NCBI GenBank assembly: GCA_037447655.1
Contig: JBBHKE010003403.1
Span: 31,564-95,563 of the forward strand
Direction of reading: 5' to 3'
Source: Zygnema cylindricum
Taxonomy: Eukaryota; Streptophyta; Zygnematophyceae; Zygnematales; Zygnemataceae
Length of the DNA: 64,000 nucleotides
Part shown: piece after piece, positions 1-64,000 of the stretch
Position numbering within the stretch: the stretch's first letter is position 1
Layout of the letters: each line of letters begins with the position of its first letter
The notes under the pieces: generated by a model
What the model was told of the DNA's origin: nothing
Databases searched by the model: none
The model's input: the letters and a program-made list of their open reading frames with translations, nothing else
Made by a program: the position numbers and the translations under genes

Positions 1-551
1 AATTCTTCTGGAAGCTTTGGAGGGAAGATATCCACATACTCCTCGAGAAGCTTTGTTACGACTTCCGGGGCCTCTACGGAAGGCTTTTCTGTGTCACCAC
101 CACTTTTTGATTCGAAGCCGAGATCTTTCTTACTCCATTCCTTCGAAATCCCCTCCTTCGTTTCCTCCACGAGTTGGACGACCACCATACCAATTGTCTC
201 CCCCTTTTGGAGTGTCCTCTTTAACTGTAAGGTTGAAACCAGACTTCCCTCTTCCAATCCCTTACCAACCGCTCCCACATATACCTCAAACACTTTTTCG
301 CCTTTTCTTACTCTCATGCTACCGTTCTCTAATCGATCGTCGGGTTCCACTTCCGCAGCCACGGCTTCCCCAGGATTACATCATGGTCCCCAAGGGGTAA
401 TACATGGAGCGTGTCATACCATTTGGAGTTTTCTCATTCGGTCACGTAACGTTAGAGTGCGATGAGCAATCGAGAGGGAACTCCCGTCGGTCAATTGAAC
501 CGTCTGATTATCCTGAATAGCAATGAGAGGAAGTTTCAACCTTTTCACCGT

Positions 552-960
552 CTACTTGTTGATAAAATTCCCCGATGCGTCCGAATCCACCATGAAGCTA
601 GCTGCGCTAATACCGATCCGACCTTGAAAAACAAAAGGATCACCTCTTTCACCAGCTAACCTCATGACAATGAGCTTGCCCTTCTTAGGAACTTTCCTTT
701 CTGGACAATCTCTGGCCATATGGTCCAAGGTACCGCATTGGAAACACAATCCATTTTGCCTTCTCCGTTTGAGTTCCACAGGGGGACTGGTCATTGGTCT
801 TCGCTTTGGGGATCTTCTTCTTCTTCCTCAGTACATTGACCACATCCTTTTCCCCATCAATTGCCCGGAGCTCCATGGGAGTCGGACCATCATCTCGTCG
901 CCCTCCACCGCCGCTGTTCGATCCAAAATGATAAGATCTATGGAGGGTGAAGTCCACTGA
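552..960 (-). pseudogene. Gypsy 1 gag C-terminus with zinc knuckle, followed by protease
   Basis: Two overlapping minus-strand frames carry this part. A zinc knuckle of the C-x2-C-x4-H-x4-C type (CFQCGTLDHMARDC) lies at about 760-715. Downstream is a retropepsin-like segment whose active-site triad region reads DSDASGNFI, where DSGAS or DTGAS would be expected; the glycine is replaced by aspartate. The two frames (685-957 and 552-794) overlap, so a frameshift separates gag from the knuckle. The basic stretch RKKKKIPKAK precedes the knuckle. The protein would package RNA (gag) and process the polyprotein (protease); this copy is unlikely to be active. Confidence 0.7.
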
Positions 961-1094
961 ATCGTTCTGTTCCGCAAACTGAATAGTTGTCGAGAGGCTA
1001 GGAGTCGTTCTTTCCCGTGCGAGCTATTGTTCCACGTCCCTCCGGATGGATGTTTTGAGCCACTTTACATAACGATCCACGGCTTCGTCCTTCG

Positions 1095-1996
1095 TGTAGA
1101 AATTAATGGTTCTTTTTGTATTTTCTAGGTCTAAAATGAATTGTTGAAAAGAGGTAATCAGTATTTCACTTCTCTATTTTAGTTATACTTTAAAAAGAGA
1201 GAGTGAGGATCAAAGGCACGCCATTGCTGCCGCCATATTTAGAAAGTGGCAGATTTTGAAGTAGATGATATTCTACCAAATTGTTGCCTATATCCGGGTT
1301 TTAACATGCGGCCTCTGGATTCTCTATAGCCGAGCGCCTTAACCATTAAGGCGCTACGAAACGATACACGTGACGGATTTCAAAGATAGATAAACATTAA
1401 CAATATGGCTAATTAACACCCAACAAACGAAAAGGAGCAATTCATGCGCGTACGCGAATCTGAACCGTGTAAAATATGTTTTGATCGAACGGCCAGCATT
1501 GTAGCCGCCACTTGAAGTGAGATTTTGGCGGCATTCGAAGATAGCGTCACGCGGTGCCATGTGGCGCCGCATTATTTGATACCGGAGAAGATGGGAGGAG
1601 GAACCATGGCTCCCAATTTTAGAGGTGTTACCTTGTAGACTATGTCGTACAATAGACGTATAATAAGTACATCGCCCATTGTAACTTCTTGTACTATATA
1701 GTGTTCCTATTGGTCTAGGGTTTAGTAGTAGGTAGTCGTGAGTAGGCATACTAAGACTTAGTGATATTTAGAAGGTCATTTTTGACCAGCTATAACTTAC
1801 TACTCAGGGGAGCAAATTCGGAGATTCTTTTTGCTATCAACCCAAGGGAGTCTTGCCTTCATTGGGTGAATGCGGTCAGATTTTTTGTCTGTCAGGGTGA
1901 CAGATATTATTGCTGAAACACAAAGGGGTCAGGGTTATCCTAGAGGCTTTGTGTGAGCAGCCTACTCTGAGGACCTATGGAGGTCTCAGAGTTGCA
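1095..1996 (+). mobile_element. Copia-family solo LTR
   Basis: It is 902 bp, starts TGTAGAAATT and ends GAGTTGCA. It is flanked by 5-bp duplications CTTCG (1090-1094) and CTCCG (1997-2001), which differ by one base. It shares with the other Copia LTRs here the early TATTTTCTAGGTCT block, the antisense tRNA-like block, the ATTCTTTTTGCT region and the terminal ATG (1977) used as gag start in complete copies. There is no internal region, so it is a solo LTR left by LTR-LTR recombination. Confidence 0.85.
1284..1360 (-). other. Antisense tRNA-like block in the solo LTR
   Basis: The minus strand contains a tRNA D-arm-like stretch (AATGGTTAAGGCGCTCGGC) and a T-arm-like GTTAAAACCC. It lies 190-265 bp from the LTR start, as in the other LTRs. 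The B-box-like part has decayed and only a T3 run follows. Confidence 0.45.
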
Positions 1997-2543
1997 CTCC
2001 GTCATCGTTGGTATTTAAACATTGCATTCCAAAAATTGATCCGTGTACTCCAACACCGAGGTGTGTTGCTTTAACATCGAGATTTTGTCCCCTGCAGCCT
2101 TAACCGTATTCACAGGTTGCAGCCTTAACCGTATTCACAGGTTGTCAGGAGTCACCAAGAACCTGGATGAAAGAGGTCCAACCAGTTGGTATTTCCTCGC
2201 TCTCAATCATCGTCCTCCGCCATGCTCTGGCGACCCCTTTAAGCAGACCGCGTGCATAATGAATCTTCTCACGATCCAATAGGCTAGGAAAATTCTCGAG
2301 ATAATTCGCAATAGAACACAACCACGCATCGAGATTCTTATGTCTGGCCGGGTCAAACTCGTCGGGAAGTCTTAATTTAGGTCTCCTCTAATCCCTCTCA
2401 GTGCCTCCATCCGTTCTTTCAACAGTACGAGATTCCAAACTTGCGACGATGTGACTCAGGTGAGCATTCTGTAATCTAACGCTTTCTAATTCTCGAAGAA
2501 CTTGAGTCAACATGTCCTCTGTGGATACGTCGTGCTCTGTCAT
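1997..2543 (-). pseudogene. Gypsy 1 gag N-terminal and capsid region
   Basis: The minus strand starts with ATG at 2543 (MTEHDVSTEDMLTQVL...) and continues into a retrotransposon-gag pattern: LPDEFDP, DAWLCSIANYLE and YARGLLKGVARAWRRT, which is the usual W/Y-rich core of Ty3/gypsy gag. It then reads LKQHTSVLEYTDQF and, beyond the solo LTR, DEAVDRYVKWLKTSIRRDV. An early TAG stop and a 25-bp tandem duplication break the frame. The gag reading continues on both sides of the 1095-1996 solo LTR, which shows that the LTR landed inside gag. Confidence 0.7.
2094..2143. repeat. 25-bp tandem duplication in gypsy 1 gag
   Basis: Positions 2094-2118 and 2119-2143 are the same 25 bases, head to tail. As 25 is not a multiple of three, the duplication shifts the gag frame. 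Confidence 0.9.
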
Positions 2544-2564
2544 GCTATCGAGTCACGAGGAAAA

Positions 2565-2576
2565 GCTCTGATACTA
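2565..2576 (-). other. Primer-binding site of gypsy 1 (initiator tRNA-Met 3' end)
   Basis: On the minus strand the sequence TAGTATCAGAGC lies one base after the LTR end. It differs by one base from TGGTATCAGAGC, the classic plant primer-binding site complementary to the 3' end of initiator tRNA-Met. Confidence 0.7.
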
Positions 2577-2577
2577 G

Positions 2578-2644
2578 TGTAAAAGGGACAAGATAATAAC
2601 ACCACAATCTAATTGCACAGCGGAATAATCCCCAAGGATCCCCA
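2578..2644 (-). mobile_element. Gypsy 1 5' LTR, part next to the primer-binding site
   Basis: This is the end of the gypsy 1 LTR; on the minus strand it finishes in ...TTTTACA. It is separated from the rest of the LTR (from 6997 onward) by the inserted Copia element 2645-6996. Confidence 0.55.
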
Positions 2645-2837
2645 TGTTGATATTTGGGTATTTTCTAGGTCTTTGTTAGATAGAAAAGAGTAGAGGCAGT
2701 CTGCCTCTGACTCTCTTCTCCAAGCCCCCACACTTGTCGTAGTCACTGAAGGCTGGAGAGGGAGCTAGAGCCATGGCTGCCTAAAGCTTTCCAGAGAGAC
2801 AGGAATAGATAATAGGCATGTTTACCAAAAATATATT

Positions 2838-2915
2838 TGACGGACCCAGGAATTGATCCTGGTACCTACCGTCCGTCAAACATCCAGTAGCCGTTAGCTC
2901 TAGCCGTTATGTCTA
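2838..2915 (-). other. Antisense tRNA-like block (5' LTR)
   Basis: The minus strand has a D-arm-like GGCTAGAGCTAACGGC and a T-arm hairpin CCAGG-loop-CCTGG with B-box-like GGATCAATTCC. A T5 run follows (minus strand, 2831-2827), as expected for a Pol III terminator. The identical copy is at 5945-6022 in the 3' LTR. Confidence 0.5.
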
Positions 2916-3057
2916 GAACAGATATTACGATATATAGGGTTTGACAAATATATAAATCGTTAAATGTAGATTAATCCGTTTAACGGCTAAATAAATACTT
3001 AGTACATAGAAACAGTTTAATTTAGTACGGAGTACGGAATGGGGGGCAGAACGGATA

Positions 3058-3150
3058 CCGCGCATTTGTTTCGATAGCGAAACAAATACCGCGCATTTGT
3101 TTCGACAGCGAAACAAATACCGCGCATTTGTTTCGATAGCGAAACAAATA
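3058..3150 (+). repeat. Three tandem 31-bp palindromic repeats in the LTR
   Basis: Each unit contains a 10-bp inverted pair (ATTTGTTTCG / CGAAACAAAT) around a 4-bp loop, so each can form a hairpin. The same array is in the 3' LTR at about 6165-6257. Other Copia LTRs in the window have only a single imperfect version. Confidence 0.85.
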
Positions 3151-3869
3151 CCGCGCGTCGAATTTCAGCGGCTAGGATTATAGCCGGTTTTGATCGGACG
3201 GCTACGGTAAGCGCCGCGATCACGGAAAAGGTACTTTTGGCGTTTTACGGTCTTTGTCACGTCAGGTGACACGTGGCGTGATAACATTGGACTACGGGAA
3301 TTCCGGAGATTACAGGAACTAATCCTGATTTGACACGTGTCGACATTTTGGCCATGTCGTACAATGGCCGTACAGAAAGTACACCGGCACCTGTACTTTT
3401 CTGTACGACACAGTAATTTGATTGGTGCCGTACTTCAGTAGATAGAGTTTTAGAGAGGGTTTAGGACTTAGAAAATTTTGGGTAGGCAGCTGCCTCTCCC
3501 AGAGAGCACCCTGTATAAATGGCAAACTTTGGCCAGCCATAACTATCAATTTACTTGACCATTTTCAGTGATTCTTTTTGCTGCGGACTCAGGGGAGTCT
3601 AGGCTACACAGGGGTGTAGTCGGTCAGAGTTTTTGTCTGCCAGGGTGGCTGTATTTCTAAGGGAAAGTCAAAGTGGGTGAATGTGTCCAAATCTCATATT
3701 CTAACTTTGCATTCTGTGGTGGAACTGAGCACACAGGAAGTGTTATTTCACAGGGGTGAATATATATTGGGGTTCTGACTTTCAAGGGGTCAGTCATTTG
3801 GGTTTATATCAACTTGGAGTCGGCACTATCTAGATTAGCTTCTTTTGGATCTGCATACTCTGAGGGCCA

Positions 3870-5723
3870 ATGGAGGTCTCAGAGTTTCAGGTTATGGGCC
3901 CACCATCTAGGGTGCCTATGTTCGATGGAACAGACTTCACTTATTGGGAGTTTACAATGGCGGGATTGCTTTTTGAGAAGCACTTATGGGGAATCGTTTC
4001 GGGACAAGTGAGATGTCCGCCACCTGGCTTTGGAGGAGCTTACTATGGAGATTCATCTGAGGCTGCCCAGAATATCATCCGGAGCTCAGATGCAACGGAA
4101 GGTGAAGGGAAGAATCTTTCCGTGGATGGGGAAATAGGGGAGAAGGAAAAAGGGACACCTATGGTGAGGGGAGCTAGGCTCTCAGCTATGGTACCACATG
4201 TAGGGATTAAAACTGAGGAAAATGACAGAAAAATATGGGAATACAAAAACACTATAGCAAAACATCTCATACTTAGATATGTGTGTAAGTCGATAGCTAT
4301 CACTCTTTTAAGTCTAACCAAGTCTTCAGAGATATGGGAAGTACTAATTCAGATTTATAAGAGTGAGACTATTCAGAGGCAGCAATTAGTAAAACAGGAA
4401 ATAGATGCCTATGTTTATAAAGGCGGTAGCATGATAGAGTTTTGCAATGATATTGCTGCGTTATATGTTGAGCTAGCTAGTGCGGGATGTGTAGAATCTG
4501 AGGAGGGTAAGATTAATACACTACTTATGAAACTCCCAAGTGAGTACGAAAGCATTATTTATCGTATGCAGGCAAGGGATGGCTCCTCATGGACTTGGAG
4601 CTTTACCATGGGGATAATTCTTGTGAGGGAAAGCACTTTGGAGCTTCGAAGGGGAAAGGACAGGGTGAATGCATTTTCAGCTGGTGGTGATTGGCGGAAG
4701 CGTGATGAGAGGAACGGTGGTGACGAGCGGAAGCGTGATGAGAGGAAGAAAGACAAAGGTAAACCTTATCGGAACTTTGGTGGAAAAAGAGGGAGAAGAA
4801 GAGACACGGGAGCTTTGAAAAAAGGGGTTTGCTTCTTTTGTAGGGAACCGGGTCATTATATGGAGGAATGCCCTTGTTTGGAAAAACTTAGAAGTTGGAA
4901 TGTGGATGAGGAGGACGAAGAGGAAGAGGAGAAAGAGGATGAAGAAAAATTGGAGCTTCTTCACATCGGTAGAATGGGGAAGATAGAAAAGTACACAGAA
5001 ATTGGACGAAGGCAACAGTGTGCTTTTGGAGGTATAAGGGAAGTAAAGAGAGAGGAGATACTTGAAGAAGTTCAAAATATTGAGGATAGTTTCATAGATA
5101 TTTTGGAAACAGAAAACTGGTCGGAAAGGGAGACTTCAACGGATTCCGAGGAAAGGGGAGAATTAATTTTAGAGGGGGTTTTAAAGGATAGGGGAGAAGA
5201 GAAATATTTATTGGGAATTAAAATAGAAAGTGATAGTGGAAAGAATTCCATGGGAGACAGTGAGGGAAGTTCAAAAAATGGGGTAATTATCATGGATAAA
5301 AATATGATTACGGAAGATGTAGATCTTATGAGGAACTTAGTGGGGACTAGTGGTTTTTGGGAATATTTGGAGGTGGATGAATTTGACATCACTACTTGGT
5401 GTGATGTCTCTTGTGAAGATGTGCCTGTAAAAGGGTTATCATCCTGGTATGTGTTGAAGGTTGGGGATGGGGCTGGTTGTTTGAATTTCAAGAGGGAAAG
5501 TGGATTTAGTGTAGATGGAAAAGGGAAGAGTTGGATAAAATCTTTGCTCGGATTTAAGAAAAATGGGATGCTAAATGAAATGTGTGATGCAATTATAATT
5601 TCATTTCATCTAATGCAGTGTTTTAAATACGAGAGCATATTTCTTAAGTTATATAAAAGGAAAAAGAAAAGAAAAAGGAAAAAGGGGAGGGAGTGTTTTG
5701 TTTATTTTGTTTGTAAGAGTTGA
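3870..5723 (+). CDS. Gag protein with in-frame degenerate pol tail (non-autonomous Copia)
   Basis: This is a 617-residue open frame with no stop. The ATG lies 20 nt inside the 5' LTR and matches the start used in the related Copia copies. Residues 7-13 (QVMGPPS) are translated from the primer-binding site. Residues about 100-250 resemble the Copia gag of this window (KHLILRYVCKS, EIWEVLIQIYKS, LLMKLPSEYESI). A zinc knuckle CFFCREPGHYMEEC is at residues 321-334, followed by an acidic stretch (about 340-365). From about residue 435 the protein matches scraps of Copia pol in order: LLGIKIESD (cf. ILGIQMERD at the end of RT), GVIIMDKNM, LMRNLVGTSGF, and FDITTWCDVSCEDVPVKG, corresponding to the RNase H region. 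The catalytic residues are not preserved. The tail is lysine-rich. It probably forms the RNA-packaging particle. Confidence 0.85.
   Translation: MEVSEFQVMGPPSRVPMFDGTDFTYWEFTMAGLLFEKHLWGIVSGQVRCPPPGFGGAYYGDSSEAAQNIIRSSDATEGEGKNLSVDGEIGEKEKGTPMVRGARLSAMVPHVGIKTEENDRKIWEYKNTIAKHLILRYVCKSIAITLLSLTKSSEIWEVLIQIYKSETIQRQQLVKQEIDAYVYKGGSMIEFCNDIAALYVELASAGCVESEEGKINTLLMKLPSEYESIIYRMQARDGSSWTWSFTMGIILVRESTLELRRGKDRVNAFSAGGDWRKRDERNGGDERKRDERKKDKGKPYRNFGGKRGRRRDTGALKKGVCFFCREPGHYMEECPCLEKLRSWNVDEEDEEEEEKEDEEKLELLHIGRMGKIEKYTEIGRRQQCAFGGIREVKREEILEEVQNIEDSFIDILETENWSERETSTDSEERGELILEGVLKDRGEEKYLLGIKIESDSGKNSMGDSEGSSKNGVIIMDKNMITEDVDLMRNLVGTSGFWEYLEVDEFDITTWCDVSCEDVPVKGLSSWYVLKVGDGAGCLNFKRESGFSVDGKGKSWIKSLLGFKKNGMLNEMCDAIIISFHLMQCFKYESIFLKLYKRKKKRKRKKGRECFVYFVCKS
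3890..3904 (+). other. Primer-binding site matching the initiator tRNA-Met anticodon arm
   Basis: The 15 bases directly after the LTR (GGTTATGGGCCCACC) are complementary to the anticodon stem-loop of plant initiator tRNA-Met rather than to its 3' end. This is the half-tRNA arrangement known from Drosophila copia. The same site follows the LTR in the copies at 32764 and 43662, with small changes at 51164. Confidence 0.75.
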
Positions 5724-5751
5724 AAGGAAGTAGACTAGAAAATAAGGGGAG

Positions 5752-6996
5752 TGTTGATATTTGGGTATTTTCTAGGTCTTTGTTAGATAGAAAAGAGTAG
5801 AGGCAGTCTGCCTCTGACTCTCTTCTCCAAGCCCCCACACTTGTCGTAGTCACTGAAGGCTGGAGAGGGAGCTAGAGCCATGGCTGCCTAAAGCTTTCCA
5901 GAGAGACAGGAATAGATAATAGGCATGTTTACCAAAAATATATTTGACGGACCCAGGAATTGATCCTGGTACCTACCGTCCGTCAAACATCCAGTAGCCG
6001 TTAGCTCTAGCCGTTATGTCTAGAACAGATATTACGATATATAGGGTTTGACAAATATATAAATCGTTAAATGTAGATTAATCCGTTTAACGGCTAAATA
6101 AATACTTAGTACATAGAAACAGTTTAATTTAGTACGGAGTACGGAATGGGGGGCAGAACGGATACCGCGCATTTGTTTCGATAGCGAAACAAATACCGCG
6201 CATTTGTTTCGACAGCGAAACAAATACCGCGCATTTGTTTCGATAGCGAAACAAATACCGCGCGTCGAATTTCAGCGGCTAGGATTATAGCCGGTTTTGA
6301 TCGGACGGCTACGGTAAGCGCCGCGATCACGGAAAAGGTACTTTTGGCGTTTTACGGTCTTTGTCACGTCAGGTGACACGTGGCGTGATAACATTGGACT
6401 ACGGGAATTCCGGAGATTACAGGAACTAATCCTGATTTGACACGTGTCGACATTTTGGCCATGTCGTACAATGGCCGTACAGAAAGTACACCGGCACCTG
6501 TACTTTTCTGTACGACACAGTAATTTGATTGGTGCCGTACTTCAGTAGATAGAGTTTTAGAGAGGGTTTAGGACTTAGAAAATTTTGGGTAGGCAGCTGC
6601 CTCTCCCAGAGAGCACCCTGTATAAATGGCAAACTTTGGCCAGCCATAACTATCAATTTACTTGACCATTTTCAGTGATTCTTTTTGCTGCGGACTCAGG
6701 GGAGTCTAGGCTACACAGGGGTGTAGTCGGTCAGAGTTTTTGTCTGCCAGGGTGGCTGTATTTCTAAGGGAAAGTCAAAGTGGGTGAATGTGTCCAAATC
6801 TCATATTCTAACTTTGCATTCTGTGGTGGAACTGAGCACACAGGAAGTGTTATTTCACAGGGGTGAATATATATTGGGGTTCTGACTTTCAAGGGGTCAG
6901 TCATTTGGGTTTATATCAACTTGGAGTCGGCACTATCTAGATTAGCTTCTTTTGGATCTGCATACTCTGAGGGCCAATGGAGGTCTCAGAGTTTCA
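5752..6996 (+). repeat. 3' LTR of the non-autonomous Copia element
   Basis: It is 1245 bp and apparently identical to the 5' LTR, with all internal landmarks shifted by 3107. The identity indicates very recent insertion. Confidence 0.95.
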
Positions 6997-7559
6997 CCCC
7001 ACGTAGCAACATCCCTAGAGATCCCCTCGTAGCGAGAGTAAAGTACACAGTGTTCAAAGAAAGGATTACACTTTATTAATCGGGAAGAGATTACTTGATT
7101 GAAAGCTCACAGTAAAGGTCTATGCAAGAGTGTAAAGGTCTATGCAAGAGTCTGTTGTTGACTACGACTACTAGACAATTTAAACTAATCAACTGCTTGT
7201 AAACTTGGTTCTAATTATGTACACGTGGACCTTCTCGGTCAACCACGACCTAACCAAACTTTCTTCTAGAACATTGTAGTGTAATCTATATTTTGCGGCG
7301 TTGCTATACTGCTACGCTGCTATGCTGCGCTAGTCTACGCATCGCAACTACGCTGCTCTGAAATGCAATTGCAACAGCTTGTACTGTACATAAATTTGTA
7401 ACCTTGATACAGGGAGCGAGGAGGTAAGATATGAAGAACTTCCCGCTTCACATTGTAGCCTGCTTTGACGCCAATCACAACAATCACATCACGAACCAAA
7501 TCATGCATGACTATAGGTTCACAATAGTGTTGAACTCTTGGCACATCTAAATTGTTGCA
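6997..7559 (-). mobile_element. Gypsy 1 5' LTR, outer part; boundary uncertain
   Basis: This continues the interrupted LTR after the CCCCA target duplication. The outer limit is a guess: a TGCAACA-like start on the minus strand near 7559. The partner LTR is outside the window, so the boundary cannot be checked. A short duplication (TGTAAAGGTCTATGCAAGAG-like) lies at about 7110-7155. Confidence 0.35.
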
Positions 7560-8531
7560 TGGTGGTACAATAACCTTTGTTTACTTTTTAGTATTTCGTG
7601 TGTGTAACGCAATACAACGTGAGTCATTATTGGTGTAGAGAATTTATAAGAGTAAAGAATAAATCATTGTTATTAACTCTATTTTTAGTTAACACTAATA
7701 GACATTCACGGTGTACTATTGAATCTAGTGTGCTAAACCTATTTAGACCCTTTATATAAACAAAATGAAAAGGGTTAAATGTATATATATATATTTCCCT
7801 ACTAATAAACTATTTGTTAAACAATAAATTTTGTGGAGGGGGAGAAGAAAAGATCCAAGCTTTTATAATTCAAAGAATACTGAAATGACACTAGATAATT
7901 AATTCATTGTTTCATCAAATTATCTTCTACGTTATTTATTGTTGATAGTTCAAAACTTTCGATCAAATTGAGGTAAAATAAAAAAGTTGATCCGCATTAA
8001 ACTAGTAGAATATATTTAATACGTATATAAATCAGCATTCTACTTTTGCAAAAGTTAAAATACTGCTTGAATGCATGTCAACAAAATTCCAATTAAAAAT
8101 GCTTAACCACTGGCGGTTTTTAGAGCGTTATAGAAAAGGTTAATCGGAGATGTTCATTTCAGTGAAATGGATGGATAGCATTGAACACGCTTAAGTAGAA
8201 AAATGGAAAAACTTTATTTAAAAAAGTCCGATGGAAAAAACAGTCGAATGGGTTAAAAAAATGAAAAGAACATTTGAAGACTACAAAAGCCAAAGGAGAC
8301 CAAGGCAAAGAAAAAAAATAAAAAGGCCAAATCTAGCTATAATAAGTGCCAAAACTAAGTGAATTTACCAAAGATGACTATACACAAAGGGAAAACATAC
8401 AGTACAAGACGTCCCACAACCATAACAAACTAAAGTCCACACCCTCGAAAATAGTGGATGCGGACTGGATCCCTTGGTGGAAGATATGGGAGGCCACGCA
8501 TATCCTCCGCAAAAACATAACAAATGTAGGG
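7560..8531. other. AT-rich intergenic DNA
   Basis: I see no supported gene, repeat or RNA here. Only short random frames are present. Confidence 0.5.
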
Positions 8532-8709
8532 CAAAGGTCGCAACGAGAACCCGAATCTGAACATACCCGGTTTTTTTTTTTTTTTTTTTTTAATCATCAA
8601 GTTGAATCTGGTCGAACCTCAAAATTTGGCACCAGAATCCGTTCTGGATCCAACGCGGCCGGCCTGGTACAAATCACGTACGGATGTAGGTACCGGATTG
8701 AGACCTCTG
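8532..8709. mobile_element. hAT-like inverted-repeat element, short copy
   Basis: It is 178 bp. Its ends CAAAGGTCGCAA and TTGAGACCTCTG are inverted repeats of each other and of the neighbouring copy. The flanks ATGTAGGG (8524-8531) and ATGTATGG (8710-8717) match at 7 of 8 bases, the target-duplication size of hAT elements. It contains a long T run. Confidence 0.65.
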
Positions 8710-8748
8710 ATGTATGGTTACATCGGTAGAATCGGCAGGACCTAGAAC

Positions 8749-9156
8749 CAGAGGTCGCAAATGTCAAAATTTTAGATAACCGAAACCGGCCGTTTTTTTT
8801 TTTCAAAATCAGAGTACCCGACGCCCGACCGGCTACCTGTACCCGCCCGTACCCGAATAAGTACAAAATAAGTGGTATATCTCCCGTATACCTTCCACGA
8901 TAAAAAAAGTACAGAGTAAAATAATGGTAGATTCTACGGACAGTACAAAATTTTCTTTTTTTTTCGGTTTTTGTTTACTCGACCGTAACATTTTTTTTTT
9001 TTTTTTGTGAATCCGTAACAGATTTTTTTATTTTTGTGAATCAACCGCCTGAATCTGCCCGGCCCCTTAAAGTTGGCAACCGAAGCCGTTCCGGATCCGA
9101 CACGGGCGGTCGTTTAGTGGTCGGTCGCGGTTTTGGTGTACCGTTTGCAACCTCTG
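8749..9156. mobile_element. hAT-like inverted-repeat element (CAGAGGTCGCAAA ends)
   Basis: It is 408 bp with terminal inverted repeats CAGAGGTCGCAAA / TTTGCAACCTCTG. The flanks CCTAGAAC and TCTAGAAT match at 6 of 8 bases. The interior is collinear with the copy at 60749-61217 (shared CCCGACGCCCGACC, TACCCGCCCGTACCCGAAT, GTGAATCAACCGCC). It has no transposase. Confidence 0.75.
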
Positions 9157-9721
9157 TCTAGAATCGGCTACGATTCCAATTCATAGCCTATTCCCACAGA
9201 AAAAAAAACACTTCCGCAACAAATGGACGTTCGAATAATGTACGACTTTCCAAACACCGACTTTTTTGTTCTCAGAAGTTCCCGGAAAACCGTACAATAG
9301 AACTTCCTCAAAATATTTGAGGATATTGAAGTCGTGTTAAGGTTGCGTCTTTCGTTGAAACAGGCCAACGATAAACCCAGAATCTGACGAAGCAAAAACA
9401 ATATCCGAACAGTTTTCGCGCGAAAAAACTGTCAAGCATTTAACCACTGTAGTCGTCCTTCGAGCATAGTAAGTTTGATTAACTGCAGATATGTTTTCGC
9501 GCCTAAGTTTCATGACGTCGAAGCGTGTGACGTGTCACACGACCTCTTCAATTGGAGTTACGTGCCAAAATTTTGGTGTGAACAAGACCCGTTTTCCGAT
9601 GAGTTCTAGGAAAATCATCGGAATGGGCAAAAATTTACAAATGCTCCGGTGGGAATAGGCTATCAAACTATAGAAGTTTGGTTGCCGTCGGTTTGTTGCA
9701 ATTCGCGTTCTTTTAGACTTC
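9157..9721. other. Unassigned DNA
   Basis: No gene or repeat is recognised. Confidence 0.4.
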
Positions 9722-9723
9722 TA

Positions 9724-9938
9724 TTGTGTATCACTATTAGTGTTAATGTTTTTTTCTCCACTTAAAACATCTTTTCTATGTACACACATGTCTAATTGTG
9801 GATCTGACGGTTGTGATATTAAGGCAAGATCCTCAGCTTCTAATTGGCTGTCTCAAATTGAAAATCGAACAAGTGTGTACGGAGAAAAGATGTTTCAAGT
9901 GGCGAAAAAATTATTAACACTAATAGTGATACACGGTG
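9724..9938. mobile_element. Fold-back inverted-repeat element with TA flanks
   Basis: The two halves are long inverted repeats of about 75 bp (GTGTATCACTATTAGTGTTAAT near 9726 and its complement near 9912-9934). The right end is CACGGTG followed by TA, and a TA lies at 9722-9723. A related copy, with a disturbed right end, starts at 16671. Confidence 0.65.
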
Positions 9939-9940
9939 TA

Positions 9941-11335
9941 CAGTACATTGTTCGTTGTACGCTTTTGTCATTGTTTGCTTGTCCTTGTTACGTAGTCCGT
10001 ACTATTGCTCCTATAGTGTTTTTTGCGGCACACGGTCACATGTGCCGAGTCCCTTTTTGAGTGTGGTTTGTGCTGAGGTAGGTTTGTAGTCTTTTGTTAT
10101 TCTTGCGATTTTTTTTTCAGGAGAAGTAAGAGAGAGAGAGAGGGAGAGAACTTTGCAAAGAAAAAAGACTTCGGTTAATATATTGACATTTGCTAATTTG
10201 TGTTCTTGATATAGTGATGCGCTCGTGTTTGTGAGTGCTCTCTTCATTGGTCTTTTACGATACTTTCAATGAAATTATCTTTACATAATAACTTTACTTG
10301 TTAAGAATTCAACACTAAAAACGACTCGACCTCTTAATTTCTGATAAGCATAAACAAAATCAATTTTGCCCGACGTAAATAACAACGTTCAAATCGTAAT
10401 TTTTACCTCAAGTTTAGCTCTGTTTAGTATACTCCGTATTATACAAAAGGAAAAAAAAAGAAAAAAAACTATTTGCGGAATTCTTGTGCAACACTCGAGG
10501 CTGGTGAAGCGTCGCGATTTGGAGTTCAACACATTGCAACGGCCTCCAAAAGAGTGGGAAAATCGATTGGATATAACGAACAAAAGTTCAGGTGTGGTCG
10601 CGACCTTTAAACCATGACATTCATGCTAGCCGAACAGTCCTTTGCGTATTTTCAACCCATGAAATTCACGTTCATTTGACCATAATGAACAGTGTGTTCC
10701 CAAAGCTACCTTTTATGTCGATGGGAAGGAACCTCCGAGAAATACTTGCATGGTCTCACCTGTCGACTTCCACTTCTTGTTCCTTGCTTTCAAGAATGAA
10801 CTATCTGTACTATCTAATTACACCAGGCTGGAACCTTGGGTTTCCCACTAGAACAATAGGTCAGTTTTGACGCAAAAGCTGTCCCCCACAAGACTTAACA
10901 TCTGGAATGTCTCTCTCACACACTCAAGTACCAACGCTCAGTATGTCAAGCCTCCTGCCCCAACTCTCTTCCCTTATCAACTTAGGTCTTCAAACCAGAT
11001 TTGGAGGGCTGAATCATCCGTGCAGCTTCCTTTAAGCCTCTCATTTCCCAAGTCACCATACCTAGATCATGGGAGTAAGCAATGTATTGTCCATCTCTTG
11101 GTGGCCTTGCCATCTGGTTTGCAGGCCCACTATTCTCCTTCGACCTCGCGACAGAACAAGTCTAGGAGGTGTGATAGAAAGGCTTCTTACAAGACTTAAC
11201 TAGTCTTATTTTTCAAACCCAGCGCAACTCGACTCAACCAGACTCGACTGCACAACCTCAACTCAGGTTAACTCTCCCAACATAACCTGACGACAAAAAA
11301 CCCAAACATCAAACTCCAAATGTGGGTTTTTTCAT
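9941..11335. other. Unassigned DNA
   Basis: A GA microsatellite is present at about 10130-10148. Several modest frames lie at 10592-11199 but show no recognisable motif and no convincing splice signals. I do not call a gene. Confidence 0.4.
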
Positions 11336-11870
11336 CCTCTCGCACCCCTCCCCCTCCTCTCCCCTTTCCCTTCCCTTTGTCCCTCTCCCTCCCCCTTACC
11401 CTCCCTCCTCTTTGTCCCCCACTCTCTCTGCCTCTCCTTTCCCCTCCCTAAAAGAGAGAGGGAGAGAGAGGGAGAGAGAGATAGACAAGAGAGAAAAATG
11501 AAGAGAGATAGAGAGAAAAATAGAAAGGGAGAGGGAGTGAGAGGGCGGGAGGAGAGACAGAGGGGAGAGGGAGGAGGAGGGGGAGAGGGAGAGGGAGGGG
11601 GAGGGGGAGGGGGAGGGGGAGGGGGAGGGGGAGGGGGAGGGGGAGGGGGAGGGGGAGGGGGAGGGGGAGGGGGAGGGGGGAGGGGGAGGGGGAGGGGGAG
11701 GGGGGAGGGGGAGGGGGAGGGGGAGGGGGAGGGGGGAGGGGGGGGGGGAGAGGGAGGGGGAGGGGGAGGGGGAGGGGGAGGGAGAGGGAGAGGGAGAGGG
11801 AGAGAGAGAGGGAGAGGGAGAGGGAGAGGGAGGGAGAGGAAGAGGGAGAGGGAGGAGATAGAGAGAACGA
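11336..11870. repeat. Pyrimidine tract followed by (GGGGGA)n purine tract
   Basis: From about 11336 to 11450 the plus strand is almost pure C/T. From about 11451 to 11870 it is almost pure A/G, with a (GGGGGA)n core at about 11565-11790. The G runs can form quadruplexes, and the two blocks can pair into a large hairpin. The 136-residue frame through it is only glycine/arginine low complexity. Confidence 0.85.
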
Positions 11871-12704
11871 CTGCGTTAGGTAAGCCGGTTACTAATTTAC
11901 TTCAATAACGAGGAATATGCTGGCTTTCACCGAAAATAGTGTGGATCATCTGAATGTTTGGCTGGAGCCAGAAAGTGACCTTGCAATATCGGCAAAAACT
12001 GAAGGAATTTACACAATTGAAAACTGGAGGACTACATACATAACTGACCTCGCAATACTGACAATATACTCCTATAAGCACAATTTCCCTTCTATATGGC
12101 ATAACCCGTCAACATGTGGACAATCTTGGTCACTGTCCTCAAAATTCATGTCATCGTTGCTTTTTATCATTCCCATCAACGTTTTCAGGACAATATTAAT
12201 AGAAGGATGAATGTCGGTGCATCGACTCAAACCCATTTCTTGTCCCTCTAGAACCTTTGCTACAACCCTTGCCGTTAAAATGCCTGTGCCCACCACTTAT
12301 TTTAGCTCCACTAAATATTGAAACTTAATGTGAGCCAATTATCAATGCTTCGCCTAAAAAATCAAAAATCAGCCTGCAGGACCAGAATGTGGTCCTGTTA
12401 TAAATGTCGTTTCTATAAAAAACTAAAAAAGAGATATGTCTATCAACCAGAGTCTTGCCAGACTCTGTCATCCTCCCTACACGCAATGACTCTATCCACC
12501 CGACCTCAACCACAAACGCTATACATTCCGCTAAACAATACAGTGCTCGAGTGCGACTAAAATCCCATACCATCTCCCTCTGCCTCCCACGGAATTCATT
12601 TATTCATCGACAGTCTGTCAATGAATAAATGTGGAAGCAAAAGCAAAAAAAACAAAAATGTCGGCAACCTCAACAAGGGCAAGTACCGGGCAACTGTTTC
12701 TCCC
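11871..12704. other. Region 3' of the S6 kinase gene
   Basis: This includes the probable 3' UTR of the kinase gene (minus strand, below 12705). No other gene is recognised. Confidence 0.4.
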
Positions 12705-15700
12705 TCAGTCGGTCTCTGAATCCTCCCCCTGGCTGTCGCTGTCCACTGTGGGCAGCCACTGCCGCGGCGCCGCATACGTGTAGCCGCGCAGATTCAGCAG
12801 ATCCACAGCGTCCGAAGTGGGAGTGCCAGCTGGCGATTCCTGGAGCGGCATGCTGGTCCACACCTCGTCAAAATTGGCCGTGCAGTGTGCCCCGTGCACT
12901 GTCGGACGGAATACCGGGGCCACGGCGCGGGCTTCCACACGCTTCCAGCTCAGCATTTTGAACCAGCGGTGGTTCATGACGGCCTCACTGCCTTCTGGTC
13001 CACTGCCGAGGCGCTTGGCCGGGTCTTTTTGAAGGAGCTGAAGGACAGACAGACCGTGGGCACATGTCAGTACCTAGGAGAGAGTGGCGATCTAAATGCG
13101 GAAATTCCGATTTGTCCTCATAATCTCTGCGTTTCTGTTGTCATATGCAAGAGCTCGAGCCCCTGTCATTTGATGTTTCCTCTTTTTTTTTTGCGCTTGA
13201 AACAAGCGCAGAAAAAATAAACAAGAACGCACGCCTCCTGACTCTATTGCGCAAAGAAAATCATGGACTAATGCTACCATGCCAGGTGAAAATTAGCAAA
13301 AGAATGAGAAACCTAAACTTAACATCCACTGCAGATCCTCATTTCCTTCACCTTCTATACATTACACAAAGAAAGACTGTAGCTGGCGACAATACAAAGC
13401 CAGACCAAAAGCAGTCCAAAGTTGTACTAATCCACAGTCAAAAATACAAGAATTCACAGTCTTTCCCTCAGTAAAAGCGAGCAAGACAAAACATTTAGCT
13501 CTAAGTGGCACGCATTCACTCACCCCCTTAAGAAGGTTGTGTGCCTCAGCTGTGAGGTAAGAAGGGAGCTTAATCTTCTCTTTGATTATCCTCTGCTGCA
13601 GTTTTTGCCGGTTCTTGTGCGTATACGGAGGCTGTCACACCTTCCCAGGATCCCGCAGAAGGACATTAGCACTAAAGCACAATTAGCAAAAACAAAAAAA
13701 ATAAAAATGAACACCAGCCAAGAAGGATATCCTTCACTGATTATTTTACACAAAAGAAGCCTCAACTCCCACAGAAGCCCTAATTTCAAAAGCCGTGTTT
13801 GCTAAAATCTAACCTGTCCTGTAAGCATCTCGTACAGCAAAATCCCCACGCTCCACCAATCTGCCGGTCGTCCGTGTCCCTTTGCCAACAGAATCTCCGG
13901 CGCCATGTATTCCATGGTTCCGCAGAGCGAGTTCGAGGTATCCTCGCCGTTTATCTCCTTCGCCAGGCCAAAGTCCGTGAGCTTGATGTGGCCCTCTGAG
14001 TCCAACAGGATGTTCTCGGGCTTCAGGTCGCGGTGCATCACTCCCATGCGGTGGAGATGGGACACCGCCAAAACCAGCTCCGCGGCATACAGCCGGGCTA
14101 GCTCCTCCCTGCACGATGCACACCATCCCCAATCTGTCACATCTGTCGCGCATGTACTATGTCATGTATGTCATGCCCGTGACACTTGTCACGTGTGCCA
14201 TGCCACACATGCAAACTCTGTCGTGGATGGTACTAATATCTGCGACAGAGGTGGAGCGGTGAAAGCAAGGGATGACAAGGAGGAGTGTCTGGAGGATGAG
14301 ATATTTGCAGCGTATATGATCGGCAGGAGATGCGATGTTGATACAATGTCCATGTCGAAGTCATTTTAAGAGATATAAATTAAGAGTGATAGAAATGTTG
14401 ACAGAAATGTTGTGAAAGGCATACATGAGCAGTGGAATATGCGATGGTTCCTTCAGGCCCTGGGCAGGCTCTGGCAGCGTAGGTCAGTGGGAAGGCCAGT
14501 GGAGGCACTCACCCGAAAGTGCCTTGGCGGTAGAGCTGGAAGAACAGATGGCCGCCGTTGATGAAGTCCAGCAGGAGGTACAGCTTGGTCCTCGTCTGAC
14601 CACACACACACCACTCACACTCCCACGTGTGAGATTGCAAAAGCTCACACTCCCTTTCAGCATTGCGAGGGTTGTAACGGTTGTAATCTTTACGGACTGG
14701 ACCTTAAAAAAAAATTCAACATTGGAAGGGTCGAAAGCTTTACAGACTGAACGGTACAAGTTTTATCGGAAATAACTAGAACAAAATCAATATTTTTCTC
14801 ACATCACACTCTTCGTCACGTTACTTTGGCAGAGAATGAAAGTCCAAATTCCAAAACTGTGAACGAAACTGAGGACCTTTTCTGAAAAGTTATGCCGCTG
14901 GTTACTGTCTCAAGAACTTCAACTTCAACCTTATAGAAGTTCCTTAACTATCGCCCTACCTCTCCACTTCCCTCCTTCCCTCCCAAACACTCCCTTACCT
15001 CTCCAACCTCAAACCATAACCAGAAAAAATGAAAAAAACACACAGACAGCCAAGGAAAACAAAGAGACAAAAAAGCCACAATAAGGAAAAAGAAAGAACA
15101 GAGGGAAAGAAACAAAAAAAAATCCCTTTCCACCCCTTTATCCCCTCCAAAAAGAACCGAATACCCTCAAAACAAAACGCCAAACCACTCCCCCCAAAAA
15201 GAACCCTAAAACTCCTCCAAAAATCCACTGTAACCAGCTCTCCTCACCTGAAAAGAGTACTGCAACTGTACTATGAATGGATGTACGGCCTTGGTGAGAA
15301 TATCCCTCTCCGCCTTCATATAATCCCCATGGTTTCGCTCCATTATCCGATCCTTCCTCATCACCTTCATGGCCAAAATCTCCCCAGTGTCCTTCTTCCT
15401 CACTCTTCGATGAATCTGTCCGATGGGCTTTCCTTGTCTCCACCGATCCCGATATTCTTGGATCCTTTCGATTCGCCATCCGATCTTTCGGATTTTGATC
15501 TCTCTGACTTTTGCGCTGACTCCTCCGATCCCTCCTGTTTGATCCCTCCTCCCACCCCTCCTCCCACCCCTCCTCCCACCCCTCCTCCCATCCCTCCTCC
15601 TATCCCTGCATGGGGGAGAGGCGTGACGGCGGCCGGGCCCACCAGGGAGTGGGAGCGGTTGTAGATGACGAGCGGCTCCCCCCCCGATATGGACTCCGGG

Positions 15701-15966
15701 GGAGCCCAGGCGGCCAGGTCCTCCAAACAAGATGCCACGTCAGCAGCGGAAAATACGGGAGGAGCCCGGGATTCCGGGGCGGAGGGCCCGAAAACATCGG
15801 AAAAGTCGAATTCCTCGGGAGGAGGAGCGAGAGGGGCAGGGAGAGAGGAAGAGGGAGGAGGAGGGGGAGGAGGTTCTGAGCAGCGACGAGAGACGGAGAG
15901 AGGGGAGAGAGGGAGGGGCGTGAGGACACGTGGTTTTGACAAGGCGGGAATGTCAACGGCAGCCAT
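12705..15966 (-). CDS. S6K: Plant-type p70 ribosomal S6 kinase (AGC Ser/Thr kinase), six exons, N-lobe defect
   Basis: Exons on the minus strand: 15966-15248, 14595-14513, 14108-13814, 13631-13524 and 13037-12705, with the first block possibly two exons. Introns have GT/AG ends and phases agree. The product would phosphorylate ribosomal protein S6 downstream of TOR. The N-terminus has FDFSDVFGP and [10 protein letters not shown], hallmarks of plant S6K. The kinase domain shows AMKVMRKD (ATP lysine), [29 protein letters not shown], activation-loop [12 protein letters not shown] and [13 protein letters not shown]. The C-terminal AGC extension has [15 protein letters not shown] and a hydrophobic-motif-like LRGYTY, then TGA at 12705. 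Odd: the strand carrying the glycine-rich loop is missing, and the frame changes between about 15440 and 15403. This suggests a deletion, an assembly error or a pseudogene. Start ATG at 15966 is the first in the N-terminal frame. Confidence 0.85.
15545..15605 (-). repeat. (GGAGGGGTGGGA)n minisatellite coding for a glycine run in S6K
   Basis: A 12-bp unit (CTCCCACCCCTC on the plus strand) is repeated about five times. On the minus strand it encodes GGGVGGGV repeats in the S6K N-terminal linker. Confidence 0.85.
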
Positions 15967-16670
15967 GGGTACGGGCGGGAGAGGGGACGTGGAGAGAGAG
16001 AGAGAGAGAGGGGCTGGAGCGGCAAAGGTCCCCGGTAGCTGCCACGTGTCAGCCGCCGAGTCGCTCTTAGCCCGCGGTGGCTACCCACCGGCGGGCCGCC
16101 TGAGGACCCTCAATGCGCGCGGGCTGCGGCGGACAGCTGGCGCTCCGAGGCACGCAAGCTCCCCGGGGCAGCTGGCGGCCGGGGAAGAAATGACGCGGCG
16201 GGAGAGGCCGCTGACGGCGGCTTTTAGCGAGGGAAACGGCATGGCCACACTGTACGGAGAGGTACCGTACGAGATGCGCGTACGGAGGTAAATGCGGGGC
16301 ACGGCATAAATATACAGTACAGTACAGTACAGTAGTACATAGTATATGCATAGTGGTTTCGCACGTGAAACAAACAAGAGCGAGAGTATATACTATATTC
16401 CGTTTGGCGGAATCGGGCGGTGCCTTTTTGTGCGGCGGAGGGTGGAGACTGGAGTGGCAGTTACGTTAAATGTTCGGGAAAAACGTACATAAGATGTACC
16501 GCATTTTACGAACATAGGAGTCGTATTTTATTAAACGTGTACGTCAAATTTCCTATACGGAGGACAAAAACGGACGTCAGGTACGTTTATCGGCGTCAGA
16601 GTACGAGGAAAAATGGACGCAAACCAGGATTTCCGCTCATAGACCATCCGTCAACAATTTCAATACTGTA
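15967..16670. other. Upstream region of S6K
   Basis: It is GC-rich close to the start codon, with a GA microsatellite at about 15993-16010, and likely holds promoter and 5' UTR. A (GTACA)n run lies at about 16312-16336. I see no clear TATA box. Confidence 0.35.
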
Positions 16671-16849
16671 CAACGTGTATCGCTATTAGTGTTGATTATT
16701 TTTCCGCCACTTAAATCGTCTTTTCTCCGTACACATTTGTTCGATTTTCAATTTGAAACCGCCAATCGGAACCGTCGGATAAAAAAAAATACACAGGTGT
16801 GTAAGGAGAAAAGATGAAAAAAACATTAACAGTACAGTACACCGCGAAT
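16671..16849. mobile_element. Fold-back element, second copy
   Basis: The left half (CAACGTGTATCGCTATTAGTGTT..., CGTCTTTTCTCCGTACAC) matches the element at 9724-9938. The right half is only partly preserved (GTAAGGAGAAAAGATG). A different end, CACCGCGAATCG, starts at 16850 after TA. Confidence 0.5.
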
Positions 16850-17578
16850 CGTAATTAGGGTAACCTTCCATCAGGCGTTCCCAGTAATCGTACGAACACG
16901 TTTACTGGGAGTAAGATTTGTAGCACCCTTCCATCAGGTCGTGCCAGTGAATGAGGTGTTAGATTGTGATTGGTACCACGTAGGACCTTTTGAGCCGCCC
17001 AGGAATAATCATCATTTCCAAAAGGACAAAATCGCAGCTGCGTATGTGTACGGGCGGACGCCGATTAAAATATCTAGTAGCGTCACGCTAATGTACAATC
17101 TGAACGTTCTTACGGTTGTTGTGGTATCAACGGCCACAAAAACCGTTGCAAAATTAAAGTTTGTACAAATGTCCAAGGATGTACCATTTGTACGTGAATC
17201 GCTGTATCACACATTTATGAAGGAGACGTCACAGGATGTCTTACAACCAAGTTTTTTTTGTCGTCGACCATACAACCAAGAATTTTTTGTCGTCGAACAG
17301 GCTGGCTTTTATGTCACACGGTACACTCCAATTGCCACATGTAAGCTTATTACTTCACGTCTGTCGTGGATCGACTCTGACTTTACAAGTGGACTAAAAC
17401 ACGCGTCCAGTAATCACAAACTCTCCTCCCGAGGACAGTTGGAGGAGACTAGCTACGTACTGGAAACAAGAAGCGTTTGCGTCGAAAATTGAAAATCGGA
17501 CGGTGGTAGTTCTCTCCAAGAAGTCTGGAGAATCTCAACGAATTTTTAGTAAACATCTTTTGAAAAAAAAAAAAAAAA
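16850..17578. other. Unassigned repetitive DNA up to the assembly gap
   Basis: It begins with a TA-flanked CACCGCGAATCGTAATTAG end. A 183-residue frame (16941-17492) crosses short internal direct repeats (CAACCAAG...TTTTTTGTCGTCGA twice) and resembles no family I know. I do not claim it is a gene. Confidence 0.3.
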
Positions 17579-17588
17579 NNNNNNNNNN
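17579..17588. other. Assembly gap (10 N)
   Basis: Ten undetermined bases after a poly-A run. Flanking order and distance are not certain. Confidence 1.
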
Positions 17589-18071
17589 AACTGGGTTGAA
17601 GTGACTAAGAAGAGCACTGCCACGGATTTTTTCCTCGTTTACTGTTCTTCCTTTAGTTTTAAATATATACGTTACTTTATTGTTTATCCTTCTTATTTTT
17701 GTTTTGATTTATGTTAATGAGTGAAAGCAGTAATGTTTCTTGAGCGGTGTTTTCTTTCTTTCCATCATCATTATTTCTTTGTAGTTTTCACATAGCCCCG
17801 TCAGTTCGTCGCAAACATAATTAAATATGTTTTTGTTTTAAATGGGTACCAACCGGTGTAACATTTATATGTTCAATTTAACACCGGATTCAATACGGTT
17901 TTGAAACACACTTTCAGTTTTCCCGGCTGTTACCTTTCTTTCTTTTGTGGCGAGTTCTTTGTAATGACGAAAGTGAGTAATTGTATTTAGTTTTGTTTTT
18001 ATTCTTCCTATTTGTTATTTCATTGCATATATAAATTTTGATTTCCTTCTTGTCATTTGCTCCTTTTTTAG

Positions 18072-18182
18072 GCACCGTCACGAGAAGAATCAGTGAAGTT
18101 GGGTCAAGCTGTTCTCAAGGTGGTGAAGGACTTCCCGGCTCTTGACATTTCTCCTCTCGAGAAATACTTATCAACTCCGTAA
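18072..18182 (+). CDS. Putative terminal exon of an unknown gene
   Basis: A pyrimidine-rich stretch (CTCCTTTTTTAG) ends at 18071 and is followed by 36 codons (start APSREESVKLGQAVLKVVKD, end KYLSTP) and TAA at 18180-18182. The composition is protein-like and unlike the surrounding AT-rich DNA. The upstream part of the gene would lie beyond the assembly gap. I do not recognise the family. Confidence 0.4.
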   Translation, partial: APSREESVKLGQAVLKVVKDFPALDISPLEKYLSTP

Positions 18183-18878
18183 ACGTCATTTATGAAACTT
18201 TCAAGTCCTCTCCCTTTTTTAACATCTCCCATTTTCAACATCCATATATGTTAAGTTGGGGTTGTGAGTTAGTGACTGGAAAATGAATGAAGAAAACTTG
18301 TTCGAGAGTTAAAACGTTGCGAAAATTGTGTACCGTGTTGTTGTCAGGATATGGTGGTTAAGTGTGTGGGAAAGTTAGGAGGGAGGGAAAGGAGTTTTGG
18401 TTTTACAATGTGGGAAAGTCAGGAGGGAGAGAAGGAAGTTTTGGTTAAATTGTGTGGGAAAGTTAGGAGGGAGGGTAGGGAGTTTTGGTTTAAGTGAGTG
18501 GTAATAGTAAGTCAGAGGAAGGGGAGTTATTGGGGTTTCGATGGGAACAATAGATCTATTTTTTTGGTACTTGAGGAGTAGAGTAGTGAAACGGAAGCGT
18601 GAAAGATGGTTCTGTAAATGAGTTCCCAATGATATGGATACAAAAGCTTGTAGAGGACCGAAAATAATGTGGTATGTCAACTATATTGGAGGGATACCAG
18701 CAGGCTAAAGGTACTATTGATGTAGAAAAGTATTTATGTACTTTTTTTTTGTTTAATTGAGACTCTTTTTGGTAATCCTCTTTTTGGAAGATCTTGTGTT
18801 ATTGTGGTTTTTCGTGGGATGTGGATGTGACTTGTGGAAATGATGAAAGCCGTTGGGATGAGAAAACTTTGTACATAT
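18183..18878. other. Region downstream of the putative exon
   Basis: It contains three imperfect repeats of GTGGGAAAGT(T/C)AGGAGGGAG...TTTTGGTT at about 18369-18485. Nothing else is recognised. Confidence 0.45.
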
Positions 18879-20028
18879 TGAAATTCTATGGGCTCCATTG
18901 CCACACAGAATTCGCAGATCCAAAGAAGCTAATCTAGATAGTGCCGACCCCAAGTTTATACAAGCCCAAATGATTGACCCGTTGACAATCAAAACCCCAT
19001 TAAAGATTCACCCCTGTGAAATAAGAGACTTTCTGTGTGCTCAGTTCCACCACAAAATGTGAAGTTAGAATATGAGTTTTGGATAACATTCCCCACTTTG
19101 ACTTTCCCTTAGAAATGCAGCCACCCTGGTAGGCAAACACCTTGACCGACTACACCCCTGCGTAGCCTAGACTCCCCTGAGTCCGCAGCAAAAAGAATCC
19201 CTGAAAATGGTCAAGTAAATTGATAATGGTGGCTGGCCAAAGTTTGCCTTTTATACAAGATGCTCTCTGGGAGAGGCGACTACCTACCAAAAATATTCTT
19301 ATTCTATGTCCTAAAACCTACTCACAACCCCTCTAGACCAATCAAATTACAGCACACTACATAATGTACAAAGAAAGTACGGCAGCCGCCGTACTTTATG
19401 TACGAAAATATTCGGCAGCACTCTAGACATGCCACGTGGCAAAAAAGTCGTCGCCGTTCTGTCCCTTTCTTCTTCGGTATCCAGTAGGATGACGCGACGT
19501 GTCATTTTGACTTGTCAAATGGATCTTTGTTGACCGTTGAATTTTCAACGGTCGTCGTTCCGCGTTGACCGTTGAAATCTGCGTCAACATGGAATTAGTT
19601 GAAGTACGTACCAACCATGTCTGTGCCGTACACAAAAGTACAGGTTCCGGAGCACTTTCTGTACAGTCAATGTACGACAGCCCCATACTGTGACATTTGT
19701 CACATCCAGACTTGTCATCTTGTGTTTCGGAAATCGCGCAATCCAGCAGGAACTCTCCACGTGTCATCCGCGGTGGCAGTGCCTAAAATGCCACGTCGCC
19801 CACTCCGAAATCCCGGCTCGCACCACGGCCGTCGATTCAGATCGAATATTTCATCCAGACCGTCGAAATGAAATGTCATTTCGTTAATTCCGTGCGGTCC
19901 GAATTTCGTGAGGTCTAATCCTTTTCCATGTATAGTTTGTCCCGTAATTTGTTAAATGACACATACCGCAAAGGACACATTTAAATACTTAACGTATCCT
20001 ATATAGTTTAACATTGGTTATACACTGT

Positions 20029-20096
20029 TGGATAAAGCTAACGACTATTAGGCCTTAGATGGACACTAGGTAACAGGATCGAATCATGTGTCTGCC
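20029..20096 (+). other. Antisense tRNA-like block in the 18879-20290 LTR
   Basis: D-arm-like GGATAAAGCTAACG and B-box-like GGATCGAATCA lie on the strand opposite to the element, followed by a T5 run at 20105-20109. Confidence 0.45.
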
Positions 20097-20363
20097 AAAA
20101 TACCTTTTTAGTAAGTCTACCAATTTCTACTCCTGTCTTACTAGAAGGCCTAGGCAGCCATGGTTCTAACTCCCTATTTAGCCATCAGTGACTACAACAA
20201 GTGTGGGGGCATGAAGAAGGGAGTTAGAGGCAGACTGCCTCTGCCTTTTGCTATCCTTATAAAGACCTAGAAAATACATAAATATCAACACTCCCTTTAT
20301 TTTCTAGTCTATTATCCTTTCGAATCCCACACACAAATAAACAAACACTCCCTCCCCCTTTTA

Positions 20364-20740
20364 TTAATTTTCTTTTCTCCTTTTCCTTTCATAAAGCTTT
20401 AAGATAATACCCTCAAACGTAAAACGGTTTATTAGATGAGCTGAAATAAATACTCCATGTTGCTGATCACACATCCTACTTTTCATAAATCCGAGCAAAT
20501 ATTTTATCCACTTCATCTCATTCCCATCCACACAAAATCTGAATTTCCTCTTGTAATTCAAACAGCTAGCCCCATCTCCAATCCGCAACACACACCTAGA
20601 TGCTAACCCTTTTCCAGGCGCACCTTCATAAATGGCATCACTCCCATTAGTGATGTCAAAATTATTACCTTCCAAATTTTCACAAAACCAAGTGTCCCCA
20701 CGAAGTTCCTCATAAGATCTACGTCTTCCTTACTCATGTT
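20364..20740 (-). pseudogene. C-terminus of the non-autonomous Gag-pol-remnant protein, second copy
   Basis: The minus-strand frame (20675-20364) reads NNFDITNGSDAIYEGAPGKG, then RIGDGASCLNYKRK, KWIKYLLGFMK and ILKLYERKRRKEN. These match, in order, the C-terminal 110 residues of the 3870-5723 protein. Homology extends upstream in another frame (SKEDVDLMRNFVGT), so a frameshift is present near 20690. The same pol-derived tail in two diverged copies shows it is a feature of the family, not an accident of one copy. Confidence 0.75.
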
Positions 20741-20745
20741 TAGTT

Positions 20746-21733
20746 AGTTAGCTTGTCCTCTCTCACATACAACCTTTAGTGCTTCAAATACTTACCATTT
20801 TCTATGTACTCGATGCATTGTGAAGAAAGAGCGAGAATCTTTATGCGCTCTCGGCCCAACAAATGATAGGTGGAAATCTTTGTTTGAAACCGATAAGGAA
20901 GAGATTGGACCTATCGACACGAGTTATTGTCGAATGCAAAACATTGACTTGTCGAAAATGAGTGAGTCAATAAATGTTTTTGCATGTTATGTGATAATGT
21001 TTTGGTATATATACATATATGTGGGCCAGGTTCAATGTCTTAGATGTTGCAACTTTTAAGGTAATAGTTTATCTAAGTGGTGGAAATGTGAAAGTTATCA
21101 TCTCCTTGTCACGTCTTGATGTTGTGGTTTTAGAGTACACAACAAAAGCAAATGTGCCCAACAATTTTTGTATCACTTTAATACTCTAGTGCATTTAATC
21201 ATAGTTGAAATGTGTAGAAATAGTTGGAATTTTCAAATATGGTTCCCTCGTATGATGTATTCTCTTTAGTGTTTGCATAGTATTGTGCAACCTAATTTGG
21301 CATTTTCTGTCTTTTCCTCGTCTTTGACCCATGATTCATACTCAACCCGACGAGCATAGAAACAAAGTAAAAACGAAAAAAATGCAAGTGAAGTAGCAAT
21401 AATAAACCATTTTAGTTTCATGGAGTTTGAAGCAAAAGAAAAATGATAACTTGAATGGGTTCACATGTCGTGTACTACAGAAACGGTTGTGGAAAAGTGT
21501 TGCCCTTTAACTTCCTTGCATTTTATTTTTTCATCTCATACGCATATTCTTATTTTCTACTGTTTCGTAAATGTGTATTCTTTATTCTCTCCACATATAG
21601 CTTTTCAGCTTTGGCATTGCTGTCTTCTTTTGTTCCCATGGACTCAGATGGTTTACCATCCCGCTTTTCAATAAAGTCAGCCAATAAATTTTAAAACATC
21701 ATTCGCTCCTTATGAATATCCATGGTAAACTGG
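20746..21733. other. Unassigned DNA
   Basis: A short protein-like frame (20820-20960; CALGPTNDRWKSLFETDKEE) could be an exon but lacks convincing splice sites. Nothing else is recognised. Confidence 0.3.
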
Positions 21734-22181
21734 TAGTGTTGTGTATTGGCAGGGTTTCCTTTTCTTGGCTTGCCGATAATCGTTATATTGACACGATATA
21801 TCGAAACCGGTATTATCGCCGATAAAAGACCGATAATATTGGTTTACTGTCGCGATAACACCGATACCGATAACTATGGGCGATAATTATACGGTTCGTT
21901 CCATATGGGTGTACGGTTTGTTCCATCGTACCGAACCTCCGTTATTCCGTTACACAGATTACGGAACAATTTGTTACACGTGACATGCCACGCTATATAC
22001 AGTAGAAAAAATACAGTATACTATAAAGTTCTATTATATCGCGTACTATATTTTCTCCACTTATCGCAAATAATGAATTTGTTGGTCTCGGAGCAACATA
22101 TCGAGACCTCTGAGCGTTCGATAACCGATAACTATCGGTATCAGTGTTATCGCGATAAATTTCTTGCCGATACACAACACC
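21734..22181. mobile_element. Inverted-repeat element with TAGTGTTGTGTAT ends
   Basis: The left end TAGTGTTGTGTATTGGCA and right end GCCGATACACAACACC are inverted repeats. The interior is full of GATAA/TTATCG motifs arranged as subterminal repeats. The flanks TAAACTGG and AAAATTGG match at 6 of 8 bases, which suggests hAT. It is related to 59964-61309. Confidence 0.6.
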
Positions 22182-22861
22182 AAAATTGGATTTCGAGTTG
22201 GTGAGCTACATGACTACAGTACAATACATCGGGAATCGCTATTAAGGTTAATAAATATTTAGTGTTAAATAACAATTAGTGTGATCAACGCTAATTGGGA
22301 ATTTGGGGATTTTTAAGGAAATCAGTCACTCTAATTTGTTTTTTGGGGTTTTTTTTTGTTTTTTAAGGGAATTGCTAATCGCAGAGACAATTTTGCGATT
22401 TTTGGTGCGCGCAGGTAGTTGTCGGAAATTGTACATTTTAAGTACAGTTTCGTACAAGCTATGTACCTTTAAGTTTTGATTTGACGGTCATTCCGTCGAA
22501 CAACTTTGACTGGCGAAATATTGTAACGGCGGTTAGAAAACTGTCGCGCTTGCGAACGTCGACCGTCAGGAAAAAAAAACAATTCACACAGTCGGCGCAG
22601 GTTTACGGTAACAAAACTGAGGCAGCCACATATAAATAAAAGGGTTGCGCGCTGGTAGTTACTCACTTCACGTGAGCTCCAATGTGAAAGCACACACCAA
22701 CATTTGACTTAGGGTGAACCTCCGTCAAGCAAAAAGCGGGGTTTTTTACTGGAAAAGGTACAAATCGAGCTCATTTCCGTATATGGTCGTACTGTGTTTT
22801 TTTTTATGTAAAACATGATCACTGGAGAATCGTCACGATTCTCCAAACTTTTGGGCGACGA

Positions 22862-23810
22862 TGTCGACCGTCCGATTATATGTTATCGAAGCAAGCGGTC
22901 ACTTCGTTCAGTGATAAATTGCTCTCCTCAGGGAGGACATTAGCCAATCACCGAACGTATAAAATGTTAAAGTGTGGAAAGGTCACGTACGAGCCGCGCG
23001 CCTTCGGACATTTGCCGCGCGCCTTCGAACAGGCGGGAATCAGATCCGACGAAAACCACTGCAAAAAGTTTGTTGAAGAATGTGTCGTGACGCCTCCACC
23101 ACCATCCATCGTCATCCGGAATTTGCTGCGCCTGCTTGCAAAACAGGTACGTACAACTTGTAAATTCCCGTCATTTTATTTTGCGGCTGGTTGTATGGGA
23201 ACGAGTTTGGACATTTTGCCTTTGGAATCTTTGACGACGCTCGCCGTCAAAAGAGGAATCTACGTGCTCCAATCGAAAGAAAACACGTACGCGATAGATT
23301 CCATTGTTGACACTACACCGTGAATCGTTATTAGACTAGAGAAATTATTAGAGTAAAGAAAAAATTAGCTTCATTCATTCTAATTTAGTGCCAGGAGACG
23401 TGGGTCCACGTCCGAAAATAGTGTAACTTGTTCTATTTAAGGGATCAATGTCAAAAGTTTGGGGTGCCGATATAGAGTACATAAGGCTAATAATGATTCA
23501 CGGTGTACTTGATGGAGAAGTGAACGAAATATCAATCCCAGTAAACTTATTCGTACAATTACTGTCGGCGCCTGATGGAGAAGTGGCCTTAGGGTATGTC
23601 CCCATGTACTTGTTACTTAGCGAACTTACTTTGTATTTTAGCGCGGATCCGCCGTACCCAGCTTTCAAGTGTCCCTATGTCTGTAAGGACGAAATCGCAA
23701 CTTACGCTTGTGACGATTGTATACGTCATCAATACCTGTGACGGTTGTCAACGTTTACAATTTGTGGTCCCACGATGTTTTTTGGAACTGCTTGTGACGT
23801 TGCATGTCTT
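22862..23810 (+). pseudogene. Unknown coding-like interior of the long-arm element
   Basis: Frames at 22880-23323 (ends in the nested element) and 23448-23741 are protein-like (GHLPRAFEQAGIRSDENHCK; VNLFVQLLSAPDGEVALG). The first has a possible donor, CAG followed by GTACGT at 23149-23150. A block around 23595-23640 (GGTATGTCCCCATGTACTTG...) recurs at 27955-28000, and YRDIVDAPPSSLCR near 23806-23850 resembles YRDIRDVPIPPHRLG near 28140. I do not recognise the protein. Confidence 0.35.
23316..23505. mobile_element. CACCG-type TA-flanked element, 190 bp
   Basis: The ends CACCGTGAATCGTTATTAG and its near-complement ending at 23505 are flanked by TA (23314-23315, 23506-23507). It is inserted in the centre of the long-arm element. 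Confidence 0.75.
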
Positions 23811-23917
23811 ACCGTGACATTGTAGACGCACCGCCTTCCAGCTTGTGCCGTTTCGCGGTTGAACACGAGGCGATTTGCTTTTGCGTCTCCTACATGCGTC
23901 ATGCGCGACCAACTGAA

Positions 23918-24031
23918 GCCACACTATTTACGAATCAACATTCTTACATTGAAAACGTACTTCACATTGATTCCGCCACACTATTTACAAATTAACATTC
24001 TTACATTGAATAAGGACTTCACATTGATTCA
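23918..24031 (+). repeat. 57-bp tandem repeat, about two units
   Basis: GCCACACTATTTAC starts at 23918 and again at 23975. The units agree closely and run on into the right arm of the long-arm element. Confidence 0.8.
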
Positions 24032-24481
24032 CATTGTCGGTGTGTGCTTTCATAGTGGAGCTCACGTGAAGTGTGTAACTATTTGCGCGCAACCATTTTA
24101 TTTACATGTGGTTGCCGCAGTTTTGTTACCGTAAACCTGCGCTGACAGTGTGAATTGTTTTTTTTTTCATGACGGTCGACGTTCGCAAGCGCGACAGTTT
24201 TTTAACTGTCGTTACAATATTTTGCCAGTCAAAGTTGTTCGACGGATTGACCGCCAACTTTGAACTTAAAGGTACGTAGCTTGTACGAAACTGTACTTCA
24301 AATGTACAATTTTTGACAACTACTCGCGCGCAGCAAAAATCGTCTCTGCAATTAGCAATTCCCTTTTTTAATCACTCTATTTAAGAATCCGGGTAAAAAT
24401 TTAGGGGCACCGAATTAATTATTCTTTTTCATTTTTTTTCACTCTAGTTTTTTCTTTACTCTAATTACTATTCCCGGTGTA

Positions 24482-25984
24482 CTGTACACCGCGTATGACG
24501 TTTCCATTACGCGGTTTGTTAAAACGTAGTTACATGAAAACGGCCTGAACTAAATCATTATTTGTACTTATATTCCTAGTAAAGTACAGTTTTGCACGGT
24601 CAGACACCGACCGTACGCCACACTATTTAGAACGGCACTATATTAGAGTTATTAACGCTCATTCAAAAAGTACCTTAAATAACGTAAAGAACAATTTATA
24701 ATAATGTACTCTATTTATGGTGATAGAGTCAAAATTTGCGGTGACGGAATTAGCGTATATTACTCTAATTACAATTCGCGGTGTACTCTATTTCAATGGT
24801 TAATCTTTTGTGGTGGATTGAAAGAAATGAACGCCTCTGATTCGCCGTTTGTTTAATCCCACTTTAGCCCTACTAGTTAGGCCTTGAATTCAAAGCCTGT
24901 GACATCTCAAAACATTCAATGCTTTAATAGTTGATGGACCTTATCTAGTGGTAATCCATTCTTAAGTGGACGAGTTGTTAACAAAAAATAATTATCTTCA
25001 CAGCCCCCCAACCGACGTCTTTGGATTCGAGTACTTTAACCTCCGTTGCCATCCCGATTCGAGAATACCAACTTGATTCCGTGCCCTCCATACGACGATG
25101 GCCCATCAGAAAATGATTTTTTGCTAATAATGGATTAGATAAATAAAGACTACCATGGAATATAAGAATCGGCACATAACATAACTTCTTATTGTTAAGG
25201 AATACATGAACCGGCCCTTAGCCTAAGTTTGTACTATTAAGAAAGTAATGAGTTAGGCCTTCATCAAAATATCACCTACCAAGGAAGACAATAAACATAT
25301 CAACTATGAAAGACGTCAAGAAGCAGCCCTTAGTTAAAACAAATTTGCCTTGGACTTACAAGCAACCGACAATGTTTTTATTTTTTTAAGTGAGGTAAGA
25401 TGATTTATGTTATTAAGGTTTGACCCTTGAAGTCTTTATGTAAGGTAAACCCTAAACATTAACCATTTACACTTGACATCAAGACAAATTTCATAAGTTT
25501 AACTACCCTACTATAGTCAAACGGTTGTAAAAGTCGGAAACAAACATAAATGCTAGGTTATATTTTAACATTTCGAAAGTCCCATTCCACTGCAACCTAT
25601 CTGTATAGGGTTATAAAAATTGACCTTGTTGCGGCTAAATTCCAACAACCTGCTTTGAAAGGCATCACAATTTTTTCGTCGAAGGAGCTCATGGGAACAA
25701 TCACGTTATTGGTTGATCGTTACAACCTTTAAGTATTTCTTTGCACTTAGCGTAGCGTGCTTTGCCTAGTGGTATAATCTGATTAGACATCTAGGATTCA
25801 CGTTAAACTCCATATACGATTCCAATAAATGCCCGAACAATTCGGGTTGTCTGTATGTGACTTTGTGTCCTTCAGAGGGGAGGATGCTATACAATTTTAA
25901 CCAGGGTCGCCCTATTTCAATTTGGTACGGAGTTTGAGCGTTTAGGCCTTTAGGGTTCACAAATTTGGATTTAATATTACTGTA
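24482..25984. other. Mostly unassigned DNA with a CACCG-family fragment
   Basis: 24486-24781 begins with CACCGCGTATG after TA and ends AATTCGCGGTG before TA. Its first 150 bp match the reverse complement of about 27100-27240. From 24790 to 25980 I see no gene or repeat. Confidence 0.4.
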
Positions 25985-27455
25985 CACCACGAATCGTAAT
26001 TAGAGTAAGGGCACTTTCCCATGTGCTAAAGTTACAGTTATTTTCTCTTGTTTTCCTTTATAACTTGGAAAAAAATGAGAAAACACGCAACCGTACCAAA
26101 AAATTGAAATTATCACCGTACAAGTTGCATTACCTTGAAACTTTAACTGTACTGCAGTTTGTCGTCTAGCGCGATGCAATTTGTCGTTTAGCGCGTTTCG
26201 ACCCACTTTCGCATCCTTCCGACTCATCTTCAAACTTTATATAAAGTCACCTCGCTAGGTGATTTTAAACAAAGTTCCACGACGCGGGCGAATATGCATA
26301 TGATTTCGCACGCGACAGAGGGTTTTGACAATTTTTGTGCCCGGAGTACCAAAAAAAAAACCTATTGAACGTTTCCAGCCTGTGCGAAAACTTTTTTCTG
26401 TGCGCTTATTTCCGTAGAATAACCGTGGAGGGGGTCTCGACCAACGGACGCAATTTTGCAAAAGCGAAGTCCGTGAAAGCGCCTCTCTCTGTCTCTCTTT
26501 CTCCCCCTAACGTGTAAATCTCACAACTCTTGCAATGAAAAAAGACAAAAAAGGTATAAAATGAAAGATCTATAAAAAATATTTCTTTTGGCTATCTTTT
26601 GGCTTATTTTGATGGCAAGTAGAGTGAAAACAGACGATAAAACAAAATCGAGAAACCATGGCGGAATGTTTTAGATTCAATGACGTCGACGCTATCATAA
26701 GTGAGCGTGACGTCAAAATGTCACAAACCCTAAAAATATACAATGTCACAAGTAGCTAGACGTCTACAAATATCGCTATGTTGTAAACGTCATCAATTGT
26801 CGCGAGTTTTGTAGTCGTTTACAAACCGTCACAAATCACACCCACGTCGACACCCGTCACGATCTAAAGTAATGATTTGAATTTTTTTACATACGAATGT
26901 TTTGAAAGTTGTACGGAGAACCTTCGCTAAAAACAAAGTTACAAGACTAAAGTTTCGGTTACATGGGAAAGTGCCCTAAATTACTCTAATTCGGTCGTCA
27001 AATTTCGACTCTATCACATGAAATAGAGTAAATGATTCTAATTTTTCATTATTCTATTTAAGGTAAAGTTTAGTGGCTTGTAATTCTAATATATATTTGT
27101 TTTAAATAGTGTGGAGTACGGACGACCTTCGACCGTGCAAAATTGTACTTTATTAAGTAAAAAAGTACAAATAATGATTTAATACATGCCGTTATCATGT
27201 AACTGCGTTTTAACAAACAGCGTAGTGCAAATGTCATAGTGACTATAAACTGTACGTTTTGCCAAATTCTGTATGAATACCTTATTTACAGTAGAGGATA
27301 TTAGCGTGCCAAATTAGAGTACTTAAATAAATTAGAGTAATCTTCATAGTTGAAACAACTCTATCACATAAATTAGTGTTAATTACTGTATATATATATA
27401 TTTTTTTAGTTTTTGTACTATACTTTTTTCATTACTCTAATTACGATTCGCGGTG
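25985..27455. mobile_element. CACCG-type TA-flanked element, long copy with nested insertion
   Basis: The ends CACCACGAATCGTAATTAG and CTAATTACGATTCGCGGTG are flanked by TA. After subtracting the nested element it is about 500 bp. Its interior has AATAGTGTGG(A/T)GTACGGAC and a GTACTTT...AAAAAAGTAC palindrome, also seen near 60350 and 61470. Confidence 0.75.
26009..26976. mobile_element. PIF/Harbinger-like non-autonomous element
   Basis: It is 968 bp with perfect 16-bp terminal inverted repeats GGGCACTTTCCCATGT / ACATGGGAAAGTGCCC and a 3-bp TAA duplication (26006-26008, 26977-26979), which fits PIF/Harbinger. It has no transposase-length frame. It is nested in the CACCG element. Confidence 0.75.
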
Positions 27456-28514
27456 TACAACATAAATCTATGCAGTCCAGTGTATTGACAGATGTATATA
27501 TGAGTTGCAAGTACGTAATGTAATTGTTTGCGGTGGGCTTTACTATTTATACTGATATATAGACTTTAGGTGAATATTCTGTCTTTTTTTGTGCCCAAGA
27601 TTCTGTACGATAAAATGGACGCCAAGACGCTAAAATTCACCGAAACCTGACGCTAATCAAGTCCTCGTTGACGCCGAAGGTTTCATGTGCGAGTTCATAT
27701 TACCAGCCTATGAAGTATGAACCTACTGTATCGTGTACGCGTATGGTACTCGCACTGTACAATTCAGTCTTGTTCGGCTATTGCCATGTCACGATAAATT
27801 TTGTCTGTTGTATGTGGCGCTAACACCCTAAACATTTGTTCGTAAGCAGACTTTACTATTTCCACACTCGTACACAAAGAAAAGCTACACCGCCAAGCGT
27901 TATTAGCGTAGAAGTTTCTATATCGTATAAGGGTGAAGTTACATTAGACGATAAGGGTATGTCCCCATGTACTTGTAACTTAGCGAACTTACTTTGATGA
28001 AGGCGGATCCGGCGGACCCGCTGGCGTCCCCTAGTGAACGATCGTAGTTACGTTTCAGGACGATATATACGCCACAATACCGCGGCGGGCTGCCAGCTAC
28101 AACTGCTGCCGGACGCTATTGAACCGCCAGCCGTGGCCTTACCGCGACATCAGAGATGTACCGATTCCACCGCATCGGCTAGGAAGAAGTCGCGCTCCCG
28201 CGCCTGTTGGCCGACGGGAAACGGCATCTACTGGACCGCAAAAAAAATCAAGACCGGACGAAAACCACAAAACCAAACAGGCGGTTATTTCGTGTATTAA
28301 ACGCAAACGACAAACATAACCACTGTATTTCCTTTGCCCCAAAAATCAGGAAATACTTTTGAAAATTATGGCACGCGGCGAATCGTGTTCCTATTTGTTA
28401 CATAAAATCCTTAGTTTTGAAACACATCTAATACGTGTTTTAAAGATAGCAAAGACGCTTTTGTCGTCTGGGTCGTAAAACACAAGATCTACAATTTTTC
28501 TATATCCTGTTCAG
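27456..28514. other. Unassigned DNA with coding-like block
   Basis: A lone CACCGCCAAGCGTTATTAGCG end lies at about 27887. The block 27955-28300 shares short stretches with the interior of the long-arm element (23595-23850). The 88-residue frame ending at 28300 is of unknown nature. Confidence 0.35.
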
Positions 28515-28779
28515 GGTGACGCAAATTCTTACACCCTATTCTTCAACGGGTTGAACCAAAGCACGACGCTGCAAGAAATGACGAAACCCTTACTACGCAT
28601 GGACACACTTGAGGCGTTACGAATTCCCCCTCTCCGTATTCGCGTCGCATCTTTATTTTGTTGTTATCCGCGAAAAAACATTGCTGAATCTTCCAATATT
28701 CTCCAAAGTCTCAGAGTCAACATGACCGTTGGATATTTATTTGCAAACATTGTTTCTGCGATGAATTCATGTTACTCAC
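28515..28779 (+). CDS. Putative internal exon of an unknown gene
   Basis: The segment follows a good acceptor (TTTTTCTATATCCTGTTCAG ending 28514) and ends ...TACTCACAG before a GTACAT donor. The frame is open for 88 codons and protein-like: GDANSYTLFFNGLNQSTTLQ at the start, PPLRIRVASLFCCYPRKN in the middle, TVGYLFANIVSAMNSCYSQ at the end. I recognise no family. It could belong to a host gene or to a transposon gene. Confidence 0.4.
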
Positions 28780-29729
28780 AGGTACATCACCAATTACGTA
28801 AAAATTGAGCAAATACACGCTGATAATCGATAATGGCAAGATGGTAACCAAAGGAAATCAATAAATTTCGCAAATGATATACGCGTTCAGAAATCCAACA
28901 GAAAATACAAACGAAATCTCGTAATGAATTTTTGTCATGCTATTTTTTTAGCTCCCAATCGTCACACTATTTCTGGCAGCGCTCATTCGTCATGTGTAAA
29001 AACAATTCGTCATGCGTAAAAACAGAAACCCTAAAAAAATGAGGTAGTATTTGACAAGGCGTCTCCAAAGAGGACAAAAGTTGTGTTTAACGATGACCTG
29101 GTACGCACGTACATGGTACGCAAATGAAGATTTTTAGTTGGTGTGAAAATCATTTACGATTTTCAATATCAAATCAGTAGTGACGTGGCACCAAACTTTT
29201 GCTAACAAGTGGATTACAGACTATACGCAATAGAACTTCGTTCAAATTGTAGCATTCTGTAATGTTGGCCGTACAATTACAGAATGTCCTAATGGAACGT
29301 CACCCTAATATTAATTACAGTGGTGTACGCTAATTAAGAATTTTAACATTTTGGAAAAAAAACATACATTATAATTGTTTAGTAATTCTAATTTGGGTCT
29401 TCGAAAAAAAAAAATGTCGGTCGCAAAACTGCTTACACTAATATAAGTACTCGTACAATTTATTTGAAATCGTACGCCGTCACGTAAAAGTGTAAAACAT
29501 TCGAATGTACATGTCAGACTATTTTACCGCAGTTAAGGGTCAGCAATTCGTCGTTAAGCATACATTTCTTGTCCTGTTGTACGAAATGTAATTTGTACGG
29601 ATGTAATGTCTACGCAACGCTTGCTGTTTCAAAAGTTGGTCACTTGTCCGTTTTACCTCGATACTGTACGTTAATAAGGGTTCGTTACTCTAATAATGTC
29701 GCGATGGTTTGTTCTATTAGAGTGAAGTA
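28780..29729. other. Unassigned DNA
   Basis: No gene or repeat is recognised. Confidence 0.4.
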
Positions 29730-29943
29730 CACCGCCAATCGTTATTAGCGTTGTGAACGCTAATTCCGTCCCGCTTTTTTTTTTTTATTCTCTAATTGAA
29801 TTATCCACCCTATTTAAAAAAACTCTAATTCCTAATTAGAATAGACGATTTCTCCGAAAATTTTCAAATTCCCAATTAGCGTAAACCACGCTAATTATTC
29901 GTATGCGCTAAAAAAACTTACACGCTAATAGCGATTGGCGGTG
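29730..29943. mobile_element. CACCG-type TA-flanked element, 214 bp
   Basis: The ends CACCGCCAATCGTTATTAGCG and CGCTAATAGCGATTGGCGGTG are near-perfect inverted repeats, flanked by TA on both sides. It is the best-preserved copy of the family here. Confidence 0.85.
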
Positions 29944-29945
29944 TA

Positions 29946-30411
29946 GTGAACTCATGCTAATATGTGTGTTTACTCTAAAATGGATGCACTTCCGTTTGTC
30001 TCTCAAGCTTGTGACCGGTATTAGCGTTAATGTTATGACGTATTAGAGTAAACTCTTATTCTAAATTGGTCCAAAATGTACAATCTCACCAAACACCTCG
30101 TCTCAAGCATTTTGTGATTGGTCGCCCATAATTACAAGTGGACAATTTAATATCCACGCAAACATTACAGCTCCAGCACGACGTCGCATAGAACGCCAGT
30201 CATACCCGCCGCAATTCGAAAGCCGATTCGTACATACAATTAGAAGCAGGCAGTTACCATGGCTCTTTCATGAAAATCGTCCGTCGCTATCCTGCGTTCG
30301 GTCCAATAGTGGCGCTGTCTTTCCCCATTCTCCAATTAGCTTAGCTTTTGAATCTTTATTATTTGCCTTGTATCATCATTTGGCCAAAACGTCATCTTTA
30401 TTATTTCCAAT
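29946..30411. other. Unassigned DNA upstream of the 30412 frame
   Basis: No feature is recognised. Confidence 0.3.
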
Positions 30412-30879
30412 ATGTGGCCTATTACTTCCCATATTACCAACATTTATGCACCGAAAAACACCGCTACGGCTGGATTATTACCACCCTTAGCCGAAGAGGA
30501 CATGGATTGTAGTGAAACCCAAGGACCCGACCCACCGAGCGAAAAAATGGGATCACCCGACGTGGACCCCCTCGTGGAAGGCGCTATTATCGGAGATTTG
30601 GTCTCACCGTGTGATAAATACGGGGAGGTCCTGGCGACGATCCGAAAAGTGAAACACGTTTCAACAAAGATTACTCGACTTCGAGTAATCAATTGGATGA
30701 TCGCCAATTGTCACGAAAATGGAAAAGAAATGCTCATCCCGAGGACTATCAAAAAGTTTCCGCAACATTTTTTGGGGGTGTATCGTACAAATAAGAGTTT
30801 TTATCATTGTCCTTACCTTCATATCGCAAACCCCGGTTGCCTAATTTGTGTGTCAGTGTTTCCTATTTTTTGTAATTAA
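30412..30879 (+). CDS. Protein-like open frame, possibly a first exon; function unknown
   Basis: This is a 155-codon frame with protein-like composition: an acidic/proline-rich N-terminal part (AEEDMDCSETQGPDPPSEKM) followed by a basic, helical-looking segment (KITRLRVINWMIANCHENGK, RTIKKFPQHF). A possible donor (GGGGGTGTAT) lies near 30777, and the residues after it look less coding. I recognise no family. It may be an exon of a host gene or a transposon protein. Confidence 0.3.
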   Translation: MWPITSHITNIYAPKNTATAGLLPPLAEEDMDCSETQGPDPPSEKMGSPDVDPLVEGAIIGDLVSPCDKYGEVLATIRKVKHVSTKITRLRVINWMIANCHENGKEMLIPRTIKKFPQHFLGVYRTNKSFYHCPYLHIANPGCLICVSVFPIFCN

Positions 30880-31045
30880 ATTTGACTTATTTAATAATTT
30901 ATATTTCATTGTTTCCCTCTCATAATGCATGTTTGTGTATGCCTTATGATTTCCCCCGTCCACCTCGTGTCCTTATGATTGCTGGTTGCGCAATGTAGTC
31001 CAATAGATTTTTGCTGTGAGTATAAACCTATGGACCTGCGACGAC

Positions 31046-31757
31046 ATGGCGTCGTCGCCTGAATGTGGTGAATTTAAGGCTACTATATCGGAGATTCAGC
31101 AAATGTTGGAGAAACCGAAAAGGCGACGAGAATGCGTCGTCGCCTAAACGTTGGAAGTTTCCAAACAAGACTTCATGCCGATTAATCGTGTAGGCGTCAG
31201 TATAACGTAACTTCTAAAGAAATGTCGAACATGCGACGACGTCCAATATTGAAACCGTGTGGTAAAAGAAACGTGGGATTCATTGTTTCGTTTCGTCGCC
31301 CCTCCGTTGGAATTGTCGAACGCATTGGTGAAGCCACGAAGTTCTTCTGTCCACGGCCATAGATAAAGTATGTACCATTTGCACGAAATCCATTTCTTTT
31401 GCATTATAAAAGTAGGGCTTTAAGTTTTTATCGTTTAGTTTACCCTGCACTTTTCGTAGCCGCGTCTTCTTCAGTGTATTTTTACACGAGTCTTTCAAGC
31501 TACACTGTAGAGGGCAACAACAAACAAATTAGGCGACAACGTACCGTGATGGCTCGTCGCTGTCGCTATCCTCCCCTTGTTACGGCGATCGCGGAAGATT
31601 TAGCGAGGCAACGGGAGGCGGCAACCCCGTTAGCCATTAGATGGGAAGGAGGAGAGAGGGAACGGAAGGAAAAAGAGGCATCTGTTGAGGTGAGTAGGGT
31701 GGAGGAGGTAGATGGTGAGGAAGGAAGGGGAAAAGAGGTAACGGTTGAGGAGGGGGA
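31046..31757 (+). other. Region with repeated GTCGTCGCCT motifs and an open frame ending in the LTR
   Basis: GCGTCGTCGCCT occurs at about 31049 and 31133. A frame from about 31549 (MARRCRYPPLVTAIAEDLAR, then Glu/Arg-rich) runs without stop into the Copia LTR, which supplies its stop at 31771-31773. It may be a coding exon interrupted by the LTR insertion. Confidence 0.3.
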
Positions 31758-31974
31758 TGTTGAAAATAACTAAAAAGGATTTAATATAAGTATTTTCTAG
31801 GTCTAAATATATGAATAGAAAAGAGAGTGAAAGCAGTAAGCCTCCACCTATCTCTCTCTATCCCCCATACTTGTTGTAGTCACTAAAGGTGAGAGAGATT
31901 AGTGGAGCCATGGTTGCCTCAGCTCCACCTGTGCGGTACAAGAGTCACCTAAGTCACTCTCAACAAAAGGTTGA

Positions 31975-32042
31975 GTCATACAGGACTCGAATCACCGACC
32001 GATAGAGCATGGCGTAGCCGTTCGCTCTAACCAGTCTGTCGT
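31975..32042 (-). other. Antisense tRNA-like block in the 31758 LTR
   Basis: This is the clearest of the set on the minus strand: D-arm-like GACTGGTTAGAGCG, B-box-like TGATTCGAGTCC, then a T4 run (complement of 31965-31968). Confidence 0.55.
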
Positions 32043-32743
32043 AGAAGTTCGCTAGAGTATACAGGGTTTGATAAATATTTAAATAGTGTTACGGTAGCTA
32101 TTCTAATTAACGACAATACAAACATAGATACATAGAACGAGTTGAATACAATACCGATATGATTCCGCACGAAGCAAATGAATCAGACATTTGTTCGGAC
32201 GGTTGAGATCAAGTACTAAATTCTATCCAACGGCGCACATCATTGCCGAGATCCCGGAATGGTCACTTTGGCATTTTTTGACGTGGCATGACCTGGCGCC
32301 AGATGGAGAGGTAACATTCGGGCGCGGGAATTCCGAGGAACGTACGGATGAGTGAAAAGTGGATACGCGTCCGCAAAATGGCTTTGTCGTACAAAGGCCG
32401 TACAAAAAGTACATTGGCAGTAGTACTTTCTTGTACTGTACAGTGTTCTGATTGGTTCGTACAGTTAGTAGATAGGGGTTTTGAGAGGGAGCTAGGACTT
32501 AAAAAAATCTGGTAGATGGTCTTCTCTCACTTTAAGAGTTTGTATATATTGGCATCTTTGCCACCGTATAACTCATCGCCTGGTTGGGCGTCTTCAAAGA
32601 TTCTTTTTCCTACGGACTAAGGGGAGTTCAAGCTGCACAAGGGTGCACTCAGATTGCCAAATTATTTGCTTGGGCAGCAGTGGTTTCCATTGAAAGTGGG
32701 TTAGTTAAAAACTATCTAGAGGCTTCCTGAATTATGTAGTCTA

Positions 32744-33418
32744 ATGGAGGACACAGAATTGCAGGTTATGGGCCCACCCTCTAGGGTGCCCATCTTCAAT
32801 GGATCAGGGTTTATCTATTGGGAAGCCATGATGACAAGGGCTTTGTGTGAAAAACGATACTCCAGTATTGTTAATGGACAAGTGAAACGTCAACCTCAAG
32901 GAACCCCACCAGGGTTTTGGTGGAATACGGTTTTATGTAGCAATATCTGATGCAGCAAAGGAGGCAGATGATGAGGACAACAGTGTGTCTGAAAAGGGGA
33001 AAGAAAAGGAAACACCTCTTACTCCTATTGCTTCTATTCCCACGACACCCGGAGCTACGATCGTGAAGACCGTGGAGACCGACACTCAAATGTGGGAAGA
33101 CACCAATTTGGTTGCCAAGAACTTCATTCCGATACAGCCCACTCAAGCTTTGGCAACTCCCCATCTTCAAGTTTACTTGGCCAAGGAGTTGTGGGTGAGT
33201 TTGATAGAGATCTATATAGCCGGTACGATTCAGGAGCTCTAGTTGGTAGAGCAAAAGTTGGAAAATTATACTTACAAAGGGGGAAAGATGTTAGACTACT
33301 GTAATGATTTTTCTTGTTAGTATATGGAGATGGAGAGTGCCGGACGGAGAAGTACAATGAAAATGAAGCCTACCACTCTCATAATGAAGTTACCTGACAA
33401 GTATGAGAACATTGTGTT
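32744..33418 (+). pseudogene. Copia gag fragment
   Basis: It starts at ATG 32744, 20 nt inside the LTR (MEDTELQVMGPPSRVPIFNG). A frameshift follows near 32920, then ETDTQMWEDTNLVAKNFIPI, LWVSLIEIYIAGTIQEL and a stop at 33241, then LVEQKLENYTYKGGKMLDYC and LIMKLPDKYENI. These parallel the intact gag at 50150-51184. There is no zinc knuckle because the copy breaks off first. Confidence 0.8.
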
Positions 33419-34560
33419 GTCGTGCCGCATCACGTTGACGCATTTTAATTACATTTAATCGCATTTTAAACACTATTTCTATCGTATTTTATCTTTATGT
33501 AAACGCTCCTAAAAAAAAAGACACCACGCTAATTTAAAACGTGGGCATGTGCCGGTGGCGACAGAATTGTACAAATTTCAGTCTGACGCCGTGAAACCCG
33601 CGGACAGTTTAATTTTGCCCGCAAAGTCGTCAATCGTCAGAATTTGTGCGGACCCACTGCATTTGCCGGCTGGAATTCCCGCGACCAGTTTGAATCGATG
33701 TACGGACGGTCGGGAACCGAAACACCAACTCAAAATGATGTCCGCGCTAGCGTGGATTCGAACGCGAATCTACGACCACAAAGGATGCAGACGAATGGAC
33801 GATCCCGATTCGTACTGCATCCATCGACGTTGATTGGTCCTTTTTAAGTCGTGGACCCTGGGAGGTCGCACGCATTCACATGTAGCGTAGGAAGGGTTTT
33901 TATCCGCAGGTTGTAGATTTTGTAACGTAAGGCATACAATTCTGGTCGCCTATTGGCTAGAATCCAAACTAGGAGCAAACAACTACATGGAACGCATGTA
34001 TTCCTAGTAGGTAAAAAAGCTCAGATGTAGACTTTGTACTTAGCGAATTTTTGGCGAATTATGTGCTCACAATTTCAAGAGCACATATATTCTCTTTTTG
34101 GAAGATTTGACCTAAACTTTGAGGATTTTTTTGTGAAATTGTCAGGATAGTTTTAATGGCTATTTTTCTTGCCATTAAGCGTTCTGTTGCCTAGCTCTTA
34201 CTTTCTTGCTCTGTAAATTTGCCCTACAAATTAATCTACACTGCTCACGCCGAGGCCTAACCGGTTTCCCTTCACTTTTTCTCTCGTCCTTTCAAGTGGA
34301 TTGCTGTTCAGCCTTCTATCGTAGGCTCTTGCTTAACCCTAAATTGTGATTGGACAGTTTTGGGTTTGCTTGTGTGGTTCACTTGGAGATGGTGAATTAG
34401 GGTTGACTTTGTTATTTGTTTTGTGTGAGGCTAAACCAGGTTATCTTGGATTTGCTCGCTGCTTTCTATAGGATCAGTCTATGTATTGTGATATTTAGGT
34501 TAGATCTTTATTGATCGAACTTCTTTAAGGAATATAAACTGACCAAGGAGCCTAGTGGCT
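33419..34560 (+). mobile_element. Left LTR of gypsy element 2 (5' boundary uncertain)
   Basis: From about 33835 the sequence parallels the right LTR from about 57345 (GTCGTG...CCC, GGGAGGGTTTTTA, TGTAGATTTTGT, CCGCCTATTGGC) and both end GAGCCTAGTGGCT (34560 and 58016). Upstream, 33419-33835 does not resemble the right LTR, so its U3 is replaced, highly diverged, or not LTR at all. Confidence 0.5.
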
Positions 34561-36113
34561 ATCCGTTGGCTTAATATTCCTGTGCTCTTGAAATTGTTTG
34601 TTTTCCTATTGTTATACAATTTGAAATTATGCGCACTTTCTATTTTGTATAATTTGGCATTGTCAGTCTTGATCTATTTTTTGCGATTAGACATTGTCAC
34701 TGTGATTCTATTTTCCGCAATTTTACTTTGACAATTTTTTTATACTCTCTGCAATTTAAAATTGTCAGTTTTTCTCTATTTTCTTCAATTTAGATTTTAT
34801 ATTATTTTTGCGTGTTTGTGCGATCTGATAATAGATCCTTGCATTTTGGAATATGCTTCTTAGTTGTACTTGTTTGTTTGAAAAAAAAACTAAAGAAAAA
34901 AAATCTATAACTAGTTTTGCAATTTTAATTATTGTTTGCTTGTTAGTTGACATAATTATCTCATTGGCCAGTTTCTGGCCAAAAATATACTACACTAATT
35001 TGGGTATTTAGGGTTTTCTTGCTAGCTCGTTGTTGATCGGAGGCATCGATCCTTCGCATTGTGACATACCCCACCGAGGAGTGGAGATAGTGGAGTTGAT
35101 TTGTTTTTTTTTTGGCAGAATTAGGGTTTTGGGCTGCAAAATTAGAGTTGCAGCAGATTTAGGGCTTATTCCTTTTGATTCTAGTCCTTAGGTTGGTATC
35201 CTTCTATTCCTTGGCTGCAGATTTTGAGTTTTGGCCGTCTAGAAGTAGGATTTGGCTTTCGAATTAGGATTTTTCAAGTGGAATTAGGGTTGGCTGTTGG
35301 CTTTGGATTATTATGGTCACCAGTTTGGTTGTATATATGAAGTTTGAGCGGCCTCCGACTTTATTCTAACACCCTTTTTCTATCTATCGCATTTCTGTTT
35401 CTTATTGGATTTTTTCTTCCACCCAACGTTATTTTTTTCCCCTTCCATTGGTTCCCTAACATTCCACGGCGTACATCTTCACGGTACGGAGGGTTTTTTT
35501 GGGTGACTTTTCTCGGAGCGAATTTCGTAGAGCGAATTTTATCCCTGGGAGCTTTGCAAAACCCGACTTGCTTCGAATAAGTTCGGTTCACCTTTAGTGC
35601 TTACCAGAGTACTAAAGGTATTTGTAAGAAGTCGATGACTTGCGGGTGTAGGAGCGTTCCGATTTAGTGTGGAAAAGCGTGTAGGGGGGCGGTGTGGATT
35701 GGTTTCATCGTGAACCCTTCTTATTGAGCATTTGCATTTTCCTGCTTTCCTTGCATGCTATCTGGCCCTAAGTGGCCTTAGATTTTTGTGTGACTATCTG
35801 GAGTGGGATTTCTTGCTAGATCTTGCCGTGGGTGGCACAATGTAGACTTTTTCCTGGCTATGTTGTTGTAAATCTGGACCCAAGGGTACTTGGATAGCAA
35901 TTTTCTTATTTTTATAGATTTGGTCCTTTGGTCTTGCCAACTGTTTGCAGGGTAGAGGTTTTGGTAAACCGGCTTCTTGCTAGATATGACCATCGGGTCT
36001 TGATAGTGACTGAGTGTGTTGAGTGGAAGAGTGGATTGGTCTGACACGTGTTGCATCTCTTTTAGGTCGTGCGAAACAATTCACTATTGTAGTCAGGGTT
36101 TTCCCCTTGGTTT
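34561..36113 (+). other. Untranslated leader of gypsy element 2
   Basis: About 1.55 kb of AT-rich DNA between LTR end and gag, without a long frame. A primer-binding site is not clear; TGGCTATCCGTTGGC at 34557 is a weak candidate. Confidence 0.4.
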
Positions 36114-37674
36114 ATGCCCACAGATAAAGACAACCTTCCTTATTTATCCGGGTCCACCCGAGGTGGTACATTGTATCATCCTTCGCAGTTAAATCCTTCA
36201 GATTTTCCCGAATCGTTGACCACATCCGATCTAATTGCAGATCGCACATGGCCCTCAGTAGGGTCTGGTCTCACATCTACGTCATCAGTGTCCTCGATTT
36301 CATCTAGGTCATACCTAGAGGGGATCGAAGAAGACTTTCCGGAGGAAACCCTTCCAACTCCTCACACTCGTTGGTTCCTTGCCAGCCCAGCTTTGGCACA
36401 ACCGGCTCATCCTCCTCTTTACGACCTGGCTTCCTCTTCAAAGGGATCCATGGGTAAGATGCAATTATGCTTTTCCGGATTAAAGGACACCATGTCCTCA
36501 TCGCATTTCCGGATGTTATACGAAGTGTCGCCTTTTCCCTTCTCGGTCGATACCTCCGTGGTTCAGCCCTCACTCTCTACACTCACAAGTACGAGGATTT
36601 TCTTGCGATGACATAGTACGTGGCTCCCTTTTTGGGGTTACCAAAAGTCGTCGATCAGGTGGATATCCCATATCAAGCCGGGATACCGTCGGTATTAGAT
36701 GCCAATGGGGACGAGTTCTATCCAGCTATCCATGAGGTTTCTCGTCACTATGCAGTGGCTGCCCAAGCGGCGGTCCTAGCTAGAGCGGGGGGCACCATTC
36801 CCTTACGTGACCCTCTCTCAGTCATGTTTGACATCCTCCAAGAGGAGTACCGGATGGAAAATCCAGATCAGATCAAAGAGTTGATGAACTTCGAGCGCAG
36901 GCCACGTGAAACTGCTCCTGCCTTACGGGCTCGGATGAAAACTCTGCGAGAGGCATTGCCGGACCTCATGTCTGATGCGGAGCTGTCCATAAATTTGTGG
37001 GACAATTTCCAGGCCCATCGAAGAGGTTTATCCAAAACCACCTCAGCCAGATGTATGGATTGAAATTCACCTTTGAGCAAGCGGCTCAATACCAGGTAGG
37101 GTATGAGATGCAAACATCGTGGTGGGACGCCCATGAGCGGTCCAAACCTCCTCACAGGGAACCGGCTAATCCATCTCCTCCTCCACCTAAAAACCCATGG
37201 CCTCCTAATAGGCTCCAGAACACGCCAGCCATGAGAACTCCACCAGTGAATCCCGGAAATTGAATGTGTTTCCGATGTGGAAAAACCGGGCACGATGCCC
37301 GCATGTGTCCGGACAAGGCCGCCGCTTTCACTCATTGCCACCAAAAGGGACATTATGTCCATCGGTGCCACATCAATGACCCTAATTTCACTTATCAAAA
37401 TCAGATAAAAAACGGCGAAATCCCGGCCCGTTCCGCGAAACAAGTCACTCCGCCTCAGGATACCGAGAAGGAGGAAGCTCGTCCTAAGATCTCTCATAGA
37501 GAGAGAGAGAAGGCCGAGCTTCAAGCCACAATGGCGCCCAAGATGAAAGAGCAATTTGCAGCTTTCATGGCGGAAATGAAACCCCAATTAACTGGAATGG
37601 CTAGGACCGTTGTCCACATGCCGTCGTTGGCAGGGCGAACCCTTCACCGTCCAACAACGGGCGACCACATTTGA
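36114..37674 (+). pseudogene. Gypsy 2 gag with zinc knuckles
   Basis: The frame starts at ATG 36114 (MPTDKDNLPYLSG) and is broken by a frameshift near 36570, a stop at about 36613, a frameshift near 37005-37060 and an in-frame TGA at 37261-37263. The middle has a gag-like core (DPLSVMFDILQEEYRMENPD, FERRPRETAPALRARMKTLR, FTFEQAAQYQVGYEMQ). One complete zinc knuckle (CFRCGKTGHDARMC) starts at 37267. A second reads THCHQKGHYVHRC, its first cysteine lost. A proline-rich linker (about 37140-37260) precedes the knuckles. The protein would form the particle and bind the RNA genome. Confidence 0.8.
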
Positions 37675-38316
37675 AAAAGGCTCAGCAAACCATAACCGAG
37701 TGGGCAAATTACAAAATTCTCGTGTCCCACTCTCATTTGCAAAAGAGCCTTTGGCTTCCCTTCCGGAAACCGCTCCTACCATTTCGGCAGAGGCATTGAC
37801 AATATTAGATAGCACCATTCATGAGGCTCATAGGGTGAAGGAGCGATTAAGTATTTTCTTTCAGTAATGTTGGAGGATGTATCGAAAGCCCTTCCCCTTA
37901 TTGATGAGGTCGCAGCGGTAGCCGCTTTGAGGGCTCTGTAGTTAAACCACAGTCTCTCAGCGGTTCAACCAATCACTACGGAAGAGTGTCGTAATCTTGA
38001 TCCCCATATCAGTTTCCTTGATAACTCTCGGCGATCATTCTCAGTGAACGGTGTTCACCCCACTTTTCCCCTCATGGACACCGGGGCCAAACCCGTGATC
38101 CTCGGATCCGGATTTGCACTCAAGCATGGTGTGACGCCAGACAAGCTTCAGGCGACCGCTACCCGCCTTCTTACTTCGGCTGGGACCACAGAGCCGGTCC
38201 TTCGAATCACAAAGGACCCGCTCATCTTTCAATTTCAGACAAGAACCGAAAATGAGTCCGTTGAAATTGCCGTCAAAGCATTGGTCACTAAATGTGACGA
38301 CTATGGGTGTTTGGTG
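37675..38316 (+). pseudogene. Gypsy 2 protease region
   Basis: After a linker with stops (one at 37939-37941), the frame from about 38044 has a retropepsin active site, PLMDTGAKPVILG, with the catalytic DTG intact. It continues to DDYGCLV, where the Copia element at 38317-44662 is inserted. The reading resumes after it with GQDVIFRVGGGVDM. The enzyme would cleave the gag-pol polyprotein. Confidence 0.7.
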
Positions 38317-39307
38317 TGCAATTCTGTGTCCCCCATTTGGACAAAAATCGCGGAAGCCTCAAGGTAGTTTTTGACTAAACTACTTTCAACGAGAGCAACT
38401 GCCACCCTAGCAGACAAATAGATAATCTGACTACTCTTTTGTGCAGTCTAGACTACCTTGAGTCCACAGCGAAAAAAATCACTGAAAACGCCCAACCAGG
38501 CAATTAATTAGCGAGTGGCAAAGATGCCAATATTTGTACAAGCTTGTTGGGAGAGAGGCGGCTACCTCCTCAATCCACTAAGTCCTAAACCCTCTCACAA
38601 ATCCTATCTACTTATGTACGGAACCAATCAGAAGACTGTACAGTACAAAAAGGTACTATGGCCGATGTACTTTCTGTACGGCCTGTGTACGACAAGGCCA
38701 TGGAGTGGACGCCTGTCTTCTCCGGACTTGTCCTCATGCTCCCGGGATTCCCGCTTCCCAATGACATTTCGCCACGTGTTGCCAGGTCATGTTACATCCG
38801 AAAATCGCCAAAGCAGCTATTACAGGATCTCAGGGATGATGTGAGCTGTCGGATCCAAATTGGCTTTAATTCCCAGCCGTTCAAAAATAAATGTCTGGTA
38901 CATTTTTTTTGTGCGTACTTAATTCCCCAACTAGTTTCTATGTATCCTATTTGTAATTCTGTTAATCGGATTAGTCGTCTATGTAATGTTTTAAATAGCT
39001 GTCAAACCCCATGTATCCTAACGGACTTCTACGACAAACTGGTAAGGTTTGACTCGCCCTACCGGTCGGAGATTGGAGTCCTGCCGGACTCAACATTTTT
39101 GGCTGAGAGTGACTTAGGTCACTCTTAAGCCCTGCCTATGGAGCTAAGGCAGCCATGGCTCCACCGCCTTCTCTCTCCTTTAGTGACTTCAACAAGTATG
39201 GGGGCTAAAGAGAGAAGGTGGAGGCAGGCTGCTTCTGCTTTTCTTTTACTTTTTTTATTTTAATTAAGACCTAGAAAATACCTCCCCTAAATCTAGTGAT
39301 TTCAACA
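38317..39307 (-). repeat. 3' LTR of Copia element A
   Basis: It is 991 bp. On the minus strand it starts TGTTGAAATCACTAG and ends GAATTGCA. It contains the GTAC-rich block (about 38630-38700) and an antisense tRNA-like block at 39031-39093 (GGTAAGGTTTG; decayed B box GATTGGAGTCC) followed by T5 at 39096-39100. Confidence 0.9.
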
Positions 39308-39365
39308 CTCCCATTATTTTCTAGTTTAATTTTAATTTCTCTATTAATCCATGTTTTTCCCTACA

Positions 39366-41000
39366 TTATTTTAGCTTGGGAGATGGCACAGGCTTTGTCA
39401 TCATATCAGCCACCATTTCTCCATCACTCCTATATATCAAGTTCACAATTTTATTTTCCACTTTTTCCCTTACAAAGCTCAACTTTAAGTCCATATGCTT
39501 AGCTTTGAAATGATGTTTTGGATTGGCTGCACTTGCAATTGCAGCCTGATTATCACAAAACACTTCATGCACTCCATTTTTCATGTACCCCAATTCTTGC
39601 AACAAAGACTTCACCCACATCAACTCTTTCACAACAGAACAAAAGGCCATGTACTCAACCCCTATAGTGGACTGAGCAATAACCTTTTGTTGCTTGCTGC
39701 TCGAACAGCAAGCACCTTCCCCCACATACAATACATACCCAGATGTGCATCTTCTCATAGGTGCATCCCCATAACTGGCATTACTCCAAGTAGTGATGTC
39801 AGTGTGCTCCCCTCCCAAATGCAACCACAGATCCCTAATTCCCACCAGGTATCTCATTACTCTCTTGGCTGCCTCCTAGTCTCTCTTTTTAGGATCATTA
39901 AGACTACTACTAAAGACTCCAACTGCTACAGCTATGTCCGGCCTAATACAATTCATAAAGTATATCAAACTTCCTACAACCTGTCTGTAAGGAATAGATT
40001 TCATAAACTGCCTCTCCTCTGGACTCATTTGATCATCTAGCATTATCACTCCTCCTTCTACACTCCCATCACTTACTTTCTTCAAGTCCATGGGAGCGGT
40101 ACAACTGTTTGCATTCTCCATTTGAAATTTCTCCAGCATATTTCCTATGGCCTCTTTCTGAGTAAGTCTGATTATCCTCTTCCCCATATCTCTTTCCATT
40201 TGAATCCCCAAAATATATTTAGCCTCCTCTAAATCCTTCATGTCCAATCTGTTTCCCATATCTTTCTTTAGCCTATTAATCTTCTCCATAGACTTACTCA
40301 ATATCAGCAAATCATCCACATAAATTGCAATAAAAATCACATCATTCTCATCCTCAAACATATAAATAGAATGGTCAGAACTGATCCGAATATACCCCTG
40401 ATTGGTAAGAAACTCATCTTATTTCTTATTCCATTGTTTGGGGGGCTGCTTCAGTCCATATAAGGACTTTATAAGTCTGCAAACTTTGCTTTCCTCTCCT
40501 TCTTCTACAAAACCTTCTGGTTGCCGCATGAAGATTTCCTCCTCCAGTTCACTGTTGAGGAAGGCGGTTTTAATATCCAACTGATGTATCTCCATGTCTT
40601 CCGCTGCTGCTTAACTAAGGAGAATCCTCACAGATGGGAATCGAACTACTGAGCAAAGGTCTCCTAATAATCTATCCCCTCTTTTTTGGTGAACCCTTTT
40701 GCCACTAGCCGAGCCTTATATCTCTCGATGGTGTTATATGGGTTTAATTTCAGTTTAAATACCCATTTACACCCAATAGGTTTTCTGTCTGGTGGACTGT
40801 CCACCAGCTCCCAAGTATTTGCCTCCATGATTGACGCCATCTCATCATTTATGGTTGTGACCCATCTTTCTTTCTTTGGACTGTCCATTGCCTCCGAGTA
40901 TGACTGAGGCTCATCTGGGTGAGAAAGCTTTGTTACCTTGTGAACAACCTGTTTTTCTTGAAGCCTTTTGCTGCTCCTCCGTCCTCCCTCAAAGTCTGAA
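39366..41000 (-). pseudogene. Copia A reverse transcriptase and RNase H
   Basis: The minus strand from about 40900 reads WVTTINDEMASIMEANTWEL, GCKWVFKLK, YKARLVAKGFTKKEGIDY, then after damage LYGLKQ, and the catalytic AIYVDDLLIL (40361-39876 frame). YRQVVGSLIYF and RPDIA follow. RNase H (39857-39366) has TTWSNASYGD, GVEYMA and CDNQAAI, so the first catalytic aspartate is asparagine here. HMDLKLSFVREKV and MTKPVPSPKLK end the polyprotein. Stops lie near 40400-40440, 40610-40660 and 39877. The enzyme would copy element RNA into DNA in the particle. Confidence 0.85.
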
Positions 41001-41020
41001 GCTGGAATAGAGGGAAGTCT

Positions 41021-42202
41021 TTAATTCCTCTGAACTGTCTCATCGGCTCCCCTTTCCATGGAAATTGGTTCTGACTCCTCTTCCTCTCTCACATCAAAGT
41101 GTGTAGGAGTATGAGGGGATTCTGGTATATCTCCCCCGTCTTTTATCTCCCCTGAATCTTCAATCATGTTTTCACTTGTGTCCCTTCTGAGAAGATCTAA
41201 GTCCTCCTCACTCTCGGACTCAAAACTGATTCTGGTTTTCTTAGTGTATTTGAAAGGATCAAAGGACTTACCTTCATCCCTGACAACTAGATGCTTTACT
41301 AGAATGATATCCTGTTTAGCTAAGTCATAGACCCTATATCCCTTGACATCCTCATCATACCCCACAAAATATCCCGGTTTCCCTTTAGCATCTAGTTTCC
41401 AGTTTTTCTTATCTGTGTCAAGACTGTAAACTTGACTACTGAACACTTTCAAGTGAGAAATATTCAGTTTCTTTCCAACCCATCTCTCATAAGGTGTCAT
41501 TCCTTTAACCGCACTGGTGAGGATTCTATTCTTAATGTAGTTAGCACAGTTCATGGCCTCTACCCAGAATCTTCTTCCTATTTTCTTATCTGCCAATATG
41601 TTGCATACACTATCTCCCAAAGTCTGGTTTAGCCTCTCAGCTACCCCATTCTATTCTAGATTATTCGGTAAAGTTTTCTGATGCTGAACTCCCTCATCTC
41701 TCAAATAATCTTCAAACTGGTCAGAGGTGTACTCTCCCCCATTATCACTCCTTATTCTCTTAATGGGGGTTCCGTGCAACTTCTCACTCCAGGCTTTGTA
41801 TTCTTTAAAGTATTATGGTGTTTCAGACTTTGTTTTCAAGAAGTACACTCTGGAATATCTGGACCAATCATCGGTAATTGTTAACATATATCTCTTTCCC
41901 CCAACCGAAGGCACTCTTGCTGGTCCCCAGATATCTATGTCGACCAGATCTAGTACTTTCTCACCTTTATATGTGGCAGTTTTGGGAAAGGGAAGTCCGT
42001 GAGCCTTACCTTGAGCACAACCACTACAATCATCCATCATTTCATTATCCCCAAATTGAATGCCTTCTACTACACCCAGCTTCTTCATTTCCTTCAGCCT
42101 GTCAAAATGCACATGTCCCAAACGCTTATGCCAGATCATCAAGCTCGGGACACCACCATAGTAAGCACTATTCTTTTCATTACTCAGGTTTAGCCAAAAC
42201 AT
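41021..42202 (-). pseudogene. Copia A integrase
   Basis: The zinc-binding start reads MIWHKRLGHV ... DCSGCAQGKAH (42202-41813 frame), with the H-x4-H and C-x2-C residues present. The catalytic core has IDIWGPARVP, then across a frameshift SDNGGEYTS, and GVAERLNQTLGD after a stop at about 41655. The downstream frame (41620-41021) has VGYDEDVKGYRVYDLAKQD, the usual end of Copia integrase, and an acidic spacer to RT. The protein would insert the cDNA copy, giving 5-bp duplications. Confidence 0.85.
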
Positions 42203-42535
42203 TCATTGGCTACCCTTATATGCAGTGAAGTAGACTTCATCTCCATACTTAGCTATAAAGACTCCCTTTCTAGTGAAGGTATCAAAATCCTTGTCATCTA
42301 CTACAGAAGTAGACACAAGATTCTTACTCAATTGAGGAATGTAGAGCACATCAGAGAAGGTGAGAATAGAAGTCTTACCCTCCACTAAGACTTTCAGATC
42401 TACCAAACCCACTAGATCTGTGGTAACTACTCTCCCATCCCCATACTCTATTTCAACAGTAGGGATCTTTCTTAGTTTAGTGAAGAGGTGCCTATCACGA
42501 CACATATGCATGGATGCACCTGAGTTGATGATCAC
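42203..42535 (-). pseudogene. Copia A protease
   Basis: The active site reads IINSGASMHMC, where IIDSGASMHMC occurs in Copia B; the catalytic aspartate is asparagine. Downstream VEIEYGDGRVVTTDLVG, VLYIPQLSKNLVS and the frame up to 42203 match the Copia protease to GAG-pre-integrase transition. Confidence 0.75.
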
Positions 42536-42539
42536 CCTC

Positions 42540-43682
42540 CTCTAGAGCTTCTCGAATGGCTCCAAGGGCACACTTCTGTTTGCGAGGGATCTTCTTCTCC
42601 TATAGATTCTCGTCAAGAAGAAGCTCCCCATCCTCCTCCTCGGAGGACTCGTCCTCCTCGGTCTCTTCTTTCACTCGTGTGACCACAAGTGCTTTCTTCT
42701 TCCCTCCGGAAGAACCCCCTCCACGATTTTCTTGAAACCTCAGCTCTGATAGCTTGATGCAATCAGCTATGAAGTGCCCCGATTTTTTTGCAGAAGTGGC
42801 AAAGGCCCTTTGGAGTCCTCGATTCTCCAGATTGGTTCTTTTCCCCTTTGAAGCTGTTGTATGGCTTCTTCAGATTCTTCCTCCACCGATCCGTTCCGGC
42901 AGCTAGAGCTTGAACGCTCTTTCTTCCTCTCCGGATCTCAATGGTGTTCCCCAGCAGAAGAATCATCCGGACCACGGTGTTCCACTTCCAAGCACTATCA
43001 TCCATTTCTTGCACTCGGTACACTATATTTTCATACCCCCCCTGCAACTTCATGATGAGAGCGTTAACTTTCATATTCATTGTGCCTGACCATCAGGCAC
43101 TTTCCATCTCCATGTACAGACAAGAGAGATCGCTGCAATAGTCCAACATCTTTCCTCCTTTGAAAGTGTAACTCGTCAGCCTTTGCTCAACCAGCTGGAG
43201 CTCCTGAAGGGGTCCAGCTATATAGATCTCCACTAAGGTCATCCACAACTCCTCGGCCTTGAAGATGTGAAGGTGAGAGGTCGCCAAAGCTTGAGTGAGG
43301 TGCCTGAGAAAGAAGTGCGTGGCATTCATGTTGGTGTACTCCCACATTTGAATGTCGTTTTCCTCAGTCTTCACGGCCACCGCTTCGGGTGCCATGGCAA
43401 TAAGAGTGAGAGGTGTCTCTTTTCCTCTCCCCTTTTCGGACACACTGCTGTCCCCATCATCTGTCTTCTCCGTTGGAGCAGATCATACTGCAAAAAACCT
43501 CACTCCTTAAACCCTGGTGGAGTTCCTTGAGATGGACGTTTCACTTGTCCACTCACAACACCCTAGTATCGTTTCTCATATAATGCCCCTGTCATCATAG
43601 CTTCCCAGTAAATGAACCCAGATCCATTGAATATGGGTACCCTAGAGGGTGGGCCCATAACCTGCAATTCTGTGTCCCCCAT
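42540..43682 (-). pseudogene. Copia A gag
   Basis: The start is ATG 43682 in the LTR (MGDTELQVMGPPSRVPIFNG), with a stop at about 43563. The rest is in pieces: KTEENDIQMWEYTNMNATHF, ELWMTLVEIYIAGPLQELQL, a stop after YMEMESA, then LIMKLQGGYENIVYRVQEM and the zinc knuckle start CHFCKK, frameshifted. An acidic segment (about 42700-42600) precedes the protease. It parallels the intact gag of Copia B. Confidence 0.8.
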
Positions 43683-44662
43683 TTGGACCAAAATCGAGGA
43701 AGCCTCTAGGTAGTTTTTGACTAACCTACTTTCAACAAGAGCAGCTGCCACCCTAGCACACAAATAGATAATCTGACTGCACCCCTGTGCAGTCTAGACT
43801 CCTCTGAGTCCACAGCAAAAAGAATTACTGAAAACGCCCAACCAGGCGATTAATTATCGAGTGGCAAAGATGCCAATATTTGTACAAGCTTGTTGGGAGA
43901 GAGGCGGCTACCTCCTTAATCCACTAAATCCTAAACCCTCTCACAAATCCTATCTACTTATGTACGGAACCAATCAAAAGACTGTAGAGTACAGAAAGGT
44001 ACTATGGCCAATGTACTTTCTGTACGGCCTGTGTACGACAAGGCCATGGAGTGGACGCCTGTCTTCTCCGGACTTGTCCTCATGCTTCCCGGGATTCCCG
44101 CATTTCAATGACATTTCCCCACGTGTCGCGAAGTCATGTTACATTCGAAAACCGCCAAAGCGGCTATTACGAGATCTTGTTGATGATGTGAGCCGTCGGA
44201 TCCAAACCGACTTTAATTCCCAGCCGTTCAAAAACAAATGTCTAGTACATTTGTTTTGTGCGTACTTAATTCCCCAACTAGTTTCTATGTATCCTATTTG
44301 TAAAACTGTTAATCGGATTAGTCGTCTATCTAATGTTTTAAATAGCTGTCAAACCCCCTGTATCCTAACGGACTTCTACGACAAACTGGTAAGGTTTGAA
44401 GGCTACGCCTCGCCCTACCGGTCGAAGGTTCGAGTTCTGCCGGACTCATTCTTTTTGGTTGAGAGTGACTTAGGTCACTCTTAAGCCTTGCCTATAGAGC
44501 TAAGGCAGCCATGGCTCCACCGCCCTCTCTCTCCTTCAGTGACTTCAACAAGTATGGGGGCTAAAGAGAGAAGGTGGAGGCAAGATGCCTCTGCTTTTCT
44601 TTTCATTTTTTTATTTAATTAAGACCTAGAAAATACCTCCCCTAAATCTAGTGATTTCAACA
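43663..44662 (-). repeat. 5' LTR of Copia element A
   Basis: It is 1000 bp and parallels the 3' LTR. It carries the gag ATG at 43682, 20 nt before its end. Confidence 0.9.
44381..44449 (+). other. Antisense tRNA-like block in the Copia A 5' LTR
   Basis: D-arm-like ACTGGTAAGG, GGCTACGCC, and B-box-like AGGTTCGAGTTC, then T5 at 44452-44456. It lies on the strand opposite to the element. Confidence 0.55.
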
Positions 44663-45024
44663 TGGTGGGTCAAGACGTTATATTCCGAGTCGGTGGTGGT
44701 GTGGACATGCACGACCAGACATTCTCTTATCGACTGACACACTTTCCGGAGCGCAAAATCTGTCTCCCTTTCATTTCAGCCCGCCGACCTTTGCCCACTT
44801 TGGCTCACTCAGCTACGGCTCTTCCCGCATTTTGGGGAACTCCGTTGGCAAGGAAATTTTCCACTATCTTTAGGCCGAAGAAATTATACCTGATAGTTTT
44901 CCCTTACCCTAGCCCTTTGCGGAACCATGTTTTCTTATCAATTCTCACACATTTGACAATATTTATAAGTCCACATTATCTATTCCATTAACAACTATCC
45001 CTTCTATACCTAGAGTTGCCACCG
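44663..45024 (+). pseudogene. Gypsy 2 fragment between protease and methyltransferase
   Basis: The frame after the TGGTG duplication reads VGQDVIFRVGGGVDMHDQTF, continuing the protease frame. It ends at a stop near 44989 and the right end is cut by the Copia insertion at 45025. Its role is unknown; it may be a linker. Confidence 0.55.
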
Positions 45025-46075
45025 TGAAACTCTGAGACCTCCATAAGTCCTCAAAATGGACAGCTTCCAAGAAGCCTCTAGGATAACCTTGACCCCTTTG
45101 TGATTCAGCAAGAACAACTACCACCCTGACAGACAAAAACTCTGACCACCTTCACCTTTGTGAAGGCAAGACTCCCCTAAGTCGATAGCAAAAAGAATCT
45201 TTGAATTTGCTCCCCTAAGAAGTAAATTATAGAGGGTCAAAGTTGACCTTTTGTACAGAAGCTCTCTCGGAGAGAGAGTCCTATCTACCAATTTATCTAA
45301 GTCATATCTCTCTCACAAACTCTATCTACTGACGTACGTAGCGAATCATATTACACTTCCGTACACAAAAGTACAACTGCCAGTGTAATTTCTGTACGGA
45401 TATTCTACGAAATGGCATAAAAGTCGACACATGTCATATCCGGATTCGGTCCTGTAATTCCGAGAGATGCCGCAATCCAACGCAATGTCGCCACGTGTCA
45501 TCCGATGTGACGATGACCACAAACCGCCGAGATTCTCTTCCGGGATCTCGGCTTTCTTTCCGACCGTCCGATTGAATGCACATTTCAGAGCCCTCATAAA
45601 TACTTGCACGGTTAAAGAAACAAGTGCATGCTACTTGTTTTTTATCCGTACCGTAATCCGTACTTCTACATAACTGACTCTGTGTATTCCATAAGCAGTT
45701 GCCGTTAAATGAAATATCCTACTTGGTAATGTTTAAAAATATATCAAACCCTATGGTATGTATCATGATCTAGACCTAGCGGATAAGGCTACCATCTCCC
45801 AGCTGCCTGACGTCCAGCAGGTACCAGGATCAAATCCTGGTTGCATTACAAATCCTTTTAGTAAATAAATTACCATTCAATAAATCAACTAATCTATTTC
45901 CCGTAAACCTCTGGATAGCCTAGGTAGCCATGGCTCTAGCTTCCTGTCCAATTTCTTAGTGACTGCGACAAGTGTGGGAGTTGGAGAGAGAAGTTAGAGA
46001 TAGACTGCCTCGGCTTCTTTTTGTATTTCTATTTAGACCTAGAACTTATTTAAAATAGGACCATCAATTTCTACA
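45025..46075 (-). repeat. 3' LTR of Copia element B
   Basis: It is 1051 bp, starting TGTAGAAATTGATGG and ending GAGTTTCA on the minus strand. An antisense tRNA-like block lies at 45775-45849 (GCGGATAAGGCTACC; T-arm CCAGG-loop-CCTGG) with T4 at 45856-45859. Confidence 0.9.
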
Positions 46076-46084
46076 CTCCCCTTA

Positions 46085-48400
46085 TTTTCTAGTCAATCTT
46101 TAATTTTAGACCACACTTCTCCCTGCAGAAAATTAGCTTAGGGGAAGGCACAGATTTGGTCATCATATCTGCTACCATCTCGCTATTTGGTTGGTACTCT
46201 AAACTGATAATTTTGTTTTCTACTTTCTCTTTAGAAAAGCCGAGTCTATGTCCATGTGTTTGTCTTTAAAAAGATGTTTAGGATTGGCAGAAATAGCGAT
46301 TGCTGCCTGATTATCACAAAAAAAAAATCTGCACACCACTCTTAAGGTGATCAAGCTCACTTAGCAAAGACTTGACCCACATCAATTCTTTTACAGCATA
46401 GCAAAAGGCCATATACTCAGCCTCCATGGTGGACTGAGCAATAGCCTTTTACTGTTTGCTACTCCAACAGCAAGCCCGATCACCCACATATAATACATAT
46501 CCAGAAGTACATCTCCTCATCGGAGCATTATCATAACTGGCATCACTCCAAGTAGCGATGTCAGTATTCTCCCCACCCAAATGCAACCATAGATCCCTAG
46601 TTCCTATCAAATATCCAAGGACTCTCTTTGCTGCCTCCCAATCCCTCTTAGTGGGAGCATTTAGACTTCTACTCAGCACTCCTACAGCTGCAGCAAAATC
46701 CGGCCGGGTGCAATTCATAAAATAGATTAGACTTCCCACTACTTGCCTGTAAGGAATAGTCTGCATGAACTTCTGTTCATCAGGAGATAAATCCTCGTCT
46801 AAGACTATGACTCCTTCTTCCTCACTCCCCTCACTTCCCTTCTTCAACTCCATTGGAGTTGTACAACTATTAGCTTTATCCATTTGAATTTTTTCAAGCA
46901 TGTTCCCTATTGCTTCCTTTTGAGTCAGTTTTATAATTTTCCTTTTCCGGTCTCTCTCTACTTGAATTCCCAAAATATATCTTGCTTCTCCCATATCCTT
47001 CATTTCAAATCTCCCCTTAAGATCGATTTTCAGTTTGTTAATTTTTTTCCATTGATTTACTTAAAACAAGCAAATCGTCAACATAAATTGCAATAAATAT
47101 AAAACCTTCCTCATCTTTGAAAACATAGATTGAGTGATCTGAGCTGATCCGGATATATCCCAGACTGGTAAGAAACTCATCAAGCTTCGTATTCCCTGTC
47201 GAGGCGCCTGTTTCAAACCATAAAGAGATTTAATCAGCCGACATACCTTACTCTCCTCTCCTTCTTCCACAAATCCTTCGGGTAGTCGCATGAAGATCTC
47301 CTCTTCCAATTCTCCATGCAAAAAAGTTGTCTTGATGTCCATCTGGTGCACCTCTATGTCTTCCGCTGCTGCCAGACTGAGAAGTAAGCGGACGGAGGGA
47401 AATGTGACGAACGGGGCAAAGGTTTCCTCGTAGTCAATTCCCTCTTTTTATGTAAATCCCTTTGCCACTAATCGGGCCTTTTAGCACTCAATCGTGTTAT
47501 ATGGGTTCAGTTTTAATTTGAAAACCCACTTACAACTGATTGGTTTTCGGTTAGGTGGACAATCCATCAGCTCCCAAGTATCGGCTGCCATAATTGAGGC
47601 CATCTCCTCATTGATGGTTGTCTTCCACCGGTTCCTTTCAAGACAGGTCATCGCCTCTCCATAAGTCTAAGGTTCATTTTGATGAGATAGTTTTGTTACC
47701 TTGTTATTAGCCTTTTTTTTCTTCCAATCTTTTGCTACTTCTCCTTCCCCCCTCAAAATCTGTGGCCGGAATAGATCGTTCTCGTGGGTTCTTTCGAACA
47801 ATATCGGCTTCTCCCCTGTCCCTTGATTCCAAATCAGTTTCCACCGCGTCTTTCGCTTCGAAAAGAGTTGTCACTGGAGTTTCAGATGCCGAGTCCTTTT
47901 CGGTATGATTTGTACCTGCAAGAATGTCATCTTCCCTAAAACATGGAAAGTTAGGAAGCTCAAAGTCATCGGAATTTTGTGACTCAAATCTGATTTTACC
48001 TAACTTTGTATACTTGAAAGGATCCACACACTTTCCTTCATCCATAACTACTAGATGCTTTACTAAGATTAAATCTTCCCTTTTTAGATCATAAACTCTA
48101 TATCCTTTAACATCATCATCATATCCTAACAAGTATCCCGATTATCCTTTAGGATCTAGCTTTGAACTAGACCAATCTTTATCTAGATGAATACTTGCCT
48201 ACTGAAAACCTTTGAATGAGATATCTTTGGTTTCCGGCCTGTCCATCTCTCAAAAGGTATTTGATCTTTTATAGCTGAAGTAAGAACTCTATTTTTGAGG
48301 TTATTAGCATAGTTCATTCCTTCAGCCCCAAAACCTTTTTCCTATCTTCTTATCATACAACATACTTCTAGCACTTTCACTTAGTGTTCTATTTAACCTT
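46085..48400 (-). pseudogene. Copia B integrase end, reverse transcriptase and RNase H
   Basis: The frame 48132-47707 (GYDDDVKGYRVYDLKREDLI, then an acidic spacer) ends integrase. RT pieces: MHQMDIKTTFLHGELEEEIF and SLYGLKQAPRQ (47351-47061), with the catalytic region just beyond a frameshift, then EARYILGIQVERD and YRQVVGSLIYFMN (47003-46449). RNase H has ATWSDASYDN with its aspartate intact, and EAEYMAF-like sequence downstream of a stop at 46449. The 3' end before the polypurine tract is frameshifted. Confidence 0.8.
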
Positions 48401-48453
48401 TCAGCTACCCCAATCTGTTCCGGGATTTCTGGAATTGTCTTTTGGTGTTGGAC

Positions 48454-49415
48454 TCAATCTTCCCTCAGAAAATCCTCAAGCTGGTTAGAAGTATACTCTC
48501 CACCATTGTCACTTCTTACTCTCTTGATTGGAGTTTCATGGAGTTTTTCGCTCCATGCTTTATACTGACTAAAACAATCCTGAGCTTCTGACTTGTTTTT
48601 CAAAAAATGCACCGTGGAATACCGAGACCAATCATCAGTGATAGTCATCATTAATCTCTTCCCCCCAGTTGAGGGCACTTTAGCCGGTCCCCAAATATCT
48701 GTGTGTACTAAATCTAGAATTTTTTCTCCCTTATAGGTGGTTTTTTTGGGAAATATGTGTGCTTTACCTTGAGCACATCCACTACAATCACTTATATTAT
48801 CACTCTCACTTAACTGAATCCCTTCCACCACTCCCATCTTTTTCATCTCTCTTAACTTATCGAGATTCACATGCCCAAGCCTCTTATGCCACATCATTAT
48901 ATCATGAACGCCAATATAATAAAGTTTCTTTGTTTCATTACTTAAAATCAGCCTAAACATCCCTTGGCTACTTTTCTCAACAATGAAAAAGACATCCTTC
49001 TCAAAACTAGCAGTAAAGACTCTATCCCTAGTGCTAGTAAAAAAACCCTTTTCATCTAATACAATGTAGAGAAAGGGTTTTGGTTCAGTTTCGGAATAAA
49101 CAATAGATCGGAGAATGTTACTATGGATGTCTTTCCTTCTACTAGCACTTTCACATCTACCGATCCTACAAGAGTAGTAGTGACTATTCTCCCATCCTCG
49201 TACTCTATCTCTACGGTGGGAATATTTCTTATCTTAGTGAACAAGTGCTTTTACTTACACATGTGCATGGAGGCACCTGAATCTATAATCCAGCCTGCTT
49301 CACCTTTCAATCCACCGTAAGCACATTTTTGCCTTCGTGGAATTTCGACCTCGTTTTTCGCCTCCAACTCCTCATCCAATAGAAGCTCATCGTCCTCGTC
49401 CTCAGATTCCGCCTC
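48454..49415 (-). pseudogene. Copia B protease and integrase
   Basis: The protease active site WIIDSGASMHMC (about 49295-49260) keeps the catalytic aspartate. VEIEYEDGRIVTTTLVG follows. Integrase (48960-48454 frame) has MMWHKRLGHV, DCSGCAQGKAH, HTDIWGPAKVP and SDNGGEYTS, giving the zinc motif and two acidic residues. GVAERLNR with the glutamate is just past a stop at about 48452. A stop also lies after NPFSTLY (49056). Confidence 0.85.
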
Positions 49416-49422
49416 ATGTAAC

Positions 49423-50160
49423 TGTTGTTTTTAGAAAGCTTTAGTCCTCTTTATGCCTCAGCTGTGAGAGAGAGTTGTTCAGGACTTAAGCTATTTTTGG
49501 TTGAGTTCGGTTCAGTACTTACCGAATTTAGTGTGACAGTGAAGTTGGGAGTTCACGGTTCAGTCACACTTGGAACACGTTTCTTCACTTGGGAGAATGC
49601 GTGAGTATGTCCTCCGTGGACGTACGGAAATTCGGCAGGACCACTGGACTTCGTAAAGTCAATTCTACGGTGCCAAATCCTCTAATCGGACCGCTGACAG
49701 CCGCCGCCAACAAATAGTGACGAGGCGTGACTAGATCATTATCACTTTACGTTGTCTGAACTTCGGTGTAAATATTTGTGATAGAATGTTAGATGTACGG
49801 CTGGAATGTCTCCGTACAGCTTAGTGTAGTTTCGGTGTATAAAAGTAGGACTTAGTGAATTTGATTTTTAGGAACAAATGATATGAAAACTGTACACTCA
49901 GTTTTATGTAATTTCATTTCTACATATCTCACAGATTTGTAAGCGGAATTCATTGAAATTTTGTGTGTGTGTTCCTTTGTATGTTATCTACATTGTGGCA
50001 AATTTTCAAGAAGCTTACAGCGTTTTTCAGAAAGTTATAGTCTGTCAATGTTGTTGTTCAGCCATCGGAATTTGTGGAAGCTTCCTCTCTTGATTTGTTC
50101 TACGATGACTACTGCTGCATCTTCTTCATCTTCAGTACCAGAAGTTGTCTCAAAACAACA
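49423..50160 (+). mobile_element. Solo LTR of a different family nested in Copia B
   Basis: It is 738 bp, starting TGTTGTTTTTAG and ending CAAAACAACA, with perfect 5-bp duplications GTAAC (49418-49422, 50161-50165). A TATA-like TATAAAAG lies at about 49838. An ATG at 50105 opens MTTAASSSSSVPEVVSKQQ up to the LTR end, so this family also seems to start gag inside the LTR. Removing it rejoins the Copia B frame exactly (VTQ-LHEAESED). Confidence 0.85.
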
Positions 50161-51184
50161 GTAACTGTGTCACAAGTGCCTTTTTCTTTCCCCTCGGGGT
50201 ACTACTTGTCTGCCCCTCCTTTAACCGAAGCTCGGTTAACTTAGTGCACTCTGCTATATAGTGCCCCGGTTTCTTACAAAAATGACATAAACCTTTGGGA
50301 GTCCTTGGTCTGAACTCGTCGGTCTGATTTTTTTGCTCCCTCCCTCCATAGTTTTCGACCGGTTTCCGGGAATCTTTGTTCCTCCAATCGGTCGCAATTG
50401 CTAGGGCTTGCCCACTCTTTCCTCCCATTCGTATCTCAATCGTATTCTCTTGAACAAGAATCATCCCTACCACTGAGTTCCATATCCACCTTGAGTTCGG
50501 CAAGTCCTGCACACTGTTGACTATGTTCTCAAACTCATCGGGTAACTTCATTAGTAAACAGTTAAGCTTTTCTTTTTCACTAAAATCTTTTCCCGCACTC
50601 TCTAGCTCCATGAAGAGTGTAGCGAGCTCATTGCAAAAATCCAACATCTTCCCCCCTTTGTATACATACTCCTTAACTTTCTGATCAGCCATTTGTTGTT
50701 GCTGAATCGTGCCACTTTCGTACATCTCTATGAGAGCCATCCAAAGATCGGATGCCCTTTCTACCTGCAAATGAGGACATGCAAGTCCTTGAGTGAGATG
50801 GCGTAGGATGAAGTGTTTTGCCGCCATATTGTTAAAGTCCCAGGTTTCAGTATCATTCTCCTCGTTCCTCGGAATAGGTGACATGAATGCCGAACCAGTT
50901 GCTATTGGTGTGGTCGTCTCATTCTCCTTTCCTTTGTCCACCACCTCTCCTTCTTTTGTTTCCTCCGTTGAAGGTGAATCCGCTTTCCTGGTGAATCTGC
51001 TTCCTCCTAAGCTTGGAGGGATTCCACGACTTGATGGACGCCCTACTCGTCCACTCACTAATCCCCAAAACCTTTTCTCGCATAGAGCTCCTATCATCAT
51101 ACTTTCCCAGTATATAAAGCTAGTTCCATTAAAGATTGGTACCTTAGAGAATGGGCCCATAACTTGAAACTCTGAGTCCTCCAT
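50150..51184 (-). CDS. Copia B gag, intact frame
   Basis: This is 344 residues. It starts at ATG 51184 inside the 5' LTR (MEDSEFQVMGPFSKVP); residues 7-11 come from the primer-binding site. Residues about 105-235 form the helical gag domain (TWDFNNMAAKHFILRHLTQG, LWMALIEMYESGTIQQQQM, LLMKLPDEFENIVNSV). A zinc knuckle CHFCKKPGHYIAEC has ligands C300, C303, H308 and C313. The last four residues and the stop come from the solo LTR inserted at 50160; the original frame continued LHEAESEDEDDELLLDE toward the protease. It would form the virus-like particle and bind RNA. It is the best gag reference for the family here. Confidence 0.85.
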   Translation of the reverse strand: MEDSEFQVMGPFSKVPIFNGTSFIYWESMMIGALCEKRFWGLVSGRVGRPSSRGIPPSLGGSRFTRKADSPSTEETKEGEVVDKGKENETTTPIATGSAFMSPIPRNEENDTETWDFNNMAAKHFILRHLTQGLACPHLQVERASDLWMALIEMYESGTIQQQQMADQKVKEYVYKGGKMLDFCNELATLFMELESAGKDFSEKEKLNCLLMKLPDEFENIVNSVQDLPNSRWIWNSVVGMILVQENTIEIRMGGKSGQALAIATDWRNKDSRKPVENYGGREQKNQTDEFRPRTPKGLCHFCKKPGHYIAECTKLTELRLKEGQTSSTPRGKKKALVTQLLLF

Positions 51185-52243
51185 AAGTCCTCAGAATGGA
51201 CATCTTCCAAGAAGCCTTTAGGATAACCCTGACCCCTTCGTGTTTCAGCGAGAACAACTGCCACCTTGGTAGACCAAATCTTTGACCACCTTCACCTTTA
51301 TGATGGCAAGACTCCCTTGAGTCGATAGCAAAAAGAATCTCTGGATTTGCTCACCTGAGCAGTAAGTTATGAAGGGTCATAGTTGACTTTTTGTACAAAA
51401 GCTCTCTGGGAGAGAGGGTCCTATCTACCATTTTTTCTAAGTCCTATCTCTCTCACAAACTCTATCTAGTGACGTACGGAGCCAATCATATTACACTTCC
51501 GTACACAAAAGTACAGCTGCCGATGTACTTTCTGTATAGATATTGTACGACATGGCCTAAAAGTCGACACATGTTATATCCGGATTCAGTCCCGTAATTC
51601 TCGGAGATGCCGCGATCCAACGCAATATCGCCATGTGTCATCCGATGTGGCGTTGACCACAAACCGCTGAGATTCTCTTCCGCGATCTCGACTTTCTTCC
51701 CGGTCGTCTGATTGAATGCAGATTTCAATCAGAGCCCTCATAAATACTTGCGCGGTATTTGTTTCGTTTAAAGAAACAAATGCATGCTACTTGTTTCTTA
51801 TCCGTACCGTAATCCGTACTTCTACATAGATGACTCTGTGTATTCCGTAGCAGTTGCCGTTAAATGAAATATCCTACATGGTAATGCTTAAATAAATATC
51901 AAACCCTATAATATGTATCAAGATCTAGACCTAACGGATAAAGCTACCTTCTGCCGGCTCCCTGACGTCCCGCAGGTACTTGGATCAAATCCTAGTTGCA
52001 TCACAAATCCTTTTAGTAAATAAACTACCATTCAATAAATCAACTAATCTACTTCCCGTAAACCTCTAGATAGCCTAGGTAGCCATGGCTCTAGCTTCCT
52101 CTCCAACTTCTCATTGACTGCGACAAGTGTGGGAGTTGGAGAGAGAAGTTGGAGAGAGAAGTTAGAGATAGATTGCCTCGGCTTCTTTCTGTATTTCTAT
52201 TTAGACCTAGAAAACACTTAAAAAATGACCATCAATTTCTACA
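51165..52243 (-). repeat. 5' LTR of Copia element B
   Basis: It is 1079 bp and parallels the 3' LTR. The gag ATG (51184) is 20 nt before its end. An antisense tRNA-like block lies at 51929-52003 with T4 at 52011-52014. A GAGAGAAGTTGGA duplication at about 52138-52165 explains part of the length difference. Confidence 0.9.
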
Positions 52244-52248
52244 CATCG

Positions 52249-53310
52249 ATCCTTTGGGTTTCCTTCCTATCAGTTGGAAGCCGGTACAGTTGAGTCCTCA
52301 TACAGACGGGGTCGTTATATTAGATCTATTCGCTAGGATCGGAACTTCACCATTTTCATGTTTACGGAATGGTCTCCTCATTCGTCACAACTATGCAGTA
52401 GAAATTCATCCATTAGTTAGGAAAGCACAATTGCACCACTATAATCTCCTGCATTCACAGTATCCACAGTTGTTTCCAAAGTCATCCTTTCTACACATGC
52501 ACACCGCTCTTTCACAAGACATCCGCATCCTTAGTATTCATCATTTACGGGATGTCGAACTGATAGACATTGTTTTCGGAGGGTGGGGGTGTCAAAGCAT
52601 GTTTAGGGCCGGCAAAGGTCTTGGTTTGGCGGATCCTCGTACCAAATTGTTTTTTTAGCTTTTGAGGGTCCTACATTTTCTTCAAACCATGGCCTAGCCT
52701 GTCGGTTACATTTTAGAGAACGTCGATGCTTTTAATGATCTTCGGCCTACAGTCTTGGCTGACTATAAGCGCATAGAACACCTTATCGGACCCCCGCTAA
52801 TTATTGATACCGCTCGACATGGGTCTTTGGCACATTGGGTTCGCTCCAAATGGACAAATCTAATCGATGTTGGTCGACTTTGTGAGGCTAATTTGTTTGT
52901 AAGACCTCCCACTACAGACATTACGACCGCTTTGCTTCCCTTTCACCAAGTCCAATCATGTGTCCAAACTCACTACGCTCCGAATTACAGCAATAATGTA
53001 CCTAGCAAGCCCTTCAAGGTCCTTCCTACTTTAGTGTCTTACCCTAATTCCCATGCATACTCTAATAACGGTCCGGGCATGCTTTGGAATAATATCACTG
53101 GAGAATTAGAGGAGCCTACGGCCACAGAACGGGAACATCTCATGCATTTTATTCCAGGTACTACTGCGGCCTCCGCACTTACGGATAGACTGCGTTGCAC
53201 TTTGTTGGGTAGGGTCATGGATCCTCAGTCTTTATCATTTATCTTCGGTCTCGGCCTTGCAGCTGGTTGCTACGTACATAATCACCCCATACAACCAGCT
53301 GGGGGGGAGA
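52249..53310 (+). pseudogene. C5-cytosine DNA methyltransferase domain of gypsy element 2
   Basis: The frame is continuous from the Copia insertion site to the linker before RT, with only two in-frame TAG stops (about 52657 and 52696). Motifs appear in the order of m5C methyltransferases: I, VVILDLFARIGTS (SAM binding; one glycine changed to arginine); then YAVEIHPLVRKAQ; DIRILSIHHL; IV, IVFGGWGCQSM with the catalytic cysteine (the usual proline before it is glycine), followed by RAGKGLGLADPRTKLFF; VI, YILENVDAF; VIII-like, GSLAHWVRSKWTNL; and a C-terminal TRD and IX/X-like part (ATEREHLMHFIPGTT, RLRCTLLGRVMD). The DPRT...LFF and RxxxWTN features resemble DNMT3/DRM-type enzymes. It would methylate cytosines in DNA, perhaps the element's own cDNA or integration sites. 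Confidence 0.85.
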
Positions 53311-53561
53311 ATACGCCGGCTCCTTCACGGCTTGTTTCCTCTCGCACCTCTCCTAATCTCAAGGGAAATCCATTTCAGTTTTTTCTCTTCCCTTTTCTCA
53401 CACTTGCGGTTAAGGACATCTCCATCTATGATTTCTTCAACCTCAATCATATGTCTTGGGAAATCCCGGCCTATACAGCCGCTGAATCCACAATTTCGTC
53501 GTTTCCTCGTCCAAAACCACACTGGACAGCTGCATTTCCGACGCGTAGCTAGCACCACTGG

Positions 53562-54737
53562 GTGAACCGCTTGCAGCAGACTCCGATAAAATACAAGTTA
53601 GGCCACTCACTCATCGCCGATGAGCAAATTGCATTTGCTCAGGCCATGGAAGCTTTCACTATCAAGAGTTCCGAGACGCCCACGTGGAAGTTCGGTTCTA
53701 GTCTAACAAAAGCGGAACAGGCACTATTAAGTAACACAGTCACCCGTCATATAGATGCGTTTGCTTTCCCCATGAATGACCTTGGACGTCATTCTACTTA
53801 CAAAATGTCAATCGACCTTGAAGACGATCAACCTATCTTTAAGCGAAAACATCGTCTCTCTAAAATGGAATGGGAGATTGTGGACAAATGATGCGCAAAA
53901 TTGGAAGAAGCCGGTCTAATCTATCGGTCAGATTCCACCCTTGCCGCCCCCACAGTCATGCCTAGGAAGAAAGATTCCGACGAAAATTTCACTGAGCGAA
54001 AAATGTGTGGGGACTACCGAGAGCTCAATGCCCGAACCGTTCAAGACCGCCACCCTATGCCTCTAGCGGATGAAATATTTGACCATGTAGGTGGTGTAAA
54101 GTTCTTTAGTATTCTTGACTTGCGTCAAAGGTTTAACCAGATTGAAATCGAGGAAAGAGATCGGCATAAAACTGCATTTTGGGGAAGTGATGGCCGGTGG
54201 GAATGGGCAGTCATGCCGTTTGGTATTAAGAACGCACCCGCCGTGTTTCAAAAAGGCATGGATTCGGTGCTGGGTGGATGTAAATTTGCCCGGTGCTACA
54301 TCGATGACTTGATATTCGCTTCCGCCACGGTTGAAGAGCACGCCCGCCATATTGAGTGGGTTCTCACCGAGTTAAAGAAAGTCGGGCTGAAGTGTCACTC
54401 AGCCAAGTGTACTTTCGGTGCGGAGGGAGTGCCCTATCTCGGCCATTTTATTTCAGCTGAGGGCATCACTCCCTTGGAAGCTAAGGTGGAGGCTATCACT
54501 AAACTGTCGGCCCCTACAAATCTCACTAGTCTGAGGGCTTTTCTCGAACTAACCAATTGTTACCGTCGTTTTGTACTAAATTTTAGTACGATGGCTTCTC
54601 CCCTAAATGACCTCCTCAAGAAAGATGTGCCTTTTGTTTGGGGACCCGCCCAAACAAAAGCGTTTCAAAAACTGAAAACCGCCCTTTCAAGCGCTCCCAT
54701 TCTCCGAACTCTTAACCACAAGCTTCTTTTTTGCCTA
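53562..54737 (+). pseudogene. Gypsy 2 reverse transcriptase
   Basis: The frame 53562-53891, a TGA at 53889-53891, then 53901-54740. The RT landmarks are clear: HRLSKMEWEIVDK, LEEAGLIYRSDSTLAAPTV, MCGDYRELNARTVQDRHPMP, FFSILDLRQRFNQI (first aspartate), TAFWGSDGRWEWAVMPFGIK, NAPAVFQ, and catalytic CYIDDLIFAS. KCTFGAEGVPYLGHFISAEG and the connection region YRRFVLNFSTMASPLNDLL follow. It would copy the element RNA. It is separated from the methyltransferase by about 250 bp of linker (HWTAAFPTRS then a stop). Confidence 0.9.
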
Positions 54738-55130
54738 TAAACCAATTTCGAGAAGCTAGGCATTGCGGCTATTTTAACGCAAAGAGAGTTAAATGGAGAG
54801 GAATACGTAGTGGCATACGCCAGCCGGAGCAATAACCAAGCTGAATCTAATTGCAGTAGTTACGAGGGTGAATGTCTCGCCGCGGTATTGGGTATTGTTC
54901 ATTTTCGACATTATCTTTACGACAAGCCATTCACGCTCCTAACTGACCATCAACCCTTTCATTGGTTGATGACCAACGATAAGCTTTCAGGGAAGCTTGC
55001 CCGATGGGCTTTAATTTTACACGAGTACGACGTTGATATCATCCATCAGCCCTGTTTGTTAAGCTTGAACGCCGACGGGATTCTTGGAATCCACTACCCC
55101 GGACCACCGATATCGGTGTCCGGCAAGATT
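54738..55130 (+). pseudogene. Gypsy 2 RNase H
   Basis: After a TAA at 54738-54740 the frame continues TNFEKLGIAAILTQ, where the first catalytic aspartate position reads asparagine. YEGECLAAVLGIVHFRHYLY supplies the glutamate and LLTDHQPFHWLM the next aspartate. WALILHEYDVDIIHQPCLLS is the typical end of Ty3/gypsy RNase H. Confidence 0.85.
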
Positions 55131-55299
55131 TCAACGAGGACGAGGTACCGGCCATGTGGGCTGGTTCCTATATCACTTACTGTCTCTCTTCTATTCCTCA
55201 CCCTCGGCCGGCCACAGATTCGTGGCGCGACGGCCCATTTATCCTCTTTCGCCCCTCTCAAACCTTTCGGCCCGGTACTACCGCCGAGGAGGAAGACCG

Positions 55300-56480
55300 A
55301 GTAAAGAAACGAGCCAAAAATTATCTGTGGCTCGGCGGATCTTTAGTTCGATTGGTGGCGGACAGCAGTCATCGGCATGTTCCTCGGCCAACTGAGCGCT
55401 TGTCCTTGATTGAGCAGATACATACCGAGCTTAGCCATTATGGGACCAAGCGTACTTTGAGCCTTGTACAGGCACACTATTGGTAGTCAGGCATGCAAAC
55501 AGATGTGGCAGCCATTCTCCACAAATGCGCCACATGGGACCGGCTACGCACCTATTTCTCTAATCGGCAGGTGTCTCTACAGCCATTGCCTATCAGCGGA
55601 TTGTTTTATGGCTAGTCCGTGGATCTTGCCGGACCGTTTCCCTTATCTCGAAAGGGGAAACAATACATCATGATAATGATTGAAAATTTTAGCAAGTGGG
55701 TAGAGGTGGTCGCTCTTCCCTAGAAGACCGCTAAATTGACCACAGTTGCTTTTAAAGAGCACGTTCTCATGCGTTATAGAGCTCCTGTGGAGATTCTCAC
55801 GGACTAGGGTACGGAGTTCCTCGGGGAATTTCAAGAGATGTTGGATAAAGCTTTAATTGATCATCGCCGGACGAGTCGTGATCACCCACAAGCTGATGGC
55901 TTGGCGGAACGAGTTGTCCAAACTTTGAAGCAGGCTCTCCGTAAGCTTTGTTTCGAGAAACACATCTCCGTTTGGGACGAATCCTTGGGCTATATCATCA
56001 TGGGGTACCGGATGTCCGTACAAGCTAGCTTAGCTAATTTCAGCCGGTACTATACTCTCTTCGGTGTAGCACCCTTGCTTGGTCGGCATATTCAAAAAGC
56101 AGCAAGTTTACCTTTGCCTCTAATGTTTGACACCATATTCTTGGAAGAACTAACTCGCCGTGCTTTGCTTTTCGCTCGTGATATGCCCATGGCTTTTGAT
56201 AATTTGCAGATTGGCCAACATCGCGATACTTTGCGCTTTGCCATCACGCGAAGTGGCAGTTATAAGCCTCAACAAAAATCTTACCAAGTCGGAGATTACG
56301 TGTACCTTCGACGACAATCTTTCTACACTTTGGACACGGATGTTTCACCACACATTCTTCGTGTGGTGGAAATGGATGCTAATGGGATGTTGGGTTTCCA
56401 GGGTGCGGATACAAGGATAATTCGAGAGCATTCGAAGAACTGTGCACCTTGTTACTTACCAGATTTGTCACAGGATATGG
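55300..56480 (+). pseudogene. Gypsy 2 integrase
   Basis: The zinc-binding part: IHTELSHYGTKRTLSLVQAH then HKCATW, where the last cysteine is lost. Core: VDLAGPFPLSRKGKQYIMIM, VEILTD (then a stop) GTEFLGEF, and HPQADGLAERVVQTLKQALR with the glutamate, giving the D-D-E set. The C-terminal part, YQVGDYVYLRR ... ILRVVEMDANGMLGFQ, is like the GPY/F module. In-frame stops lie near 55486, 55616, 55722 and 55807. It would insert the element's DNA. A PHD finger follows where chromoviruses carry a chromodomain. Confidence 0.85.
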
Positions 56481-56515
56481 ATCCGATGAGGATGCCAATC
56501 ACAGAGGCGACGGAA

Positions 56516-56695
56516 TGTACCATTTGACGTCGAGCAGACGACGAGACTTCCATGCTCTTGTGCGACCATTGTAACCAAGGGTTCCACATGGAGTGCTTAG
56601 TTCCTCCATTGACTGCTGTGCCAGCTGGCCATTGGGTTTGCCATGGCTGTCGTGAGCTGCCGGCGGTTTTGACCACCTCCTCCGCAGGCTAAGGA
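56516..56695 (+). pseudogene. PHD finger fused to the gypsy 2 integrase
   Basis: In the same frame as the integrase C-terminus the ligands run C-T-I-(stop)-x9-C-D-H-C-x4-H-M-E-C-x15-C-H-G-C. This is a C4HC3 PHD finger with its second cysteine codon changed to TGA (56525-56527). Typical PHD residues are present: [28 protein letters not shown]. The frame ends TAG at about 56691. PHD fingers bind histone tails (often H3K4), so it may steer integration to marked chromatin. It ends just before the polypurine tract. Confidence 0.85.
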
Positions 56696-56707
56696 GCTAG
56701 GGGGGGG

Positions 56708-58016
56708 AATTATAGGAGTCACTTCATGCTAGGGGAGTTTTCTTCCCTTTTATTCATTTGGTCATCTTCACTTTCATTCTTTTGCATGTTGTATATATAT
56801 TCCCTTCTCATTCATTTTCGTTTGTATATATGTCTAGAGCATGACTTTGCTGGTTATGATGCACGATTCCCATGCTTCTCTCTCATGCACGACAGCTATC
56901 ATACCGCATGGTATCGGTAGCACGCATCCACAATTTTTTGCAAGCATGCACGATATCGTGCACGCACAGGGGTTATCCGACGTGCGCGCACGATATTATG
57001 CATGCACGCGCGATATTTCGGCACGCATATATAAATTTGTTCGCACGTGCGGTGTCATGTCGGTTCACTTTTTTGTGACGTGTACGCGATTCGCGTACGC
57101 GTCTAATTGAATACATACTAATTTCGTGCGTACTGTTTGTTTCGTTTCATTTTGTAGGTACACGATCTCGATGGTACTTTCGCAAATATCGTTTGGGCGA
57201 CGCGTCGCGATTTCGTGGAGTATTTCGTGCGGTATGTTTTGTTTCGTTTGTACGTACGCGATTTTGGAGTATAGACGCCAAGTATCGTTTCGCGACGAAG
57301 CGCGATTTCCGGGCGCGTTGGTGGCGCTTCAATGTACTTTTATTCTTTAAAGTCGTGAACCCACGTAGGTTCACGCATGCATGTAGATAGGGAGGGTTTT
57401 TACCCTTGGATTGTGGATTTTGTTAGACGTACGGCAGACGATGTTGGCCGCCTATTGGCCAACATCTTAAGTAGTTTCATTCATGTAAAGTAGACTAGAC
57501 GTAGGCTAGTTTCGCGCTAGGCTTAGCTTAGTCTTACTTAGTCTATTTCCAGACTTAGAATTTCTAGCTTTTGGACAAGAAATTTCTCTTGGCGGCGGAG
57601 CTGTTTTCTTGCTTCCTCCTTGCCACCGATTGCCCACCATTTCCTTTTCTTCTTGTTAGCTAGCGATAGATGCTAGTTAGCGTACGGATTTTTCTCTCAT
57701 TGTGTTCTGCCTCGTTTTTAATCCACACGGCTTCGGCTAAGTCCGGAAGGTTTCCCTCCAAATTTGTCTTTTTGGCGATTGTTGGAGTGGAGGCTTGAGG
57801 CGTGGCATCTTGTATTGGGTTGCCCCGTTCTCCGGACAGCTGGACGGTTTGTTTAAGTGTATTGGTTTGTGTGGCATTTCGGTTGTCTTGTAAAAGTGCA
57901 TTTTTTTACCAAATCCGAATTTCTTGGTTTGGTTGAAAGTGTTTATTTTGCTTCGTTGCTTTCCTATGAGATAACTCTTGTAAAGAATACGTTGAAGACC
58001 CAAGAGCCTAGTGGCT
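56708..58016 (+). repeat. Right LTR of gypsy element 2
   Basis: It follows the G-rich polypurine tract, starts AATTATAGGAGTCACTTC and ends GAGCCTAGTGGCT, the same end as the left LTR (34560). It is about 1309 bp. Its first 190 bp recur directly after it (58017-58205). The ends are not TG...CA, so the exact boundaries are uncertain by a few bases. Confidence 0.65.
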
Positions 58017-58205
58017 AATTATAGGGGTCACTTCATGCTAGGGGAGTATTCTTCCCTTTTATTCATTTGGTCATCTTCACCTTCATTCTTTTGCATTTTG
58101 TATATATATATTTTCCCTTCTCATTCATTTTCGTTTGTATATATGTTTGGAGCATGACTTTGCTAGTTAAGATGCATGATTTCCTTGCTTCTCTCTCATG
58201 CACGA
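58017..58205 (+). repeat. Second copy of the start of the gypsy 2 LTR
   Basis: AATTATAGGGGTCACTTCATG... repeats 56708-56900 with a few differences and then breaks off into unrelated C/T-rich DNA. It lies head-to-tail with the preceding LTR. Confidence 0.8.
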
Positions 58206-59963
58206 CACCCTTCCTTTCCTCGCCTCCCTCTTTCCTCTCCTCCCTCACTTTGCCCCTCTCGTTCAAAACTTATTCTTTAGTACATTATTCGTATGCTCAT
58301 TTTTTCTATATGTAGAAGAAATTATGTGGAGGTCAAAACTGCAGCTACAAGAAAGACAACAAATAAAACGGAGCCACTAACAAATTAGCAACCACAATCA
58401 AAATAACTCAAATGCAAGCAAAACAAACAAATACTCTTGAATAAAACAAAAGGCACAAAAAAATAACAACTACGATGCAACAAGTTCAAGAGGGCTACGA
58501 AAAGGAAGGGAATGGGATAGAATGAGGGGGAGAGGGCGACAGTTGAAGGTGGGGAAGGGGGGGGGGAGAAGGGAGACACAATGAGAGGGGCGCGATAGAC
58601 TTCTTTAGTGTGAGAAGGAGGGGAAGGGATAAAAACATGGAGAGAGAGGAATTCACGGATAGGGAGAGGTAGATTGAGAGGGAGTGAGTGGGGGAGGCAA
58701 ATTGAGAGGGAGAGTTAAGGGTGAAGAGATGGAAGAAGAGGAGGATAAGGGAAGGGGGATAACAATATAGGTGGAGAGGGTATTAACAAATAGGAAGAGG
58801 CACACTGAGAGGGAGTGAGGGGAAGAGGAGAAACTAAAAAAAGGGCGGTAGAGGTAGTGAGAGAGGAAGGGGAGGGGGGGAGGGGGAGGTGGAGTAAACC
58901 TATGGGGAGAAAAGGAGGCGACAAAAATGGCGAGTGGGAGGGACACGCAAACCGGAAGAGGGAGCACTTTTCACCATAGATTTAGGAAGATATGGAGGAG
59001 ACAGGGTAGCTTGATGAGGAAATGGCAGGTCGATAGGGAGGTTGAGGAAACGCTTGCGGTTCCGAAAATGGAATCCATTTATGAAATGTGGTGCAGGTGG
59101 CGGAGCTTTCGTCTGCTTCCTCGTGAACGAATTGAAAATTACTCATCATGACGCCGTATGCGTCTGATCCCACCAAAAAACGGTTGGTTGTACGTCGCCA
59201 AGAATCGATCCTTTAATTAATGGAGTACCGGCATTTGGCGTCTCCTCTCCCCAAATATCACCAACGCCAAATATTGTAATTTCATTCTATTAAATTCAAA
59301 TAATAACTTTAATTAAGGTTTTTTTGGCACCTCAACCCCGTATTAACATAAACGTTTTCCTTATTTTGAATTGGACACCTTATTACAGTAGACATTTATA
59401 CTAAATGGAACCGTTTTCACCTTAATACCGTAAAATTGTACGCCAATTGAACCATAACCATAAAATAACATTAATAATAACTATAAGTGCATACAAGGAA
59501 CCTACTTGGAGTTGAAACCGTAAATATCAAAGTTACTGTAACACGCCGCCGCAACATTGCATTTAGTTACGTTCATTTACTGGAAATGATGACTTTCTTC
59601 AGGCGTATATGTTTGACGTTCACACTGTCGACCATGCGGTTGTTGATCAAATATGTGCGAACCTAATTTTTTACTATCCGGATTGAACCCCTTTTAAGAC
59701 CGCACATTCTCATGCGTCCGCGGATATTATACATAATGAATTGTATCTTTTTCTTTAAAATGGTACAATTTTGTACAGTGTGATGTTGTCCGTACACCAC
59801 ACAAATTAAATGATAGCGTACTTCCGTTTTGTATGGTACATTAAAATTAACCCTAAATAGAGTAAAGAAAAAAATAGGATGAATTAGGCTAATGGAGAAT
59901 AATAAAAAAAACGGGACGGATATAGCGTACGCAACGCTAATAGCTATTGGCGGTGTAGTACTG
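58206..59963. other. GA-rich DNA and unassigned sequence
   Basis: 58496-58925 is strongly purine-rich (GGGAGAGG-type) on the plus strand, low complexity. 58926-59150 has a modest frame without known motifs. A lone CACCG-type right end (AATAGCTATTGGCGGTG then TA) lies at about 59938-59956. No gene is recognised. Confidence 0.4.
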
Positions 59964-60188
59964 TAGTGTTGTGTATTGGGTAAAAACTTATCGCGATAAA
60001 TCCGCTGCTGAAAGCTATGGGTTATCGAACGGTGAGGAGTACTGATATAATTGTACAAATAGTACGAAGTTTATGGTACGGATAAAATATTAAAAATAAG
60101 AACATAAGAATGCGCGACCTCGGGGGGGGCGCTTTGCATTTTTTTTTCACAATCCATTCCGTACCAGAGTACAGAGTTATGGCCGATA

Positions 60189-60674
60189 CACCGTGAATCG
60201 CTATTAGCGTTCATGACTCTGATTGAGGTACCCCGTTTTTTTTGGCAAATTCCCAAATAGAATTAATCATTCTACATGTTTGTGAACGTTTTTTGAGGTA
60301 CTCCACCTAATAGGGTTCATTATTGTAATATAGTGCCCTTCTAAAGAGTGTGGTGTACGGACTGTCAGATCCGTATTATTTTGTACTTTTCAAGTAAAAA
60401 AGTACAAAAAAAATATTTAAATGTGCTCTGGAAAAAATGACGCGGATGTCACAAAAACCCGACGGCGTACGATTTGAAAAATTTCGTACATGCACACATT
60501 TTAGTGTGAAGATATTATACGCCGACAATTATTACAAAGCAGTTTAAAAATCAGAGTTAAGGATAAATTAGAATAAGTATTTTTTGGAAAAAACTGAAAT
60601 TCCCAATTAGCGTAAATAACGCTAATTATTTCATTACGCTATATATTTCATTACGATAAAAGCGATTTACGGTG
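60189..60674. mobile_element. CACCG-type TA-flanked element, 486 bp
   Basis: The ends CACCGTGAATCGCTATTAGCG and AAAAGCGATTTACGGTG are flanked by TA (60187-60188, 60675-60676). The interior shares GTGTGGTGTACGGAC and the GTACTTTT...AAAAAAGTAC palindrome with 25985-27455. Confidence 0.7.
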
Positions 60675-60748
60675 TAGTTATTGAAACCGGTATCGCGATA
60701 GTAAAACAGATATTATCAGTTTTTCATCGCGAAAACACCGATACGAAT

Positions 60749-61217
60749 CAGAGGTCGCAAAAGTCAAAATTTTAGATAACCGAAACCGACCGTCTTTTTT
60801 TTTTCAAAATCTTACCCGACGCCCGACCAGGTTATGTCACGCTCCTAAATTGTTACCCGTTACCCGAAACGCGTTTACGAAAATAAAGTTAACCGATACT
60901 CGATTTCTCACGACTACCCGTACCCGCCCGTACCCGAATATGTACAAAATTAATGGTACATATCCCTTATACCTTCCACGATACCAAGAGTACAAAGTAC
61001 AATAATGTTGGATAGTATGGACAGCACAAAACTTTCAATTATTTTCGTTTTTTGCTTACCCGACCGTAACCGAATTTTATATTTCTTTTTGTGAATCAAC
61101 CGCCCGAATCCGCCCGGCCCCCCAAATTTAGCACCGGATTTAGTTAACTGTCCGGATCCGACGCGGGCGGCCGATTAACGGTCGGTTACGATTTTGGTTA
61201 ACCATTTGCGACCTCTG
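60749..61217. mobile_element. hAT-like element (CAGAGGTCGCAAA ends), third copy
   Basis: It is 469 bp with ends CAGAGGTCGCAAA and TTTGCGACCTCTG as perfect inverted repeats. Flanks ATACGAAT and GTACCAAT match at 6 of 8. The interior is collinear with 8749-9156 but longer. Confidence 0.75.
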
Positions 61218-61309
61218 GTACCAATATATCGTGCATATACATCGATTACCGGTAAGCGAAAAAAAGGGCATATCGATTATCGGCATATGGCTACCGCTAC
61301 ACAACACTA

Positions 61310-64000
61310 CAATACACTTTGAAACGTTATTAGCGTTATTAACGTTATATCGGCAACCCCAAATTTTGACCCCAAAACCAGAAATAGAATTAATAACACT
61401 ATTTTTTTTAAGTTAATTAAGGTTTTGGTAAATTAGCGTTAAAAATTGTAATTTATGATATTCTTAAATAGTGTGGTGTACGAACGTGTCAATCCGTACA
61501 AAATGGTACTTCGTTAATTAAAAAAGTACGAAACATGGATTGAAATAATGGCGATCGCACATAAAACTGCGCTCGTAATAAAAGGCGTAATGAGATCGTA
61601 ACTATTTTAGTGTAAATATATTGATCGTGTATTAATTATACGGGAGAAAACCTAAATTAGAGTTATGAATCAGTTATAGTAGAAGGAGGCGACGATGTAC
61701 GATTTGTCAAATTATGTACTCGTACTTATGTTAGTGTAAAGATGATCTATTATAGGCGAAATTTACCTAAATTACAATAATGGATAAATTAAAGTGAATG
61801 TTTTTTTCAAAATTATGAAAAATCCAAATTAGAGTTAATAACGCTAATTATTTTTTTACACCAATAATTTATTAACCCTAACAGTAAGTCGTACTGTATA
61901 GAAATGCGTACCTTTGAATATCACGATCACTTAGTTTCTTTTTGGTTTACTTCTGTACATAACTGTGATTTGAACAGGAATGTAACAGAATTTTGCGCCT
62001 AGTTGCGCCTATGACTATCAGTCTGTAAAATGCTTAATGGCAATTGTATATTGATAATTCAAAATATACATACTTACATCATTTTTCCGGCAATTAGTAC
62101 TATAGCATCAAAACGAGTAAACCTTTTGTTCGAAATACAAACCTTTAATCACTTTCTTTAAATTTCCTGTTTGATGCAACCTTCTTCCATCTTCAAGCAA
62201 TGATATCTTGTTTTATCTTGTTATTTGACATTTTCTCTTCCAACTTGTCACTAAATTTTGCGCGCAAATAGACAACGTATTTTTTTCCACGCAACTTTAT
62301 TATTGTGCTAAATTTGTTGTCTTTCGTTCCTCATTCGCATTGTAACCGGGGCTTGCTATGTTCGGTGGTATTTCTTATTCTCGTTTTTCGACTATTTCTA
62401 TCTTGAATTCGCCATTTCTTTGATGAATTGTCGCACTTGGGAAAAACAACGAACAATTATTAGACATATTTCTTACAATACCACACTTACCGTTCTCCAT
62501 TCCCTTTAAAGATCTAATCTAAGCTACCTTTTGATTGGTTCCACCTTCCATTCTCTTTATCCACGTAACTACATCAATTGCAAATCCCAATGTGGATACT
62601 CACACTCCAATCCCACAAAGTGGGCAAGATTGCACAACCCCATCAATACAACAATGTGTGGCAATGCCGTTGTGGGAACGAACACCTTTGTGTGTGCCTA
62701 GTCTTTCCAATTACAAATGGCACACGGAAAATCGCTGATACATAATGAAGTAGATTAACAAAACACATCAAAAGAAAGTTAAAGAGATTTCCACATCTAT
62801 TTATTTGTAGGCCTCGTGTTGTGGACCTCGAGCGTTCTGACGAGTTTTCTTGTGTTGCTCTGAGTCGACCTTTCAAGCCATCACCAACCACGAACAAAAG
62901 GTTCACGACCTCGCGTCTCACTCCCCACCCCTTTTGGAAAATTCGCTTTCAAGTAAAGCCTATGACTTTTTCGAGTCTTTCAATCTTAATAAGGAGACCT
63001 ACGTTATACCTCTTATTCGACTCCCGCGTCTCCCATCTCTCTCGTGCGAGGCCGCTTAGACAGTTAAATAAAATTTTGTGTGATATTTTCCTCTTGTATC
63101 TTTATCGGGGGGTTTTGATTTGTTGTTTAAGGTTTCTTATGAAATGGCCCATGGACGTGTCTCGCCGAAACGAATCATTTGTTTTTTAAGGTATCTTTCA
63201 AATAGTTGGTGGACACATCCCCCCTTTTACAATAGGCATTAACATTTTTATTGACGACCCAAATCTTTGGTGAAGGTATTCATTGGAATGTTGTGGAGTA
63301 AGTTTTATATAGTGTTTTAACTATATTGACGCGTTCATAACTTCAAAGGGTTGTCCGTCATCAATTTTCTCCACATCAGTTTGGTGTTGAGGCGCGTAAA
63401 GATCGTGAGGTTGTTATCCGCAATATATCGCCAATTATTGGTTTCCAACTGGATTAGGAGGTTCTGCAAATTGAATCTTGACGTCTTTGATTGTAATGTC
63501 ATCTATAATAGGTTTCGACATGGCCCCTATATAATGAACCGTAATTTTTTCAAAGCATGCTCATTACTTTATCTAATAGGTGAACCATTACGGGATGTTG
63601 CCTATTAAAGATTGAACGACTTGTACTCACCAAGGATACCGTGTCAGGACTCGTTTATTTTGCGGAACTCACAAATGATTTAAAAAAAAAAAACATTATG
63701 CTTTCTTAAATTGTGTTTTTTATTTATTTACAACAAAAGATATTTCATTTGTTGACCAAACTAAGCTACTTGCGCCTTTCATCATTTTTTTTAACATTAC
63801 GTTCACCAAAGCCACTCCATGTGTTGCATGGTTCCCTATACGTTTGCTACAAAATCTCGTACTTCGTTGTTTTGCTCCACGAGAGGGCATCGCGAATGTA
63901 GGCTCTTTATCATAACTCTTGATTTTGTGAGTCGGGTAACAATGCTTTGTTGGATAACCTTGGCGATGTCGAGGACCTTTCAAATATGCTTGATTCATAA
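61310..64000. other. Mostly unassigned DNA
   Basis: 61310-61880 resembles a CACCG-family interior (GTGTGGTGTACGAAC, GTACTTCG...AAAAAAGTACG at about 61490-61530) with poor ends. 62850-63059 is a protein-like frame (HDLASHSPPLLENSLSSKAY, DFFESFNLNKETYVIPLIRL) that might be an exon. I recognise no gene. Confidence 0.35.

Follow-up and report, generated by a model that had tools for sequence, protein, structure and literature searches.

The 64,000-nucleotide stretch of Zygnema cylindricum DNA analysed here (the window) almost certainly holds, in both identity and anatomy, a dead copy, broken up by two insertions, of an abundant Ty3/gypsy retrotransposon family that carries a cytosine methyltransferase (MTase) in Pol. 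In an intact copy from the same assembly (L031), Gag-Pol is one frame that runs from gag through protease (PR), a DNMT3-type MTase, reverse transcriptase (RT), RNase H and integrase to a PHD finger. A gypsy-borne DNMT3 is already known from Klebsormidium. As far as we found, the features new to the literature are a PHD finger that follows the integrase and so puts a DNA writer and a probable reader into one polyprotein, two alternative locations for the MTase within Pol among relatives, hundreds of MTase places in one genome, relatives in Marchantia and Closterium, and a conserved Glu-Cys pair in motif IV.

Anatomy of the gypsy element in the window

The window contains a single gypsy element split by two copia insertions into a gag-PR part, a second PR part and an MTase-RT-RNase H-integrase-PHD part (Table 1). 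Both nested copias are younger than the gypsy copy. It has a gypsy RT and the order PR-RT-RNase H-integrase of Ty3/gypsy, with its two protease pieces at about 37.9-38.3 and 44.66-45.02 kb. The original prediction placed the MTase between protease and RT, which is right for the element as a whole; in the window itself, the second copia lies directly upstream of the MTase. The RT had been expected some 250 bp downstream of the MTase, a distance that was not confirmed: RT-like similarity starts at about 53670-53748 and the Pfam RVT_1 match lies at about 54006-54446.

Table 1. Positions of the gypsy element and its nested insertions in the window
Feature	Position	Strand	Basis and remarks
5' repeat A1 (probable)	33825-34561	+	Partial matches to A2 repeats
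gag remnant	36045-37659	+	tblastn to the L031 frame, residues 18-579 (32-68%)
gag end and first protease piece	37646-38316	+	L031 residues 578-803; target site duplication (TSD) TGGTG at 38312-38316
Nested copia element 1	38317-44662	-	LTRs at about 38317-39307 and 43663-44662, 92% alike; TSD TGGTG/TGGTG
Second protease piece and gypsy spacer	44663-45024	+	L031 residues about 791-916
Nested copia element 2 (7.2 kb)	45025-52243	-	LTRs 87.5% alike; TSD CACCG/CATCG, 4 of 5 letters
C5 cytosine methyltransferase domain, predicted DNMT3-type	52305-53261	+	Profile of six relatives; two in-frame TAG stops
Reverse transcriptase and RNase H	53748-55082	+	MTase frame, two stops; RVT_1 2.2e-26, RT_RNaseH 3.2e-28
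Integrase and C-terminal part	55082-56527	+	Other frame, with stops; L031 residues 1860 on, 75% identity
PHD finger (PF00628)	56534-56650	+	E 3.7e-11; in frame with the integrase
Repeat B1	56708-56894	+	Directly 3' of a G-rich polypurine tract; 92% to B2
Repeat A2	56895-58016	+	Flanked by B1 and B2; partial match to A1
Repeat B2, 3' end of the element	58017-58207	+	Terminal letters ...GCACGACA, shared with L031 and L032

The MTase-bearing frame spans 52251-53552, and RT and RNase H continue in the same frame. The single frame described for the MTase is interrupted, as two TAG stops fall within the domain, and the window copy is dead. The PHD finger likewise contains a stop, which on visual reading falls within the first pair of zinc ligands; the genome search matched this place with one TGA.

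At the 3' end, the element shows the order polypurine tract, B1, A2, B2. The 5' repeat A1 was seen in the window alone; it is weak and aligns to A2 in part, with 33825-34302 matching the 3' A2 repeats of L033 and L034 (68-78%), the segments 33842-33957 and 34541-34561 collinear with A2 of the window (76% and 90%), and the rest without a match. Identity between B1 and B2 reaches 99.6% in L031, 99.5% in L033 and 98% in L032 but is 79% in L034, and a B1/B2-like pair was not found in L035-L038. With A1 probable, the 3' repeats of the window appear to fit the DIRS-like structure reported for KnitGypsy-Dnmt3 of Klebsormidium nitens, the order of which we take to be A1-ORF-B1-A2-B2. The CpG observed/expected ratio varies along the insertions, from 1.51 in the CpG-rich repeat A2 to 0.90 in pol and 0.32 in the interior of the first copia.

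Elsewhere in the window, a plant-type S6 kinase gene lies beside repeats on the minus strand (15403-12705), with its conserved kinase part in five exons. In a midpoint-rooted tree of 36 of the 120 listed matches, it groups with SM000022S07169, which we take to be a protein of Spirogloea muscicola, and with one further protein, apart from land plants (support 96). This placement makes a streptophyte alga, perhaps a zygnematophyte, the most likely host. A long G/A-rich low-complexity stretch at 11291-11908 has open frames on both strands. Rfam and tRNA scans of the window gave no match.

Methyltransferase type, motif IV and selection

A profile built from six relatives, with the window excluded, matched the MTase domain over profile positions 1-328 of 333, with 256.5 bits and an E of 2.4e-78 in a search of 128 proteins. 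The Pfam DNA_methylase profile gave the decayed window copy 19.9 bits, below its cut-off of 22; three long open frames taken from other copies pass with 44-49 bits. The Pfam evidence foreseen by the original prediction is thus ambiguous for the window and positive for these frames. A protein search with the MTase part of the window, in which scoring covered the 8000 best candidates from 5.77 billion proteins, found seven proteins with an E of 0.001 or lower (best E 3.3e-55, 36% identity), some of which are gypsy polyproteins with RT and integrase. Ten relatives share 34 invariant columns, and 29 of these are conserved in the window, its two TAG stops notwithstanding. The sub-threshold Pfam score, taken alone, would allow the motifs to be chance matches within a decayed gypsy spacer; against the E values of the protein search and of the window-excluded profile, this reading is virtually impossible and was rejected. 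Together with the other copies, the profile match bears out the predicted C5 MTase in a Ty3/gypsy Pol. A single frame of the window compared with the PDB gave no useful match, and in IMG/VR none of the 39 stretches that fitted a pattern was confirmed by tblastn.

Comparison with solved structures, using a profile of ten relatives that did not include the window, ranked DNMT3A first (E 7.2e-25), followed by chain 4onj (3.8e-13; labelled DNA methyltransferase and presumably a DRM), DRM2 (2.2e-11), HhaI (1.3e-8), the tRNA C38 enzyme (6.9e-8), DNMT2 (2.3e-6) and DNMT1 (0.21). The motif order claimed from the sequence was recovered as the canonical I-IV-VI-VIII-IX-X, which therefore argues for a DNMT3 rather than a rearranged DRM. 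By sequence, the domain is thus assigned to the DNMT3 type; a DNMT1 or DRM type was rejected, as DNMT3A is far ahead of both and the motifs are in canonical order. The animal DNMT3A/3B/3C catalytic domains, the best solved relatives, share the motif order, the RxR of motif VIII and the C-terminal motif, but have Pro-Cys in motif IV, compared to Glu-Cys in the window family. No ADD or PWWP domain was among the Pfam matches of the three frames scanned. The AlphaFold model of the MTase domain of an intact relative (P0002) has a mean pLDDT of 88.6 and a pTM of 0.89.

In the window MTase, motif IV and the position of the first motif VIII arginine carry unusual residues. Across 30 copies of the window family, the catalytic Cys is present in 28 and the motif VI Glu in 29, both of them in the window; the Asn of ENV is found in all 30 and the two motif VIII arginines in 21 and 27. 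Taken by alignment column, the residue before the catalytic Cys is Glu in 28/30, Asp in one and Gly in one, the window; Glu and Cys occur together in 27/30, and the normal Pro of PCQ occurs in none. Among the first 30 loci, which mostly belong to a second family, W-P-C was read in 22 of the 29 scored and W-E-C in four, using a loose pattern that gave no match in two and one false "C" (L026). Glu-Cys is also found in Closterium copies, in P0013 and in P0035, and Pro-Cys in Marchantia, in P0002 and in P0020. Changes between Pro and Glu number at least three on the RT tree and about four on the MTase tree, both with weakly supported backbones and with the window entered as Glu after its family, though it reads Gly; the MTase-tree count is approximate, since the "P" of P0118 is likely a false pattern match (motif IV absent). 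Among the papers listed by a literature search that lay mostly outside subscription journals, none was found to report Glu-Cys in motif IV.

Rates of substitution were estimated by Nei-Gojobori counts, which are rough at saturated dS. Among the 30 family copies, 230 of 435 pairs had a dS of 0.02-1.5, with a median dN/dS of 0.49 (5-95%: 0.21-0.91; six above 1), as expected of many dead copies. The eight stop-free copies gave a dN of 0.11-0.21 between subfamilies, at a dS over 2.6 or saturated, and a dN/dS of 0.21-0.43 within subfamilies, where two of the pairs have very few changes. These low values point to purifying selection on the MTase in stop-free copies; it was therefore apparently kept during the spread of the family, while dead copies drift. 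As to traces of methylation, CG sites of the intact copy read TG or CA in the window at 18 of 131 sites (14% per dinucleotide, about 7% per base), and C-to-T change outside CG is 7.1%. Because CG decays no faster per base than other cytosines, pol of the window shows no methylcytosine-decay signature relative to the intact copy.

These observations bear on whether the Glu-Cys family is still a normal DNA methyltransferase. The catalytic Cys, assigned to a PCQ triad, is described as invariant in eukaryotic enzymes (PMC6709928), and Glu-Cys in 27/30 family copies stands against W-P-C in 22/29 of the first loci. The enzyme might act on RNA or an RNA:DNA hybrid, or bind nucleic acid in the particle without methyl transfer. 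The missing CpG decay in pol is in line with such a change, as is the Klebsormidium gypsy enzyme, which gave no methylation in yeast, a result that its authors call inconclusive (PMC5890265). However, the motif IV Pro of M.HhaI bonds to the ENV Asn through its carbonyl (PMC4802922), a contact that any residue could in principle supply. Mere binding, moreover, sits poorly with the retention under purifying selection of the catalytic Cys, the Glu and Asn of ENV and the motif VIII arginines. On this evidence, we regard loss of normal DNA methyltransferase function as rather doubtful.

Copies in the genome and relatives in other species

The assembly containing the window (352.8 Mb, 2689 contigs) was searched with the Pfam DNA_methylase profile, where the best 123 of 782 candidates were scored and all 123 exceeded the cut-off, and with the window MTase, where the best 124 of 1779 candidates were scored and matched at 59-86% identity, the window itself apart. 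Merging both searches gave at least 218 distinct MTase places, a count that leaves out one 57-residue piece and may include a few host genes. Many of the copies are decayed. The intact copy L031 (C1344) is a single open frame of 2395 residues with Pfam matches to DNA_methylase, RVT_1, RNase H, Integrase_H2C2, rve and PHD; its zinc knuckle falls under the Pfam cut-off, and gag and protease were read from the sequence. L031 and L032 lie on different contigs and share 99.9% identity across 7.4 kb, which points to recent movement or to a duplication in the assembly. A second MTase-gypsy family, to which most of L001-L030 belong (and, for example, L006 and L037), mostly has Pro-Cys in motif IV and has an RT about 46% identical to that of the window.

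We took 60 loci, all chosen by their MTase match, with 1.5-kb flanks. The MTase profile matched 59 of them, with RT downstream in 52, PR upstream in 34 and both in 32; L007 gave no profile match, and seven more loci had no RT within the 1.5-kb flank. Of the 30 loci of the window family, the window included, 27 have an RT no more than 1.5 kb downstream in the same orientation. Among these MTase-selected loci, the domain thus keeps its place, partly in favour of the original prediction, for which copies lacking it there would have meant an unrelated insertion. The window by itself, with a copia LTR directly 5' of the MTase, could be read as a host MTase gene or pseudogene inserted by accident in one gypsy copy. 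This is highly improbable, as the same order recurs across the genome and in other species and as RT and MTase share one frame; the open 2395-residue frame, the genome-wide copies and the RT downstream in the family loci led us to reject it.

The PHD finger was traced in the same way, with the best 150 of 983 candidates in the genome scored. Among these, 43 follow one of the 218 MTase places in the same orientation at a distance of 2.5-6 kb, compared to none at the same distance upstream and none on the opposite strand. The other 107 may belong to host genes, to elements that have no MTase or to elements beyond the listed MTase places. The finger of the gypsy family most resembles in sequence those of PHF12, KAT6A/B and the KDM5-type Lid, and is a probable chromatin or histone reader. 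A PHD finger behind a gypsy integrase was not found among the papers listed by the literature search, again mostly outside subscription journals. In Zygnema cf. cylindricum SAG 698-1a, whose genome is 29.8% copia and 5.9% gypsy, PHD regulators are at least 9-fold above other Zygnema strains (PMC9915684); if the host is the same, the PHD finger of the gypsy family is a likely explanation of this excess.

Relatives were collected as the best 120 of 1170 matches of an RT protein search, which together with the window and the seven proteins of the MTase search make a set of 128. The MTase lies upstream of RT in 25 of these, between RNase H and integrase in four, and in three proteins that lack RT; the remaining 96 have none, of which 73 are uninformative on the MTase, with under 200 residues before RT. 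One such short protein, P0011, starts with an apparent MTase tail. The K. nitens proteins P0051, P0081 and P0109 gave no MTase match; P0109 has about 225 residues before RT and a PHD finger, so some PHD-gypsy relatives may be without an MTase. Named carriers with the MTase upstream of RT come from Marchantia polymorpha, Closterium and a chlorophyte tagged TSEL, which we take to be Tetraselmis; among those with the downstream position, Cymbomonas is named. The Marchantia proteins P0070 and P0080 (Mp_2g26090 and MARPO_0091s0058) are apparent PR-MTase-RT parts of gypsies, with PR of P0080 read by eye. The Closterium proteins among the best 120 of 1170 matches are 41-49% identical to the window RT, which makes Closterium an unlikely host. 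No MTase-bearing gypsy of Marchantia or Closterium turned up among the papers listed by the literature search, for the most part outside subscription journals.

In a quick RT tree, from which P0014, P0021, P0032, P0044, P0047 and P0063 were left out for length, a fully supported branch separates 79 rows (PHD- or MTase-bearing gypsies and 11 others) from nine outgroup gypsies. The four downstream-MTase cases group together (96), where long branches may join falsely. The MTase trees had DNMT3A/3C pieces as outgroup, and one of them left out rows under 165 residues as well as P0105, P0099 and P0052. In these trees, P0111 adjoins P0009, from which it is distant in the RT tree; this may reflect a domain swap or a long-branch effect. 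The MTase of P0097 is very divergent.

Distances between MTases correlate with those between the corresponding RTs, with r of 0.87 over 25 rows including the window and 0.76 over 19 rows without near copies (0 of 2000 permutations in each case). The MTase therefore looks long co-inherited with the RT. The original prediction considered capture of a host gene the simplest reading; a fresh capture is disfavoured by the DNMT3 type of the domain and by this correlation. The correlation favours either two captures or an old shared inheritance during which the MTase changed its position at least once.

Proposed function and comparison with known systems

We propose that, in live copies, the MTase would share one particle with RT, integrase and the PHD finger through Gag-Pol. 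There its substrate would be cytosines, probably those at CG, either in cDNA of the element itself or in the integration target, such that a new copy would enter chromatin already marked. The PHD finger of the integrase would help to choose or bind the target nucleosome, as is thought for the chromodomains of chromoviruses. Overall, the anatomy as read combined with this marking of cDNA or target is very likely the best explanation of the data. That the MTase acts within the transposition cycle at all is probable by a modest measure, and its role as a self-methylator of DNA is a tentative possibility. For this class, de Mendoza et al. suggested in 2018 that cDNA or fresh insertions are marked; they showed activity for the Symbiodinium DIRS enzymes, not for the gypsy enzyme of Klebsormidium (PMC5890265). 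The Glu in place of the motif IV Pro and the lack of CpG decay speak against self-methylation.

More speculatively, the family may hold a Glu-Cys variant of DNMT3, kept under purifying selection beside a Pro-Cys family and coupled to the integrase PHD finger. It would then be a transposon-owned DNA writer joined to a probable histone reader, which may act not on genomic CG but on a reverse-transcription substrate, either a hybrid or single-stranded cDNA.

Alternatively, the MTase could act as a brake, to the benefit of host or element, that helps to silence the family and limits damage, a form of co-existence instead of cDNA hiding. De Mendoza et al. proposed this too for the class (PMC5890265), and the many decayed copies agree with it. 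However, the genome has at least 218 MTase places and the near-identical L031 and L032, therefore no strong brake is evident, and we consider this role unlikely.

DNA methylation is directed chiefly at retrotransposons, a relation that is reversed when an element brings its own methylating enzyme. With two families that differ in their catalytic motif and have both intact and dead copies, it becomes possible to ask whether a live MTase alters copying success. The Marchantia PR-MTase-RT proteins also qualify a published statement by which land plants "such as tracheophytes" have no transposon-borne methylases (PMC6338049).

For streptophytes and dinoflagellates, another paper mentions DNMT3 members in DIRS elements and in LTR elements, which it gives as Copia, and cites the 2018 paper (PMC12344493). 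Chromoviruses, which belong to Ty3/gypsy, likewise have a chromatin-reader domain at the C-terminus of the integrase (PMC3605345); theirs is a chromodomain, whereas the window family has a PHD finger, in addition to the MTase. SymbioDIRS-Dnmt3 of Symbiodinium is also a retrotransposon-borne Dnmt3, and its CG methylation was shown in yeast, but it resides in a DIRS element and represents an independent capture (PMC5890265). The closest known system is described for K. nitens: KnitGypsy-Dnmt3 is of Dnmt3 type and not rearranged, lies in the Pol frame of an LTR Gypsy, is under purifying selection and has DIRS-like repeats with Gypsy domains (PMC5890265). It differs in that the term PHD does not occur in the main text of that paper, while the window family has a PHD finger, and in its copy number, which is given as lower than in Symbiodinium, compared to the at least 218 MTase places found here. 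The comparison is by description; the window family has Glu-Cys in motif IV. Altogether, the window family, with its MTase in a gypsy Pol frame, its many copies and its purifying selection, fits the retrotransposon-borne DNMT3 class and, as originally suggested, extends that known from Klebsormidium.
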